Shown here piece after piece: positions 1 to 64,000 of a stretch of DNA of 64,000 bases. The stretch spans positions 2,151,988-2,215,987 of the forward strand of contig MU004234.1 of the NCBI GenBank assembly GCA_010405405.1, read 5' to 3'. Below the pieces are notes generated by a model. It worked only from the letters and a program-made list of their open reading frames with translations. It did not search any database and was not told the DNA's origin. The position numbers and the translations under genes are program-made. Source of the stretch: Microthyrium microscopicum (taxonomy: Eukaryota; Ascomycota; Dothideomycetes; Microthyriales; Microthyriaceae). The first letter of the stretch is position 1. Each line of letters starts with the position of its first letter.

Positions 1-340
1 TTTAAATAACTATAATGTACCTAATAAGTTTAAAATATTTTAAATAGTTTTATAATATTTCTAATAAAGTATATATTATTTTATGCGTATCTAATGTCCT
101 TATAATAAGTTTTAAATAACTATAATATACTTAATAAGTTTAAAATATTTTAAATAGTTTTATAATATTTTTAATAAAGTATATATTATCTTATACGTAT
201 CTAATGTTTTTATAATAAGTTTAAAATAACTATGATGTACTTAATAAGTTTAAAATATTTTAAATACTTTTAAAATATTTCTAATAAAGTATATAGTTAT
301 CTTATACGTATCTAATATCTTTATAATAAGTTAAATATAA
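1..340. repeat. Three tandem copies of a 110-bp AT-rich unit
   Basis: A unit beginning TTTAAATAACTATAATGTAC starts at position 1, recurs at 111 and again at 221, with only scattered substitutions between copies. The third copy decays around 330-340. Because the window opens inside the array, more copies may lie to the left. The unit contains no open frame. Confidence 0.9.
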
Positions 341-1536
341 CTTTTCTAATATAATACGTAGTCTAATTTACAATGTATAATAATTTTTTTATAATGTATT
401 TACTTAGATTAAGAAGGTAAAACTATAATGCTTATTAATGCTTATTATAAATTTATAAAGGCTCTAAAGCCTAGAATTTCTTTCTTAGATTATTATCTAT
501 ATAGAACTAGTATTATAAATTAGAGAATTAAGCGCTAGTAAAGAAGCCTTAGTAGATTAGTATTAACTAAATAGTAAGTAAGTTATATAACTACGTATAC
601 TTAAGAGTTAGTACTAATATAATAACCTACTAGATATTCTTTAATAGGCTAATTAATAAGAGTTCTTATTTAAAAGATAAACTTAAAGACTAAATTATAA
701 TACTAGCTATTTACCTTCTTATTCTATAGCGCGTAGTAAAGGAATTTATTAATAACTAGAATAACTATAAGATTATTAATAATAAGAAAAAGTAATTATA
801 CGTAGTAAATAGTAAATCTTAGTATTTATATACTCTTTCCTAAAGAGCGTAAAATATAGGCTTAGTTACTAATTTAGTAATACTTTAGGCTAAGAAAGTA
901 ATAGTAAGAAACTAGAATAAGGATACTTTTTTACTACTTAATATACTTTAATAGTATAATAAAAAGCTAAATATAATAAAATTTAATCCTAATAGTAACC
1001 TCTTTAAAATAAAAAAGGATTAGTATAACCTAATAAATCTATATCTTAGTTACTATCTTTACTTATAAAGAGTAATTAGTTACTATATAGTATTAAGTAA
1101 TACTCTAATTCTAGCTACTTTTAAAAATCCTTAAGGTAATAAAGCTTAAATTAGAGATTACCTAAACTATCCTATAGTTTAAGAGATATAGAGGGCTATA
1201 AATAAGGATAATAAAGATAGTAACATTATAGAGTTTTAGGCTACTATAGAACGTATAAGACTTAGCTATCTTAATAATAATTAATTAAGGAATAATTCTA
1301 ATATTAATTTAGCTAAAGAAGAGAAAATTTAAGCTAGTAATATAAAGAATAAGAGTAATATAGAAAAGAAGCTTTAGTTTATATTTAGGAATTTTAATTA
1401 ATAATAATAATTTATAATAATTTTATATACTTTAATTACTTTTTAAAACCTTACTATACTAATAAAGCTTAATACTATAAAATATATTATTAGATAAATA
1501 GTACATTTCCTTTATATTAAGTAGTTAAAGATTTCT

Positions 1537-1584
1537 AAGTCTTTTAAGTCTCTTAAATCTCTTAAATCTCTTAAGTCTCTTAAA
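1537..1584. repeat. 9-bp minisatellite (TCTCTTAAR)n
   Basis: About five near-perfect 9-bp units based on TCTCTTAAA or TCTCTTAAG run head to tail inside the AT-rich block. In one frame they would encode a repeated Lys-Ser-Leu tripeptide, so they could be the remnant of a low-complexity stretch in a decayed element gene. No function is inferred. Confidence 0.8.
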
Positions 1585-4500
1585 AAGGATAATATAAACA
1601 TTACTTAAATTTTTAGTTTCTTTCTTTATTCTTAATAGTATTAACAATAAAGTAAGGGCCTATAGTAGTATTAGGCTTAGTACTCTTAGGTACTTATTCT
1701 ATTATTATAAATAGCGTATAAATTAATTATAATTAGGTAACTAAAATATAATATTTAAAGTACTAAGCGCTTATAAGTATATTTCTTAAAAGAGTTATTC
1801 TTATATCTTTAGTTATATTTACTAATCTATAAGAGCCTAGGTAAAGATAAATAAAAAATAACCTAAGGTCTTATATATTATTACTACTAGTACTATATAT
1901 AATTAAAAACCTAGATAATATAATTAAGGTTTCTAACTCTAAAACGCTACTATAACTATAGTAATATATTAAATAAGAGCTTCTCCTTATTAAGACAAAG
2001 AAATATAATAATATCCTATTATAAAATCTAAGTAATAGAAAAACTCTAAATAATTTCGTTAAAGCGTAATATAGTTAAAGAAGCTACTAAAATTACGTAG
2101 AATATAGATTAATAAACGCTATAGTAAAGTTAGATCCTATTATATAGAAGATTTAATAAGGTATATTAGTAATTTCTAAAAAAAAAGGTATAAGATTCTA
2201 TTAAGATATAAGTATAAAAACTTACCTTAGTTTAGTTCTTAAAATAACCTTAGTATAAATAGAATAAAAAGTAAAGATTTATTCTTATATTATTAACTAT
2301 AAGACGTAAAGTAACTATATATAATTTAACTTTATTAAAGAATATTATAAGTAGCTTAGTTATTTCTTAGGGTAGCTTATATCAACGTATATAATAGCTT
2401 TAATAAATATAAATCTTTTTTAAAGTAATATTAAAAGTATTTAAGACTTTATTTATAAATACCTAGCTCCTTATTTAAATAATATAGTACTTACTAACTA
2501 TAATAAAGTCTTTACTTATAGTAGAAATATCTAAAATGTTAAACTTATTAATAAAATTAAACTAGGCAAAGGACCTATAAGTTGCGTATTCTTAAAGAAT
2601 AAGAAGAATAAGACTTTAAGCCTCTCTTTAAAATAAAGAAAGCCTTTTAAGATTAGCCTTATTAGTAAAATATATAACGTTATTAAGCTAGCTAATATTA
2701 CTATAAGTAAGTTTATTAAAAGAGCTACCTTTAATATTAATAAGAAGAGTTACCTATAAATTTAACTAATTATATATAAGTATTAGAAGATTATTCTAGA
2801 CTCTAATTTTAATACGCTTACTTTATTAATACCTATCTTAAAGACTTTAAAAGTACCTACTCTAAAAACCTTAAAGATACGCTAGTAGCTACCCTTAGAA
2901 TAAACTTCTTTAAGACTTAGATTAAGTAAAGCTATTAAAGCTAATTTAAGTACTTAAGTAAAGCTTAAGAAAGTTAAGCTTAATATAGACGTCCTTAAGA
3001 AGATAAAAGCTACTATACTAGAAGCTAAGTAAATTATAAAGGACCTATAAATAATAAAAGATCTAGTAGAGGACAAAAATAGATAAGGCTCTAAGTTTAC
3101 TATAGATAATAAGGATAATAGCCTTAGTAATAAGAAAAAAGCTATAACTAGTAGTAAAGATAATAATTTTAATACCTTATTACTATTACTAAAAATATTA
3201 TTCTAGTAACTAAGAGAGAATAAAGCTACTAAATAAGAGAAAGAAGCTATTACTACTAAATAAGAGAAGAAAGCTACTAAATAAGATATATAGAAGTAGA
3301 CTATATTCTAAATTAAGCTATTAAAGAATAGCGTATCTACTTATACTTCTTAATCTTATAAGGTAGTACTTACTTTAATAAAAGAATAAGTAGCTATAGC
3401 TATTAAAATAGATACTCTTAAGATAATTAAGATTAACGTAGTAATAAAGAAGTATAAAAGGCGTAAAGGAAAGGATATAAGATATAAATATAAAAATAAG
3501 AAGTAAAGTAGCACTGCTTAGTTATATTAAAAAGCTATTTAGATATCTCTACTTATTTAATACTCGTTATAGTTTTATTATACTTATTCTACTCTTTTCC
3601 TTATTAATTCCTAAATAATTAAAGTAGTATTAACTTACTAATAATTACTTAGTAAATATTTTCTTTAAAAACTTAATAAGAGTTCTATATATAATAAATA
3701 TAACGCTATTTTAATTTAGTAGAGAGGCTAATAAAACCTATAACTACTACTAGCCTATTATTTCTAACTTTATTACTAAAGTTACTAACCTAAAAAGGAT
3801 ATATTAAACGCCTAGCTAAAAAATAAGGAATAGGTATAGAGAACTTACTACTAAGGTTCTTTCTTAGTAGTAATACTACGACTAGGATTAAGCTATATTT
3901 AGTAAGTAGATCCTATATTAGGCCTACTAAACTATAAGCTACTTATAACTTAACTAAACTTTAATAAACTCTAGTTTCTTAAAATTATTCCTTAAAGTTA
4001 ACTAAGTAATCTTTTATTAAGCCTTAAGTATTACGCCCTTTATATATAGACTTTAAACTTAAATAAGACTAAATCTTAGAAAGGGCTAACGCCCTTTTTA
4101 AAATAGAATTAATTAATCTAATAATATATTCTTATATAGATACTATATATATATTATAAAAGAATAAGTAACTAGCTTATTAAACTATTATACTCCTTTT
4201 TTATTTTACTAAACTAATACTTTTATAATACTTAAGTAGTTTATTAATTTATAAATTAAACCTAAATAAATATTAATAAGTATAATAATTAATACAATTT
4301 ATTAAGCAAAAGTTATAAAACGTAGTATAGAAAACTACTATATAAAGATAAAATAGTTAAAAAATAAGCTTAAAGAATTTATATAATATTACTATAAATA
4401 CTACTAGAACTAGAATTATTAACTAAAAATTAAATTAATTAAAAGCAGTATTAAACTATAAATCTAGAGGCTAAGGAACTTATTAGTTAAGTATTAATAT

Positions 4501-5446
4501 ATTCCTATAAAAAATTAGTTATATTTCTATTTAATACTATTAACTACTTATTAGAATATATAATAATAGTTATTAAGCTTTAACTCTAATTCTAATAGAC
4601 TTTCTTAGGCTACTAGTCTATAGAGGAGTTATAGTCTTATTTAAGATAAATATAATATTAGTTAGTAAGAAATAACTTAAGGAGGATTAATAAAGTTAAT
4701 TATTAGGTTATTAAGTACTTAAAAGTAAGGATAGTAAGCTTTTTAATATTTAGACTATATCCTTTTAAGACTCTTTAATTAGGAGTAACTCTATTTTTTT
4801 CTTTATATATAATATAGTTATCTATATCTTTATTATTAAATTTATAATAGCGCTCTAACTACTTCTTACTATTATACTTATAAAAAAGGTAGCCTTTATT
4901 AAAGTTAACTTTCTAAACTAATTACTTATTTTCTCCTTATTCTATCTTTACTCTATTTATTTCTTTTAAAGCTCTTAAAGATATATTAATTTTTTTAGCA
5001 TTATTTAAAATATAAATAGGCTAATAATACTCTCTCTATTTAGTACTATCTATCTAAATAAAGCTTACTTTAGCCTTACTTATGCTTTTAAGAATTCTTC
5101 TTACTTACCTATATAATTTCTATAGTCTACCTTAAAAGCGTATTAATAATATTAATATATCCTTATCTTCTAAAAAATTTAAGTTACTAAACTTAACTAA
5201 TAAACCTATTATATTACTATTATAATCTATATATATCTTTATCTCTTCTACTTTTAAATATACTCTAAAAATATCTAACTTCTCTTTACTATCTATATAG
5301 TACTAAAGGTTCTTATAGAAAGGCGCTAAGTAAGATTCTTTAATTTAATATTATATTATATTAATTTAAATCTAGTTATTAGTATTAAAGACTTAATTAA
5401 ATCTATAATCCTTAAAGTAAATATTATTAAGATAATATATAGAATA

Positions 5447-5519
5447 AAATAAAGCTTATAAATTCTTAGCTACTTTTTAGTAAACTAAGAAAGTAGCTAA
5501 GAACGTATAAGCTTTATTT
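5447..5519. repeat. Long near-perfect inverted repeat (about 35-bp arms, 4-bp loop)
   Basis: The left arm at 5447-5480 contains AATAAAGCTTATAAATTCTT and the right arm at 5485-5519 is its reverse complement with about three mismatches. The spacer is only TAAA. The symmetry stops at both ends, so this is a compact foldback rather than the middle of a larger palindrome. It may mark abutting terminal repeats of dead elements. Confidence 0.8.
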
Positions 5520-7841
5520 ATTTTAAAGACTTTTTAGCTAAATACTTCTATATTAGAATGTCTTATAAAATAGTAACTTTAACTATAAAGTAAGATCTAA
5601 AGAAAGTTATACTTATATTAACTTATAATTTTAATCTATTCTTTATTCTAGATAATATATTACTAAAAGGTATATTATACTAAAAGAGGATTAAATTTAA
5701 CTTATATATACTACCTTTAGTATTTTTAAGTCTTTATCTTTTAATATTAGACTCTAACTACCTTCTAAGTAAACTAAGAAAATAATTAGAGTCTAATATA
5801 GCTTTAGAGAAGCTAATATTTATCTAAATTAGGATTTTTATTAGTTTAATATTAAGTTAGTATTCTTTTTAATAGTAGAAGGAAGTAGATAAATTTTTAC
5901 TTATTAGTTATTTTATTATTAATATATATTTCTTTTACGTAAAGTACTATCTTAATTAATAATATAGTAGATAAGAATCTAGTACTTTATTAGTATATAT
6001 ATAATAAAGTTTTTAGTAAAGATATACTATTACGTTAAATATAATTATCTTTTTAAAAAGAAGTACTACTAGCTATACTTTAATTAATATCTATAATATA
6101 TACCTAAGTTTATAATTAGCTTTAACCTATTAATATAATACTATCTCTATAAATAGAAAACTTTTTAAAAAGATAAAAGAACTAAATATATAATAAGTAT
6201 TTAAAGTAGGTAAAGTAGTATACTTACTTTACTATTCTAAGCGTAGTAATAATAAGTAAAAGTAAATATATTAAAAAATAACTACTAAAATAAATAAAGA
6301 TACTAAAAGTAATTTTTACTATCTTAAAGTAAATTAATAAATAATAAAGTAAATTTAGGACTTATTTAAAGTATATATTATAGGCTTAAATTTAGTAAAA
6401 GATAGCTTATAATATACTTTTTATATTTTTATTTTTATTAGTTATAATATATAAAATATAAGCCTACTATTCTATACTTCTAGATATCCTAAATAAACTC
6501 TTAGTTTATTCTTAAAGTTATTAATTATTACTAAGTAATAAGGTAAATAGATATATAAGCCTTATAAGTTAAAAGTTTAATTACTTAGATTTTATAATAT
6601 CTCTTTATAAATAAGCATAATAACTAGTTAATAATTACTATAGCTAGTAATATATTTTTAGATATTAGCTAATTCTAAGCTACTCTTTTACTACTTAATT
6701 ATCTAGTATTTAAATATATACTATAATTACTATTTCTACTTACTAAGAATTAGTACTTTTTAACTTAAAGAGAACGCTACTTAAATAAAGATATTTAGAA
6801 GTAGTTAACTAGCTTACCTTTATATATTAATAAACTAATAATAATATTTATTAATATTTATTTATGTTATCTAGTATATATTAATAGAAAGTATATTTCT
6901 ATCTTTCTTATAATATATTACTAATTATATACTAAGTAATAAAGTTTCTTTATTTTTTTAAAGGCTTCTATATCTACGTTCTTTTAATAATAATATTTAC
7001 TACTTTAAATTAATAATATATACTAAGATTTCTATTTAAGAAAAAATTAGGTATATTTAAAGTATAACTACTAGCTAATAAATAATATAATTAAATTACT
7101 TTAATAAGGCTACTTAGAGTCCTTACTTAATAAACTTAACTTTTTTAAAAAAGATATATACTTTATACTAAAGTAAAGAGTATAACCTTTATTATACATT
7201 AGGGCTAATGTATTAAATATACCTATTAATATTAAATTAAGGTAGAATTACTTTTTATAGATAAGAATACTTTTAGTAAAATTAAAAGCTTATAGTTTAT
7301 ATAGGTTAATAATTTTATAACTTACTTATACTATTTATATTATTCTTAATATAGTACTTATACTTCTTAAGGATATAGAGTAGTATATAGAATTATTTCT
7401 ATATATAATAATAATAAGGCTATAATAATATTAGAAAGTTTTTAGAGAGCTTAGTTTAAATAAAAATTATAGTAGAAAATTATAGTAGTTAGCTTTAGTT
7501 TTTAGGTAACTTTCCTTCTAATTATTAACTTACTAATATTTAGTTTAGATAGTATTTAAATAATATACTAGTTTTTAACTAACTTTTTTTTTATTATAAA
7601 ATATAAGCTCCTTTAATATATAGAATAATTTAATTGCTATATCCTAAACTAGAGTATAACTACTATGTAAGTATAATAGGTTATATAGAACTATAACCTT
7701 AGAAGAGTATTATTAATAAAATAGGTAAAGAAAGAATAAGATTAGACTTAAAAGGTATATTAGAATTACTCTATTATAACTAGTAAGCTTATTTATAAGA
7801 TAAAATCTTTAAATAAGGAGGTAATTAGTTATTATTAATAA

Positions 7842-7872
7842 GCCTACTATAGATAATAGTCTATAGTAGGCT
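7842..7872. repeat. Short inverted repeat
   Basis: Arms of 13 bp, AGCCTACTATAGA and its near-exact complement, flank a short AT spacer. The flanks remain partly symmetrical for about ten more bases. It is one of several foldbacks in the AT-rich block and has no assigned role. Confidence 0.55.
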
Positions 7873-8565
7873 ATAACTAATAAAGGGTAGTAATATTATT
7901 TATATCTTATATATAGTATTTCTAAGTAGTAAGTAGTTATAGTATTTAGTATAACTAAAATACTAATTAATTAATAGTTAAAAACTATCTATATTATTAT
8001 AGATTAACCTAACGTAATATAATATATTAATATAGAATATATTAATATTAAAGACGTTAAGACTTTTTTTTAAAAGAAAAAAATTAATATAAAAAATACC
8101 TTACTATTTTAATCTTCTTTAAAAAGCGTATTAAAGAAGAGTAACTAATAAAGTATAATAAGATATTTCTAATAATAAATACTAAAGTATAAATAGTTAT
8201 AAAGATTATTATAATATTATTACCTTAAAAAGGTCTTAATATTAATTAAAATCTACTAAGATACTTCTATAGTAATTTTACTAAGTATTAGTATAAATAT
8301 ACTACTTAATAAGCTTTATTATAGAAAGCTTTACTTATTTAAGTAATACGTAGTATTAAATAATACTACTTAGTAATAAAAAGGCTTTATAGCTATCTTA
8401 GCTAGTTAATACCTATATATCTAGAAAACTAGACTAGGTTATAGAGATAAGTTAGACTAATAATCTTTACTAGTTTTAGTTACCTTAAAGCTAAGTAATT
8501 ATTAAATAGTATTTTAAAAAGTAACTATAAGTTATTCTTTTTATTTTACTAAAATAAATATATAT

Positions 8566-8629
8566 AATAAGTAAAATAATATCTTAATCCTTTATGTAAT
8601 AAGTAAAATAATATCTTAATCCTTTATAT
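8566..8629. repeat. Two-copy 32-bp direct repeat
   Basis: Two adjacent 32-bp units starting AATAAGTAAAATAATATCTT differ at a single base near the end. The near identity contrasts with the heavy decay around it, so the duplication is probably younger than most of the mutation in the block. Confidence 0.85.
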
Positions 8630-8983
8630 AAGGCATCTTTCTATAAAGGATAGATACCTTAATATATTTTAATAAGTTATTTATAGAGCGCGCGTTATAA
8701 GTAAAATATTAAGTATTTTATTATAAGGTATCTTACTATACATATTCTCTTAAGTAATCCTTAGAGAAGAATAGCATAGTAGGCTTTATAATTAATTTTA
8801 TACATATAGAAGTATATTATACTAAAGAGTATAGAATTAGGAGTAGAGAAAGCCTTTTAGCTAAAAAGGCTTACTCTATAGTAGTAGAACGTTATTCCTA
8901 AAGTAATACTTACTACTAGATTATTATAGTAAGACTATATAGATATAAAACTACTATATAGTATAAGCTTAAATAATTACTAT

Positions 8984-9016
8984 AAATTTTATATAATTTT
9001 AAGTTATATAAAATTT
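8984..9016. repeat. Perfect 13-bp inverted repeat
   Basis: AAATTTTATATAA at 8984-8996 is mirrored exactly at 9004-9016 around a 7-bp spacer. In DNA this AT-rich a perfect 13-bp match can arise by chance, so it is recorded without interpretation. Confidence 0.5.
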
Positions 9017-10472
9017 TTTAAATAATTATAAATAATATTTTTTTCCTTCTTTTATAAAAGAGCTAAAAAAATATTATTCTCTTACTTACCTAGTTCTTAA
9101 TATAGCTATAAAGGAACTTAATAAGACTTATATATATATATTACTTATTATATAAACTAGCTTAGCGTTACTTAGACATAATAGCTAGATTAGAGTTATA
9201 GTCTCTTTTTTACTTAATACTAAAAAATATTACTTTACTAAACTTTCTCTACTATAATTCTATTACCTAATTATATTAGTTATACTTAATTTAATAAGAA
9301 AAAATAAACTTATATATAATTTAGCCTTATAAGATTATTATATAATAGCGCTAACTATCTTAGTGCTAATTTTATATTATTTTCTTACTTTTTTTATATT
9401 CTTATAAGCATAGTATTCTATAATAATAGGCTAACTCCTTAAATATTTAAGTATAAATATATTTTATAAAATAATTAGTATTTATAAGAAATACTTACGC
9501 CTCTAGCGTTAGTAGTTCTACTAATTAATAAACTAAATAATATATAGAATAGTTTAGTACATAAGCTAAGAAATATAGGCTTATTAAAACGTAACTTTAC
9601 TTTATATAATATAAATAAAGAAGTTTAAAATACTCTATATTAATATTTTAAAGCTTGCGTAATTATATTAAAAGCTAGAAATTATTTTTAAGGATATAAA
9701 TTAATAGTAGAAGAGTATTAAAAAATATTATAGCTAAAAGGATAGAAGTTTTTAGTAACTTAGACTTACTAAAAGTTAGTAAAGTAGTTATAAATAAAAA
9801 GGATAATACGCTAGAATAATATTATTTAATAAGGAATTACGCCCTTCTTACTATTAAGATATAACGCTTAACCTAAAGGAATAATATATAAAAAAATAAT
9901 TTAAGAACCTATAAAAAGAATAATACTCTAAAAAGAATATTATAGCTAAGGCTTACTTATAAGCTAATTTAGTAAGGAACTACTACTACTAAGCTTTACT
10001 AAACTTTACTATAATTATAAATTTATAACTTTACTTTTATCCTTTTAAGAGAGAAGCTTTATAGCGCTTACCCTAATTAAAACCTTTATATAATATTATC
10101 TTATTTATTAAAGCTATTTTAGGAAAGATATTATAAATATAGTCTTCTTAAAGAATATTCCCTTACTAAATTTAGTAAGCTTCTTTACGAATTAATATCT
10201 TTATCTATAATATATCTTTATAACTATACTAAAATCTATATATAGCCTATTAGACTCTTCTATATAAGCTATAGTATTATATAAAGGCACTACTTTACTA
10301 AATATTAGTAATTCTATTATAAATAAAGATAATTTTTACTACTAAAATATAAAAAATAATTATTACTAAAAATATTGTTTAGAGATAGCCCTAACTAAGG
10401 GCAGGGTAGAATAGGTCTTAGAATTATTATAAATAGGGGGATGCATCGCTAATATAGTAATATAGTAACATG

Positions 10473-10512
10473 TTTAGAAGTTTAGAAGTTTAGAAGTTTA
10501 GAAGTTTAGAAG
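10473..10512. repeat. (TTTAGAAG)5 microsatellite at the edge of the AT-rich block
   Basis: Five exact copies of the 8-bp unit TTTAGAAG lie within about 70 bp of the point where composition changes from AT-rich to normal. Perfect identity implies recent slippage. Confidence 0.95.
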
Positions 10513-11340
10513 TTCTTAAAGTGGCTAGGGTTGGCGGTAATGCGCCGTCATACACAGCTGCCCGAACTTGTACCTGGCTAACCCACGCTCAAAAAGTCAA
10601 TCTATTCTTTTGACGGTTAGGCTGACCTTTAAGCCTCGCACGTTGCCGTGCCCACAACCCAATCACAGAGCAACCATCTGGAGTTTATCTGGTGGCTGTC
10701 CTCTGCGGCGCGACCCTGAACTCAACTGGCGTCTCAAGAAATTGCGACTCCAACAACTCCTTTTTCTCTTTAAAGGTCAACACTTTGCTCGCCTGGGCCT
10801 TTTTCTTGGCTTTGATAAGAAGTTCAGATGGTGCTTCGTATTCTCAATAAATGCCAATCCCCCCTCTCTTTAGCGAACTGAAGATAAGACTGTACCGTTC
10901 TTCAACGCAAACGCCGATTCGGTGGTGACTTTGAGAAGTTCAAGTCTTGTGCAGGTTGCTTGGAAGCGCTTGTGGATGGTTACACGCCAACTCATCCTAT
11001 TGATCCTATCGCGGATGCATCGTTCCACCCGCTACGCACCTCTTTATCCGGTCTCCGGGTTCCGGGCTTCGTCTTCAGTGACTCTTCATAACGTCAACTG
11101 TCACTTCAATTTATTCGATGCGTTTTATTTGTGAATCAGCGGGTGCAACAAGCAGGAATGGCACGATCAGAGAAGAACTATTGGCTTGTCCTCATTATCG
11201 CGCAGCTCTCGATTCGTGATAGTGATGCGCGATCGGTAGAGGGTGTTTAACCAACTCTACCGCCAAGCCCTTAACATCCAATCAGCGTTCAGTAACATCA
11301 ACAGCCAAAAACACGATTATTTTGAAGCCAAATTAAATTA
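10513..11340. other. GC-normal gene-free segment between repeats
   Basis: Base composition returns to normal and CpA-type dinucleotides are common, so RIP did not affect this piece. No convincing complete gene is present. The only coding-like signal is the short minus-strand fragment at 10,685-10,843 described separately. The remainder shows nothing recognisable. Confidence 0.6.
10685..10843 (-). pseudogene. Possible C-terminal fragment of a decayed gene
   Basis: On the minus strand about 52 codons are open before a natural stop at 10,685. The peptide is Lys/Glu-rich, including SELLIKAKKKAQASKVLTFK, followed by a segment ending QRTATR. It reads like the end of a real protein. Directly upstream the frame is closed by TGA and no other exon could be joined. 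The family is not recognised. It may be a truncated host gene or a transposon tail; a chance open frame is not excluded. Confidence 0.3.
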
Positions 11341-11479
11341 CTTTCTACATAACTTTTAGTATTGCAAAATAGCTACAATTCTTCGTTTAAACCTTAAGTT
11401 TCTCTCTATAACTCGCAAATATAATTCGCAGCCCCTACCATAGCCTATTAAGTACTCTCTTTAACAGTACGTCCTATTA

Positions 11480-13440
11480 TCTTAATATCTTCTTCCTCTT
11501 CTACCACAACGAGATTTAACGACTAACGCTTAAAGAAGCAATCATCAAGATCTTTAACTTCAGGTAGATCTAGATTATACCAACAGCGTAGTATAAATAG
11601 TAAACTACCAACGTAATACAGCCCTAGTTATACTACTAACTAATTAAGCTTTTTATCGTTTATAAAGCTAAAAACTAGCATATTTACTCACTCGCTAGTT
11701 AATCTCGTTCGTCAAGGGTTCTAGATCCAATTAACTACTAAAAACGCTCTTTCTAACGGTACAGAATTAGCTATTATTTCAAATAGCCTAATCGCGACGT
11801 CAGAGAGCTTTAGAACTACTATTTAAAGACATTCCTAAAAATATAATAGTTTCTAGTAATCCTAAGCTTCAGCACTATCTAAAGATATCAAAAATACTCC
11901 CATTCAACGTCTAAAAGCATAGAATTCATTACTAACAAGCAAGATCTCTTCCTTAGCTTTATCTCTCTCTTCTTTAGAGGCACTAGGACGTGCTTTAAAT
12001 CAATTCCTTAGAGCTTAAGATGCCGCAGCATATTGCCATAGAACTAATATTTTAATAACTATTAAAGGATCTAGAGCGTATACTAGATTAATATCATCTA
12101 TAATTTAAAGGTTTTATCGTTCTTCTAATAAGTAGAGAAGTTTAGCTTAAATACTAGCAATATTATCTATCTTAGGGTATTCTTTATAAAGATCTTACTA
12201 GGCAGTTCTAATAGAAGACTAGCCCTTTATTACTTTACCTAAGTAATGCTATAGCCCTTCCAATCAAACCTAAGCGTTATGCACAGGCTTTAGGATATAA
12301 GATAGGAATCTATAGTTCCTCCAAAAGAGTAGATTCTTCATAGTATTAAATACAATCTTATTCTTATTTTTAATAGCTCTAGTGTCTCTAGGAACTTTAA
12401 TAGTTCTTACAAAAGAATCTATAGCTACTTTACTACGTTCTAGTGATTAAACTAGACTAAATTAGGTTCCCTAGCAAGTAATTACTAATAATCCTATTCC
12501 GTACGTCTTACCAAGTCAACGTCGTTAAATATCTCAAAGCATACCAAAGTACAAGGGCCTAGATCTAAACTAGGTCGCTATCTCTTAGATTTAATCCTAA
12601 GTACTCTTTAGGAAAAGAATATCACCTAAAATATCCTTAATTAGAAGCTAAAGACCATAAGAATTGCATAGTATTATTAAGCACTTCTTAAAGGCCTATT
12701 CTAAGTGTTTTTTAAGTATATTTTAGACCACACGCATAGTAGGACACGTATTTAAAGCAATTAAATTAACGCGTAAGAGATCTCCCTCCATCTAACGGTA
12801 AAGAGTATCTAGTAAGAGGTAGGCTATAGCTAAAGCTATTAAGTATACTCTACCTAAATTAATAATTTCAAGATAGAAGGAACCCAAAGTAGGTATAATA
12901 ACATAGAAATTAGCTATCTAACGACTAGCTCTATTAGTGCTTTCGTCTAATGAGAAGTTAAGAAAAGGCTAATTTCGTAGTACCTCTTAAAGTAGTAGAA
13001 GATCTTCGTTATAGATATCTTTAACTAGATCTAGCATTTAGCCTCTCTATAAAGGCAAGTAATTTAACATTCTAGTTAATCTTACAGATTTAACTTTATG
13101 TTCGTAAGTTATTTAATAACAAGATCTATCAAATATACTCATAGAAAGCCCTTCTCTTACTATTCGTCATACATAGCGGCAATCCCATTTAATTCGTATT
13201 TATATACGTAAATTAGCTATATTTAACTAAGAGGGAGCAGTAGGAACCATAAGACGTTAAATATGCCCTTCCTAGATCAAATGTCGCTCCATACGCTCCA
13301 TATTATAAAAATACGTTTAAGGATAGTATTTATAAGTAAATTCTAGCAATTTCGTTAGATCTTAATAAGGAAGCATATTCTAGTAAAGGAGAATCTCTTA
13401 CTTTCGCCATTCTGTTCAATTTAGCCTTCTTAGAGCCATT
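11480..13440 (-). mobile_element. Degenerate hAT-superfamily DNA transposon
   Basis: Translation of the minus strand gives a chain of hAT transposase motifs broken by stops and frame changes. Near 12.94 kb it contains NFSLDESTN followed by a closed codon and IANFYVIIPTLGSFY, the acidic core typical of fungal hAT transposases. Near 11.75-11.8 kb the C-terminal dimerisation motif reads LFEIIANSVPLERAFS, followed by a degraded RTRL segment. At the N-terminal side an MERHL piece hints at the BED zinc finger. Most breaks are TAG or TAA at former Gln or Trp codons, as expected from RIP, though the mutation load is lighter than in the 1-10 kb block. Terminal inverted repeats and the 8-bp target duplication could not be fixed; the element probably spans about 11.3-13.7 kb. 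It is dead. Confidence 0.8.
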
Positions 13441-14790
13441 TTTAGTAAAGAAATAGTGTAGTGACTATTAAAAAAAGATTAAATATTACAATATTTCCAA
13501 AGGTAAATTAGACTTACTAAAAACCTCTCATTAAATCTAAAACGTATATTATTATAAAGAGCTAAATAAGAAGAACACGTATATCTAAAAATTATTATAA
13601 TTCAAGCTATAGTTATAGAGTGCTTAGCGATTAAAAACTATTAGATTCTTTAGTAGTTTAGGTTAAAGTTAGATCCCAAACTTTAAGATTAATTTTAGTA
13701 CGCTAACCCCAAACTAGTAATAATTATAGGTTTTAATGCCATAAGCAGTTATTTACACCAATTAGATGCAGTTAAACTAGTGGTAGAAGTTAAACGTGTT
13801 AATTACAGTGGTTCAACGGCGTTCGTAGTATAACCGATCAAGTGAGAAATACTGCATCACGAATTTCGTGATACCTCCAGCCTGCCGAGTGGGGAAGGCG
13901 GCGGAGTTGAGCAGGATTTATGTATTGAAGAAGGACGACATTTCGGTCGTGGTCCAGTCCACATCCTCAAGCATTTGCCTGATCGGCAACTGCGGAGTAA
14001 TCTCCAGTAGATCCTACATTTCGCCTTGATCTACGACTACGATGCTTGAGTGCTCTGAGCATTTTGCGTTGAGATCCCAGAAAGATGAAGACTTTCAAGT
14101 CGCGTGCATCGTGACATTTAAGCAATGCCAGCGGAGTGACTTCCGAAAAAGCAATACGCGCTTTTCGAGCACCGTGAATCATTACATTCAATTTGTCGTG
14201 TTTACTGAGTTATCCTTTTCTAGTGGCACATGAAACTCGAGAACGCATCGTGTAGTCAAAGTCTAGACTCGCCGCCCATATATTCAGCCAGCATGAACAA
14301 ACTTTTTATGCAAAAGATGTCCAATGTTCACGGGTCCCAAAATAACTCTAAAAAAGTGGCTTTCGCTAAATCTCAGAGCCGCGAAGCTAAGAAAGATAGA
14401 TCCAAGGCCCAGTGCGGTCCATTGCTAGTTCGTTTAAAGCACACAAGCTGAACTTCCCCTTTTAACTTTCGTACGCGTTACAACATTCAATCAGTCACCT
14501 TTTTGATTTGATATTGAAAAACTCGCCGACGTGCATCGTGAACGACGTGTTTGCCAAGTTACGAAAACTCCCAAGGCGTTGACAAGCTGCAACACAGATG
14601 CGGTCGATATTGGTCTGGAAACTTACTTGGACTGTCATATACCTTGACTCGAATTATCAAAGCCTATCGTGAAGTCGAAATGGACATTGTAACAGGTGGG
14701 TACGACATCTTCGTTCAGGAGATGCTGTCAATGATGTCCGATTCAACTTCTCGAAACCTTTGGAGGTTTGTCACGCACAACTTCAAAGTA
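13441..14790. other. Gene-free segment between two transposon relics
   Basis: The first 350 bp are AT-rich and probably belong to the hAT element. From about 13.8 kb composition is normal, with short accidental open frames on both strands but no family motif, intron structure or consistent frame. A perfect 17-bp palindrome ATCACGAATTTCGTGAT lies at 13,856-13,872. Nothing else is recognised. Confidence 0.55.
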
Positions 14791-14858
14791 ACGCCAAGCA
14801 TAGGAAGTTTTGCCAACAGGGATATTTGCTACCCCTCATCCATAGATCTAGATATTTC
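14791..14858 (+). repeat. Left terminal inverted repeat of the Fot1-like element
   Basis: This pairs with 16,514-16,581. The first 27 bases differ at one position only; the next 26 or so are diverged; a second matched block AGATCTAGAT follows, then both decay into AT-rich sequence. The flanking TA marks the target site. Confidence 0.88.
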
Positions 14859-14905
14859 AACTCTCAATAAAACAATTAAATAATGCTTAAATTTGTTATT
14901 TTAAA

Positions 14906-16459
14906 ATGAAAAATACTCCTAAAGAAATTAACAATGCTATAGAACGTTAGAAATCTAGAGAATTTAAAACGTTGCGCAAGGCTAAGCGTAAAACTAGTAT
15001 TTCTAGGCCTATAATTATAATAAGATTAAATAGATCTTCTATATACTACGAAGCCTATGAATCTTAATAGAAAATGCCTCCTCTTATAGAGAATTACTTA
15101 GTAAACTAGATTCTAGCTAAAAATTAAGTAAAATAAGCTTTTACTTATACTCGTATCTATTCTATAGCTTCTAAGATATTAGAATTTACTAGTTTACTAT
15201 TTACTCTAAGCTAAAATTAGTATATAAATTTCGTATATTATTATCTATAAATTAAAACGATTACTACTTAAAAAGTTAAAATAGACTAAGTAGAAGTATA
15301 TATATTAAGTAATATAAATGCGTTTTTTAATCGTCTAGAAGCAATTTAAACTAAATATTATATTTTACTACTAAATAAATAGAATATAGATAAATCTAGC
15401 CTCTAAATTAGCGATTCTAGCTAAGAAGTAGTTATTATAAGCTCTTTAAATAAGGCTAGTAAAGCAATTATAAAGTAATCTTTAAGAGTAAAGTAGAATA
15501 TTATAATTAAAGCTATTTTAGCTACTAGGGCTAAAATTGACTTACTAATTATCTTTATTGCTAAATCTATATAGTCTATATAGCTACTGTCTTATCTTAA
15601 TCTAGAAGAATGCAAAGATTAGAGATTTACGTATTTTAGTAATAGTTAAACCTCTAACGATATAGGCGTTTACTAGCTTTAGGAATACTTTATTCTATAA
15701 ATATAACCTTCTCGTTAAAAGACATAGTAATTATTAATACTAAATAATTATAGTTCTTACTATTTTTACTAGTTTATACAAATTTGCTTAAAAAATTAAA
15801 TTATTTTACTATATATTCTACTATATACTTTATATATTTTATAGTCTCTAGATCTTAGAGTCTTTAAACCTATTAAAATATTATATAGACGTAAATTGTC
15901 TAAGTTTAATAGTATATTTAATAAATCTACTATTTCTTAAAAGGATTTTATTACTTTATATTATAAATTGCGTCCTAAAGTAATAGATAAAGATAATATT
16001 CTTACTAGCTTTAAAAAATCTAGAATCTAGCTACTTAATTACAAAATACTACTATCTTCTTATTTTACTTTATAAAATAATCTAAAGGAGTTAAATACTA
16101 CTTAAAATATACCTATTTAGCCTTTTTAAAATTAAAATTTAAGCCTAGAAGAGCTATTAATAGTTAAATAAAGAATATGTGTTAAAAACTTAGCCTTAAA
16201 GTGTAGAATTGCAAAACTTAAAGCATAACTAGTATTTACTATAATAGAGTTATCTACTATAAATAAAAGAATTAAGGTTCTTAAAGCCCTAAAGAAGCGT
16301 AAAAGAGTTAAAAAATAAGATACTACTACTAAATTATATATAGTAATTAATTTTTTAGGAACTTAAGAGCTAGCTGCTTTAAAAGTAAAGAAAGAGGCAG
16401 AACGGGCTAAAAGACGCAAAAAAAGAGCTATAGCAACAAGCCATAAAGCAAGTAATTAA
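14906..16459 (+). pseudogene. Decayed Fot1/pogo transposase gene
   Basis: A single reading frame of 518 codons runs from ATG at 14,906 to TAA at 16,459 with no net frameshift, but it is interrupted by dozens of TAA and TAG codons. Retained motifs in order include PPLIENYL (helix-turn-helix region), LLILNNYSSY (from the DDE-region LILDGHGSH motif), LLYILLYTLYIL then SLDLRVFKPIK (from LPPHTSHVLQPLDLGVF) and a Lys/Arg-rich tail near AERAKRRKKRA. These are the hallmarks of Fot1-type transposases. Stops sit mainly where Gln or Trp codons stood, which fits RIP on both strands. It cannot make active enzyme. The length agrees with the usual 500-550 residues of the family. Confidence 0.88.
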
Positions 16460-16513
16460 GCATATATTAAATTTATTTAATTTGCATTTAATTTAATTAA
16501 GTTATGTTAATTT

Positions 16514-16581
16514 AAACATCTAGATCTAACTCTGTTGGGGTGGTAAAACTCTACGTTGGCAAAACTCCCTATGCTTGGCGT
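16514..16581 (-). repeat. Right terminal inverted repeat of the Fot1-like element
   Basis: Read on the minus strand it begins ACGCCAAGCATAGGGAG, matching the left end with one change in 27 bases, then diverges and matches again at AGATCTAGAT. TA follows on the outer side. Confidence 0.88.
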
Positions 16582-16753
16582 TACTTCTTTACACTTGTGG
16601 CTTGATTACTTGACTGATTGTGTTCCTACTGTCAATTTCTGCAAGATCTTCTAATATCTTACTCGACTCTCGCATTGAGGCATTGTAAACATGAAGGAGT
16701 TAAGCAGGACGGTGGGGTATTCCATTGTCTAGACCGGTAGTACCACGTCTGGT

Positions 16754-19281
16754 CTAAATCAGTCGAATATCTTGACCTTTCCCGGCTTCCATACGTGCAA
16801 TGCAGTTTTCAGTTAGTTGCCTTTCAGATAGATGTATCCAACCCACCCTCTTCCAACCAAGACCATCACGAGTTTCAGCCTTTTGCACAATCAAAGCCCA
16901 CGCTTCCGTGTTCTTGATATCTTCATGAGGCTCCTCCGTTGACTTCTCCAGTACGCGCTTATAAGCCAGAAGCAAAGCATGCAAACCCATGTCATCAATA
17001 GCATCACGATCAACGTCCTTGAGCACATCGAACATAACAGTATGGCCAAAAGTATCGCCGCCCTCAACCACAAGTCTCGGATACCGTAGATGAGGAAGCT
17101 CATCCTCACCTTCCTCTTTCTCCGTGCTCTTGCTCATTGGTACCAAAATACCCTTAAGCTGAATATACCCACCACTAACCTCACCATACGGATTCTGTCC
17201 GTCGATTGAAACACTAACATCCTCAATACTAACAAGGTCCGTCCACGTCCCCAATGAACTAACAGCCATATCACCCTCGAGACTCGCCCAACTCCACGAC
17301 GGCGCGCGATACTCGTCGAGATACGTCCCGCGTCCCCCGACACACTGCCACGCCAACCCCTCCACCAAATTCTTCCTCCACAAACCAGCAGCATACTCCC
17401 CACCCGGCTTCCAATTGCTCTTCTTCTCCTCGCTCATCTGATCCCTCCACAACTCATCAAACCTCCTCGCAAAGCCCGCCATCGCCGGCAATCTATCACT
17501 CTTCTTCGTAAGCACCTTATTTGTATAAGTGCGCACCAAATTCGACCACGCAACAGGTCCACGGTACAAGAAATCTTCGAAACCAGGATCAGGAGTCATA
17601 GTCTCAATATCAAACCACTCAATCTTCTCATCATGCTCAAACCCATCCTCCGTCACAAATTCATGGCCTACACACTCAAACGCAATCTCGCGTGTGCCAA
17701 AGTGTATGTTGCGTGGACTCAGTCTGCGCTCCTGCAATACCCATGCCCTTTGACTCAACGGCTCCTCTTCAGCTTCTAGGCAGCGATGGCCATACGCGGC
17801 GTGGCTAATTGGGATCTCGAATGCCATAACCTCTACGCCCTCAGGAGTATATGGCACGCTCACATACGTCCTCTCCTTCCTCTCGCCTAGGAAGCCGGCT
17901 GAATCATCGCTGGCGCGCTGTGCGGAGATGGTGATGTGGGCGTTACTGTACACGCTTGCCATTTTGGCGCTCTCACGCTCCCAGTCGGCTCGATCATCTT
18001 GGCAGATACACAGACTATCTATCCAGAGATATCGTATCCCCAGCGCGCGCGTGACGAAGATGGCATCTTGGAATGTCTGCGCTAGCTCCGCGACAGGGAA
18101 TCCGCGCTTGCGGGACTCGAGCGTTGCTTTAGTGGTGAGGGGATGGCTGGATGTGCCCCAGCAGTGGCTGAGGGAGGCGTAGGCGCCGTAGATGTTGGTG
18201 GTGGGTTCTAGGAGGGAGATGATGTCTGGCTGGGAACTTGGTGTAGTCGATAGTGCGGGTGATGTGCCAATGTCGAGGATGCGGCTGGGCAGGGGAGTTT
18301 GCCCTGGCTGCGGGTGGTTGTGGTTGGCGACGCAGTGCGTTAGCCACGACTGGAAGCGTTGCAGTGTTGCTGGGGTCTTGGGGTTTGGGTCGACTGGTCT
18401 TCCGCGGATTTGGGAGGCCAGCGGACTATCTATAGAGCTGTTAGCAAAATTTGCGGTTGCCGCATGGGGATGTAAAGAAGCAGTAGAGATGTATGGTAGT
18501 ATCAGGTCCTCTTTTGATCGCAAGAGAAATCTGGCAGGAAATGACAAGAACTGACAAGAACATAAAACGGTCGCAAAACATGTTCGATCAAGCTCTATGC
18601 CGAAATAAACTTGAACATATCAATCAGAACACAAACCAGCGAAAACAATCCCCAATTTTCACCAGACATTCAACTCTAATATCCACATGGAGTGGCTTTC
18701 GGAGAATTAGGCCATATACGCCCATAGATCTAGTATGCCGCAATTGATGGCGAAGAATCGCTCACTTGCAAACTGACTCGTCGACAACAGGGCAAAACGT
18801 TTCAAAACAACACAGCACAAAACCTACCATCATCCACTGCAAAGCCCGCTCCAGCCACAACATATACTTCATGTGAACCCGAATCCCTCCTCTTTTCCGA
18901 CCAATTCAGCACCAGAAACCCCTGCTGACCCTCTCGTCTTGCACACACCCAGAAGCGTCCATCCGGTCCGCCTGCCTCATCGTAGAAGCGCCCCACCTCG
19001 TCCGCCACATGCCGCTCCCTTGCCTCCAAGACTCTGTTATAGCCCGCAAGTATCAACGAGCATAACCCGCATGTCTGGGCAGATTGGCGTAGGAGGTCGG
19101 GGGATTGGTGGTGTGGGAGACCGAGTGGGCGCTGGAGGTTTATGGGCTCGGGATGGGGATTCTGGAGGAAGGGAACGAGGTCTTTTTCAATGGCGGAGGG
19201 GATGTGGGCGTATGGAAGCCAGGAAGGGAAGGGTGGGAGGGAGGAGAAGGGGATGGAGGAGCAGGCTGAGCAGAGAGGCAT
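16754..19281 (-). CDS. HET-domain protein (heterokaryon-incompatibility family)
   Basis: Two exons are inferred, 19,281-18,828 and 18,429-16,754. The 398-bp intron has donor GTAGGT, branch-like GCTAAC and acceptor CTATAG, and phase is preserved; the product is 709 residues. The N-terminus has MPLCSACSSIPF and TCGLCSLIL, the Cys-rich leader common in this family. The HET domain follows, with YASLSHCWG, the segment IRYLWIDSLCICQD, then ERESAKMASVYSNA and a later QRAWVLQER. Such proteins take part in non-self recognition and programmed cell death after hyphal fusion, though most family members have no assayed role. The C-terminal 250 residues carry no domain I can name. A downstream Met in exon 2 would skip the Cys-rich leader and is less likely. 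The gene borders the transposon-rich region. Confidence 0.85.
18430..18827 (-). other. Inferred intron of the HET gene
   Basis: The intron is unusually long for this window (398 bp against a typical 45-130 bp). The donor on the minus strand is G|GTAGGT and the acceptor is CTATAG|AT. Splicing joins a phase-1 codon to give Asp-Asp-Asp-Ser-Pro. A retained-intron or two-intron form cannot be excluded. Confidence 0.6.
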
Positions 19282-20952
19282 TGTGGGTAATGGAGAGTTG
19301 GGAGGATGGTGGATTATGCTTCAAGACTCAAGAGGGAAAGGTATGCTATTTTTAGGAAGTGAAGAGTTTAAGACATTGTGATTTCGGTAGATATATGGAG
19401 TGCTAGGCGGAAGCTTCGATGTTGCATACGAACTTCGAAGGCTGTGTGCTGACATCCATTGCACTATTCTCGCATGGGAAGACAGGCCGGTCAAGCGACA
19501 GATGGAAGCAAACACTGGACACCTCAGCCACTTTAGACTCGAATTCTCCCATCGTTTCGTCTACCTGACTGATCGAGAATGTAATTCAATTGGTGTGAAA
19601 TAGCTGGGGGGTTCGATGTTTTGCTTTTTCCACTTTTATTCTCACCACTTCTCTTCTTTCCCTCATCAACAACATCTCCATCTCTTCATGTTGCACTGCC
19701 CAACAATTACAACTCTTTCAGTATCAACATCTCTTACTCGGCTGCTTCCGAAATCCTTCATTTCAAATTGAGATCTGCCGGGAGCAAAGATCAGAGCTAG
19801 TAGCAACCACGCTCTCCGCAACGCATCATGATCCGTAACAAGCTGTCGAATCGCACAACTCTTTCTCACCATTGCATTATTCCCACGACACATCTAAGCA
19901 TAAAGTCTTGCCCCAGGTAATTTTGAAGAATCTTCCTTGGGGTGTGCGGGAAGAGTAGCCCAGATTACCCACTACTGCGCATATCTGACGTTAGATCTTG
20001 CCATGCCCCTGCATGATTCCAGACACTTGACATCGCGTGGCGCCTTCGACACTCTCAACATCTGCACACCTATCGCCTCATCTCAAACCCTGTGGCTACG
20101 AGTAGCTGTTCAGTTTGGTTTGAGCCTTTTATGTGGTCTCGGACAATCTGTTCTACCCGGGTTCTAGTTTAAGCCTTGCTGTCAGCTCTAGTCTGAAAAC
20201 TTCTTTTCGCGATTTCGCTTCGACTGAGGCTCATGATATACGTCAACGTTTTATACCCTTACGGCGTACTCATGGGTATCGTCGATCGAAAAGATGCTTG
20301 ATACCGCAAAGCCTAGAGACTTGCTGAATCCATGGCTCCCATCAGTCGTATCGCGTCAATTGCCTCAACCACCAAAAGCGCCTCCCATGTTTCCAATCTG
20401 CACAGCAACCGTTTTGACAGCAGTCCACGGCAAGCTCCCGTAGAGGTCAAGCCCCACTGTTCCGGGTCTGAAATTCATGATCTGCAGATGTGAAGCGCTC
20501 ACGACACTCTCTACCTGTACGCTTGGCAACACCTTCTTTGGGCACATACGCACTAACCTCGCCCTCTAGACTCTGAACATGTACCAACTGGCATGATTCC
20601 TAAACCGGTCCAGCCAGTCATCATGCAGCTTTTGAAAATAATCTGTCAAAACATGCGTGGAAACGAACAAGAAACTATTACTCCGCGATTGATTGACGTG
20701 AGACTAACTTAGTGCTTAAACAGTAAGCATCCGTACCATCGAGGCCTTAAACAACATCTCTAGAGTCTAAGGGTATAAGAATAGCCCTCTCCAATGTCAA
20801 ACTATTGCGTTTATCCATCCTGATTCATCGCTGACGAGGCTGTGTTGTTCTCATCTCTTATATCTTACTTTCGTTCACCCCTTCACGTCCTTTTGCCTTG
20901 GCACTTTTAACAGTCACTGTTTACTGCTTAATTTTTACTCAGTCTAATACTA
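19282..20952. other. Intergenic region between divergent HET and peroxidase genes
   Basis: This 1.67-kb region should hold both promoters. A pyrimidine-rich run with TATATCTTACTTTCG lies at about 20,860, roughly 90 bp before the peroxidase ATG, and could be the start region of that transcript. Open frames here are short and lack family signals. No RNA gene is recognised. Confidence 0.5.
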
Positions 20953-22183
20953 ATGAAGACCTCAACATTCTTTTCCGTGGCAATTGCCGCTGCCGCCACT
21001 GAAGCTTCAGTCCTACCACGCGCTGCGGCGGCTGGTGGATGTCCTGCCGTATGGACTCAAATCACTTCGGATCTCACCAAACTATTCGTCCAATCTGACG
21101 GACAATGCAACGACCTTGCCAGAGCTGCCATCCGAGCAGTGTTCCACGACTGTGGAACATGGGCTCCATCTCAAGGCCAAACCGGTGGCTGTGATGGCTC
21201 AGTCTTCCTCTCGCAAGAAGAAAACAGCCGCGCCGAAAACAGAGGCTTGCAAACCATCGCTGCACAACTTAAAGCACTCGCGGCGATGCGCCAAGTCGGT
21301 GTCGCAGACATGATCGCCTTTGCCGGAGCCCACGCTACCCTCTCTTGCCCATTGGGACCAACATGCAAGACCATGATCGGTCGCAAAGACAGCTCCAATG
21401 CCGCTCCAGATGAGTCTTTGCTACCAGCACACGCCAATCTGACGGCCAGTCAAATCCTACCTCTTATGCAAGACAAAGGCTTCAGTCCAGCAGACACCGC
21501 CGCCCTCGTCGGCGCACACAGCTCGTCCAAGCAATTCTTCGTCCAACCTGCACTAGCTGGCGAACCCCAGGACCGCACACCTGGTATCTGGGACGTTGAC
21601 TTTTACTCTGACACCACCACGAATCCCAAAGGAGTCTTTATCTTTGATTCTGACAAGTCCCTCGCCGCGGACCCAAGCTCTGGCCCAACATTCAAGTCCT
21701 TCGTCGGCCAACAAGCGTAAGTTCCTCCAACCCACCACTCTTCCCTCCAGCACATATCCCTTAGAAACATACTAACCAATTCAAAGTCAATGGAACCAAG
21801 CATTCGCAGACACCTTCGCCCGCCTAACCCTCCTCGGCGTAAACCAAGCCGGCCTCGTCGACTGCACCGCCGCCCTCCCACCACCCCGCGACTCCTTCCC
21901 CGGCGCCAACCTGCCCGCTTCCGCAGGAGCTTCCGCCGCACCATCTGTCGCGCCCAGCAAGGCCTCTGGAATTCCCAAGCCATCCGCGCCACTTTCTGTG
22001 CCCGTCTCTGCGCCAGGTATCCCCAAGCCATCCGCTCCAGGTCTACCAAAAGCACCATCCAACATTCCATCCCTGGTGCCAAAAGCGAGCATTCCAATTC
22101 CTAGCCCAGGCGAGCCATTCCCTACTCCCAGTGATCGACCCGGTGAGGGCGGACGGGGCGGAAAGCCACCAAAGATGATTTAG
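20953..22183 (+). CDS. Secreted class II-type (fungal ligninase-like) heme peroxidase
   Basis: Exons 20,953-21,716 and 21,787-22,183 (donor GTAAGT, acceptor CAAAG) give 386 residues. A signal peptide occupies about residues 1-20. The distal heme site is visible as IRAVFHDCGTW with Arg61 and His65, followed by GGCDGSVFLS. The segment FAGAHATLSCP and the proximal LVGAHSSSK with His189 follow, then RTPGIWDVDFY as in class II enzymes. These enzymes oxidise phenolic or lignin-like substrates with hydrogen peroxide outside the cell. I see no clear manganese-site or surface-tryptophan signature, so substrate class is open. After the catalytic part, about 80 residues form a Pro/Ser/Ala-rich tail with repeated IPKPSAP, ending in a Gly/Lys-rich stretch, likely wall-associated or glycosylated. 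The FAD oxidase and laccase in this window could act in the same extracellular chemistry. Confidence 0.9.
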
Positions 22184-23453
22184 GTGGTGGGGTAATGGTG
22201 GTGTAGAAGGGTTGTTTTTTAGTTGTTAGTTGGAGCGAGTGTAGTGATTGCCGAGCTCGCAGACTGGAGGTAGCAGCGTTGTCTTTTTATTTCCTATTTT
22301 CACACTTGGCTGGGTAATCTTTATTACGGATAGACTTGACGTCTTCTCATGTATAATAGTTGGGCATTAATGACAATTTATATTTTTTTTGGTAACTCTT
22401 TGCTTTCAAAATGTAGCGATGCCTACTCGAATCATGCCCATATATATATAGTCTTTAGGAAAGAAAATGGCACAGAAGAATGGGTAATGAATCTGCACCC
22501 TTTAAATGTAATAAGGCTGAGTCTCAGCCTCGTCTGCCCTGACAACCACCAACCACCAAACACAAAACAACAACACCTCCTACCCCAAAAAAAGATGACC
22601 AAAAAAATAGCAAGTTACTAGAAAGTTACCACCTGCTAGAAAAAACGTCATCATTTGCTTGTCCACTACCCAACCATAAAAACGGTAGAGAACTGGCATA
22701 TCGAATTGCAGGGTCCTTCCAGATAGGCGCTATCAATATAATTCTAGCTCTGTTGACCACCAGAACCAGTGATTTCAGTTAACTTGGCATATCAATTCTC
22801 GGAATATGATCATCACGAATCATAGCGGAATGCCGCAAAATTCCGAGGCCGTTGCCGTGAACCGGTTGTGAACATCCTTGGGTTTTGTGACTCGAACTTC
22901 AATAATGTAGAAGATGCTCAAACGATATTTATAGCAAGCAACCTGGTCGCCATGCAAAGCATCGGACACTAAGAGTTGTCCCTTGTGTGAGGTCCAGATA
23001 AGGATAAATACTAACCAGGAAGAACATCAACTCCAATTCATACCTTAACTTATCTACGCTAACAAGCGGTAAACTGGCATACTGAATTTAACTACAAATT
23101 TTCTTGCTTGAAGAACAGTTGAAATCTCAAAAACCCTTGATTTATTGATAGTAAACGAAGCGGGATAAGCATGCGTGATAAGAATCCCATAACGACAGGC
23201 TATTCGTGCAAGCATCCCAGTCTAGCAATATGCAGGCTCGTAGGCCCCTGATTGACTGTAACGTCGAGAACCGGTCAGAAAGGGAGCTTCACGTCCATCA
23301 ATGCCCGATATCTCTAGAGATATGACGTACAGGATAGATCAAGCCAGATGGATCTCGTACTATCGAATTGGAACGTACCATAAGTACGGTGGATGGTGTC
23401 CCTGTAATTATTTGGCCGGCTACCAATTTTGCTCTGCTCAGTTATACTGAAAA
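22184..23453. other. Intergenic region upstream of the polyketide synthase
   Basis: This 1.27-kb region contains the peroxidase 3' end and the polyketide synthase promoter. Open frames are short and unconvincing. No regulatory motif is strong enough to name. Confidence 0.5.
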
Positions 23454-26400
23454 ATGCAAGAGTATACAGGAAATGAGGTTGCCATCATTGGCATGGCTTG
23501 TCGAACAGCAGGAGCCAATTCTCCCTCTGAGCTCTGGGATCTCCTGGAAAGTTCAAAAGACGTACAACAGGAAATCACGCGCTTCAATTCCTCGGCATAT
23601 CACAACCCAGAATCTAAACACCAACGAGGTCTCTCCAGTGTCAACCGGGCTTACCTCATGGACGATGAGCTCGTTGAATGCTTTGATCATGCGTTCTTTC
23701 ACATCACCCCAAACGAAGCGAGGTGTATGGATCCCCAACAGCGAAATTTGCTCGAAGTTGCTTACGAAGCTATCGAAAGCGCCGGAATACCTCTCAACAA
23801 GTTCAAGGACACCGATAGCGCTGTATTCGCAGCTATCGATGGCTGTGACTATGCCTCAATCATAGGCAAAGATCTCGACAGCATTCCACGATATGCAGCC
23901 ACAGGAATAGCAGGGTGTATGGCTGCGAATAGGATCAGCTACTTCTTCAATCTTTCAGGCCCCAGTATGGTGATAGACACTGCTTGCTCTAGTTCAATGA
24001 CAGCTTTACATCAGGCAGTCAGATCACTGCAGTCTGGAGACAGTGGCATGGCTATCGTTTGTGGCGCAAAAATGATACTTACTCCCGATATGTTCATTCC
24101 ATCCTCAGAAATGGGGTTTCTGTCTCCCAGCGGACGCTGCCAGTCCTTTGATGCAGATGCGGACGGGTATGGCAGAGGTGAAGGTGCGATAGCACTTTTG
24201 TTGAAGCCACTGAAAGATGCCATCGCAGATTCCGACCCTATCAGAGCTGTTCTCAAAGGCATTCGAATCAATCATGATGGCAGGACACAGGGTATAACGA
24301 TGCCATCTGCGGAAGCCCAAGAAAGCAATATACGTAGACTGTATAGTTCCGAAGGAATAGATTCAGACACTATTCAATATGTAGAAGCTCATGTACGTCA
24401 GACCCAATGCGTGAAGATCTGGTCAAGTTGATACAGCATACAGGGAACTGGAACCACAGTGGGTGATCTCAAAGAAATAACAGCTCTCGATTCAATTTTT
24501 AATGGACCCTCGACAAGGCAAACAGATTCGCTAACAGTTGGTTCAATCAAAAGCAACATCGGCCACTTGGAAGCAACGGCAGGATTGGCGGGAATCCTGA
24601 AGACAGTACTTTGTCTAGAACAGGGTCGCATACCGGCACAAATGAATCTCAGGAGGCGGAATCCAGCAGTTCAGTTTGACAGAATGAATATCCCAACTTC
24701 TATTATGGAATGGCCAAAGACCTCAGGAAAAGTTCGCAGAGCTGCAGTCAATTGTTTTGGTGCTGGCGGGACAAATGGTCATTGTGTACTTGAGGCTTCC
24801 ATGGCACAGAGACCTCTAGTGGAGACAAATTCGAGACCATATTTGTTCATGGTGTCTGCCTCCAGTCCGGCAGCTTTATCAACAACTTCCAACAGATTGG
24901 CGGACCATGTGGAAAAGAATGAGCTTGATACTAGAGACTTGGCATATACACTGTTGTCCAGGAGGTCGACATTTTCATCAACAATGTTCTTCGCCGCATC
25001 CAGTAACGAGGATTTTATCAAACAGGCTCGCAAATCTTCTCCTACTTTACCTTCCGTCTCAGCGCTCAAAGCAACAAACATCTGTTGGATATTTACTGGA
25101 CAAGGGGCGCAATGGCCTCGCATGGGGACAGAATTACTCGAACACTCTCCAGTCTTTCGAGAGACCATATCGATGTGCGAGCAGCATCTACAAGCGCTGT
25201 CAACTGCCCCCTCGTGGACTCTTTCCGAAGAGCTCAGCAAATTTACGGCTCAAAGTAATATTTATAAAGCCAGCTTTTCGCAGCCGCTCACCACTGCGGT
25301 CCAGCTAGGTCTCGTTGAATTGTGGAAGGCCTGGGGTTTTCATCCAAGCATGGTGGTAGGTCATTCGTCCGGTGAGATAGCAGCGGCATATGCTGCAGGC
25401 CATCTGTCTCTTCGAGACGCTATCGTTGTCTCATACTTGCGTGGTGTGGCAATGACTGAACTTAATGAAACCGGAGACGAGACAAAACCAAAGGGCGCCA
25501 TGTGTGCAATTGGTCTTTCTGAGCAGGATGCACTGAAGCTTCTAAGCAATTATGATGACAAGGTCCAACTCGCTGCAGTAAACTCTCCTACAGGCTGCAC
25601 GCTCTCAGGTGATCGAACTGCTGTCGAAGAAATTGGAAGCTACTGCGGCGAGACTGGCAATTTCTTTCGAAAGTTGCAAGTCGATGTTGCGTACCACTCT
25701 GCTCACGTATTACCGGTCGCTTGCTCCTATCGCGAGGCACTGGAACAGGCCGGCATTGGCCCACTGCGTGGAAAGGACGATAGCAAGATGTTTTCCTCAG
25801 TGACTGGACAACTCCAGGACTCGGAAGCATGCACACCACACTACTGGGCCGACAATATGACAGGAACTGTTAAGTTTACTCAGGCACTTCATGCATGCGC
25901 TCAATATAATCCCGAGTTAAGCGCTTGTTTTGAGATTGGTCCTCACCCAGCACTGCGCGGCCCAACTCTAGAAACACTGCAAATCGAACAAAAGAATATG
26001 CCATATTTCGCTTCTTGTGTTAGAGGTCAGGATGACTTTGCCTGCCAGCTAGAAACGGCTGGATCTCTGCTAGCTTCAGAGATTGACCTCAACACCAAAG
26101 CGATCAACGATGCTGAAGGTGCCCAAATCATCACAAATTTGCCGTCTCACCTATGGAATCATTCAACACGGCTGTGGTGCGAATCTAGAGTGAGTCATAA
26201 TGCTATGTTCAAAAAGTTTCCACGTCATCCTTTACTTGGATCTCGTTATATGGAAGATACGAATCAAAATCCCTCCTGGCGCTGTCAAATTAGCATTGAC
26301 GAGCTCCCCTGGCGGCTGACGGACGGCCAAGCATTACCAGATGCGGCATTTGTGTTGATGGCACTTGAGGCCTCCAAACAGGTTCTCCAAAAGGAAATGG

Positions 26401-29201
26401 CAACTGCTGGTAGTATATGCTTACGTGACTTGCAGATTCAAAGTGCTTTCTTGGTTGAAGAACTCTTGAGCTCGTCTAGTTCGGATTTACATTTTAGCAG
26501 CAACAGAATGGAAGACTCTGATGAGTATAGTTCCCTCATATTCTCAACTCAAACTGACGAGACGTTGCCTTGTACCAAACATTGCTCCGGGATCTTTGGC
26601 TTGGACACAAGTACTGTTGATCTTGAAATTCACAACATTAAAGGTACGACAGTATGCACACAGAAGCATGATCCATTTATACTTGACAACGTGCAGGACA
26701 TGGGTTTGCTTCTACACTCACGTCTCACAGATTTGAACCTCTCGAAGGGTATGGCGACCGCCAAGATCGACACCACGGAGTGCAAATTGGATTCTTTGGG
26801 CCTGAAAGATGCCTTCCAAATGGCTCAATCAGCTGCCATAGCCCATCGCTCCGGCATTAGTAGCTCGCTTCGTGCCATTGGACGACTGAACTTTTTCTTG
26901 AGGTCGGACGCCGCTCCTATGTTATCTGTATCAGCAAGATCAGGGACCATCGAGGGAAAACCAGGAACATCATTTGAGATTGGCGATCGCCTGATAGCCA
27001 AGGACCTCCAATTCACGATCGATCAAAACAAGGCTCAGCCAATGCCTCTGCGCTCGCTTTTCTACAAGGCTCACAGTGAGCTCGACATTGCAGATGTCGC
27101 GAATGATAGTCATTCTTCGCTAGCGGAGGTTCTGCTCTTGGCCACTCACAAATGGCCAATGTGCGATATTGGTTTATTCAACCTTGACGAACAAGACGAA
27201 GACGAGGTCCTCAGACTAGCCCAATCTTTCGACAGACCCCGCTTCAGATCGATTCAGATTGTTGGTGCAGATGAGAAGGTCATCGATGAGTCTATCAAGA
27301 GAGTTAGGAAGGTTCAGGCTGGCAGCAAGTTTCACTTGACACTGATCGGTGATGGCTCCGCGACCGAGGATCATACCGAGACCATTCATGAAGACGGATC
27401 TATTTTCTTGAAACATGGGAATACCAATGATGGGAAAGATTGGCATCATCAGAAGTGGTGTTCTGGCGCCCAAATACTTCCTCGTCCGTCTGATATCCTA
27501 GTGTTTCAGGCTCCGGGAATAGAGAGTGATATTACTGTGCCAGGCGTCACACTGATTTCTCTGGACATTGAATCTATCGCGAAGTTCTCCCGGACCTGGT
27601 CGACGTCATATCATGCGATAGTAATTGACATTATTGACTCCTCAGTTGGTGTGGCGTGGTCGGGAGCAATCATTCTACCATGGCTTCAAAATATGCTCAG
27701 ATTGGCCCAGAGCATAAGTTGGATCACCACCAAGTCGTCGTCAACTCCGTCAGTTTGCACTACCACGGCATTGCTTAGGACCTTGCAATCCGAGCAACCG
27801 TCGCTCAAAATACGCCATGTTGTATATGAGGAGCATCAGACCCAAGATATGGATGGACATATTCATGAGCTTCTGAGTGATTGGGATCGTGCATTCAGTG
27901 AGTCAGAGCAAGATCTCCGAAGTGGTCACAAAAAGATTACTCGATGGCGTCCAGATGATGAACTTTCTGTTCGCACTAGCGTTTTCCCAGGCTCCCAAGA
28001 GGGTGATATTACGCAGCTCGGCCGTATTGAACTATCCACAGATGGCGCTTATGTCGTGATAGGCGGCCTTGGTGGTTTGGGCCGCTTTATCTGCGCCTGG
28101 CTTGTTAAACATGGCGCGAAGCAAGTAGTTGCTATGTCCAGATCAGGTCCAGAAGCCAAGGGAGCAAAGAGCTTAGAAGCAGAACTCGAAGCTATTGGAG
28201 GCCATCTTCAAGTCCTCAAATGTGACGCGTGTGATGAAGAAGCTCTGTCCAAGGCTTTGGAAAGAATAAGAGCAACTCATGCTGTTAAGGGTGTCATCAA
28301 CATGGCCATGCTGCTCGGAGATGCACCTCTAGCGTCAATGACCGCCTCAGAATGGGATCGCCCCCTTAAGTTGAAGGTAGACTCTAGCCGGTATCTGCAT
28401 GAGCTGACGGCAGAAGACAAACCCGATCTCTTTATTCTCTTCTCCTCAATTGCCAGTGTCCTTGGAAACCGTAACCAGGCTGGCTACAATGTTGGCAACG
28501 CATATGTCAACTCTCTTGCAGAATTTCGGCGAACTCAGCGACTACCTGCAGTGGCTATCGCCCTCGGCGCAGTAACAGATATGGGCGTTCTTCACGAAAT
28601 GGGTAGAACAAATATGCTGGAAACATTGACTAGAAGCGGGTTAGTACATCTGCAACAACATCATTTGGACAAAATCATGCAAGCGGCTGTCTCCGAATGC
28701 AGGGACCCAAACTCAACTAGAGCTGTGATACTGACAGGCCTTAACATGTTCGAGCGTGTAGATGGCAAGCTCATAGGAATGCAAGATCAAACAATGCTCT
28801 ATTGGACGGAACTGCCCGAATTTGGACACTTGCAATACCACAAGAGGACGTGGCACAGCGCAAGGGAAGAGAAAGATCAGAGTCTACTGGAGCGTATCAA
28901 ATCACTTTCAGGAAAGAATGCACTCGATGCCCTGGAGTCAGCATTTCTGCAATTCCTTGCCAATCTTCTGGGCTTTAGTATCTCAGATCTTAACACGAAA
29001 AGCAGTTTACTGGACCATGGGCTTGATTCTCTCGGTGCTGTGACTTGTCAATACTGGTTTCATAGAGGTGAAATAACAACACTGCAAATGAGTACTAGCT
29101 GCTAACGATATACAGAGCTTGAAGTCAATGTCTCTGTCCAGCAGATTTTCTTGACTGGCAGTATTAATGACCTGCTTGTGCAAGTCCAGCAGAAGATATG
29201 A
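23454..29201 (+). CDS. Reducing-type polyketide synthase, KS-AT-DH(degenerate)-KR-ACP
   Basis: Exons 23,454-24,392, 24,444-29,067 and 29,116-29,201 give 1,882 residues with phases consistent throughout. Splicing restores VEAHGTGTTVGD across intron 1 and WFHRELEVN across intron 2. The ketosynthase keeps Cys178 (DTACSSS), His313 and His354 (SNIGHLEA). The acyltransferase has FTGQGAQWPRMG and Ser621 in GHSSGE. The dehydratase fold begins near His908 (HPLLGSR), but the usual DHxxxGxxxxP segment is replaced by PWRLTDGQALP without the catalytic His. The central 350 residues resemble no methyltransferase or enoylreductase. The ketoreductase has GGLGGLGR at about 1520 and a Ser/Tyr region (LFSSIASV, AGYNVGNAY). 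The carrier protein has Ser1842 in DHGLDSLG. Fungal reducing synthases usually reach 2,300-2,500 residues, so this is a shortened form. The likely product is a beta-hydroxy polyketide chain unless partners act in trans; no product can be named. Confidence 0.92.
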
Positions 29202-30362
29202 ATGTGTGATTTTACTACATCTTTTGCTCAAGAATACGGGATCTTGTAATGCGAAAGTTGCCGTTCGATACAATTGTAGAACCGCTTGTTGTTCTGCTTG
29301 ACTACTAGGAGGTAGGATGGCATTGCTTGGGAGAATGAGGTTTGGGAATTTTCTCCATACTGCAAGAGTGATTTATTGAAAGGAGAGAAAGTTCTGTCGA
29401 TTGCCTTGAGACTTTATTGAACTGTGACTTGTTAATAGAAGATTTACAGCTGAAACGAGTCTGAATTTTTGCAGAAGGATTGCACTATATATTTTTCAAA
29501 GTGCTAATACCTTTCGCTTTTGATGGATTCGTGGTGATCTTAGTGTAGATACTACGACATTGAATTACTTCGAGTCCCGGTGCCTAACCCCATAGGGAAG
29601 CGTCGTACATTAATGACAGCGATTGGCACCCTTCATTGGGTCGACTCCCGTTGCCTTCGAAAGTTTTGTTTTTTGCAAATCAACGAGGAGGATAAACTGT
29701 ACGTGCAGTCACTTTTTGAGTACTCTCGCTACTTTTTTCATGCCTAATTGCCGTTATTTCTCATGCTCAGAGCATGCAAAAAGACGATTTACTTACCAAA
29801 AGATTATCGAGATAAAGCGTAAACATGTCACTTGCAACTGCCGGTGCAGAGTGAGGTAGGTGGAATCGCAGCCTTATAGAGGTAACTGCCAAGGACCGCT
29901 AGCCAATCACATTGTCGCAGACAACTCCTACCCCTGTCTAGTACGTTGACAAGGCTGAATAAATCAAGATATGGGCGATTTTTCACTATGAACTACAGTT
30001 AATTATGGCTATATATGAGAGAATTTTACTACTGAATTGTTGTATTGTACAGCCGGGGGTGTTAGTTGTTGCATGTGTACACCTCTCGCCCGAAAGAAGA
30101 TGTCTGGTTGATAATTGCCCCTAGCTTTTATAGTGGGGTTACAGAGAACCGATCGGAGCATCGGATGCAAGAGCTCCACGCGATTCACTTTGCGGGTGAA
30201 GAGGAGGGGCACTACTACTCGAGAGTACACTAAATCAACAACTTCTCTTTTGCTAAAGTGTCCATGACGGACCTTGACAGCAATCCTTGTCTTGTCACTC
30301 CTTCGTATTTCAATCTTCTACAATCCTATTCCATCTCACACTCCTCACAGCAGTAATCCGCC
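29202..30362. other. Intergenic region between polyketide synthase and alcohol dehydrogenase
   Basis: This 1.16-kb region has no supported gene. A TATA-like GGCTATATATGAG lies at about 30,007, and pyrimidine-rich leader sequence (TCTTCTACAATCC and similar) precedes the alcohol dehydrogenase start, typical of a strongly expressed fungal gene. Confidence 0.5.
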
Positions 30363-31754
<1,392 letters not shown>

Positions 31755-31985
31755 AATGTATGCCGCGAGATTTTATCAAAAGAACAGAGTTTGAAAACCA
31801 TTCTCTTGTCATATAGGTCCCCAGATATGTACGAACAGCATCTTTAGGCTGTTTAGGTTGTGTGATCTTCAACGTCAGTGGTAACATACCTAGCCATCAT
31901 GAGTGGGAATGACACGATATGTAAACTGATTCGTATTCATGTATCTCGTGTAAATCTAAAGCATTCGATCAACTCGATCCGTCTT
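31755..31985. other. Short convergent intergenic region
   Basis: About 230 bp separate the converging alcohol dehydrogenase and Old Yellow Enzyme genes. It should hold both 3' ends; no strong terminator-like element is visible. Confidence 0.5.
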
Positions 31986-33272
31986 CTATTTCTTTCCTCT
32001 ACCAGCAAAGCCCCATGCGATCTGATTAGGCATCCTAACCTTGACGCCCAACTCATCTGCCCAAGCAAACACCAAACCAGGATTCTTCTGGAACCCACGT
32101 CCAACCGTAGCAATATCCAGTCCCTGCTGTAGCTGCTTCTCCGCGAGCTTTGCATTGTCAAGCGACCCAACAGTTCCAACCAACATCTTATCCCCAACCT
32201 CCTTCTTCACCGCCAACGCAAACGGCGCCTGGTAAGCCGGTTTTGCGTGAATATGCTGTTCCTCATGATTCCCACCAGAGCTCACATCCAGCACATCAAC
32301 GCCAGACTCGGCCAAAATCTTCGCCAACTTGACAGTATCCTCAACCTTCCAACTCTTCTCCACGAGTTCCTTGTTCTCGTTCTCCTCGAGCCAATCCGTC
32401 GCACTAATTCGTAAAAAGAGTGGCATATCTTTTGGAATGATATCTCGCGTAATCTTGACAGTCTCCAACACAATCCTGGTGCGGTTTTCGAATGATCCAC
32501 CATACTCGTCCGTCCGCGTATTGCTCACTCCGCTGAGAAATTCGTGTAGCAAATATCCATGCGCAACGTGAATCTCTATGCAATCGAAACCCACCTTCAG
32601 CGCCCTCTTCACACTCGCGCCCCACGCACTCTTGAATTCTTCGATCTGTGCTTTCGACATCGCCAGTGGTTTCGGATAGGTGTCGCTGAATGGGATCGCA
32701 GATGGTGCCCAGACACTGTCCGGCCAACCGTCGATGTCTTCGGTCGCCAACATGCCACCAGATATCCACGGTGCTACAGTACTCGCTTTCCGGCCCGCGT
32801 GCGCAAGTTGAATCATGATTTTCTGGCCTTGGGAATGTGCAAACTCAACGATCTGGCTAAGCGGCCCAATCTGTGAATCCTTCCATAACCCATTATCCTG
32901 CGGCGTAATGCGCCCGTTTTCCATGACGGCCGTGGCTTCGACGGTGGTGAGACCTGGTCCGCGTTGGAGGATGCCGCCAAGATGGGTGATGTGCCACGGG
33001 GTGTAGTGGCCATCCTCTGCAGAATATTGACATAGTGGGCTAAGCATTATGCGGTTCTGCATCGTCATACCGCGGATTTCGAGGGGCGTGAAGAGTTTTG
33101 GCTTTGGTTGGCCATCTGCGGCTTCGAGGAGGGTTCCGGCTGGGGGGAATTGGGCAGGCGTGAAGTAGGAGATGCCTTTTGCTGGGGCATTGTAGTATTT
33201 GTTGTTTTCTGGATTGCCCTTTGTTTTGTCCTCGTGGGTTGTTAACTCGTTGTGAGTTTGATATTGACTCAT
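31986..33272 (-). CDS. Old Yellow Enzyme-type flavin ene-reductase (YqjM-like class)
   Basis: A single exon encodes 428 residues. The fold is the FMN-binding TIM barrel of NADPH dehydrogenase/Old Yellow Enzymes, which reduce activated C=C bonds of enones. Visible class features are PLCQYSAEDG with Cys81, QLAHAGRKAS, the paired His235 and His238 in EIHVAHGYLLHEF, NRTRIVLE, and the C-terminal FMN-phosphate site GTVGS with VGRGFQKNPG. The Cys and the HxxH pair place it with YqjM-like (thermophilic-like) enzymes rather than yeast OYE1. The first 55 residues precede the barrel and look like a flexible extension; no targeting signal is obvious. It lies 2.8 kb beyond the end of a polyketide synthase lacking its own enoylreductase, which makes a trans role conceivable but unproven. 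Confidence 0.93.
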   Translation of the reverse strand: MSQYQTHNELTTHEDKTKGNPENNKYYNAPAKGISYFTPAQFPPAGTLLEAADGQPKPKLFTPLEIRGMTMQNRIMLSPLCQYSAEDGHYTPWHITHLGGILQRGPGLTTVEATAVMENGRITPQDNGLWKDSQIGPLSQIVEFAHSQGQKIMIQLAHAGRKASTVAPWISGGMLATEDIDGWPDSVWAPSAIPFSDTYPKPLAMSKAQIEEFKSAWGASVKRALKVGFDCIEIHVAHGYLLHEFLSGVSNTRTDEYGGSFENRTRIVLETVKITRDIIPKDMPLFLRISATDWLEENENKELVEKSWKVEDTVKLAKILAESGVDVLDVSSGGNHEEQHIHAKPAYQAPFALAVKKEVGDKMLVGTVGSLDNAKLAEKQLQQGLDIATVGRGFQKNPGLVFAWADELGVKVRMPNQIAWGFAGRGKK

Positions 33273-34235
33273 TGTGGATTTGTAGAGATCAGTAGAGTTG
33301 TTACTGGTGTAAGGGTATTGTAGACTTTAGGTAGGTTTGTTTGGCAGAGATACGTTCGAGTTTTGTATGGTATGGTGGAAGGAAGTGTTCAATTGTTATG
33401 GAAGGAACTATGTATGGTAGCCTGTAATGTAGTCGCCGGCATCTCTTTATACTGAGGGTAATAGTACTGGCCGAATTTCCTGTGCAATTGTCAATTACCA
33501 TTCCCACGTCATGGACTGAACCATGTTTCCGGTACTGACATGTGGTCACCACCTCTTACTGCATGTTCCATACACATAATTGAATGGAATTATTACAAAG
33601 CTATCATTCGTGCTCGAACATTTATAAGCCTGTAAAGTACAGGACATGAAGTCGTCCATGTCATTGGGATTATGCTCTTTACCATATCGAGGCAAGAATG
33701 CCGCGTTAGGAAGTCGCCGCTCCCGAATAGTCTTAGTTGTCTCGTGCGAAAGGTGCAAGGTTAGAGCTACGAAGCTAGCTACCCATGTCACCAAGACGAT
33801 ATTGGGAAATTGATAGACATCGTGCGGAAACGGAGATAGCTCGGGTTTCCCATTTGATAGAGAGAGAGAGAGAAAGAAATCCGGTGAAGCCAATGTCACC
33901 AACACGAGTCAGTGTCCTTTTCAACTCTCGTTGTCATTGACTAACGCTCGAGATTGGTCAAAACTTCTTGAAATTTTCTGTGTGGTTATCTTGCCAGATT
34001 ATTCGTTTCGTCTATGAGATCGAATTGTATCACATATTGATGGCATGGTATTGATGTTGGCAAACTCGGGACGAGATTCATCAGCGTCATACTCATGATC
34101 TATCGCAGCGAGTGGCATCTTCCCAATACTTGTGAGGCTCAAAAATCTCATCGTCGGACGGAACGACCAGGCTCAGTGAAACCAGTGACATCCGCGAGCT
34201 TTCGTTTCAGACCCAGTACTGGCGCCGCGCTGTCA
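33273..34235. other. Intergenic region upstream of the Old Yellow Enzyme gene
   Basis: This 960-bp region has no supported gene. An (AG)n run lies near 33,861-33,876. A 119-codon minus-strand open frame overlaps it but lacks family resemblance or intron logic and is not called. Confidence 0.5.
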
Positions 34236-37200
34236 CTAGGTATTCATAGTCGCCTCAGAAATTGGCATAAGAGCATGCGTAGTCGCTGATTCCTCGCCAG
34301 TTGAGCTATTAGCCTTCAATCCCTCCATCAAAACCAGTTCTGTATATCTAACTCCCAGCAGGCTTTCAAGAAGAGGACCTCGAAGTGGCGTCAAATCCTG
34401 AAGAAGCGAATCAAGCTTTTGTCGCCACGCCTTGATGTTAATGTCATAATGATTGGTAGTTTTCGTCACCACAAGAGTGTGAGGAACTCTAGACTTGTCA
34501 GTTTGACGTCTAACAAGTCGTTTATCAAGGAGGGATCCCAAGTGACTACGGTCCCGGGCATTGCAAGAGAAGCGACCAATTTGCTCCGTCGGGCTGGCAA
34601 GGAATCGCTTAAGGGCCCTACATGGCCCAAGAGCAGAGCAAGAGAGCTCTCCACATGTCGGTGTTGGCATGGACCAGCCTTTGCGAGAAACCGGTCTTGC
34701 CTGTTCATAGGATGTTTTGATCTGTTCAAGAACCTCTACAACCACTTTTAATGCTGCTGGTATAGTCTTGTGGTTTGCCTCTGATTCCAAGCATCGAGTG
34801 AGGGAGCGGATGAATTTGATGCGACGCTGTAGCCTTTCTCCCTGGATAATCGAACTTGAAAGTACAGTAAACGAACAGGCACTAATGAGCGAGTTGACTT
34901 CTTCCCCAAAACCTGGGATAGTAATCAGAGCGTTAACCAAGGTAAGGAAGTCCTCAAAGTAGGAGTTGCCCCCTTTTGGACTGTATTTCGGGGTTTCATT
35001 GGTTTCGCGAAAATCATAAGGGGTTAGTCCCATAATTGCAGCTTTGCCTCGCAAAACAGGCCTCGACAGATAAACGATATCCTCGAGAGACAGGTATACG
35101 CGACATTGACTACACATTTGAAGCAAAATCGCCATATTGGACTCTCGACGATTGTTGTTCATGAACTCGGGCATGAATCTGTTAAAGTTAGCGTTAGTAT
35201 CTGACATAGAGCATATCTAAAACGCCGAAAGACTGATGTCTAGACCAGGGACATGTATGACTTACTTGTTCATCACCCATTTGGCCCCTGAGACCCGAAT
35301 AAGTCCAATTATTGAAGCTCGAACGCGGTACGGGTACATGATGGCATATGAATGCAGCTCCCTTTCTACTCTGGAGACTATCCAGTCTCTTAAACTGGTC
35401 CGTAATGTATTGTACTTTCCGTGTTCCTGGTCGTGATCGCGTTTCGCCCCCTCTTCCTGTTGGCTTTCGTCCCCGCCTTCACTCGCGCTTTCACTGTCTT
35501 CTTCACTGTCGTTTCCACTGTCATTTTCATTGCTGTTTCCACTGTCATTTTCATTGCTGTTTTCGCTGTCATTTTCACTGTCGGTTTTGGTGTCGTTCTC
35601 ACTGTCGTCTTCACTGTCATCTTCTTCATCGTCTTCACATTCCGTCTCAGTTTCGTCGTTGTTTTCCTCTTCGGTGTATTTGCCCTGACTTTTCCATCGA
35701 GAATCAATGGACAGGAAAATTTTCAGAAAGTTCTCAACATTCATATTTTCAGGTAAGATCGCCTCCAGCCTGCAATTTGTAAGCACAAAACAAGTAAGCA
35801 TAGGAACTACAAACCAGGCATGCCATTTGGGGACACCGTTAGCATCAACAGCAGTGTGATAACTGATCATAGTACTCATGGCGTCGATCAGATCATCAGA
35901 GAAAATGAAGCCCCTAGCATCAAGCAGGATGGCAAGTCCACGACGACAAGCCCCTAAGAACCCGAGTTTCATGGTCCATGTTGTGATGTGGTTAGCAGTG
36001 CGGCGATTGTTCTCCAATGTGTGACCAAGGATGTGCTCCACGTTCCTAAGCAGGGGAGTGTTATTTGGTTGCTTCAATGCGTCTTCGCATACGAGGTCGA
36101 TGAATTGGCGAGAGAACTCATACCGACTGTCGTAAAGAGCCTTGAATAGGCGATCTTGAGGAACTATCAACATGACCTACAATCAACAAGTTAGCCCGGA
36201 TTGTGGGGTAATGATACTGAAGCACCGTATTTGGCGCGCAATAAGGATGCGCGGAGGGGTTTATGAGATCGTACCGAAGCTTTGTGCTGACATTCTGCTT
36301 CCATCATCGTGTGACGGATACTATCGCCATCTTCATCACTCCCAGAGTCATCCTCGCTATTGGACTTCTCATATAACCACTTTTGAAGCAGCTCATTTGG
36401 CTGAATTGGGGCCCCACCGACAACATGGGTCCCATCTAATGTTCTGATGTCCTCTAAGATGGTATCATCTTCCGAACAACCATGGAATTCTTCATGTTCT
36501 TCATCCATGGTGTGTTTCATATTTGCAAGAAAGACATAATAGCCCAATTCCGGGCATAAGGATTGCAGTAGTTATGCCGCTGACCGTTCGCGTCCGTCCA
36601 GGTTGTCGATTTTGAGACTGGCAAAAGTATACTGATAATGCATAATATACACCAGTTTGTTATGGGGCATGAGCTGCGGCCAATCGATCAGCAGTTTGCG
36701 TAGCATGGTGTGTGTTTCCATCATCGACTCAGCTGTGCATATTTCTTGGCCTGCGTTCTGGTATAGATTGCTCGTCAGAGCAAGTCGGTAGCCACTTTCG
36801 ATCAGTGTGCTCTGTGGAACAACATCAGAGTACCACGCGAGAGTTGTAAGGGCATATTCCGATGGAGGAGCAGGTTTTATCACTAGGCGTCTTTGTGTCC
36901 CGGCATGAAAGATCCGCATATCACCCCCGGTGTGTTTAGAGGGCAATAGTAAGATGAAAGTGCCAAATGTTCCCGGAATCTTCGTTGTAGCTTTTTGAGG
37001 GTCGAACACTGCATCTTTCCCGTACAGAACCAGTTTCGAAGGCTTACATCCAATGTTGCCCTGCAATATGCCCAACTGGTCTAGAGAAATCTTAGTAAGA
37101 GATAGAAAGTAGTCGTTCCAAAAAGGATTGCGGCATTGGAATTGATCGGTGTCGAAACTCCATATATTCATCTCACTCCCATCTCCTCCTCTAACAGCAG

Positions 37201-37438
37201 CTTGCGTGATAAGGGATTCGGCGTCGCGCGAGCATAGTGGTAACGGTATTGACCCACATCCCTCGACATCTAATCCTGGGCTGCAAAATGTGGTGGAGAA
37301 GGTTGAGGCTACGAATGAACCTTGTGGTTTGGAATAGTCGAGAGTATAGCGCAACTTCGTAATGAAGTTCCACTCTATATTTGCTCGAGTTTCGCCATAC
37401 TCTTTCTCGAGCGCGCTGATGCCATTGGCATCGTCCAT
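34236..37438 (-). pseudogene. 2-oxoglutarate/Fe(II) oxygenase-like paralog A, full length but with in-frame stop and no metal ligands
   Basis: Exons 37,438-36,275, 36,176-35,266 and 35,178-34,236 fit the splice sites of paralog C exactly (1,006 codons). The start is uncertain: Met37438 is the first in-frame ATG, and sequence upstream stays open without one. The oxygenase domain is recognisable (FGTFILLLPSKHTGG, TLAWYSDV, ESGYRLALT), but the HxD site reads FDPQKATT and the distal His is Pro (SDVVPQS), so iron binding should fail. TAA at 36,572-36,574 stands where paralogs have Gln; the frame continues open with GYYVFLANM after it. The middle domain starts VMLIVPQDRLFKAL and holds an Asp/Glu/Ser/Asn repeat tract. 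The C-terminal domain keeps GWSMPTPTCGELSCS, RALKRFLASP and PHTLVVTK. It could be a recent pseudogene, a read-through gene or a sequence error; conservation of everything downstream argues that loss is recent. Confidence 0.72.
35509..35580. repeat. 24-bp coding tandem repeat in paralog A
   Basis: Three 24-bp units of the type CTGTTTCCACTGTCATTTTC plus ATTG lie inside the middle exon and, on the minus strand, encode an octapeptide rich in Ser, Asn, Glu and Asp (such as SNENDSGN). A looser acidic tract extends over about 35,480-35,660. Paralog C has its acidic run elsewhere, near its N-terminus, so the repeat arose after the duplication. Confidence 0.85.
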
Positions 37439-37879
37439 GTCTTGGTAGATGTTAATGAGTACTTGATGATTAATCCGATCATCAATCGTTTCGGCGCGAG
37501 TCCACAGATATGCAGTATAATCGCTCCCTCGCTTGGTAGGGCGACCAAAAATGGTCTTTTTCGTCAAGTGAGATGCTTTGCACTTGTTGCTCTTCCTTGG
37601 TATCCATACGATTTCGACTACTCTATCTACAAAGATGACGTTCTAGGGCGAAATCACGGTCGCGTCGTAACAACATGGATAAAGTGGAGACTTCCACACT
37701 ACTCCCTGACGCCACCAGAAATACGACGCGTAGGTCGCGCGCTATCTCGTGAGAATTACTAACTTGCGAAGGACCAGAACCATTTCTTTATATTTTGCAT
37801 TACTGACATGGGAAACGACACGGTGTTGAAGGTTTCGAACAATTAATCGAGGAATACAATGCGTCGGATCTCAACCTGA
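37439..37879. other. Region between paralogs A and B
   Basis: The first 130 bp stay open in the frame of paralog A without an ATG. A separate ATG frame near 37,600 (MDTKEEQQVQSISLDEK) could mark an original start if a small intron or frame change lies between. The rest shows nothing recognisable. Confidence 0.4.
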
Positions 37880-38035
37880 TTCAAACTCCCAAAGGTGTAT
37901 ACAAAGTTCCAACCAACTTTCGATCTGCGAGGGCACTTTCCCATCCAATTTTCCATTGATGTTCACTGTCACAGCCAACCCTTCAAGGACCACTTTTCAA
38001 AGACACCCAATGTGAAACTCAACTCAGTGATCATT
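37880..38035 (-). pseudogene. Decayed remainder of the middle domain of paralog B
   Basis: Just beyond the stop codon of paralog B, the minus strand contains HIGCL, a stop, then KVVLEGLAVTVNI. This lines up with LGFLGACRRGLAI of paralog A and CRSGLAVSLI of paralog C at the expected distance. The likeness then fades, and no trace of the C-terminal Cys domain is seen before paralog A begins. The alignment is short and by eye. Confidence 0.45.
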
Positions 38036-39468
38036 TTAGGTATTGCTGACCGAGCGGCTTTGCAGTGATTTCGCGCGAATCTGCTCGAGATTCGTTCGCA
38101 AAGCAGTGTTGTTTGGCTGTTTTTGTGCATCTTCGGACAGGATGTTTATAAACTGCTCGGATACTGTGTATCGAGGATGAGAAAGGGCTTTGAACAGTTG
38201 ATCTTGTGGGACTATCACCAAGACCTATTTCCATCATATCAGTAACACAAACACACAATGGAATAAAATCGCAATAGGGAGCATACCGAGGCTGAATGGT
38301 GACATTTTGAAGGAGCTTTAACGCTCTTTGACTTTTTCTTGGCATATGGGTTCGGAAGGAAGTCTTCCTCCCCATAGGGATCTTCATTATCCAGATTAAA
38401 CTGCCAATCCTGAATCACATCTGTTGGCTGCAAAAGACCTCTTTTGAGCACTGGCGTTCCACTAAAAGTGACGATATTGCATAAGGATGCCGTATTGTCG
38501 CTACAGCCCTTGAAATCTCCCTTACGAGAGGCGTTCGAATTATGGTCCATATTGGCCAAGAAGACGTAGAACCCATTCGGAGGACATACTGCGTGCAGTC
38601 GCTGGGCGATGATTTCTTCAGGTCCGTCCAGTTTATCGAGACGGAGACTGGCTGTATCATATGGATGGTGCATGATAGAAACTATCTTGTTTTGCGTTAG
38701 AGAACCTTTCCAGCCTTCGAGATGCTTTTTGAGATCGCTATTGAATTTCAGCATCGATTCGGCTGTAGGTGAGTAGTAGTCATCGATCAGAGTGCATGTC
38801 AGGAAGAGCCTGGCTCCACTCTCAATTAGATCGCTTTGGTGGACGACATCGTTGTACCAGGCAAACGTAGAAATCCCTTCCTCGGACGACATAACTGGCT
38901 CGAAAGAATGCTCCTCCTGGTGCCCCGGCATGAGAAAGCGAACACGGCCGCCAGAACTCCTCGATGGTAAGCACAGAACCAGCGTGCCAAAACCGTCTTC
39001 CGTTTCTCCAGAATCTTGTCGTGGGTCGAAATCGCTGCCCTTTGTAGAGAGCACCAATTTCGGGAGGGTACGGCGAAAGCCACCTCGTACCCCAAGCTTC
39101 ATCGCAACCTCCGCAACCGCAGAGTTGAAGTAACGCCCCCAGTTCGGGTTGCGGCACTCAAACTGTTCTTCTAATTCAAAGTCTAGTGTCTTCTCGTCCT
39201 GGACATGGCTTTCGTCAGTCCAGATGTTGGTCCGAACATGCTTGATGATGGCTTCGGCTTGCTCGTGATCAAAAGGTAGTTTTATACGTCCATAACCCTT
39301 GAGGTACAAGTCAGGGTCGATGTACTGAGATTCGCGATGAAAGGTCGCTATTGGGCCGTAGGGTTCCTCACGCTCGAGTATGGACAGGAGCGTATTCTTG
39401 TAAATCCATGGCTTATCGGTGGTGAAAGGAGCAAAGTCAAACTGGTCTAGGTTCCCGTATGCATTCAT
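38036..39468 (-). CDS. 2-oxoglutarate/Fe(II) oxygenase-like paralog B, C-terminally truncated
   Basis: Exons 39,468-38,287 and 38,224-38,036 give 456 residues from a true ATG. The oxygenase domain shows LVLCLPSRSSGG, STFAWYNDV and ESGARLFLT. At the metal site the first His is Arg (FDPRQDS), although Asp and the distal His (DVVHQS) remain, so the triad is incomplete and activity is doubtful. The second exon begins VLVIVPQDQLFKAL, the same splice point and motif as paralogs A and C, but it ends after about 62 codons at SVSNT. Decayed homologous sequence continues for a short way (37,880-38,035), and the C-terminal Cys domain is absent. It may still make a short protein or be a pseudogene. Confidence 0.65.
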
Positions 39469-40142
39469 GTCTTCGAAGCTATGGTGTGATGCCGCTAGGG
39501 GTCAGAAAGATTAGGAATGCAGCCAAGGGAAGATGAGAACCCTCGCGCGACTTGAGGATGAGGGAACTGCAGTTGAATATTTTGTCTTGTTCAAATTTCA
39601 AAACAGTCGGATTGGGTGGTTCGAAATGCGAACGCCACCGTTTTCGCAAAACGCGTCAACCTTGTACAAGTGGCAGGCTGGAAGAGGCGCGTTCACATCA
39701 CACGCCACATACGTAGTCTCCAAATTTGATGACACTGTTGAAGGGAATTTCTGCGCAGAAGATGAAGTTGGAAAGCTGCGTTGAGAAAATAACAGGTGTC
39801 AACAGCTACAATCCCGTTGTGGAAAACTAAGGCCTCTAACCCCATCTTTAAGGTGGATCCACATATCATGCGTACGAATAGTGTACCAGTTTTGATTAAG
39901 CGAGCAAACTGCATAGATTCGCTGCAAGAATCCAAGAACAATAGATGAATAGATATGCAGCAGCGCCCGCTTGCCAACGCGAAGCTGCGCTCGAAAATGC
40001 TTTCGATGACTCAAAGTACGTGGAAGAAGCTATCGAACTCTTTGCTTCATGATGCTGAAATCAGCCCGTAAGACTGAAAACAGCATATGAGCCCGGACTG
40101 CCCGCCCTTGACCTCTCATTTTTTTGTGAGTTAGTTAGGCAG
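39469..40142. other. Intergenic region between paralogs B and C
   Basis: About 670 bp separate the end of paralog C from the start of paralog B. No gene is supported and no remnant of a fourth paralog was noticed. Confidence 0.5.
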
Positions 40143-43100
40143 TTAGGTCAGGTCGACGACTTCTACGAACTTCCTCTTGGTTCCAACAACAGGTGCGGCG
40201 GGCCCTCTGTTGAGGTTACCGCCAGATGCTGGCATCAGGTGATGTGTGTTCGCAGGCTCTTGTGCTGGGACGTTGCCTTTCAATAGTCGTCCCACAGAAA
40301 AGTAATGATCATATTCGCTGTCAAATAGATTCTGTAGAAACGTGCTTCTGATCGTTTGGAGACTTTGATGGAATCCTTCGACTTCACTCGTCCAGCTTTT
40401 GAGCAATACGTCGTATTCTGTACGTTTCTTGGTGACCACAAGAGTAAAAGGGCTGCCGGACTGTTCAATATGAGAGTCCAGAAATCGGCCGTCAAGGTTG
40501 TATTTAAGATGCTTCCGCATCTCGCCATTGCGCCTGATATGGCATACTCGCTCAATTGGATCGGCCAGGAAGCGATCCAGCTCAAGACAAGGACTGCACG
40601 ACATGGTTGAGCACTTAACCAATGGCAAGGCCCATCCATTCCCTGGCATCGGTCTTTTACCTTCGAAGTATCTCGCGGCGTTGTCCAGTAGGCTGATGAT
40701 GAGGTCTCTGATCGCTTGCAATGTCGAGAGCCCTATCCATGCTGGCATTGATTCGGTAAGCTCGTGAATGAACGGTAATTGACGCATGACATTGTGACCA
40801 CTTTGAGAGTTTGGGTCAGAGAAGTTAAGCCAGGATGCGGTTATCACCGCATCCATCTCCTCGACGAGTTTAAGTTCCAGCATGTTACTAACCAGTCGAA
40901 GGAATTTGTTGCAAGATGTCGCTCCATAGTGAAAATTGTGGCCCGTCAGCGCAAGAGTGGACGCTTTTGCTTTCAACACAACCCTGAAAATATCAAGAAT
41001 ATCTTGGTTATTCAAAAGCTTCTTGCCCTGAGAAGCTAGAAGAAGAAGAAACTCCGTGGTATTCTCCTGCTTGCTTTCTCGCAAGAACTCCGGCACAAAA
41101 CTGAACCAAGAAATTAGCTTCATGTCGAAGAACGTTTGTTGCACAATGGCCACACGATGAAGAAGTTCACTGCCATCCGCTCCTCTAGAGACTTACTTGT
41201 CGAAAAACCAATCGCGCCCATTAAAGTGGAGGAGGTTTAGAACTATTGGCATCTGTTGCGTAGACAAAGAGTGCGCAAACGACGGTACCTTTTCGCATAG
41301 CAGTGAAGATATCCAAGTTTTGAAGTCGACTCTCAAGGCGCCTCCTGACAGGAGAGGTGTTATAGCTACAAATATCTTGAACAAATTCGGAACAGTCATC
41401 GGAGGGGTGATATCGAGGAGCCTAAAACATGTTAGCGAAGAAAAATGAAGGCGATGTTTCACCAACCATTGTTTCCATTGGGGCGAGTAACCGCCTATTT
41501 CAGAAGCCTTTTGGTTGATCGTGCTAGCGATACTTTCGGCCACCGACAGTGGGAAGCTGTTGTATATCAGGGAAACTGCGAGGCCGCTGCGACAGATTTC
41601 TGGAAACCCGAGTCGTATACTCCAGTCAATCACCAAGGCCAGCTTTTGCAATTTCCATTTAGAAGAAAGCTTTAGAAACGCTTCAACATCGCAGCGTAGT
41701 CTAGTATTGCCTGGCTGCTGGAGTGACTGTCTGCAAAGACTAATCAGAAACTCGTCTGGTATTGGATTGTAGTCGCCTCGAATAGCTTGGTAGAGTCGAC
41801 TTTGTGGCACTATCATCACGACCTAGATCTCATCAGCTCTCATTTCCCGCAACAATGCGGTGTGGTCAAAGTTTTGCAGAATCTGCCCTTCACAGGTTCC
41901 GGTGTTCTGGAAAGCAATCTTCTAGTTGATAATAGGTAGTGAGCGGGACATACCGAATTGTGATAGCGAAGAGATGGGGGCATACTCTCATTGCCAGTGA
42001 ACTCACCCTCCTCTTCACTGTCTGGAGTGCGTTGGAATGGTTCATCCTGAAGTATATCTTCTATCTCAACTGACACCTTGTCTGTTACCGGTACGCCAGT
42101 CAGGGTTCTAATATTTTTCAAGGTGGTATCATCTCCAAGATCATCGTCATCGCCATAGTCTTCTATATGCCAATGATCCAGAGTCGCCAGAAAGATATAG
42201 AACCCTTTGACTGATGAGACCGTCTTCAATTGTTGCACTACTGCCTTATCACGCCCTTTTAGGCTTTGGAGCTTGAGGCTTTCTTGAGAGTACTGATGAT
42301 CCAGAATGTAAATTTGTTGGTTGGATGAAAAGTGGTCGTGCCAGCCAGCAAGCACACGTTGAGTGAGAATGTCCTGTTTCAGCATTAGACCAGCAGAGCT
42401 CTTGGAAATCCCGGAAGCACTTTGGATTAAATTGTAGGTCAAAACCAAGCGATATCCACTCTCCACGGGTTTAATCTCGTGAGTAACATCAGAATACCAG
42501 GCGAGAGTTGAAAAATCGAATGTGGACCTCGGAGCTGTTTTGAATATTTTTGTGCTTCCAGCGTGAGAGACGTGTACCTCGCCACCAGTATGCTTCGATG
42601 GCAGACACACGACGAGAGTGCCAAACATACCCAACACTTTTTCGGTATCTTTATGGGGCTTGAAGAACGCCCCCGTCTCGTATAACAGTAACTTATAGAG
42701 TTGTGCATCAATCGAGCCCTTCACCCCTAGTTCTTGGCCTGCTTTGTTGACTAACGCGGTGATATAAGCAGTCCAGGTAGGATTCTCGCATTGAAACTGG
42801 TTGGAATTGAGCTCCCAGGTGTTCCGGACAGAGGTGTCAACAAGGGTCTCGTTGCCTTTGCCAAAAGGCGCCTGTTGGCTAACGTTGATAATAGCTTGAG
42901 CTTCGCGTGGTAACAAGGGCAGAGGAATAAGTCCACGTCCCTCGATATTCAAGCCTGGATTCACAAATGTTGGGGTGTGGTACTCTGCTGCAAAGGAGCC
43001 AGCAGTCTCGACGCCGTCAAGTAGCTCACACAGCTTGGTCTTGGTTTCCGATTCTGGGGTGGACTCGCTCCCATCGTCTTCATCGTCTTCGTCGTCTTCT

Positions 43101-43246
43101 TCGTCCTCATCATCTTCACCGTCCTCATCCTCTTCGCTCGTCTCCGGAACTTCATCACTGGGGTTCTCGTCAAATGCCTCGTTGCTGACTTCATTGGCCC
43201 TCGGTGGATATGAATCACCTCTCATGCTTGCATTGCGGAATGGCAT
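40143..43246 (-). CDS. Three-domain 2-oxoglutarate/Fe(II) oxygenase, paralog C (apparently intact)
   Basis: Exons 43,246-41,954, 41,822-41,197 and 41,100-40,143 give 958 residues with correct phases. Residues 31-69 are mostly Asp and Glu. The oxygenase domain (about 95-280) resembles prolyl 4-hydroxylase-type enzymes: FKPHKDTEK supplies His198 and Asp200, FGTLVVCLPSKHTGG follows, SDVTHE gives His256 and ESGYRLVLT gives Arg266 for 2-oxoglutarate. After residue 431 comes a middle domain opening VVMIVPQSRLYQAI, then from about 640 a C-terminal domain with GWALPLVKCSTMSCSPC, LDRFLADPIE and FTLVVTKK, perhaps zinc binding through its Cys residues. The end, GTKRKFVEVVDLT, looks like a nuclear-type basic tail, which is weak evidence. 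The likely chemistry is hydroxylation of a protein or nucleic acid side group; the substrate is unknown. It is the only array copy with a full metal triad. Confidence 0.82.
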
Positions 43247-43669
43247 AACTGTTAAATTGTCACCAATGTAATCTTGATCGCTGAACTATGGTACTGGACG
43301 CGACATGCAGTAACGCGTCGAAAACACGCCATCACGTGAATAACGCCACCGACTTTTCCCCTTCTTTTCGGAGTTGATCTTTTCAAACTTGTTCATCCAT
43401 CTCCTTTTCGGCCATTATGATTGCTTTGGTGATCATTTATAGCTCTACAGGATCAAATGGAACCGGAAAGCCCCGTGACGATTGATTTAGCTACAGTATG
43501 ATGACAGAACCTGCTCATTGTTTACCCTGCTACCTCTTGCGTACTCAGATAGGTATGGAGGTACATGTGTATGAATGGAGGCTTGTTTCCAATCTTGTTG
43601 GCACTTCCATGAAATATGCAAGAGATTTCTTGTCAATGACATTCGACCAAAACTTGCAACGCAAGAAGC
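43247..43669. other. Short intergenic region between laccase and paralog C
   Basis: About 420 bp hold the promoter of paralog C and the laccase 3' end, both on the minus strand. Nothing specific is recognised. Confidence 0.5.
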
Positions 43670-46220
43670 TCAATTTTGATCCGGGAGAAAGCGGCCACGC
43701 ACCCAGTCCTCCCACTCACTGCATGTTTGTTTCATGGCGGAAGGTATAGTAGAAAGACTGCGAACCTTGTCTGGGTGTTCCTACAGAACCGCAACGGTTA
43801 GCATGTGAGGCACAATTTCAAGGACTAATATTACCAGGAAGTTCATTACAAGGCCATCGGAGACATGCCATGGAATGTGGCAATGGAACGGCCATAGTCC
43901 TGGGTTATCAGCTTTGTACTGGAAAACAATATGACCATTTGGTACAACAATCTGCGTATCTCTGCGAATGGGATTCTTCAAATTAAGAGTCTTCTCGTCC
44001 CAATTACCAGTGCCTTCTGCGAGAACCATCATGTCGTGCCCATGAAGATGAATGGCATGTGCGTTTTGCATGTAAGTTGGGTTATTCAGCACCACTCGTA
44101 TTGTTTGATTTGAAGCAAAGTCATACACTTGGTCGAACTAAAGAAACTTTAGATTCGATAGCACGGAAGAGTACAGAAGACATATTTTTGGAACTTACAG
44201 ACGACCACTTCTGGCTGGCGATACCCTGATTCGCCTTCGAAAGTAGTGGGGTGCTATAGTTCCCTTTGAATGTTTCCGGAAAGTTGAAAGAGAACATGAG
44301 ATGGCCGGTAGAGTTGATGGTGTAGAAAGTATTGAATGTTCTGATCGTTGTGGGCTCTTCCGCATCCATTGGGTAATATGGCTTCGAAAGTGGTAGTGGA
44401 TCCTTTGCAGAGAGTCAGCCGGCATCCGAAACAATTCAAAGACTCGGTTTCTCTTACGCCTGCACACCAGGAACTATTATCAACCTGCGCCTTTGATTTC
44501 GGCTCCAATGTCAAATCTGCTTTTGGATATCGGACCATCGCCATGGCTTCTCCCTGCCACGTCAAACTGCACCATGCGACCCTGGAGCGAGCCCAGAAGG
44601 ATTCACCATCGTTACCAGTGGCGGTGACGATTACATCGCTTCGTTGGCCGACCTGTGTAGCATGTTAGATTTCCCACGCACGCGGGTTGAAGGACAAAAC
44701 TCACTGCCAGCGTGACGATATTGGTCTCATAAGGTTCAATTTGTGTGTAGTCAGTTGCAACCACAGTCAAGTTATGCCCATCGATTCCGAATTTTTGCGT
44801 TCCATCCCCGCCGACATTCGCTAGTCTTAACTTATATCGTTTGCCCTTCTCAAAATTCAGGGTCTGTAGCTGACGCTTCCATCCTGATGAACAGTTTTTG
44901 GCTTCCGTTGAGCCACAATTGTTGTAAGCTCCCTTTCCATTGATTAAATTGGCACTTGCAATTGGTAGAAGTCCAAGAAGCTGGGATAGCCATCAGCAAA
45001 TGTGGTCGGCTTATGGAGTATGAATATTTTCTTTACTTTCGGAATGTTGACAATATCTTGGAGACGTACTCTCATCACTTCTTCGTTCACAGCCTCGTAG
45101 CTCTCGTGTCTCCAGTCGTGAAGAAGTACAGGACCGAGATCGACTTCAAAATCAACGTGATCTGGGCCGTAGATTACCATTGCTATTATATTTGTGAGCT
45201 CTTATGTGAATCAAAGTCTTGCGGCTGACCTTACCTCCAGTGATGCCGTCGACATACTGAGAACTGTAGTGAGAGTGATACCATGAAGTACCCTATTTCC
45301 TGTCTTAGTCTGCTGTGTTCTAATGCAGTATAAAACCTACATATCGGTCTCTTCAAAACTGTTAGCTGATTCCATTCTAAGCGAGAATGATCACATACGC
45401 CCTGAAACGGTATTTCATCTGCTTGTTTGGGGCTATTGCACATTGCTGAAAACTTGTCAGTGACAACTTGGGCTGCGTCCATCATACCTACTGATATACC
45501 AGGCACGCCATCCATCCACGGAGTCTCTCTCTGCTGAAGTCTACAACATCAGCATCTAAGTTTGGAAAGCATTGTGATATAATTACCCATGCCAGTGAAT
45601 CGCTGCTCCCTCCTCTGGACTTGTGATATTATTTATTAGATCGACTTCTATCCAATCACCCCAATTTGCTTCAATCATCGGCTGTGGTTCAGTAACATTA
45701 GCCAAAGCTCTTTGCTAGGTGTATCGCAAACTCGAAGCAGCCGCAATACATACTCCAGGAAATTGACCATTGACGAGAATGACATCTTTGTTGAAACCAT
45801 CTGGAGCGATTTTAGATCTGCTCAAAGTGAACTTGTACTTTCGAGTCATTCCTTGTTTTTGTGAGTTGCAATGATACTTAGCGATCGAAGTGACAAGTTA
45901 CCTGTACTCGGTGTCCCCAGATATGGGTCAGTATTTTTACTCGTTCGGTCTCCCCATGGTGCTACACCAGGCTTTGAATTCTACAAAGATTAGCCTAGAC
46001 TTGCGCTTATGCCTCCAATTCGATAGCGTACGGCGTATGGTAGAAACCGCGGAAGAGGAGCCCCTATATCAGAAGTTAATCTGACGAAATTATTGACCTG
46101 AACTCGAAATCACAACAAAATGGCAACTCAAGAAGTGTACGAACCATAATTAGGATATTCCACATGGGCAAACACCAATACCGTCCAGAAATGAATAATC
46201 AGCGAAATCGAGAGTTTCAT
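43670..46220 (-). CDS. Laccase-like multicopper oxidase (secreted), 14 exons
   Basis: Fourteen exons were reconstructed: 46,220-46,145, 46,063-46,032, 45,980-45,902, 45,851-45,754, 45,681-45,587, 45,540-45,492, 45,445-45,395, 45,292-45,235, 45,182-45,070, 44,980-44,705, 44,652-44,458, 44,402-44,199, 44,137-43,835 and 43,780-43,670. They total 1,740 nt, 579 residues, in phase. Exons 1-2 are the least certain. A signal peptide starts MKLSISLIIHFWTVLVFAH. Copper motifs are complete: IHWHG, WYHSHYSSQ, HAIHLHGHD and HCHIPWHVSDGL. VNGQFPGP and IEANWGDWIEVDL are typical of ascomycete laccases. It oxidises phenols or similar donors with oxygen outside the cell; roles in melanin, lignin or toxin-phenol turnover are all possible. 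The C-terminal DSGL plug of many ascomycete laccases is absent; it ends RFLPDQN. Intron density is far higher than in neighbouring genes. Confidence 0.9.
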
Positions 46221-46883
46221 TGTACAACTAACTGTACGAGCGAGCCCCAATGATAGAGCCTGTCTGCGATCAGAGAAATCGATAATAGTGTCGTTCCGCT
46301 TCGAATCAGAAATCATAAAAACATCGCTCCAGCTTTATAGATTATGTTCACTTTTCTTGCTTAGAGATAATATGCCCCACCGATTCACAAGTGTGGTGGC
46401 GCATCTCCACTTCACGCTACTTTAACACTGTAAGGAAAGCATGGGAGTTGTTTAAACTTCAGACTTTATCTTACAATGGTTCGGATAGCCAAGCAGACCC
46501 TAAGCCCTCGGCCCGCTGAGCCAGCATAAACCCTGAAGTAAGGCCATTTGACGAACCGAATGAAGTGTTTCAATCTTGAAGGGACCACAATCCGGGGAGC
46601 GGTTTCTCGGTTGGCTTCCATACATTGTCCAGGGACAAACACGCGGGACGGAGTATATTGAGATGAAGGTCCCCCGGTACGAGCTGAAAAGATCAAGATG
46701 TGTGAGTAAGATCTCCAATCATGTTATCTTGGGATGTACTTACAGTAGATTCATTCGCTATAATAACAGCATCAACTAATATCCAATCATAACAATGAGT
46801 ATTCGTAGCACAGCGAAACACTAGTAGCCATGCAAAGCAGATTGCTATACTCATCACCAACCATCTCAAGCGGCGATATCCCA
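46221..46883. other. Intergenic region upstream of the laccase
   Basis: This 660-bp region lies between the laccase start and the ATG16 end, both on the minus strand. A run of short open frames shows no family signal. It probably contains the laccase promoter. Confidence 0.5.
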
Positions 46884-47469
46884 TCACCATTTGCTCTTGT
46901 CGTTCATTTCTTCCGCCTCGCGTCCCACCCGAGCCATCCATCGATCCACCAACTCTTTATTCTCCTTTGTCAACTGCTCTGCCTTCTGCTCGCTCATATG
47001 TAGCTGCAGATTCAGACTCGCCATCTCATCCTGCACATGCTCCACAAGCTTGCGGTTCTCCTTGATCTCCTCGTTCCGGTCCTTGACACGTACCTGCAGA
47101 GTGGAGATTTCCTTGTCGCGTCGCTCGAGGATTTGCGCTTGTTTGGTGTGCTCGGCTTTAATGAGGTTGAGGGAAGCGACTTCTGCTTCGAGGGCGGCAC
47201 GAGCTTGCTGGGCGGCTTGTAGTGAGGTACGCAAAGCAGCTGTGTCGGCGGGCTGTTTTGCAGTGCTAGCTGTTTGAGTTGTCGATGATGTAGGTGAGTT
47301 GCTGGAAGCTGTGGCAAGGCGATCGGCAATTTTGGTGTCTATTACGTTGTTAGAGAAGTATATGGGAGGATAAGAATTAGTTACATTGATCTATTATGGT
47401 GAATTGCCCTTGTTCTCGTTGGTCTCTCTGTTCGAGATTTGTTATGTATTCTCGAATGCCTGCTTCCAT
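46884..47469 (-). CDS. ATG16: Autophagy protein Atg16
   Basis: Exons 47,469-47,385 and 47,338-46,884 (46-bp intron) give 179 residues, within the usual 150-200 of fungal Atg16. The N-terminal helix [20 protein letters not shown] and then YTKIADRLA form the Atg5-binding region. A Ser/Thr-rich linker follows, then a coiled coil over about residues 65-165 that dimerises the protein. The end [18 protein letters not shown] is a recognisable fungal Atg16 signature. As part of the Atg12-Atg5-Atg16 complex it directs lipidation of Atg8 at the growing autophagosome. It lacks the WD40 domain of animal ATG16L1, as expected for fungi. It is divergent from the GH81 gene across a 1.1-kb spacer. Confidence 0.88.
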
Positions 47470-48559
47470 TTTGGCGATGAGATCAAATCAATTACGTATG
47501 ACGGGCGTGGAAAAAAGTAGATGATCTATATGAAAGCGGTCTCAAAAAGTAAAGTTGCGAGGTTTCAAGTTCTGGAACGGCTCGGAAGCTTGCCGTCAGG
47601 TGCAAACGACAAGTCGTGCGCAGTTGCACCCAAGGCTGAGTTGTGAGACCTGCTAGATAATGACAGGTGGTGCAAACGGGTCCTACGACCGAAGAGTAAA
47701 CAACGTGATACAAGTCAGAATTGGTGGTTAAATGTGGAGATGGAAGGAGCTCGAGGCCTTCATCAGGTTGATGCAAACGTCTGTGCACCGGTTGCACTAG
47801 CCTATTTGAGGATGTGGTGATAATTTCTGTTGGTGTAACATTGCAATTATGTGACATGGTGGCAGCATTTGCGATTTAGACCTTGAAAAGCTAGCTGATT
47901 GGGACTTATAGATCTCTTTTGGATTATGGTCGAGTTTCGAGTCTATAGGAAGCTTTGTTAAGTCATGAATGCTCAGTGATTTTAGGCGTACAGCATTATA
48001 TAGAACATCCCTTGCCTGAAGTCATGAAAGAATAGAGGCACGCGCTTCGCGAAGACGCGACTAAGACCCAGTCAGCTACAAGATATAGTCTTGGGACCTC
48101 GGAGAGCTTCTTGGATTTGTCCCATGTTACTAGCAACCTTACCTCTCGAGTTCATTGTGAATCAGGCGCATCGGATCAAGCGGATATCGCTCATACACAA
48201 ATGCACGACAGCTTCATGATTTTCTTTAGTAAGAGCTACGTGAATACTTGGACCACTGTAAGACATATACGAAATCTTGAAGTTTGCATCATGATACTTA
48301 TATGTGGTTGGCAGACCAGCAGGGTTGTACTCAAGTTCTGACCATATCTTTTGGCAACAACCACATGAATCGGGCAGTCGCGACGTTGATATGACCGCAT
48401 AGACACCAGTTGGACTGCGGAACACGATTAAAGTTCTCAAGATCTTTTTCTCGCTCTATCTTTGATTTAGAACCAGTCGTCAACAAAGTCACTCATTACC
48501 ATTTTCACACTTTCGACCCTTTCCAAAATCTTCGAGCCAGGAACCACCGTGCCCTCATC
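47470..48559. other. Divergent promoter region between ATG16 and GH81 glucanase
   Basis: This 1.09-kb region is gene-free. It carries a near-palindromic GCACGCGCTTCGCGAAGACGCG around 48,040. Open frames lack homology. Both promoters should lie here. Confidence 0.5.
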
Positions 48560-51186
48560 ATGAAGACTCTAACACTTGAGAAAGTCGTGATCTTCTCGGC
48601 ATTAGTAAGGACCAAAGAAGTGCAGTAGTTCCCAAACTAACAGCGGCCAAGATCCACCCGTCTTTCGCCCTCCCCAACTTCATCAAAGGATTACTCTACC
48701 TTCAAGACCCAGCAACAATAACCTCGTCAATTCCAGGAATCCAAACAGCTTCGACTGACATTCAGCCGTCCCCAGTTGGCGTAAGTACTCTCCATCACTT
48801 CCCACTCCATCCGCTTAGCCTCTCCAGATCAACACTGCGCTCAACACGACCGGTCATATCACGCTCGCTCCTGTTACCACAACAGCCATCAATACCCTCC
48901 AATCTGTTCTTCCTACTGCACTCACTACACCACTAATTCCCTCCTTCCCATCTCCACTCGCCCGTCTTTCTCCAAATATTCTTGTGCCGATTGCCACAAC
49001 CGCGCCACCTCCACAATTCCAGAATGCGCCAAAACACCCTGTCCCTCGCTCGAACATCCAGGGGTCGGGTCCACTGCAGACAAACAAGTTCTACGGCAAC
49101 TTCTATCTTGGAAGTCAATCAAATAGTCTCTGGACGCATCCTTACAGCTTGGCTAAGACATGTACCACGAGTTCCTGTGGCATTGCCGTCTCGCACATTG
49201 AGCGCTCGCAGACGGCATTCGCTGCAGGTAATCCGGCGCCATACTTTGTCAATCCGATAGGTATACACTCTATCGTGTTCGGTGCCGCGGAACTTGGTGC
49301 TGGTACAAGTATGACACTGAGCGAACTCGATGAGTTTAGTGCAAACGTGCATCTGGCACCGACAGTTGGCGCAGCCCAAGTGCTGACCATGCCGGTTGTG
49401 CAAGGCATGGGCTTTGTCACAGGCGTGTATAGCTCTGCTCAGCCAGTGCTGATGAGCGGTGTATTTTTTTCGAACTTGACGCTCGTGTCCACTGATGGTG
49501 GAGGAGCAGACCGTGTTGTCAAATGGCGTATCGGCCTGCTTGATGGAACCAGCTGGCTGTTATATGTGCGAACTGATAATCCGACGAACGCGCCCTTTTT
49601 GCTGCAGGACAGTAAGACAATAATTGGGCCACTCGGGTTCAGTGGCACAGTACAGGTTGCAAAGTGTGCTAGTACGGGCATGGAACAATTTTACGACTCG
49701 GCAGCAGGAGCGTACGCCACAGGTGGTAGTGTGAGTGCGAGCGCAGACGGAGATGTAGGCACGTATACAATCTCATGGACCAAGGGTGGACCGGCCAGTA
49801 GGAGATTGTTGATGTTTGCACTGCCACATCATGTCGAATCGTTCGATGCGGCGACGCGGGCGGCGTTGACAGGTTTACAAATGCAAACGACCACAAAAGG
49901 CATGGCAACAGCGGTATTAGCAGAGACCATTACGATGGTGGAGGATCATATGCCAGTGGATGTGCTGTATGATGCGGCGCCGGCCAATGGGGCATTGAAG
50001 GTGGCGTCGGCGGCGGCACAGACTGCGATTGTGCGTGCTGCCAGTATCGAATTGGCGGAGGACATCTTTGAGCAGACTAATATGAATAGTACATACTGGA
50101 ATGGCAAGGTGAGCAGGACTAATAGATGCTTGAAAGATGACTTACGACTTTCTAGGCACTAGCGAAGTTTGCCATGATCATATACGCTACATACGCCAAA
50201 GGAGGCGATCACGATCTGGCAGCGGCCGGTCTGAAGAATCTGACGACAGCATTCGCATACTTTGTGGATAACACGAGACAGTATCCATTGTTGTATGACA
50301 ACGATTGGAAAGGAATCATATCATCCGCGGTTTTTGCAACAGGTGATACTGGAGCTGATTATGGAAATTCTCTCTACAACGACCATCACTTTCACTATGG
50401 CTATTTCGTCTATGCGGCGTCAGTATTGGCATACTTCGATCCATTGTGGCTTACAAAAGGAACCAACAAAGTATGGGTCGACACGTTGGTACGGGATTAC
50501 GCCAATCCTGTCACAACTGACCCATACTTTCCATTCTCGCGTATGTTCGACTGGTACCATGGACATTCATGGGCTCAAGGACTGTACGAATCGGCAGATG
50601 GGAAGAACGAAGAGTCCACTTCCGAAGATGTTTTCAGCCTATACGCCATGAAACTGTGGGGCAAGACCACAGGAGATGAAAACATGGAAGCAAGAGGCAA
50701 CCTCCAACTAGCCGTCCTTCGGAGAAGTCTGCAGAATTATTTTCTCATGGAGAGCAGTAACAAGAACCAGCCACCCCAGTTCATCGGCAACAAAGCTTGT
50801 GGGATTGTAAGTCCTCAATCCTGGAGACTGGGCATATCAGCTAACAACTTCTTCAGATGTTTGAGAACAAGATTGACCATACCACGTATTTTGGAGCAAA
50901 GCCGGAGTATGTGGAAGGTATTCATATGTTGCCACTCAGTCCAGCCTCGCCGTATACTCGAAGTCAAGCTTTCGTCAGTGAAGAGTGGCAGACATATTTC
51001 TCAGATGGAAGAGCGCAGAACACGGATGTTGCATGGAGAAGTATTCTGTACGCAAATTTGGCCATCGCGGATCCCAGGGCCAGTTGGTTGTACTTCACCA
51101 GTCCGTCATTCGATATGGCATCCCTTGATTCTGGAGCAAGCTTGACGTGGTATTTGGCTTTTGTAGCAGGATTAGGAGGAAGCTAG
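48560..51186 (+). CDS. Endo-1,3-beta-glucanase, glycoside hydrolase family 81
   Basis: Exons 48,560-48,604, 48,652-48,780, 48,828-50,108, 50,156-50,806 and 50,857-51,186 give 811 residues in phase. Exon 1 plus exon 2 restore a signal peptide (MKTLTLEKVVIFSAL then IHPSFA). After a Thr/Pro-rich N-terminal stretch the family 81 body starts near QTNKFYGNFYLGSQ. Catalytic regions are YNDHHFHYGYF with Asp561 and KNEESTSEDVFSLY with Glu638 and Glu642. The enzyme cuts internal beta-1,3 bonds of glucan. In yeasts the Eng1/Acf2 homologues separate daughter cells or act in spore release; in filamentous fungi it serves wall turnover or feeding on other fungi. No C-terminal anchor or carbohydrate-binding module is seen. 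Length is typical. Confidence 0.93.
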
Positions 51187-51722
51187 TGCTTCACGCAAAA
51201 TTGGGAGGGTCAAAAGTCCGAGGAAGATAGTGATAAAAGGAGCTGATACTGGTCGAGTGGTGATGTACTGGAGCTCGAAAGGCTCCATGATCTTGTCATT
51301 ATACATCTGAATCTGTTGTTCAATCGCTGCAATTCGCATTTCAATAATAACTAGACTCACAAATCCCATGAATTGTAGATTTGTACGGAGCCAGTTCGCC
51401 TCATACAACTCTCCGCTGCTGTCATTTAGGATCGATCCTCTATAGCAAACAGTTCGCATCAGCCAGCCCATGGTCCTTGGAATAGTCCAGACAATGCAAA
51501 GCGCCAGCCATCGCATTAGCAATAGCAAACAGTATGATTTGAACAATACTGCCTCTTATATACCTAGACATCTGAGAAGTCAAGCAGATATGATTCGACT
51601 GATTGCGACTCCGCGAAGGCGCTGGAGTCGACTCGAAAATCAAGGATGGCGTAAGATCATGCTTGATTTGGTGGTAAATGGAAATACCTGGAACTCATCC
51701 CGGGACAAAGGATAATCCATGG
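51172..51722 (-). CDS. Possible small membrane protein gene (model uncertain)
   Basis: The minus strand carries coding-like sequence with three hydrophobic segments: IVQIILFAIANAMAGAL, LQFMGFVSLVIIEM and PFITIFLGLLTLPI. A start could be MDYPLSRDEF at 51,722, joined through one or two introns to SRYIRGSIVQI and then to YRGSILNDSSGELYE, but the middle junction could not be fixed in frame. It would overlap the 3' end of the GH81 gene by a few bases. No family is recognised. It could equally be chance hydrophobic frames antisense to a 3' region. Confidence 0.3.
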
Positions 51723-53430
51723 CATCGGGTCACGTTCTGTCGGTGTGGAGAAAAGGAGGTTGAATCAAGATCTTGGATTTCCTGGGGAAGAGCTTTGAAG
51801 ACTAGCCTGCATTGGGAAGGCGGTATCGCTAGCGGCGGGATGAGGTAATGGTAATAGAAAACTGATCGGTTGCATGTGCTATTTGCAACTTCCTGTCCTC
51901 TTTTCCTTTCCTTTGCTACCTTCATAATTTCTTGCTGCTCGGTTCTGAATCGCTGATTTTGGCTTGAGTAACCTTTTTCGATATCTCGCATGGATAATTG
52001 AGTTGTATCAGTTATTTGCCCCTATGATCACAAATCTACGACATCGCGCCCTTAACCAGGAGTCAGCCATCTTGAATGTGCAACAGCCCTTATTGCTTGC
52101 GCTGTAAAAATGCGGCTACAGGACATTATGTACCTCTTCTGTAGTAGGACAGCGAGCAACTAGGCCGAGCTGTCAGTCTTGATGAGGGGATGATGATTAG
52201 GTACACAGCTACTACTAATGGGTTCTCACTAACCTATTCGGAAGCGCGTTACAGTTGTCCAACCCAACTTCCGACCCTCAATTCTATAGCCTACTCCCAA
52301 CACTGCGCCTTAAATTGTAACTCTTCGCCAATTCCTGTTGCGAGGGGATTTTTGTTACTTCCTTGAATGGGAATTGATCAAGAGCTCACCCCGCATTTGA
52401 TGGCTTACAAGTGCTTGCTGAGCGTACCACAGTCTGCCAGCAGTTCTTGTAGCAGTTTGAATGGCCAATTGCTGCAGGTCAACATGCTCATACACTCCGT
52501 TGTTGTCAGCCTGGTCAAGGTTATTTTCGAGAAGCCATAGGATTTATGGTTTGGCACAAGGATTTGTTGTAAAATTCAGTCCTGCGCATGCTTGCTCCCC
52601 ATCTTAACTGGCCAGTTTCATCTTCTGCATTTCCGCCCTGCGGCCAAGTATCCGTAGCAGCCAAAGACCCCAGCATCCTTCATTTATATTCTACCATTTT
52701 AACTCCAGCTTTTTCAACCCTGCTCTTCATTTCATTTCAAACTTGTGTACACACCAAGACACTTGGCCTTCTGTTGGTTGGCCTACCAGCATCAAACCAC
52801 GATGTTCAAAGGTGCCTTTGCCGTCTGAACAACTTTCAATATCGACTTTGGTGCTACCACTTATCCGTCTTTACTTTCTTCCCTTGCTAGGCCACGGCAA
52901 TTACTCCAGCCTTAAAGTTCACGTTGAATCATTTACCGGGATGTTTTCACTATATTAAGTTTTAGCAACCCTCTTCCCAGTAGCAACGATTCCCATGCCC
53001 TTGCCCCATCCGGCCGTTTGACGCTGTCTGTGCCTCCCAGATCCTTCTCTCCAGTTATCCAATTATCAATAACTATAGTCGACCTTGCCGTTCCTGTATA
53101 CATTATTCACAATAGATCATTCCCACTTGCAGGGTCTGGGAGAGTCAAACCTTCCACTTGTTCGGCCATCTCGTGCTCACTTTCCGCTCATCACCCAAAC
53201 CCAAACTACTGAACTCTCACCGGTAACAATGGCATCATAGACCGTCTCTCAACCACTAAATCAACCCATTATACCCCTCAACAAAACAATCCACACTCTT
53301 TTTTTGCCTTTACGTTGCCTTACAACATAATCTAATTTCTCGACTTTCCTCAACGTTGGTGGTGCTGGATTCGGCGCTGTACAACCTCATGGTCCTACAA
53401 TAGAGGCTCAACATCACACACCTGGCCGGC
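51723..53430. other. Long gene-free upstream region of the GH76 gene
   Basis: This 1.7-kb region lacks supported genes. From about 52.6 kb it is pyrimidine-rich with many CCTTC and CTTTT runs, typical of promoters and long 5' leaders of fungal wall-protein genes. A minus-strand frame starting MRDIEKGYSSQNQ (51,991) is not supported by any family. Confidence 0.45.
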
Positions 53431-55210
53431 ATGGCGGCGCCGTGCAGCTCAACGACATTTCGCACCTTACTCCTCTCGATTCTCTTCTTCTCTCACCATG
53501 TATGGATATCGAAAGCGCAAATATCTCTGGACATTAGCAGTACTTGTAAGCAATTATCTAATGACGTCGCTAAAATTCTTGCAAGCCTAGAGTATTAACA
53601 ACTTCTAGCAAGCATAACGGACGCCACAAAGTCTCTGGCGGCATCATGTATGGCCTTTTATGACGGAAACAAACCTGGCGGAATTCCTGGATTGCTACCA
53701 CCATCTGCTATTGGCAGCTATAACTGGTGGGAATCCGGCGCATTATGGGGCCAGGTAAGAATCAACATCACTTATTCAAATAAACTAGCTAACACGAAAC
53801 CAGATGATCGAATACTGGTATAGTCTTTTGGACACCTGCCATTTTCAAGTGCTAACAGCTATAGGTATTATACCGGTGACGATCAATACAATCAGATGAT
53901 TGCCGATGGAATCCAATTTCAAGTGGGACCAGCCAACAACTTCGAGCCAATTAATCAAACAAGAACAGAAGTATGTTCTCTACCGATAGCTAAGAACCAC
54001 ACTCACAGTTATCCTAGGGCAATGATGATCAAGCGTTTTGGGCATTCGCCGCCATGACAGCAGCAGAAACCAAATTTCCTCCTCCTAAATCCGGCCAGCC
54101 ATCGTGGCTTGCTCTTGCACAGGCAGTATTTAACCGACAGGCGGCTCGCTGGGATATGGATCATTGTAATGGTGGTTTGCGCTGGCAGTTCAGTTCATTC
54201 AACAACGGATACATGGACAAGAATACAATTTCCAATGGCTGCTTCTTCCAACTGGCGGCGCGACTTGCGCGGTACACGAAGAATGAGACCTATTCGCAAT
54301 GGGCTGATAAAGCCTACGACTGGCTGGCACAATCTCCTCTAATCAGCCACCAGTTCGAGGTGTTCGATAGTATTTCATTCACAGATCAAGCATGCGATGG
54401 ACCAGTCGGTCCAATTCAATGGACATACAACATTGGCACCCTGATAGCAGGCGCTGCATATGTAAGCACTTGCCCTTTCAGTATATTTGTTAAGACTTAG
54501 CTAACCATCTCTTAGATGTTCAACCACGTAAGCTCCTCTTCTTCTTCTATTCGTGTTTCGCGCTAACCAGTTCATAGACAAATGGTGAACAAAAATGGAA
54601 AAATCGCCTCAACGGCCTGCTAGGCAACACACAAAAAGTCTTCTTCCCCGAAAACTACGGCGGCAAAACAATGGTCGAATATGCGTGCGAACCCCTCAAA
54701 AACTGCAACAAAGATCAACGTTCCTTCAAAGCCTATCTCGCGCGCTGGCTAGCCGTCTCCGCTCAACTCGCGCCCTTCTCACAAGGCACCATCATCCCAT
54801 GGATACAAACATCCGCCCAAAACGCCGCCAAAGCGTGCTCCAACACCGACAAAGGTCTCGCGTGCGGACGAGTTTGGTATGAGAACAAAGACGATGGCGA
54901 GAGAGACGTGGGCAACCAGATGACAGCCATGAGCGTCGTACAGAGTAATCTGATTCTGGGAGCAAAGACGTTGGCAGACATTGGAAGTGGTGACAGCAAG
55001 AGCGATCCGAGCGCCGGAGGCGGTGGATCGAGTAGTGTACCTGATCGGATATACACGCGTAAAATCACAACGGGCGATAAAGCGGGTGCGTGGCTACTCA
55101 CTGCTGTCGCCCTGCTTGGTTCTCTGGCGGGCATGGTGGCGTTGCTTGTCGAAGGCGATGATGTGCGTGAGTATACGGGTTTTCTGGGTAGTAATCGGTT
55201 TTCGCGGTAG
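53431..55210 (+). CDS. GH76 endo-1,6-alpha-mannosidase of the Dfg5/Dcw1 type
   Basis: Seven exons: 53,431-53,545, 53,609-53,754, 53,804-53,817, 53,865-53,970, 54,018-54,461, 54,516-54,527 and 54,578-55,210, giving 489 residues. Exons 3 and 6 are 14 and 12 nt, yet both are required to restore GQMIEYWYYTGD and AAYMFNHTNGE. A signal peptide covers about residues 1-28. NWWESGALWGQ and GNDDQAFWAFAAM with the catalytic Asp130-Asp131 pair identify family 76; NGGLRWQFSSFNNGY follows. Dfg5/Dcw1 proteins process GPI-anchor glycans and attach wall proteins to glucan. Near the C-terminus a Gly/Ser linker precedes a hydrophobic helix (about 448-470), but 17 residues follow it, so it may be a transmembrane anchor rather than a GPI signal. 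Confidence 0.93.
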
Positions 55211-55918
55211 AAAACGGGCATCATCGCGGCAAACGCGGGCATCATTGGTGTGACTTTCATAGGTGCTTTTCGAGGTTCATGGGCATGAGGAGGCGATATC
55301 TGGCATTGATGGATTCCGGATAGGAAACATCGTATGGGCTGGCGTTTGGAGGGTTTGATGCATTTGTTAGGCGCGTTGAACTTGGTTCTTGTATGATGAG
55401 TTGGTCTCCTTGGTTTGGGGGCTGAAGAGAATCATTGGATGGATATTTTAGCTAAGTATAGCTTATCATGCTGCACTCGATAGAGAGGTGGCTAATATAT
55501 GTCTACTCAGGCAAATGAGCGTGTAGGAAAATGTGAGCCTCGCGACAGGCAGCCAGGGAGGACAGTGATGTTCCTAACACCTAGCGAGCAATCTGTCCAA
55601 CTTTTGCCCGCGCGCCAGTCAAATACCTAGGCTCGCTCACGGTTGCTGGTAAATATCTTGATATCCGCCTAGGCAGTCAATGCCCTTAAGGTGCACATGG
55701 TAATAAGGCTGAAAATCTGGCCAATCAGATTCGTTGCTTAAGGTGGCTCTCAGCCTTGCCGGACACCAGCATAACATCAAGTGAAGATACCACAAAACAC
55801 CTCAATTACACGCTAATTCAAATGCTGACACCCGAGATAATGCTTTCATATTTTTTCCAGACTCTGTCAACAACAATCTCCCCATAACAACATCCATCCA
55901 TCAAAAATCTATCCAAAC
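55211..55918. other. Intergenic region upstream of the J-domain gene
   Basis: This 700-bp region has no supported gene. CT-rich and ACA-rich leader sequence precedes the ATG at 55,919. Confidence 0.5.
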
Positions 55919-57609
55919 ATGGCTCCGCCACCAACTGAAGAGGACTTTTACGCCATCCTTGAAGTCGAACAAGATGCTACGCCTGAGCAAATCATTAGCT
56001 CTTATAGACGGCTGGCGTTACAAGTCCATCCAGACCGCAGCCCCGATCCCGATGCCACTGCAGCATTTCAAAAGGTATGCCACATTTCACGGACTGACGT
56101 AGTCTTCAGGTGGTCTCCAAGTCGCCCTCGCTAACATCGAATTTATAGCTCGGTCGAGCCTATGAGACCTTGAAAGACCCAGATCTACGTCTAGCCTACG
56201 ATCGCAAATCCGATTCCGACAAATACGAGTCCCCATTTGCACAGTACTCCGATTCACCTCGCTCTCCGCCCAGTTGGTTTTCGGACCCTTCGTTTTTCTG
56301 GCGTGCCGTCTTTGATGACAATTTCCGCGATGAAATACTCCTTGACGAACTCAATGCAAGAAAGGCACAACGTGCTGCGAATTGGCGCAAAGCAAAGAGA
56401 CTCCTTGAATGGCCAATCTACCAGTGGCAAGGACTTATTCGACGATTGAAGAAGGAGATAGAGAGCCTCAACAGCGCAGATGCTGTCGAAGTCGCTAAAG
56501 AGCTGATGACAGAAGATGTAGAGGACAGCGAACATGAGCGAGCGCGTAAAGATAGGGCGAGACAAGAGAGACGAGTAGAGAAAGATATGAAGGAGCGGCG
56601 ACTAGAGGCGCTAGAAAGCCAACTGAAGCAAAAAGAAGCGCAGCTACAGCAAGCAAAGCAGGACTTCGAGGCTGAAGATAAGCGCCATGATTCGAAGATA
56701 GAAGCATTGCGAAATAGAATACGAACGAGAGAACTGCGTGAGGAAGAGAGGATGAAAGCGGAAAAATTGAGACGAGAGCAAGCGGAGGCAGCAAAGACAC
56801 CAAAATGGCAGCGATATCAAAAGGCAGAGGCAGAAAAGAAGGACAAGCGTCAGCAGGAAGCGGAGGCAGCAAAGAAGAAGCAGGAGAAGCAAGAAACAAA
56901 AGAGGCTAACAAGAAGAAGAATCAGCAACAGTTCGAGGCAGGAAAGAAGAAGAGAGAGCAGAAAAAGGAAGCAGCCAAAGAGAAGAAGCAGCAGCAAGAA
57001 GAGGCAGCCAAGGAGAAACAGCAGCAGCTTGATGCAGAGGCTGCTATAAAGAGACAACAATTCCAGCAAGAAGTAGAGGCAGCGATAACGAAGAAGCAAC
57101 AGGAAGAAGCCGAAGCCGCCAAAGAGAAGCAGCAACTAGAAGCGGAATTAGCTAGAAAGAAAAAACGCGAAGAAGAGATCGAGGCAGCTAAAAAGAAGCA
57201 GCTGCAGCTACAAGCGGACGCAGCGAAAGAGAAGAAGCGACAGCAAGAAGCATCAGCTAAAAAGAAGAAGCAGCAACAGGAGATAGAAGCAGCTCAAAAG
57301 AAGAAACAGCAGCAGGAAGCAGAGGCAGCCAAGAAGAAGCAAGACCAAGAATTGGAGTCTTCGAAGAAGAAGACGCAAGTAGTAAACACGGCCAAAGAGC
57401 AGCAACAAGAACAAGAGACCAGCAAACAAACGACGGCAGAAAGTGTGCTCCCGACCACTTCATCAGCCAACTGTCTTCACGACCGCTGGTGGCCAAAACT
57501 ACACGGTCGTCATACATGCTCGCGGTGCGAAAAGACTTCATTCCATATGCTGCGATGTCCAGGCTGCAAGATCAAAGCATGTACAAAGTGTAAGAAAGAG
57601 TTACGATGA
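55919..57609 (+). CDS. J-domain protein with long coiled coil and C-terminal Cys-rich motif
   Basis: Exons 55,919-56,074 and 56,149-57,609 give 538 residues. The J domain occupies about residues 8-75 and is complete across the intron: FYAILEVEQDATPEQ, then HPDR with His37-Pro38-Asp39, then LGRAYETLKDPDLRLAYD. It would stimulate Hsp70 ATPase activity. Residues about 170-470 are an almost uninterrupted Lys/Glu/Gln/Ala-rich helix with recurring EAAKEKKQQQ-like units, a predicted long coiled coil. The last 45 residues are Cys/His-rich, with three CxxC pairs (CSRC, CPGC, CTKC) after LHGRHT, probably a zinc-binding module. No signal peptide or membrane helix is seen. I do not know a named orthologue with this layout. 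The strong helix bias creates long antisense open frames, which are not genes. Confidence 0.85.
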
Positions 57610-57981
57610 GACGATCTCGCGACATTTGAAGAGCAACGTGAACAGACATTTCATGAGCTCTAAAGTCTTCGGCTAGTTACCTAGGTAGTGTTAGACACAT
57701 TCCAGCGAGACTGTTATGATTAAAACCTGTAGAGTATCAATAAACAATGTAATTCGTTTGTGGCAGTTGACTTAGTCCGGCTCGCTTTTGCTAAGTACTC
57801 CCAGATGTTAACCATTTCTCTTTTGAGCAGCAACTCTAGCTGTGAAAAAGCACTCAGAGAATTGGCTGACTAGAATGGTTTGGCTGACATTTATAGGCGA
57901 CCAAAACCAGGGGATTTTGAACATATACTGTAACCACTAATGTGTTGGATTATATTTGAGCCATACAATACTACCTACCAT
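57610..57981. other. Convergent intergenic region
   Basis: About 370 bp between the converging J-domain and FAD-oxidase genes. AATAAACAATG near 57,739 may be a polyadenylation signal for the J-domain gene. Confidence 0.5.
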
Positions 57982-60298
57982 TCAGCCTTGCACAGCCTTG
58001 ATCTTTGCCATATCATACTGAAAGCTACCAGTTCGTCTGAACAAGCCTTTGGGATCGATCTCTTGTTGAAGTTTGGCAAATTGGGCGGCATTTCTATAAG
58101 AGGAAGTCACATCTGAGAATGTTAGTGTCAGATTATACAATTTATACAGTTAGCGATCACGATCGAAGTAGTCGATATCCTGTTAATGGCTTGTTTCCGA
58201 AAAGCATCATTAGGATATCGAACGATACCGACTTTCATGAAGGTTTCAAATGGGATATCTTACCTTGATCCTCCGCAGCATCGTTCATGAAGTACGGGGT
58301 GTATTTCTCGACTTTTGGCACCTTTTTCTTTAGCTCGTTCGCATGACTGAGCAGCCGATCTGCAAATGTTTTTGACTCCTTTAGAACGTCGGCATCAAAA
58401 GATTTGTCTCCCTGGGCTATATTAGCATAATTTTACAGCTGAATCGATCTTCTTCTTCAACAGTCTACTCGGCGTACCAAAATACCTCGACCCAGAAGTA
58501 TTTTGATATGGCCAGCGGATTTATAGCAGTCAAAAATATACCCATAGGTATGCCATCTCGATGATGAATCTGGGCTCGTCATTTGCCGTCAATCCCATCG
58601 CGTTTCCTCCTCTGGCCACCGAAAGTTTGCCGATGGTGCGTGGAAAAGGCTGGAATGCAATGGTAGCTGTGACGCTGCCGTGCTTTGCAGAAAATTCACT
58701 GGTGACATTGGTCCATAGTTCTTGGATATCCATGAAGAATTTCGTGTCAACCAAAGGAAGTGTCAGGCTCTATTAATCTGTTAGCTCTCCTTCTCCAAGT
58801 TGGAGCTGACTGCTCATATTCACCCGAAATGAGGTTCTCGAGACCGGTACTGGAGAGCCTGGAGGTCCAGCTGCCACAGCCTTTGGAGCAGCAACAGGTG
58901 CCGGACTTGGGCTGACTTTGGGGGGGCTAGCTTTTCCAGAACCTGTTTTGCCAATACCAGTGAGACCGCCGATTACTGATTCTACGATTCCGACGGTTGT
59001 TCCTAAAGCACCTGCTACAGAGCTCAATGGCGAGCTTCCTGAACTTGCTTTACCTGACCCAGCTTTCCCCGATCCGGCTTTAGCAGTCATAGTACCACCA
59101 AACAATGATTCCATCGAGAAGCCTCCAAGCCCTGGAGCAACACCAGCCGTAGCTGGGGTAGGACTTCCCATCAGTGATCCTGCTACGTCCAACTAGCGAT
59201 ATCAGTAACTTTCTGAGACTTTTTAGGAGCATACTTACCATTTCAAGATATGTTCTAACTTGACACAAGTCAATCGTAGGCTTGATATCATCAAACTTTC
59301 CAAATGCCCCCTTAGCTGGCGTTGGGCCATCGTGGAAGAAGAACAGCGCGTAAACATTGAGCAGTCCAAGTGGCTGTGTGTGCGTGAAAATCACGGCAGA
59401 CTTTCCGTTGTTTGGAGGATTAGCTGTGAAGTCCTGGAGAGCTTCGTAAAGTGCGTCCTTTTGGCTGCCCAAGAAAATTCTTATACCGCCCCAGACTTTT
59501 CCCATTGGATAGGCCTGAGTGGTAAACTTGGTGGTAATGCCGAACTGATCGCCACTTCCTCGAAGAGCTTCAGTCAAAAGCTTATGATCTGAAGCTTTGA
59601 TGTTTGCAATGGTGGCATTTGGTAATACCATCTCCCACTCTTGAACTTGCTACACCTGATTAGTGAACCGAGTGCAAGTTCTAATTGTAGACTTACATCA
59701 GCTGCCATGCCATATTGACCACTCAAAAAGGAAAAACCGCCTTGCATCATATAGCCACCCACACCAACAAAGCCTAAGCTATCAGTGAAAGTCCGGATAG
59801 ATACAGAGAGTAAGTTGACATACCAAGACGACCTCCAACGACAGCAGCTCCCAATGGATCTAGTTTTCTCTGGATATCATTCCAGTGTCCCCCAGGCCCG
59901 AACTCCGCGGTCTTCTTGTCGGATGATAGTCTAGTGAACTGCATCTGACTCAACGCAATAAGAACACCGTCTTTGACGCTCGAATGTCCAGCATTAGGGT
60001 CATGACCACCGCTCTTAACGGCAAACTTCACATCGGGAGTCGAGTTCAGAATCTTTACCGCCGTAGAGACTTCTTGTGCGGTCGTTGGCTGGAATATGCA
60101 TGCCGGCATCAACTCTGCGAGTCCAATGTTATAATAGTTTGTGTTCTCTGTGGTGTAGCTCTTGTCACTGGGGTAAAACAGCTTGGAAGGCACAGCCTTC
60201 TTGATGGCTTCGCATGCTTGTTTGGCGCTGGGAGTGGGCGCTGCCGATATAGAGGCAAAGAACGCTGCTAAAACAAAATGATTATACCGGGTAAGCAT
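57982..60298 (-). CDS. Secreted berberine-bridge-type FAD-linked oxidase with low-complexity insert
   Basis: Exons 60,298-59,824, 59,773-59,697, 59,649-59,239, 59,192-58,824, 58,769-58,542, 58,411-58,264 and 58,112-57,982 give 612 residues in phase. The signal peptide is MLTRYNHFVLAAFFASISAA. The FAD-binding part has AVKSGGHDPNAGH, with His99 the expected covalent FAD site, and GRLGFVGVGGYMMQGG. The second (Cys) attachment site of bicovalent enzymes is absent, suggesting single attachment. The C-terminal berberine-bridge region ends YFMNDAAEDQ and LQQEIDPKGLFRRTGSFQ. Such enzymes oxidise sugars or secondary metabolites and release hydrogen peroxide. Exon 4 (residues about 322-444) is oddly almost all Gly, Ser, Ala, Pro, Lys and Val, with repeated KAGSGKA, inside the substrate domain. 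Confidence 0.88.
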
Positions 60299-61602
60299 CG
60301 TGACTTGAGATGAGGTGGATAGTTTCGAAACCTGAACAGATTCTATAATCGACTGTTTATATCTTATATGATCAGGATTCACGCCACAAGTCTGTGGGAT
60401 CTGCATATCGACGCGGACCAAATCCTGGTGTTAATCCATAACTCTATGAATGCTTCTTGAAAGATAGCTGGCTGGTATAGAGTGCTTGAATCTAACCCTG
60501 TCATAAGAGCTATATGCCATATACTAGTTCGCATTCGTTCCTATACCACACATGGCATAGAAGCCCCAAACACATGATGCCCATCGGCTATCAACCAATA
60601 ATGTATCGCAGCGTAGGACTTTGCGTGGCCGCGAATCATGGAAGTCGAAAGCACCAATCATGTAATCTGTACATGTACATGATTAAATTGCTCTCCGTGA
60701 ACCTAGAATGATGGAAGATCATTTTCGGATCGTGTCAGCTTATAGTATAACGGATGCTCTGGCACATGATGTTCCATTATGCTGCAGAGAAACATTGAAG
60801 ATACTTTGTCATATAGCAGACGACGACTACAGTCTTCATCGTTCTAGACTTATGTCGATGTCAAGGCATTCTCAAATCTAGCAGACAACCGAAATGAAAA
60901 ATCTTCTTTGGGGGGAAGAATACACTAGATATTAGAGCCAAGTTTTATGGCACAATTGCCAGCCTTCTTGCCCTCCGTCGAGATAACTGAAGACAAGTAA
61001 TTGTATATTCGAATGCTGCTTCATCCAACAACCTTGACATATACCTGCCAAATTAGTTAGTTGCCGAAAACTCGAAAACTCGGCTGCGGTTTGAGATTAA
61101 GTTTATCCGAAATTCCATCGCTTTCGGACTCGCTTTCCACCTTCTTGGTACCTGATTAGGGTTTGATTACACGTCTCTTCGGAGCGAGCGGGTTCTGCGA
61201 GGAGAAATTGGAATGGACCCTTTTTGCCAGTTTACCCGGTTCAAACTCAATCAGAAAGAGTACCACCACATGCGTTATGACTTTTAGTTCAAGAAATAAA
61301 GTTTATTTGAATAACAGGTATAAGTCAAGTTCATTTGATTGGAGGATACCTGTCTAAGTGATATGCTTGGCCGTCTTAAATCGCTCGAAATAACCAGATT
61401 GAAGGCTAGTGATCAGTTATATATATTATTTCCTAGGTAGTGCCCGGTTAACAGACACACAATTCGAGATAGTTGAACTGTAAAGCTTCATCATAGCTTG
61501 GCTATTAAGACACTTAAAGACGTCGTCTGGTAACGTTCTCTTTTTGACTGATAGCACGAATCGATTTGCTTTCTATACATGCATATTTTGACCTTCAATA
61601 TA
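60299..61602. other. Divergent promoter region between FAD oxidase and SURNod19 genes
   Basis: This 1.3-kb region has no supported gene. A (TA)-rich stretch TTATATATATTATTTCC lies near 61,415, and a CTATAATCGACTGTTTATATC segment near 60,341-60,361, about 50 bp before the FAD-oxidase start, could serve as its TATA region. Confidence 0.5.
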
Positions 61603-62907
61603 ATGAGATCTTTCATTTTTCTTGTGGGGTTGGTTTCGGCTTCACCCGCTGTACTAAGTAGGTGTTATGCTCTTGACTTGAAAATAGGAGTGAGTTATCC
61701 AGGACACTAATGTGAAGCAGGACCTAGACAGCACGATGGCCATGGTTCTTCGCCCATGAGCACCAGTGCGCTTCCTCAGGCACCCTCGAGCGTTTGGAGT
61801 CCAGTGAAAGCTGAAACTTTGAAGCCACAGGATACTCGTCCTGGTGTGAAGAGAGTTCGCTATACTATAGGACCATTCAAACTAAATCCCAGCGGCTATA
61901 AACGACAAATGTATGAAGGACAAATGGGTAAGACATATCTCCCAATGCTTTGAAACACTCAAGGTCTTTCCTGTGATGCTCAAGCAGAAGACAAACCAGC
62001 TTATCTGATTCGTGATTCTAGACCCCAACTCGGATGTATTCAAAGGACCATTGACAGGAATACCCAAGAACATCGTTGTGCTACAAACCAACAGCTCTTT
62101 TATAAACGAAGATGGCTCCCCAGCTGATATTGCCAATGGTCTCTACAATCATCATTTCATCGTGGCCGATGCCAACAAGATGGGACCCAGTCCTCTCAAA
62201 TGTATCGACGGGGGCGCCAACAATACGACTCCGAAGAACATGGGTTTATTGATGGGTGCTAGTGAAGCCAACAAGGATATGATATTCTCATCGTCCAAGA
62301 ATTTGACTACCGGCTTCATTGTTGGAGCCAACGATACAGTGATTGTTAGTGCCGAGCTTGTCAATTACAACAATGCCACCAAAACCGTCTATTTGCAATC
62401 AGAGCTCGAGTTTCAGAACGTCACGAGCGACGCTCTAGATACCAACTTCTTCCAGTTCGATATCAACATGTGCAACCCAGCCAAACCAGACCTTGTTGCC
62501 CCACCCGGACAGAAGAAATGGTCGGTCACCAGCAAAAAAGTAGAGGTTGCTCAGAATGGATATATTTTGTTTCGACGAGGCCACATGCATGATGGAGGAG
62601 AAAGTGTTGAGCTCAGACTTAATGACAAACCGGTTTGCATAAGCACTGCCCATTACGGTGGCGAGTTGGGGACTGCTACTATCAACGGCGAAACCTGGGA
62701 GACAATCAGTCGCATGGAGCCATGCTTAGATCCAGTTCAAGTCAAAGTTGGCGACTTTTTGACAGTGACGGGAAACTTTGATCTTGCTGCCCATAAGTCG
62801 TAAGTACACTATCGGTTTTCGCAGATTCCATTGCTTGATCTGACATGAACAGTCGCCAGCACTCTCATGGAAGCGGTATGGGAGAGCAAATGGCTCTCAT
62901 GACGTAA
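61603..62907 (+). CDS. Secreted SURNod19-domain protein
   Basis: Exons 61,603-61,657, 61,721-61,927, 62,022-62,799 and 62,853-62,907 give 364 residues. A signal peptide (MRSFIFLVGLVSASPAV) leads a mature chain beginning RPRQHDGHGSS. The body matches the Stress up-regulated Nod 19 family: IVVLQTNSSFINEDG, GLYNHHFIVAD, the RRGHMHDGGESVELRLN segment and a late Cys. The conserved His residues in NHH and GHMHDGG suggest metal, perhaps copper, binding, since the fold is thought to resemble copper monooxygenases; activity is unknown. The last exon ends MALMT-stop with GTAAGT overlapping the stop codon, so an extra 3' exon near 63,058 is an alternative. Several Asn-x-Ser/Thr sites suggest glycosylation. 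Confidence 0.75.
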
Positions 62908-63495
62908 GTATTTCATTGTTGCTTCGAGCAGTTGACGCGCGCATCGATTGATGGTGTGATTAAGTGCTGTTATGTCGATTGCTATAGGAAGGCATTTAAG
63001 CATATCATCAATCAATGCTGGCATCTGAGTATGCTATGGACTTCGTGCTAACGCAGCCAGATACATGTTTGCACCCACAAAATAATAGACTTACCGACTA
63101 ATCTCTACACGTTTCTTTATGTGGAGGCTTTGAAATAATCTTGGTTGGAAATATTGTATACACTATATAAATAAGTTTCAATGTTAGACTGTTAGTGGTG
63201 CGCTCAAGAATAGTACACACAATAAAAGGCAAGGTCACCGTAATATCACGATTCCTATACTTTTCCTGATAAGATCAGTTCTTTCGATGCTTTGGGTAAA
63301 TAAACACTTTCTGCACCAAGAGAATTTTGCAAATAATTCTTCATTGTACCGTATACAATTGCGGTCGCCGTTAGACAATAGAGGTTTAGGAAAGGAAGTC
63401 TCAAAGAAATCCATCTCAAAAAAATATTGATGACTGTGCCCATCATCACTAAACTTGTGTTCAATAAATCAGTCCCCATCGAGGCCAAAAAAAAT
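62908..63495. other. Intergenic region between SURNod19 gene and tRNA
   Basis: No separate gene is supported. An open stretch at about 63,058-63,138 could be an alternative last exon of the upstream gene. A minus-strand frame with hydrophobic residues at 63,255-63,488 overlaps the tRNA trailer and is not called. Confidence 0.45.
63484..63495 (-). terminator. Polymerase III T-run terminator of the tRNA gene
   Basis: On the minus strand the tRNA is followed by GATTTTTTTTGG, a run of eight T within two bases of the mature 3' end. Confidence 0.85.
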
Positions 63496-63589
63496 CGTCA
63501 ACGACAGGATTTGAACCTGTGCGGCCGAAGCCAATAGATAACCAAATTATAATTCGAGTCTATCCCATTAACCACTCTGGCACGTTGAC
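63496..63589 (-). tRNA. tRNA-Ser (anticodon CGA) with a short intron
   Basis: Read on the minus strand, the acceptor stem GTCAACG pairs perfectly with CGTTGAC. The D arm contains AGAGTGGTTAATGG. The anticodon stem ATAGA/TCTAT encloses loop CTCGAA and, after position 37, a 13-nt intron TTATAATTTGGTT. The long variable arm GGCTTCGGCC and the T arm CAGGTTCAAATCCTG follow. The discriminator base is G, as in tRNA-Ser. A run of eight T directly after the gene is a polymerase III terminator. The extra arm, G73 and CGA anticodon together support serine over leucine. Confidence 0.92.
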
Positions 63590-64000
63590 TTTTGAGGTTA
63601 GCGCCTGTACAGTCATCAAAGATGAAAAACAGACATTATTTCATGAATTTTGTCCATAGAAAAATGTAAAAACATTCAAGCATAATTTCGTTTTTTTGAT
63701 TATATCATCAAATTTTCACGACCCCGACTGGCTTCCATAATCTGCGCTTTCCTTCAACAAAAGGTCATCTAACAATGGTATTTATTTCGAGATTTATACC
63801 AAATTCACAGATCTTCAGGAAACGACATCTAATGGACTTGTATCCTTCACGAGCAGGCGGTGAGAAAATGTAATTGTATTGCTACATAGTACTAGTACAT
63901 CTACTAAGTACAGTAACTAGTGTATGAAGATTAGTGGGTGGAGGGTTTGCCCATCATTTAGTGCTTGATCAGAGCTGATTGTCAATCAGCGCCTTCACAA
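63590..64000. other. Gene-free window end
   Basis: Upstream flank of the tRNA gene and beyond; AT-leaning sequence with short open frames only. Nothing recognised. Confidence 0.5.

Follow-up and report, generated by a model that had tools for sequence, protein, structure and literature searches.

Analysis of a 64,000-nucleotide stretch of the genome of the leaf-litter fungus Microthyrium microscopicum (the window) revealed three tandem oxygenase paralogs, A, B and C, on the minus strand. Their coordinates, strand and order agree with the initial annotation, and the features are collected in Table 1. The spliced model of C is the deposited protein BT63DRAFT_454687 (P0001; 100% identity with residues 70-943 aligned, P0001 reading as the model throughout), and this agreement confirms the open-frame-like 45-base intron of C. 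The 45-base intron of A was positioned by analogy with C. As had been proposed, C alone is complete: it matches the full-length deposit, the model of A carries one in-frame TAA, and B is short, ending 62 residues past the first intron, early in the helical part. For the rest of B, no coding frames were found and the spacer 3' of B gave no match. The protein search with B returned one entry (409 aa). The search with A found no own-genome protein among entries of 544-1732 aa, and its sole match was from Fusarium lateritium (27% identity over 34%). The earlier observation that A retains its downstream domains was upheld, since both the helical part and the C-terminal domain sequence can be read beyond the TAA. 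The solenoid of A also contains an acidic stretch rich in Ser/Asp/Glu/Asn (window 35430-35660) that C does not have.

Table 1. Features of paralogs A, B and C (window coordinates) and examples of a protein that follows the oxygenase in bacterial loci (locus coordinates)
Feature	Position	Strand	Details
Paralog C, complete gene	40143..43246	-	exons 43246-41954, 41822-41467, 41421-41197, 41100-40143; 943 aa
C PHKDTEK, ligands H198 and D200	42638..42658	-	codons CAT/GAT
C VTHEIKP...GYRLVL, ligand H256 and 2OG-type Arg266	42440..42487	-	H256 codon CAC
C VVMIVPQ (432-438), end of N-terminal region	41802..41822	-	directly after conserved intron 1
C CSTMSCSPC, cysteine cluster, start of R3H-like domain	40587..40613	-	alignment and structure comparison
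C VVDLT at extreme C-terminus, after KRK stretch	40146..40160	-	pattern [PILVM][ILVM]DLT
Paralog B	38036..39468	-	exons 39468-38287, 38224-38036; 456 aa; Arg at the place of the first His; no C-terminal domain
B PRQDSGE replacing PHKDTEK	39004..39024	-	alignment
Paralog A	34236..37438	-	exons 37438-36275, 36176-35815, 35769-35266, 35178-34236; three iron ligands replaced
A PQKATTK replacing PHKDTEK	36980..37000	-	alignment
A in-frame TAA, codon 289	36572..36574	-	sole in-frame stop of A model
A C-terminal domain sequence, TCGELSCSALGPC...DRSHLG	34536..34658	-	downstream of TAA
Same-strand follower protein	L052:10415-11290, L053:10442-11317, L058:10349-11230		examples among 9/78 loci

Codon-level alignment bore out the graded loss of iron ligands that had been claimed. 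The His/Asp/His set of C is represented by Arg/Asp/His in B (CGA/GAT/CAC; R-x-D...H) and by Gln/Ala/Pro in A (CAA/GCT/CCA; Q-x-A...P), and the arginine of 2OG-binding type is kept in all three paralogs. Among relatives of the family, unlike A and B, H198, D200 and H256 were found to be invariant in 77 of 77 aligned rows, drawn from 120 listed of 254 matches. In a second set 63 of 68 rows have HDHR, the others being A, B, P0060 (HDHC), P0075 (gap at the second His) and the genomic copy L033, whose row is an alignment fault, as its actual sequence reads PHKDSEK and LHEV. Both sets were found via short words shared with C, so the survey of homologues, which bears out the expected HxD...H pattern, leans towards conserved sites. 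The Pfam model PF13640 recognised C (29.1 bits; cut-off 27), and A and B gave no match to it up to E 1. Among 46 near-invariant residues, 23 are missing in A, 25 in B and 17 in both, and most of the QAPFGKG..T..D..VR segment is lost in A and B. The putative activity of C would be 2OG-dependent prolyl hydroxylation.

At least three more copies with the later parts occur in the genome. On contig 6, L033 has an intact oxygenase and L034 is a family copy with in-frame stops. On contig 14 of the same genome (G000), L036:1518-4428 encodes a solenoid, an R3H-like domain and a KRK...IIDLTEDD tail, its C-terminal end reading KRKALEIIDLTEDD; no oxygenase core match was found in the 1.9 kb upstream of it. 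In two further loci, L035 and L037, the match is confined to the oxygenase part. The splice position reported as shared is indeed at the same place in the paralogs, and the next two intron places are also common to A and C. However, L033 and L036 also have the first intron, identical in place and phase, and a fitting acceptor can be seen by eye in L034; the intron is thus an old one of the family and not a mark of recent duplication.

Domain architecture and distribution of the family

In the structure predicted by AlphaFold2, C consists of an oxygenase of P4H/PHD type, followed by a helical solenoid and, at the C-terminus, a small domain. The oxygenase part adopts a double-stranded beta-helix fold in the predicted model, and its core is predicted to fold like those of the prolyl 4-hydroxylase of Pseudomonas putida (PDB 4iw3/4j25) and PHD2/EGLN1, enzymes with the residue order HxD...H...R. 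The solved chains of these prolyl hydroxylases have about 180-225 residues, whereas in C a solenoid, an R3H-like domain and a terminal motif come in addition. The VVMIVPQ segment overlaps the last strand (425-437) preceding the helical part in the predicted model and hence closes the N-terminal region, instead of opening a middle domain as the initial annotation had it. Among the 50 matches listed for the oxygenase fold (VIA list) Ofd1/Tpa1 did not appear, which excludes nothing; in these ribosomal-protein prolyl hydroxylases the catalytic domain is followed by a second beta-helix domain.

Judged from the predicted model, the C-terminal domain of C best resembles R3H nucleic-acid-binding domains. 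The tentative fold match to solved structures spans about 64 residues and includes the R3H domains of Smubp-2 (2lrr) and PARN (1ug8) as well as 7zw0_sh and 9lri, which we take to be R3H parts of an 80S-bound FAP protein and of KhpB/EloR, respectively. C differs from these domains in having no Pfam match, a lysine at the place of the histidine and an extra cysteine cluster in front. In a 34-row alignment the arginine of R-x3-H occurs in all 34 rows and the histidine in 26, but C has R820 and K824. Comparison of window 40245-40697 with Pfam at E 0.05 gave no family, hence no match to PF01424, and hhalign of the domain against R3H was weak (Prob 4.8, P 0.0084). A PDB sequence search with the C-terminal profile gave no matches; the whole-family profile gave 11 weak ones, mostly designed helical repeats, with Exportin-T and ribosomal S11 also present and none of the 11 an oxygenase. 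Of the bacterial C-terminal pieces, 35 of 41 were aligned, row L105 being misaligned; L038, L086, L101 and L105 were omitted from the C-terminal alignment used for folding. A C-terminal 'Cys domain' had been proposed, and the cysteine cluster is present in C, but the CxC..C pattern is absent in the Bacteroidota rows P0089, P0096 and P0107 and in P0085 and P0091, so cysteines are not what characterises the domain.

The last residues of C are KRKFVEVVDLT. The pattern [PILVM][ILVM]DLT, presumably of the SUMO-interacting motif (SIM) type, was found within the last 12 residues in 23 of 58 rows of at least 800 aa, C among them, and nowhere else in those rows. The 58 rows comprise 48 named fungi (14 with the motif) and ten rows grouping with fungi in the tree (nine with it; count from the printed list). 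Shuffled tails gave a mean of 0.03 motif rows and a maximum of 1, a comparison that ignores kinship, some of the 23 being closely related. Fungal rows differ in this tail from bacterial relatives, none of which has the terminal motif (0/72); it is also absent in 54 other listed rows of at least 700 aa (two of them named fungi). A basic stretch lies near the tail in 20 of the 23 motif rows, yet in 44 of the 58 overall. The tail of C looks like a nuclear signal with a SUMO-interacting motif. The motif is absent at the end of A, and B is without the C-terminal region that carries it in C.

On sequence comparison, the family of C is widespread but uncharacterised, and its layout recurs beyond this locus. 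Among the 120 matches listed of 254, those covering most of C, with about 23-35% identity, are mainly from Ascomycota; for Puccinia rusts and the mushrooms Steccherinum and Mycena the alignments cover between one third and two fifths of the query. Bacterial relatives have the same order of parts. A bacterial/archaeal genome collection gave 513 pattern matches, 481 of them encoding relatives, and the best 80 of the 481 include Verrucomicrobiota, Acidobacteriota, Proteobacteria, Gemmatimonadota and Chlamydiae. HxD occurs in 75 of 78 bacterial loci, a conservation that is partly circular because one scan pattern includes HxD, and the second His was found in 56 of 78 with a pattern that was too strict. 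The fungal and bacterial proteins P0002, P0014, P0081 and P0096 share the full-length order of parts and motifs such as TGN and SPxTL..K with C, and carry just the names '2OG-Fe(II) oxygenase', 'hypothetical protein' or 'Prolyl 4-hydroxylase alpha subunit ...'.

In Pfam, NCBIfam and PADLOC the oxygenase part alone has a name (PF13640 in C). The middle and C-terminal parts, described earlier as matching nothing nameable, stay below the cut-off in Pfam and NCBIfam for the proteins scanned, but the predicted C-terminal fold is R3H-like. A genome search with PF14226 (DIOX_N) gave nine matches, none in the window. The suggestion of an undescribed family needs qualifying: databases name the oxygenase alone, but the architecture recurs at full length in other fungi and bacteria. 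Among the literature titles and abstract openings listed, with most subscription journals outside the search, no description of this layout was found, which is no proof that there is none. A role in anti-phage defence was considered and set aside, PADLOC yielding just a generic CRISPR-associated 2OG model.

Bacterial neighbourhoods were also considered as a key to function. In 78 loci (two of 80 gave no core frame) 527 neighbour frames were called mechanically; the largest recurring groups occur in just 9, 7 and 4 loci, and hence there is no general partner. The group of nine comprises proteins (up to about 290 aa or more) encoded 3' of the oxygenase on its strand, within 300 bases in six loci; one member tested had no Pfam match. 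A primase-helicase lies less than 4 kb from the oxygenase in seven loci (L066:3741-6674, L097:6992-9601, L076, L105, L038, L043 and L054). The two members tested both match Pfam AEP-TOTE (TOTE conflict system), on which the literature found comprised general primase papers only.

History of A and B

A tree of the oxygenase part pairs A with B (100/100) and joins the two to C at 97/70, a grouping in which long branches could pull A and B together; with single paralogs, A alone joins C (87/80) and B alone is unplaced (33/0). Plain identity counts (A=C 58, A=B 50, B=C 36) do not favour the A-B pair, but residues seldom seen in other rows are shared 24 times by A and B against twice each by A and C and by B and C, and five of the 24 flank iron ligands. 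Identity in the stub that follows intron 1 is 53% for A and B (53 codons) and 29% for B and C (49 codons); A and C are 27% identical over the whole helical part. A recent tandem duplication was rejected, since the longest A-C stretch of matching DNA is 21 bases, none is reported for B-C, and protein identity is 32-38%.

Differences between A and B at codon positions 1/2/3 are 0.46/0.39/0.67, as under protein constraint, with dS saturated. Neutral evolution at the A/B divergence would give about 11 stops in the 424 codons of each (rows 0.4-0.5). A has a single TAA, and there is no frame shift in the gene models of A and B. Given a stop count far below the neutral expectation and the bias across codon positions, A and B were probably both translated for most of the time since they separated. 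The single TAA of A and the truncation of B look late. Shared derived changes at the active site together with the few stops point to an old loss under long constraint, and suggest that the A/B lineage may have lasted long without enzyme activity before its final decay. The two options offered earlier for A, a non-catalytic role or very recent decay, may thus both apply. The codons of the first ligand (CAT to CAA to CGA, two steps, against three for independent losses) hint that the A/B ancestor was already without it, codon parsimony being a poor basis at such distance.

Candidate functions and alternative explanations

We consider it somewhat probable that the locus represents a birth-and-death cluster of an old P4H-type family, in which a constrained non-catalytic ancestor of A and B was duplicated and later broke, and in which C hydroxylates a SUMO-marked partner. 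The common ancestor of A and B would have lost or altered catalysis, stayed under protein-level constraint after that change and then been duplicated, the copies breaking only later, A by interruption and B by truncation. In C, the oxygenase would be guided by solenoid, R3H-like domain and SIM-type tail to a nuclear partner that is SUMO-marked and bound to RNA or DNA. It would hydroxylate this partner with O2 and 2OG, proline being the most likely target residue. Non-catalytic copies could bind the same partners as C, competing or scaffolding. Reading A and B as pseudo-oxygenases is plausible, short of proof. A wider version, a fungal family of nuclear, SUMO-docked, nucleic-acid-associated hydroxylases with bacterial kin, in which A, B and L036 are stable pseudo-oxygenases acting via their solenoid and R3H-like parts, appears doubtful to us.

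A simpler view holds that A and B are ordinary pseudogenes that decayed independently soon after duplication and never had a non-catalytic role. The TAA in A, the missing second half of B, the in-frame stops in L034, the fast branches and the lack of a close ortholog in the search with A all fit it; given the divergence, however, the stops are too few and frame shifts are absent from the gene models, and the rare residues common to A and B include neighbours of the active site, so that we regard this view as a serious but rather unlikely one. That A and B are or were active through unusual ligands or new chemistry would agree with the long open frames and with the Asp, second His and Arg kept in B, but A is without all three ligands, both are without most of the QAPFGKG..T..D..VR segment, and we know of no natural case in which loss of the first His is tolerated in this fold; it seems extremely unlikely. 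Very unlikely, too, is that the array belongs to a polyketide cluster of the window and tailors a small molecule. The frames at 23451-29105 read by eye as a polyketide synthase, and the array is flanked by an Oxidored_FMN gene and a multicopper oxidase gene, but there are full-length copies elsewhere, on another contig, the layout is preserved in bacteria, and to our knowledge a solenoid, an R3H-like domain and a SIM-type tail fit no known tailoring enzyme.

For the favoured birth-and-death reading, a parallel to A and B is the JARID2 type, non-catalytic 2OG-oxygenase relatives of the JmjC class, in which the oxygenase fold is likewise kept after catalysis is lost; A and B differ in being of the P4H-like class, A broken and B truncated. 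TET/JBP oxygenases of fungal transposons were also considered, prompted by PMC12730594. If the reading is true, the A/B pair is a case of 2OG oxygenases outliving the loss of catalysis. Many fungal genes are filed as 'prolyl 4-hydroxylase domain' with no role assigned, and the SIM-type motif and R3H-like domain hint at their site of action.

Repeat-induced point mutation was also considered as the cause of the changes in A and B and is not supported, since their GC and dinucleotide ratios are near those of C and the right flank. Elsewhere in the window, positions 1-20000 have a GC of 0.29 and a TpA/ApT of 1.46, where the right end has 0.46 and 0.72, and form an AT-rich block apparently affected by this process. 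The region 23451-29105 holds two long polyketide-synthase-like frames in one register, split by a stop at 24429-24431 that would indicate either an intron there or a broken gene.
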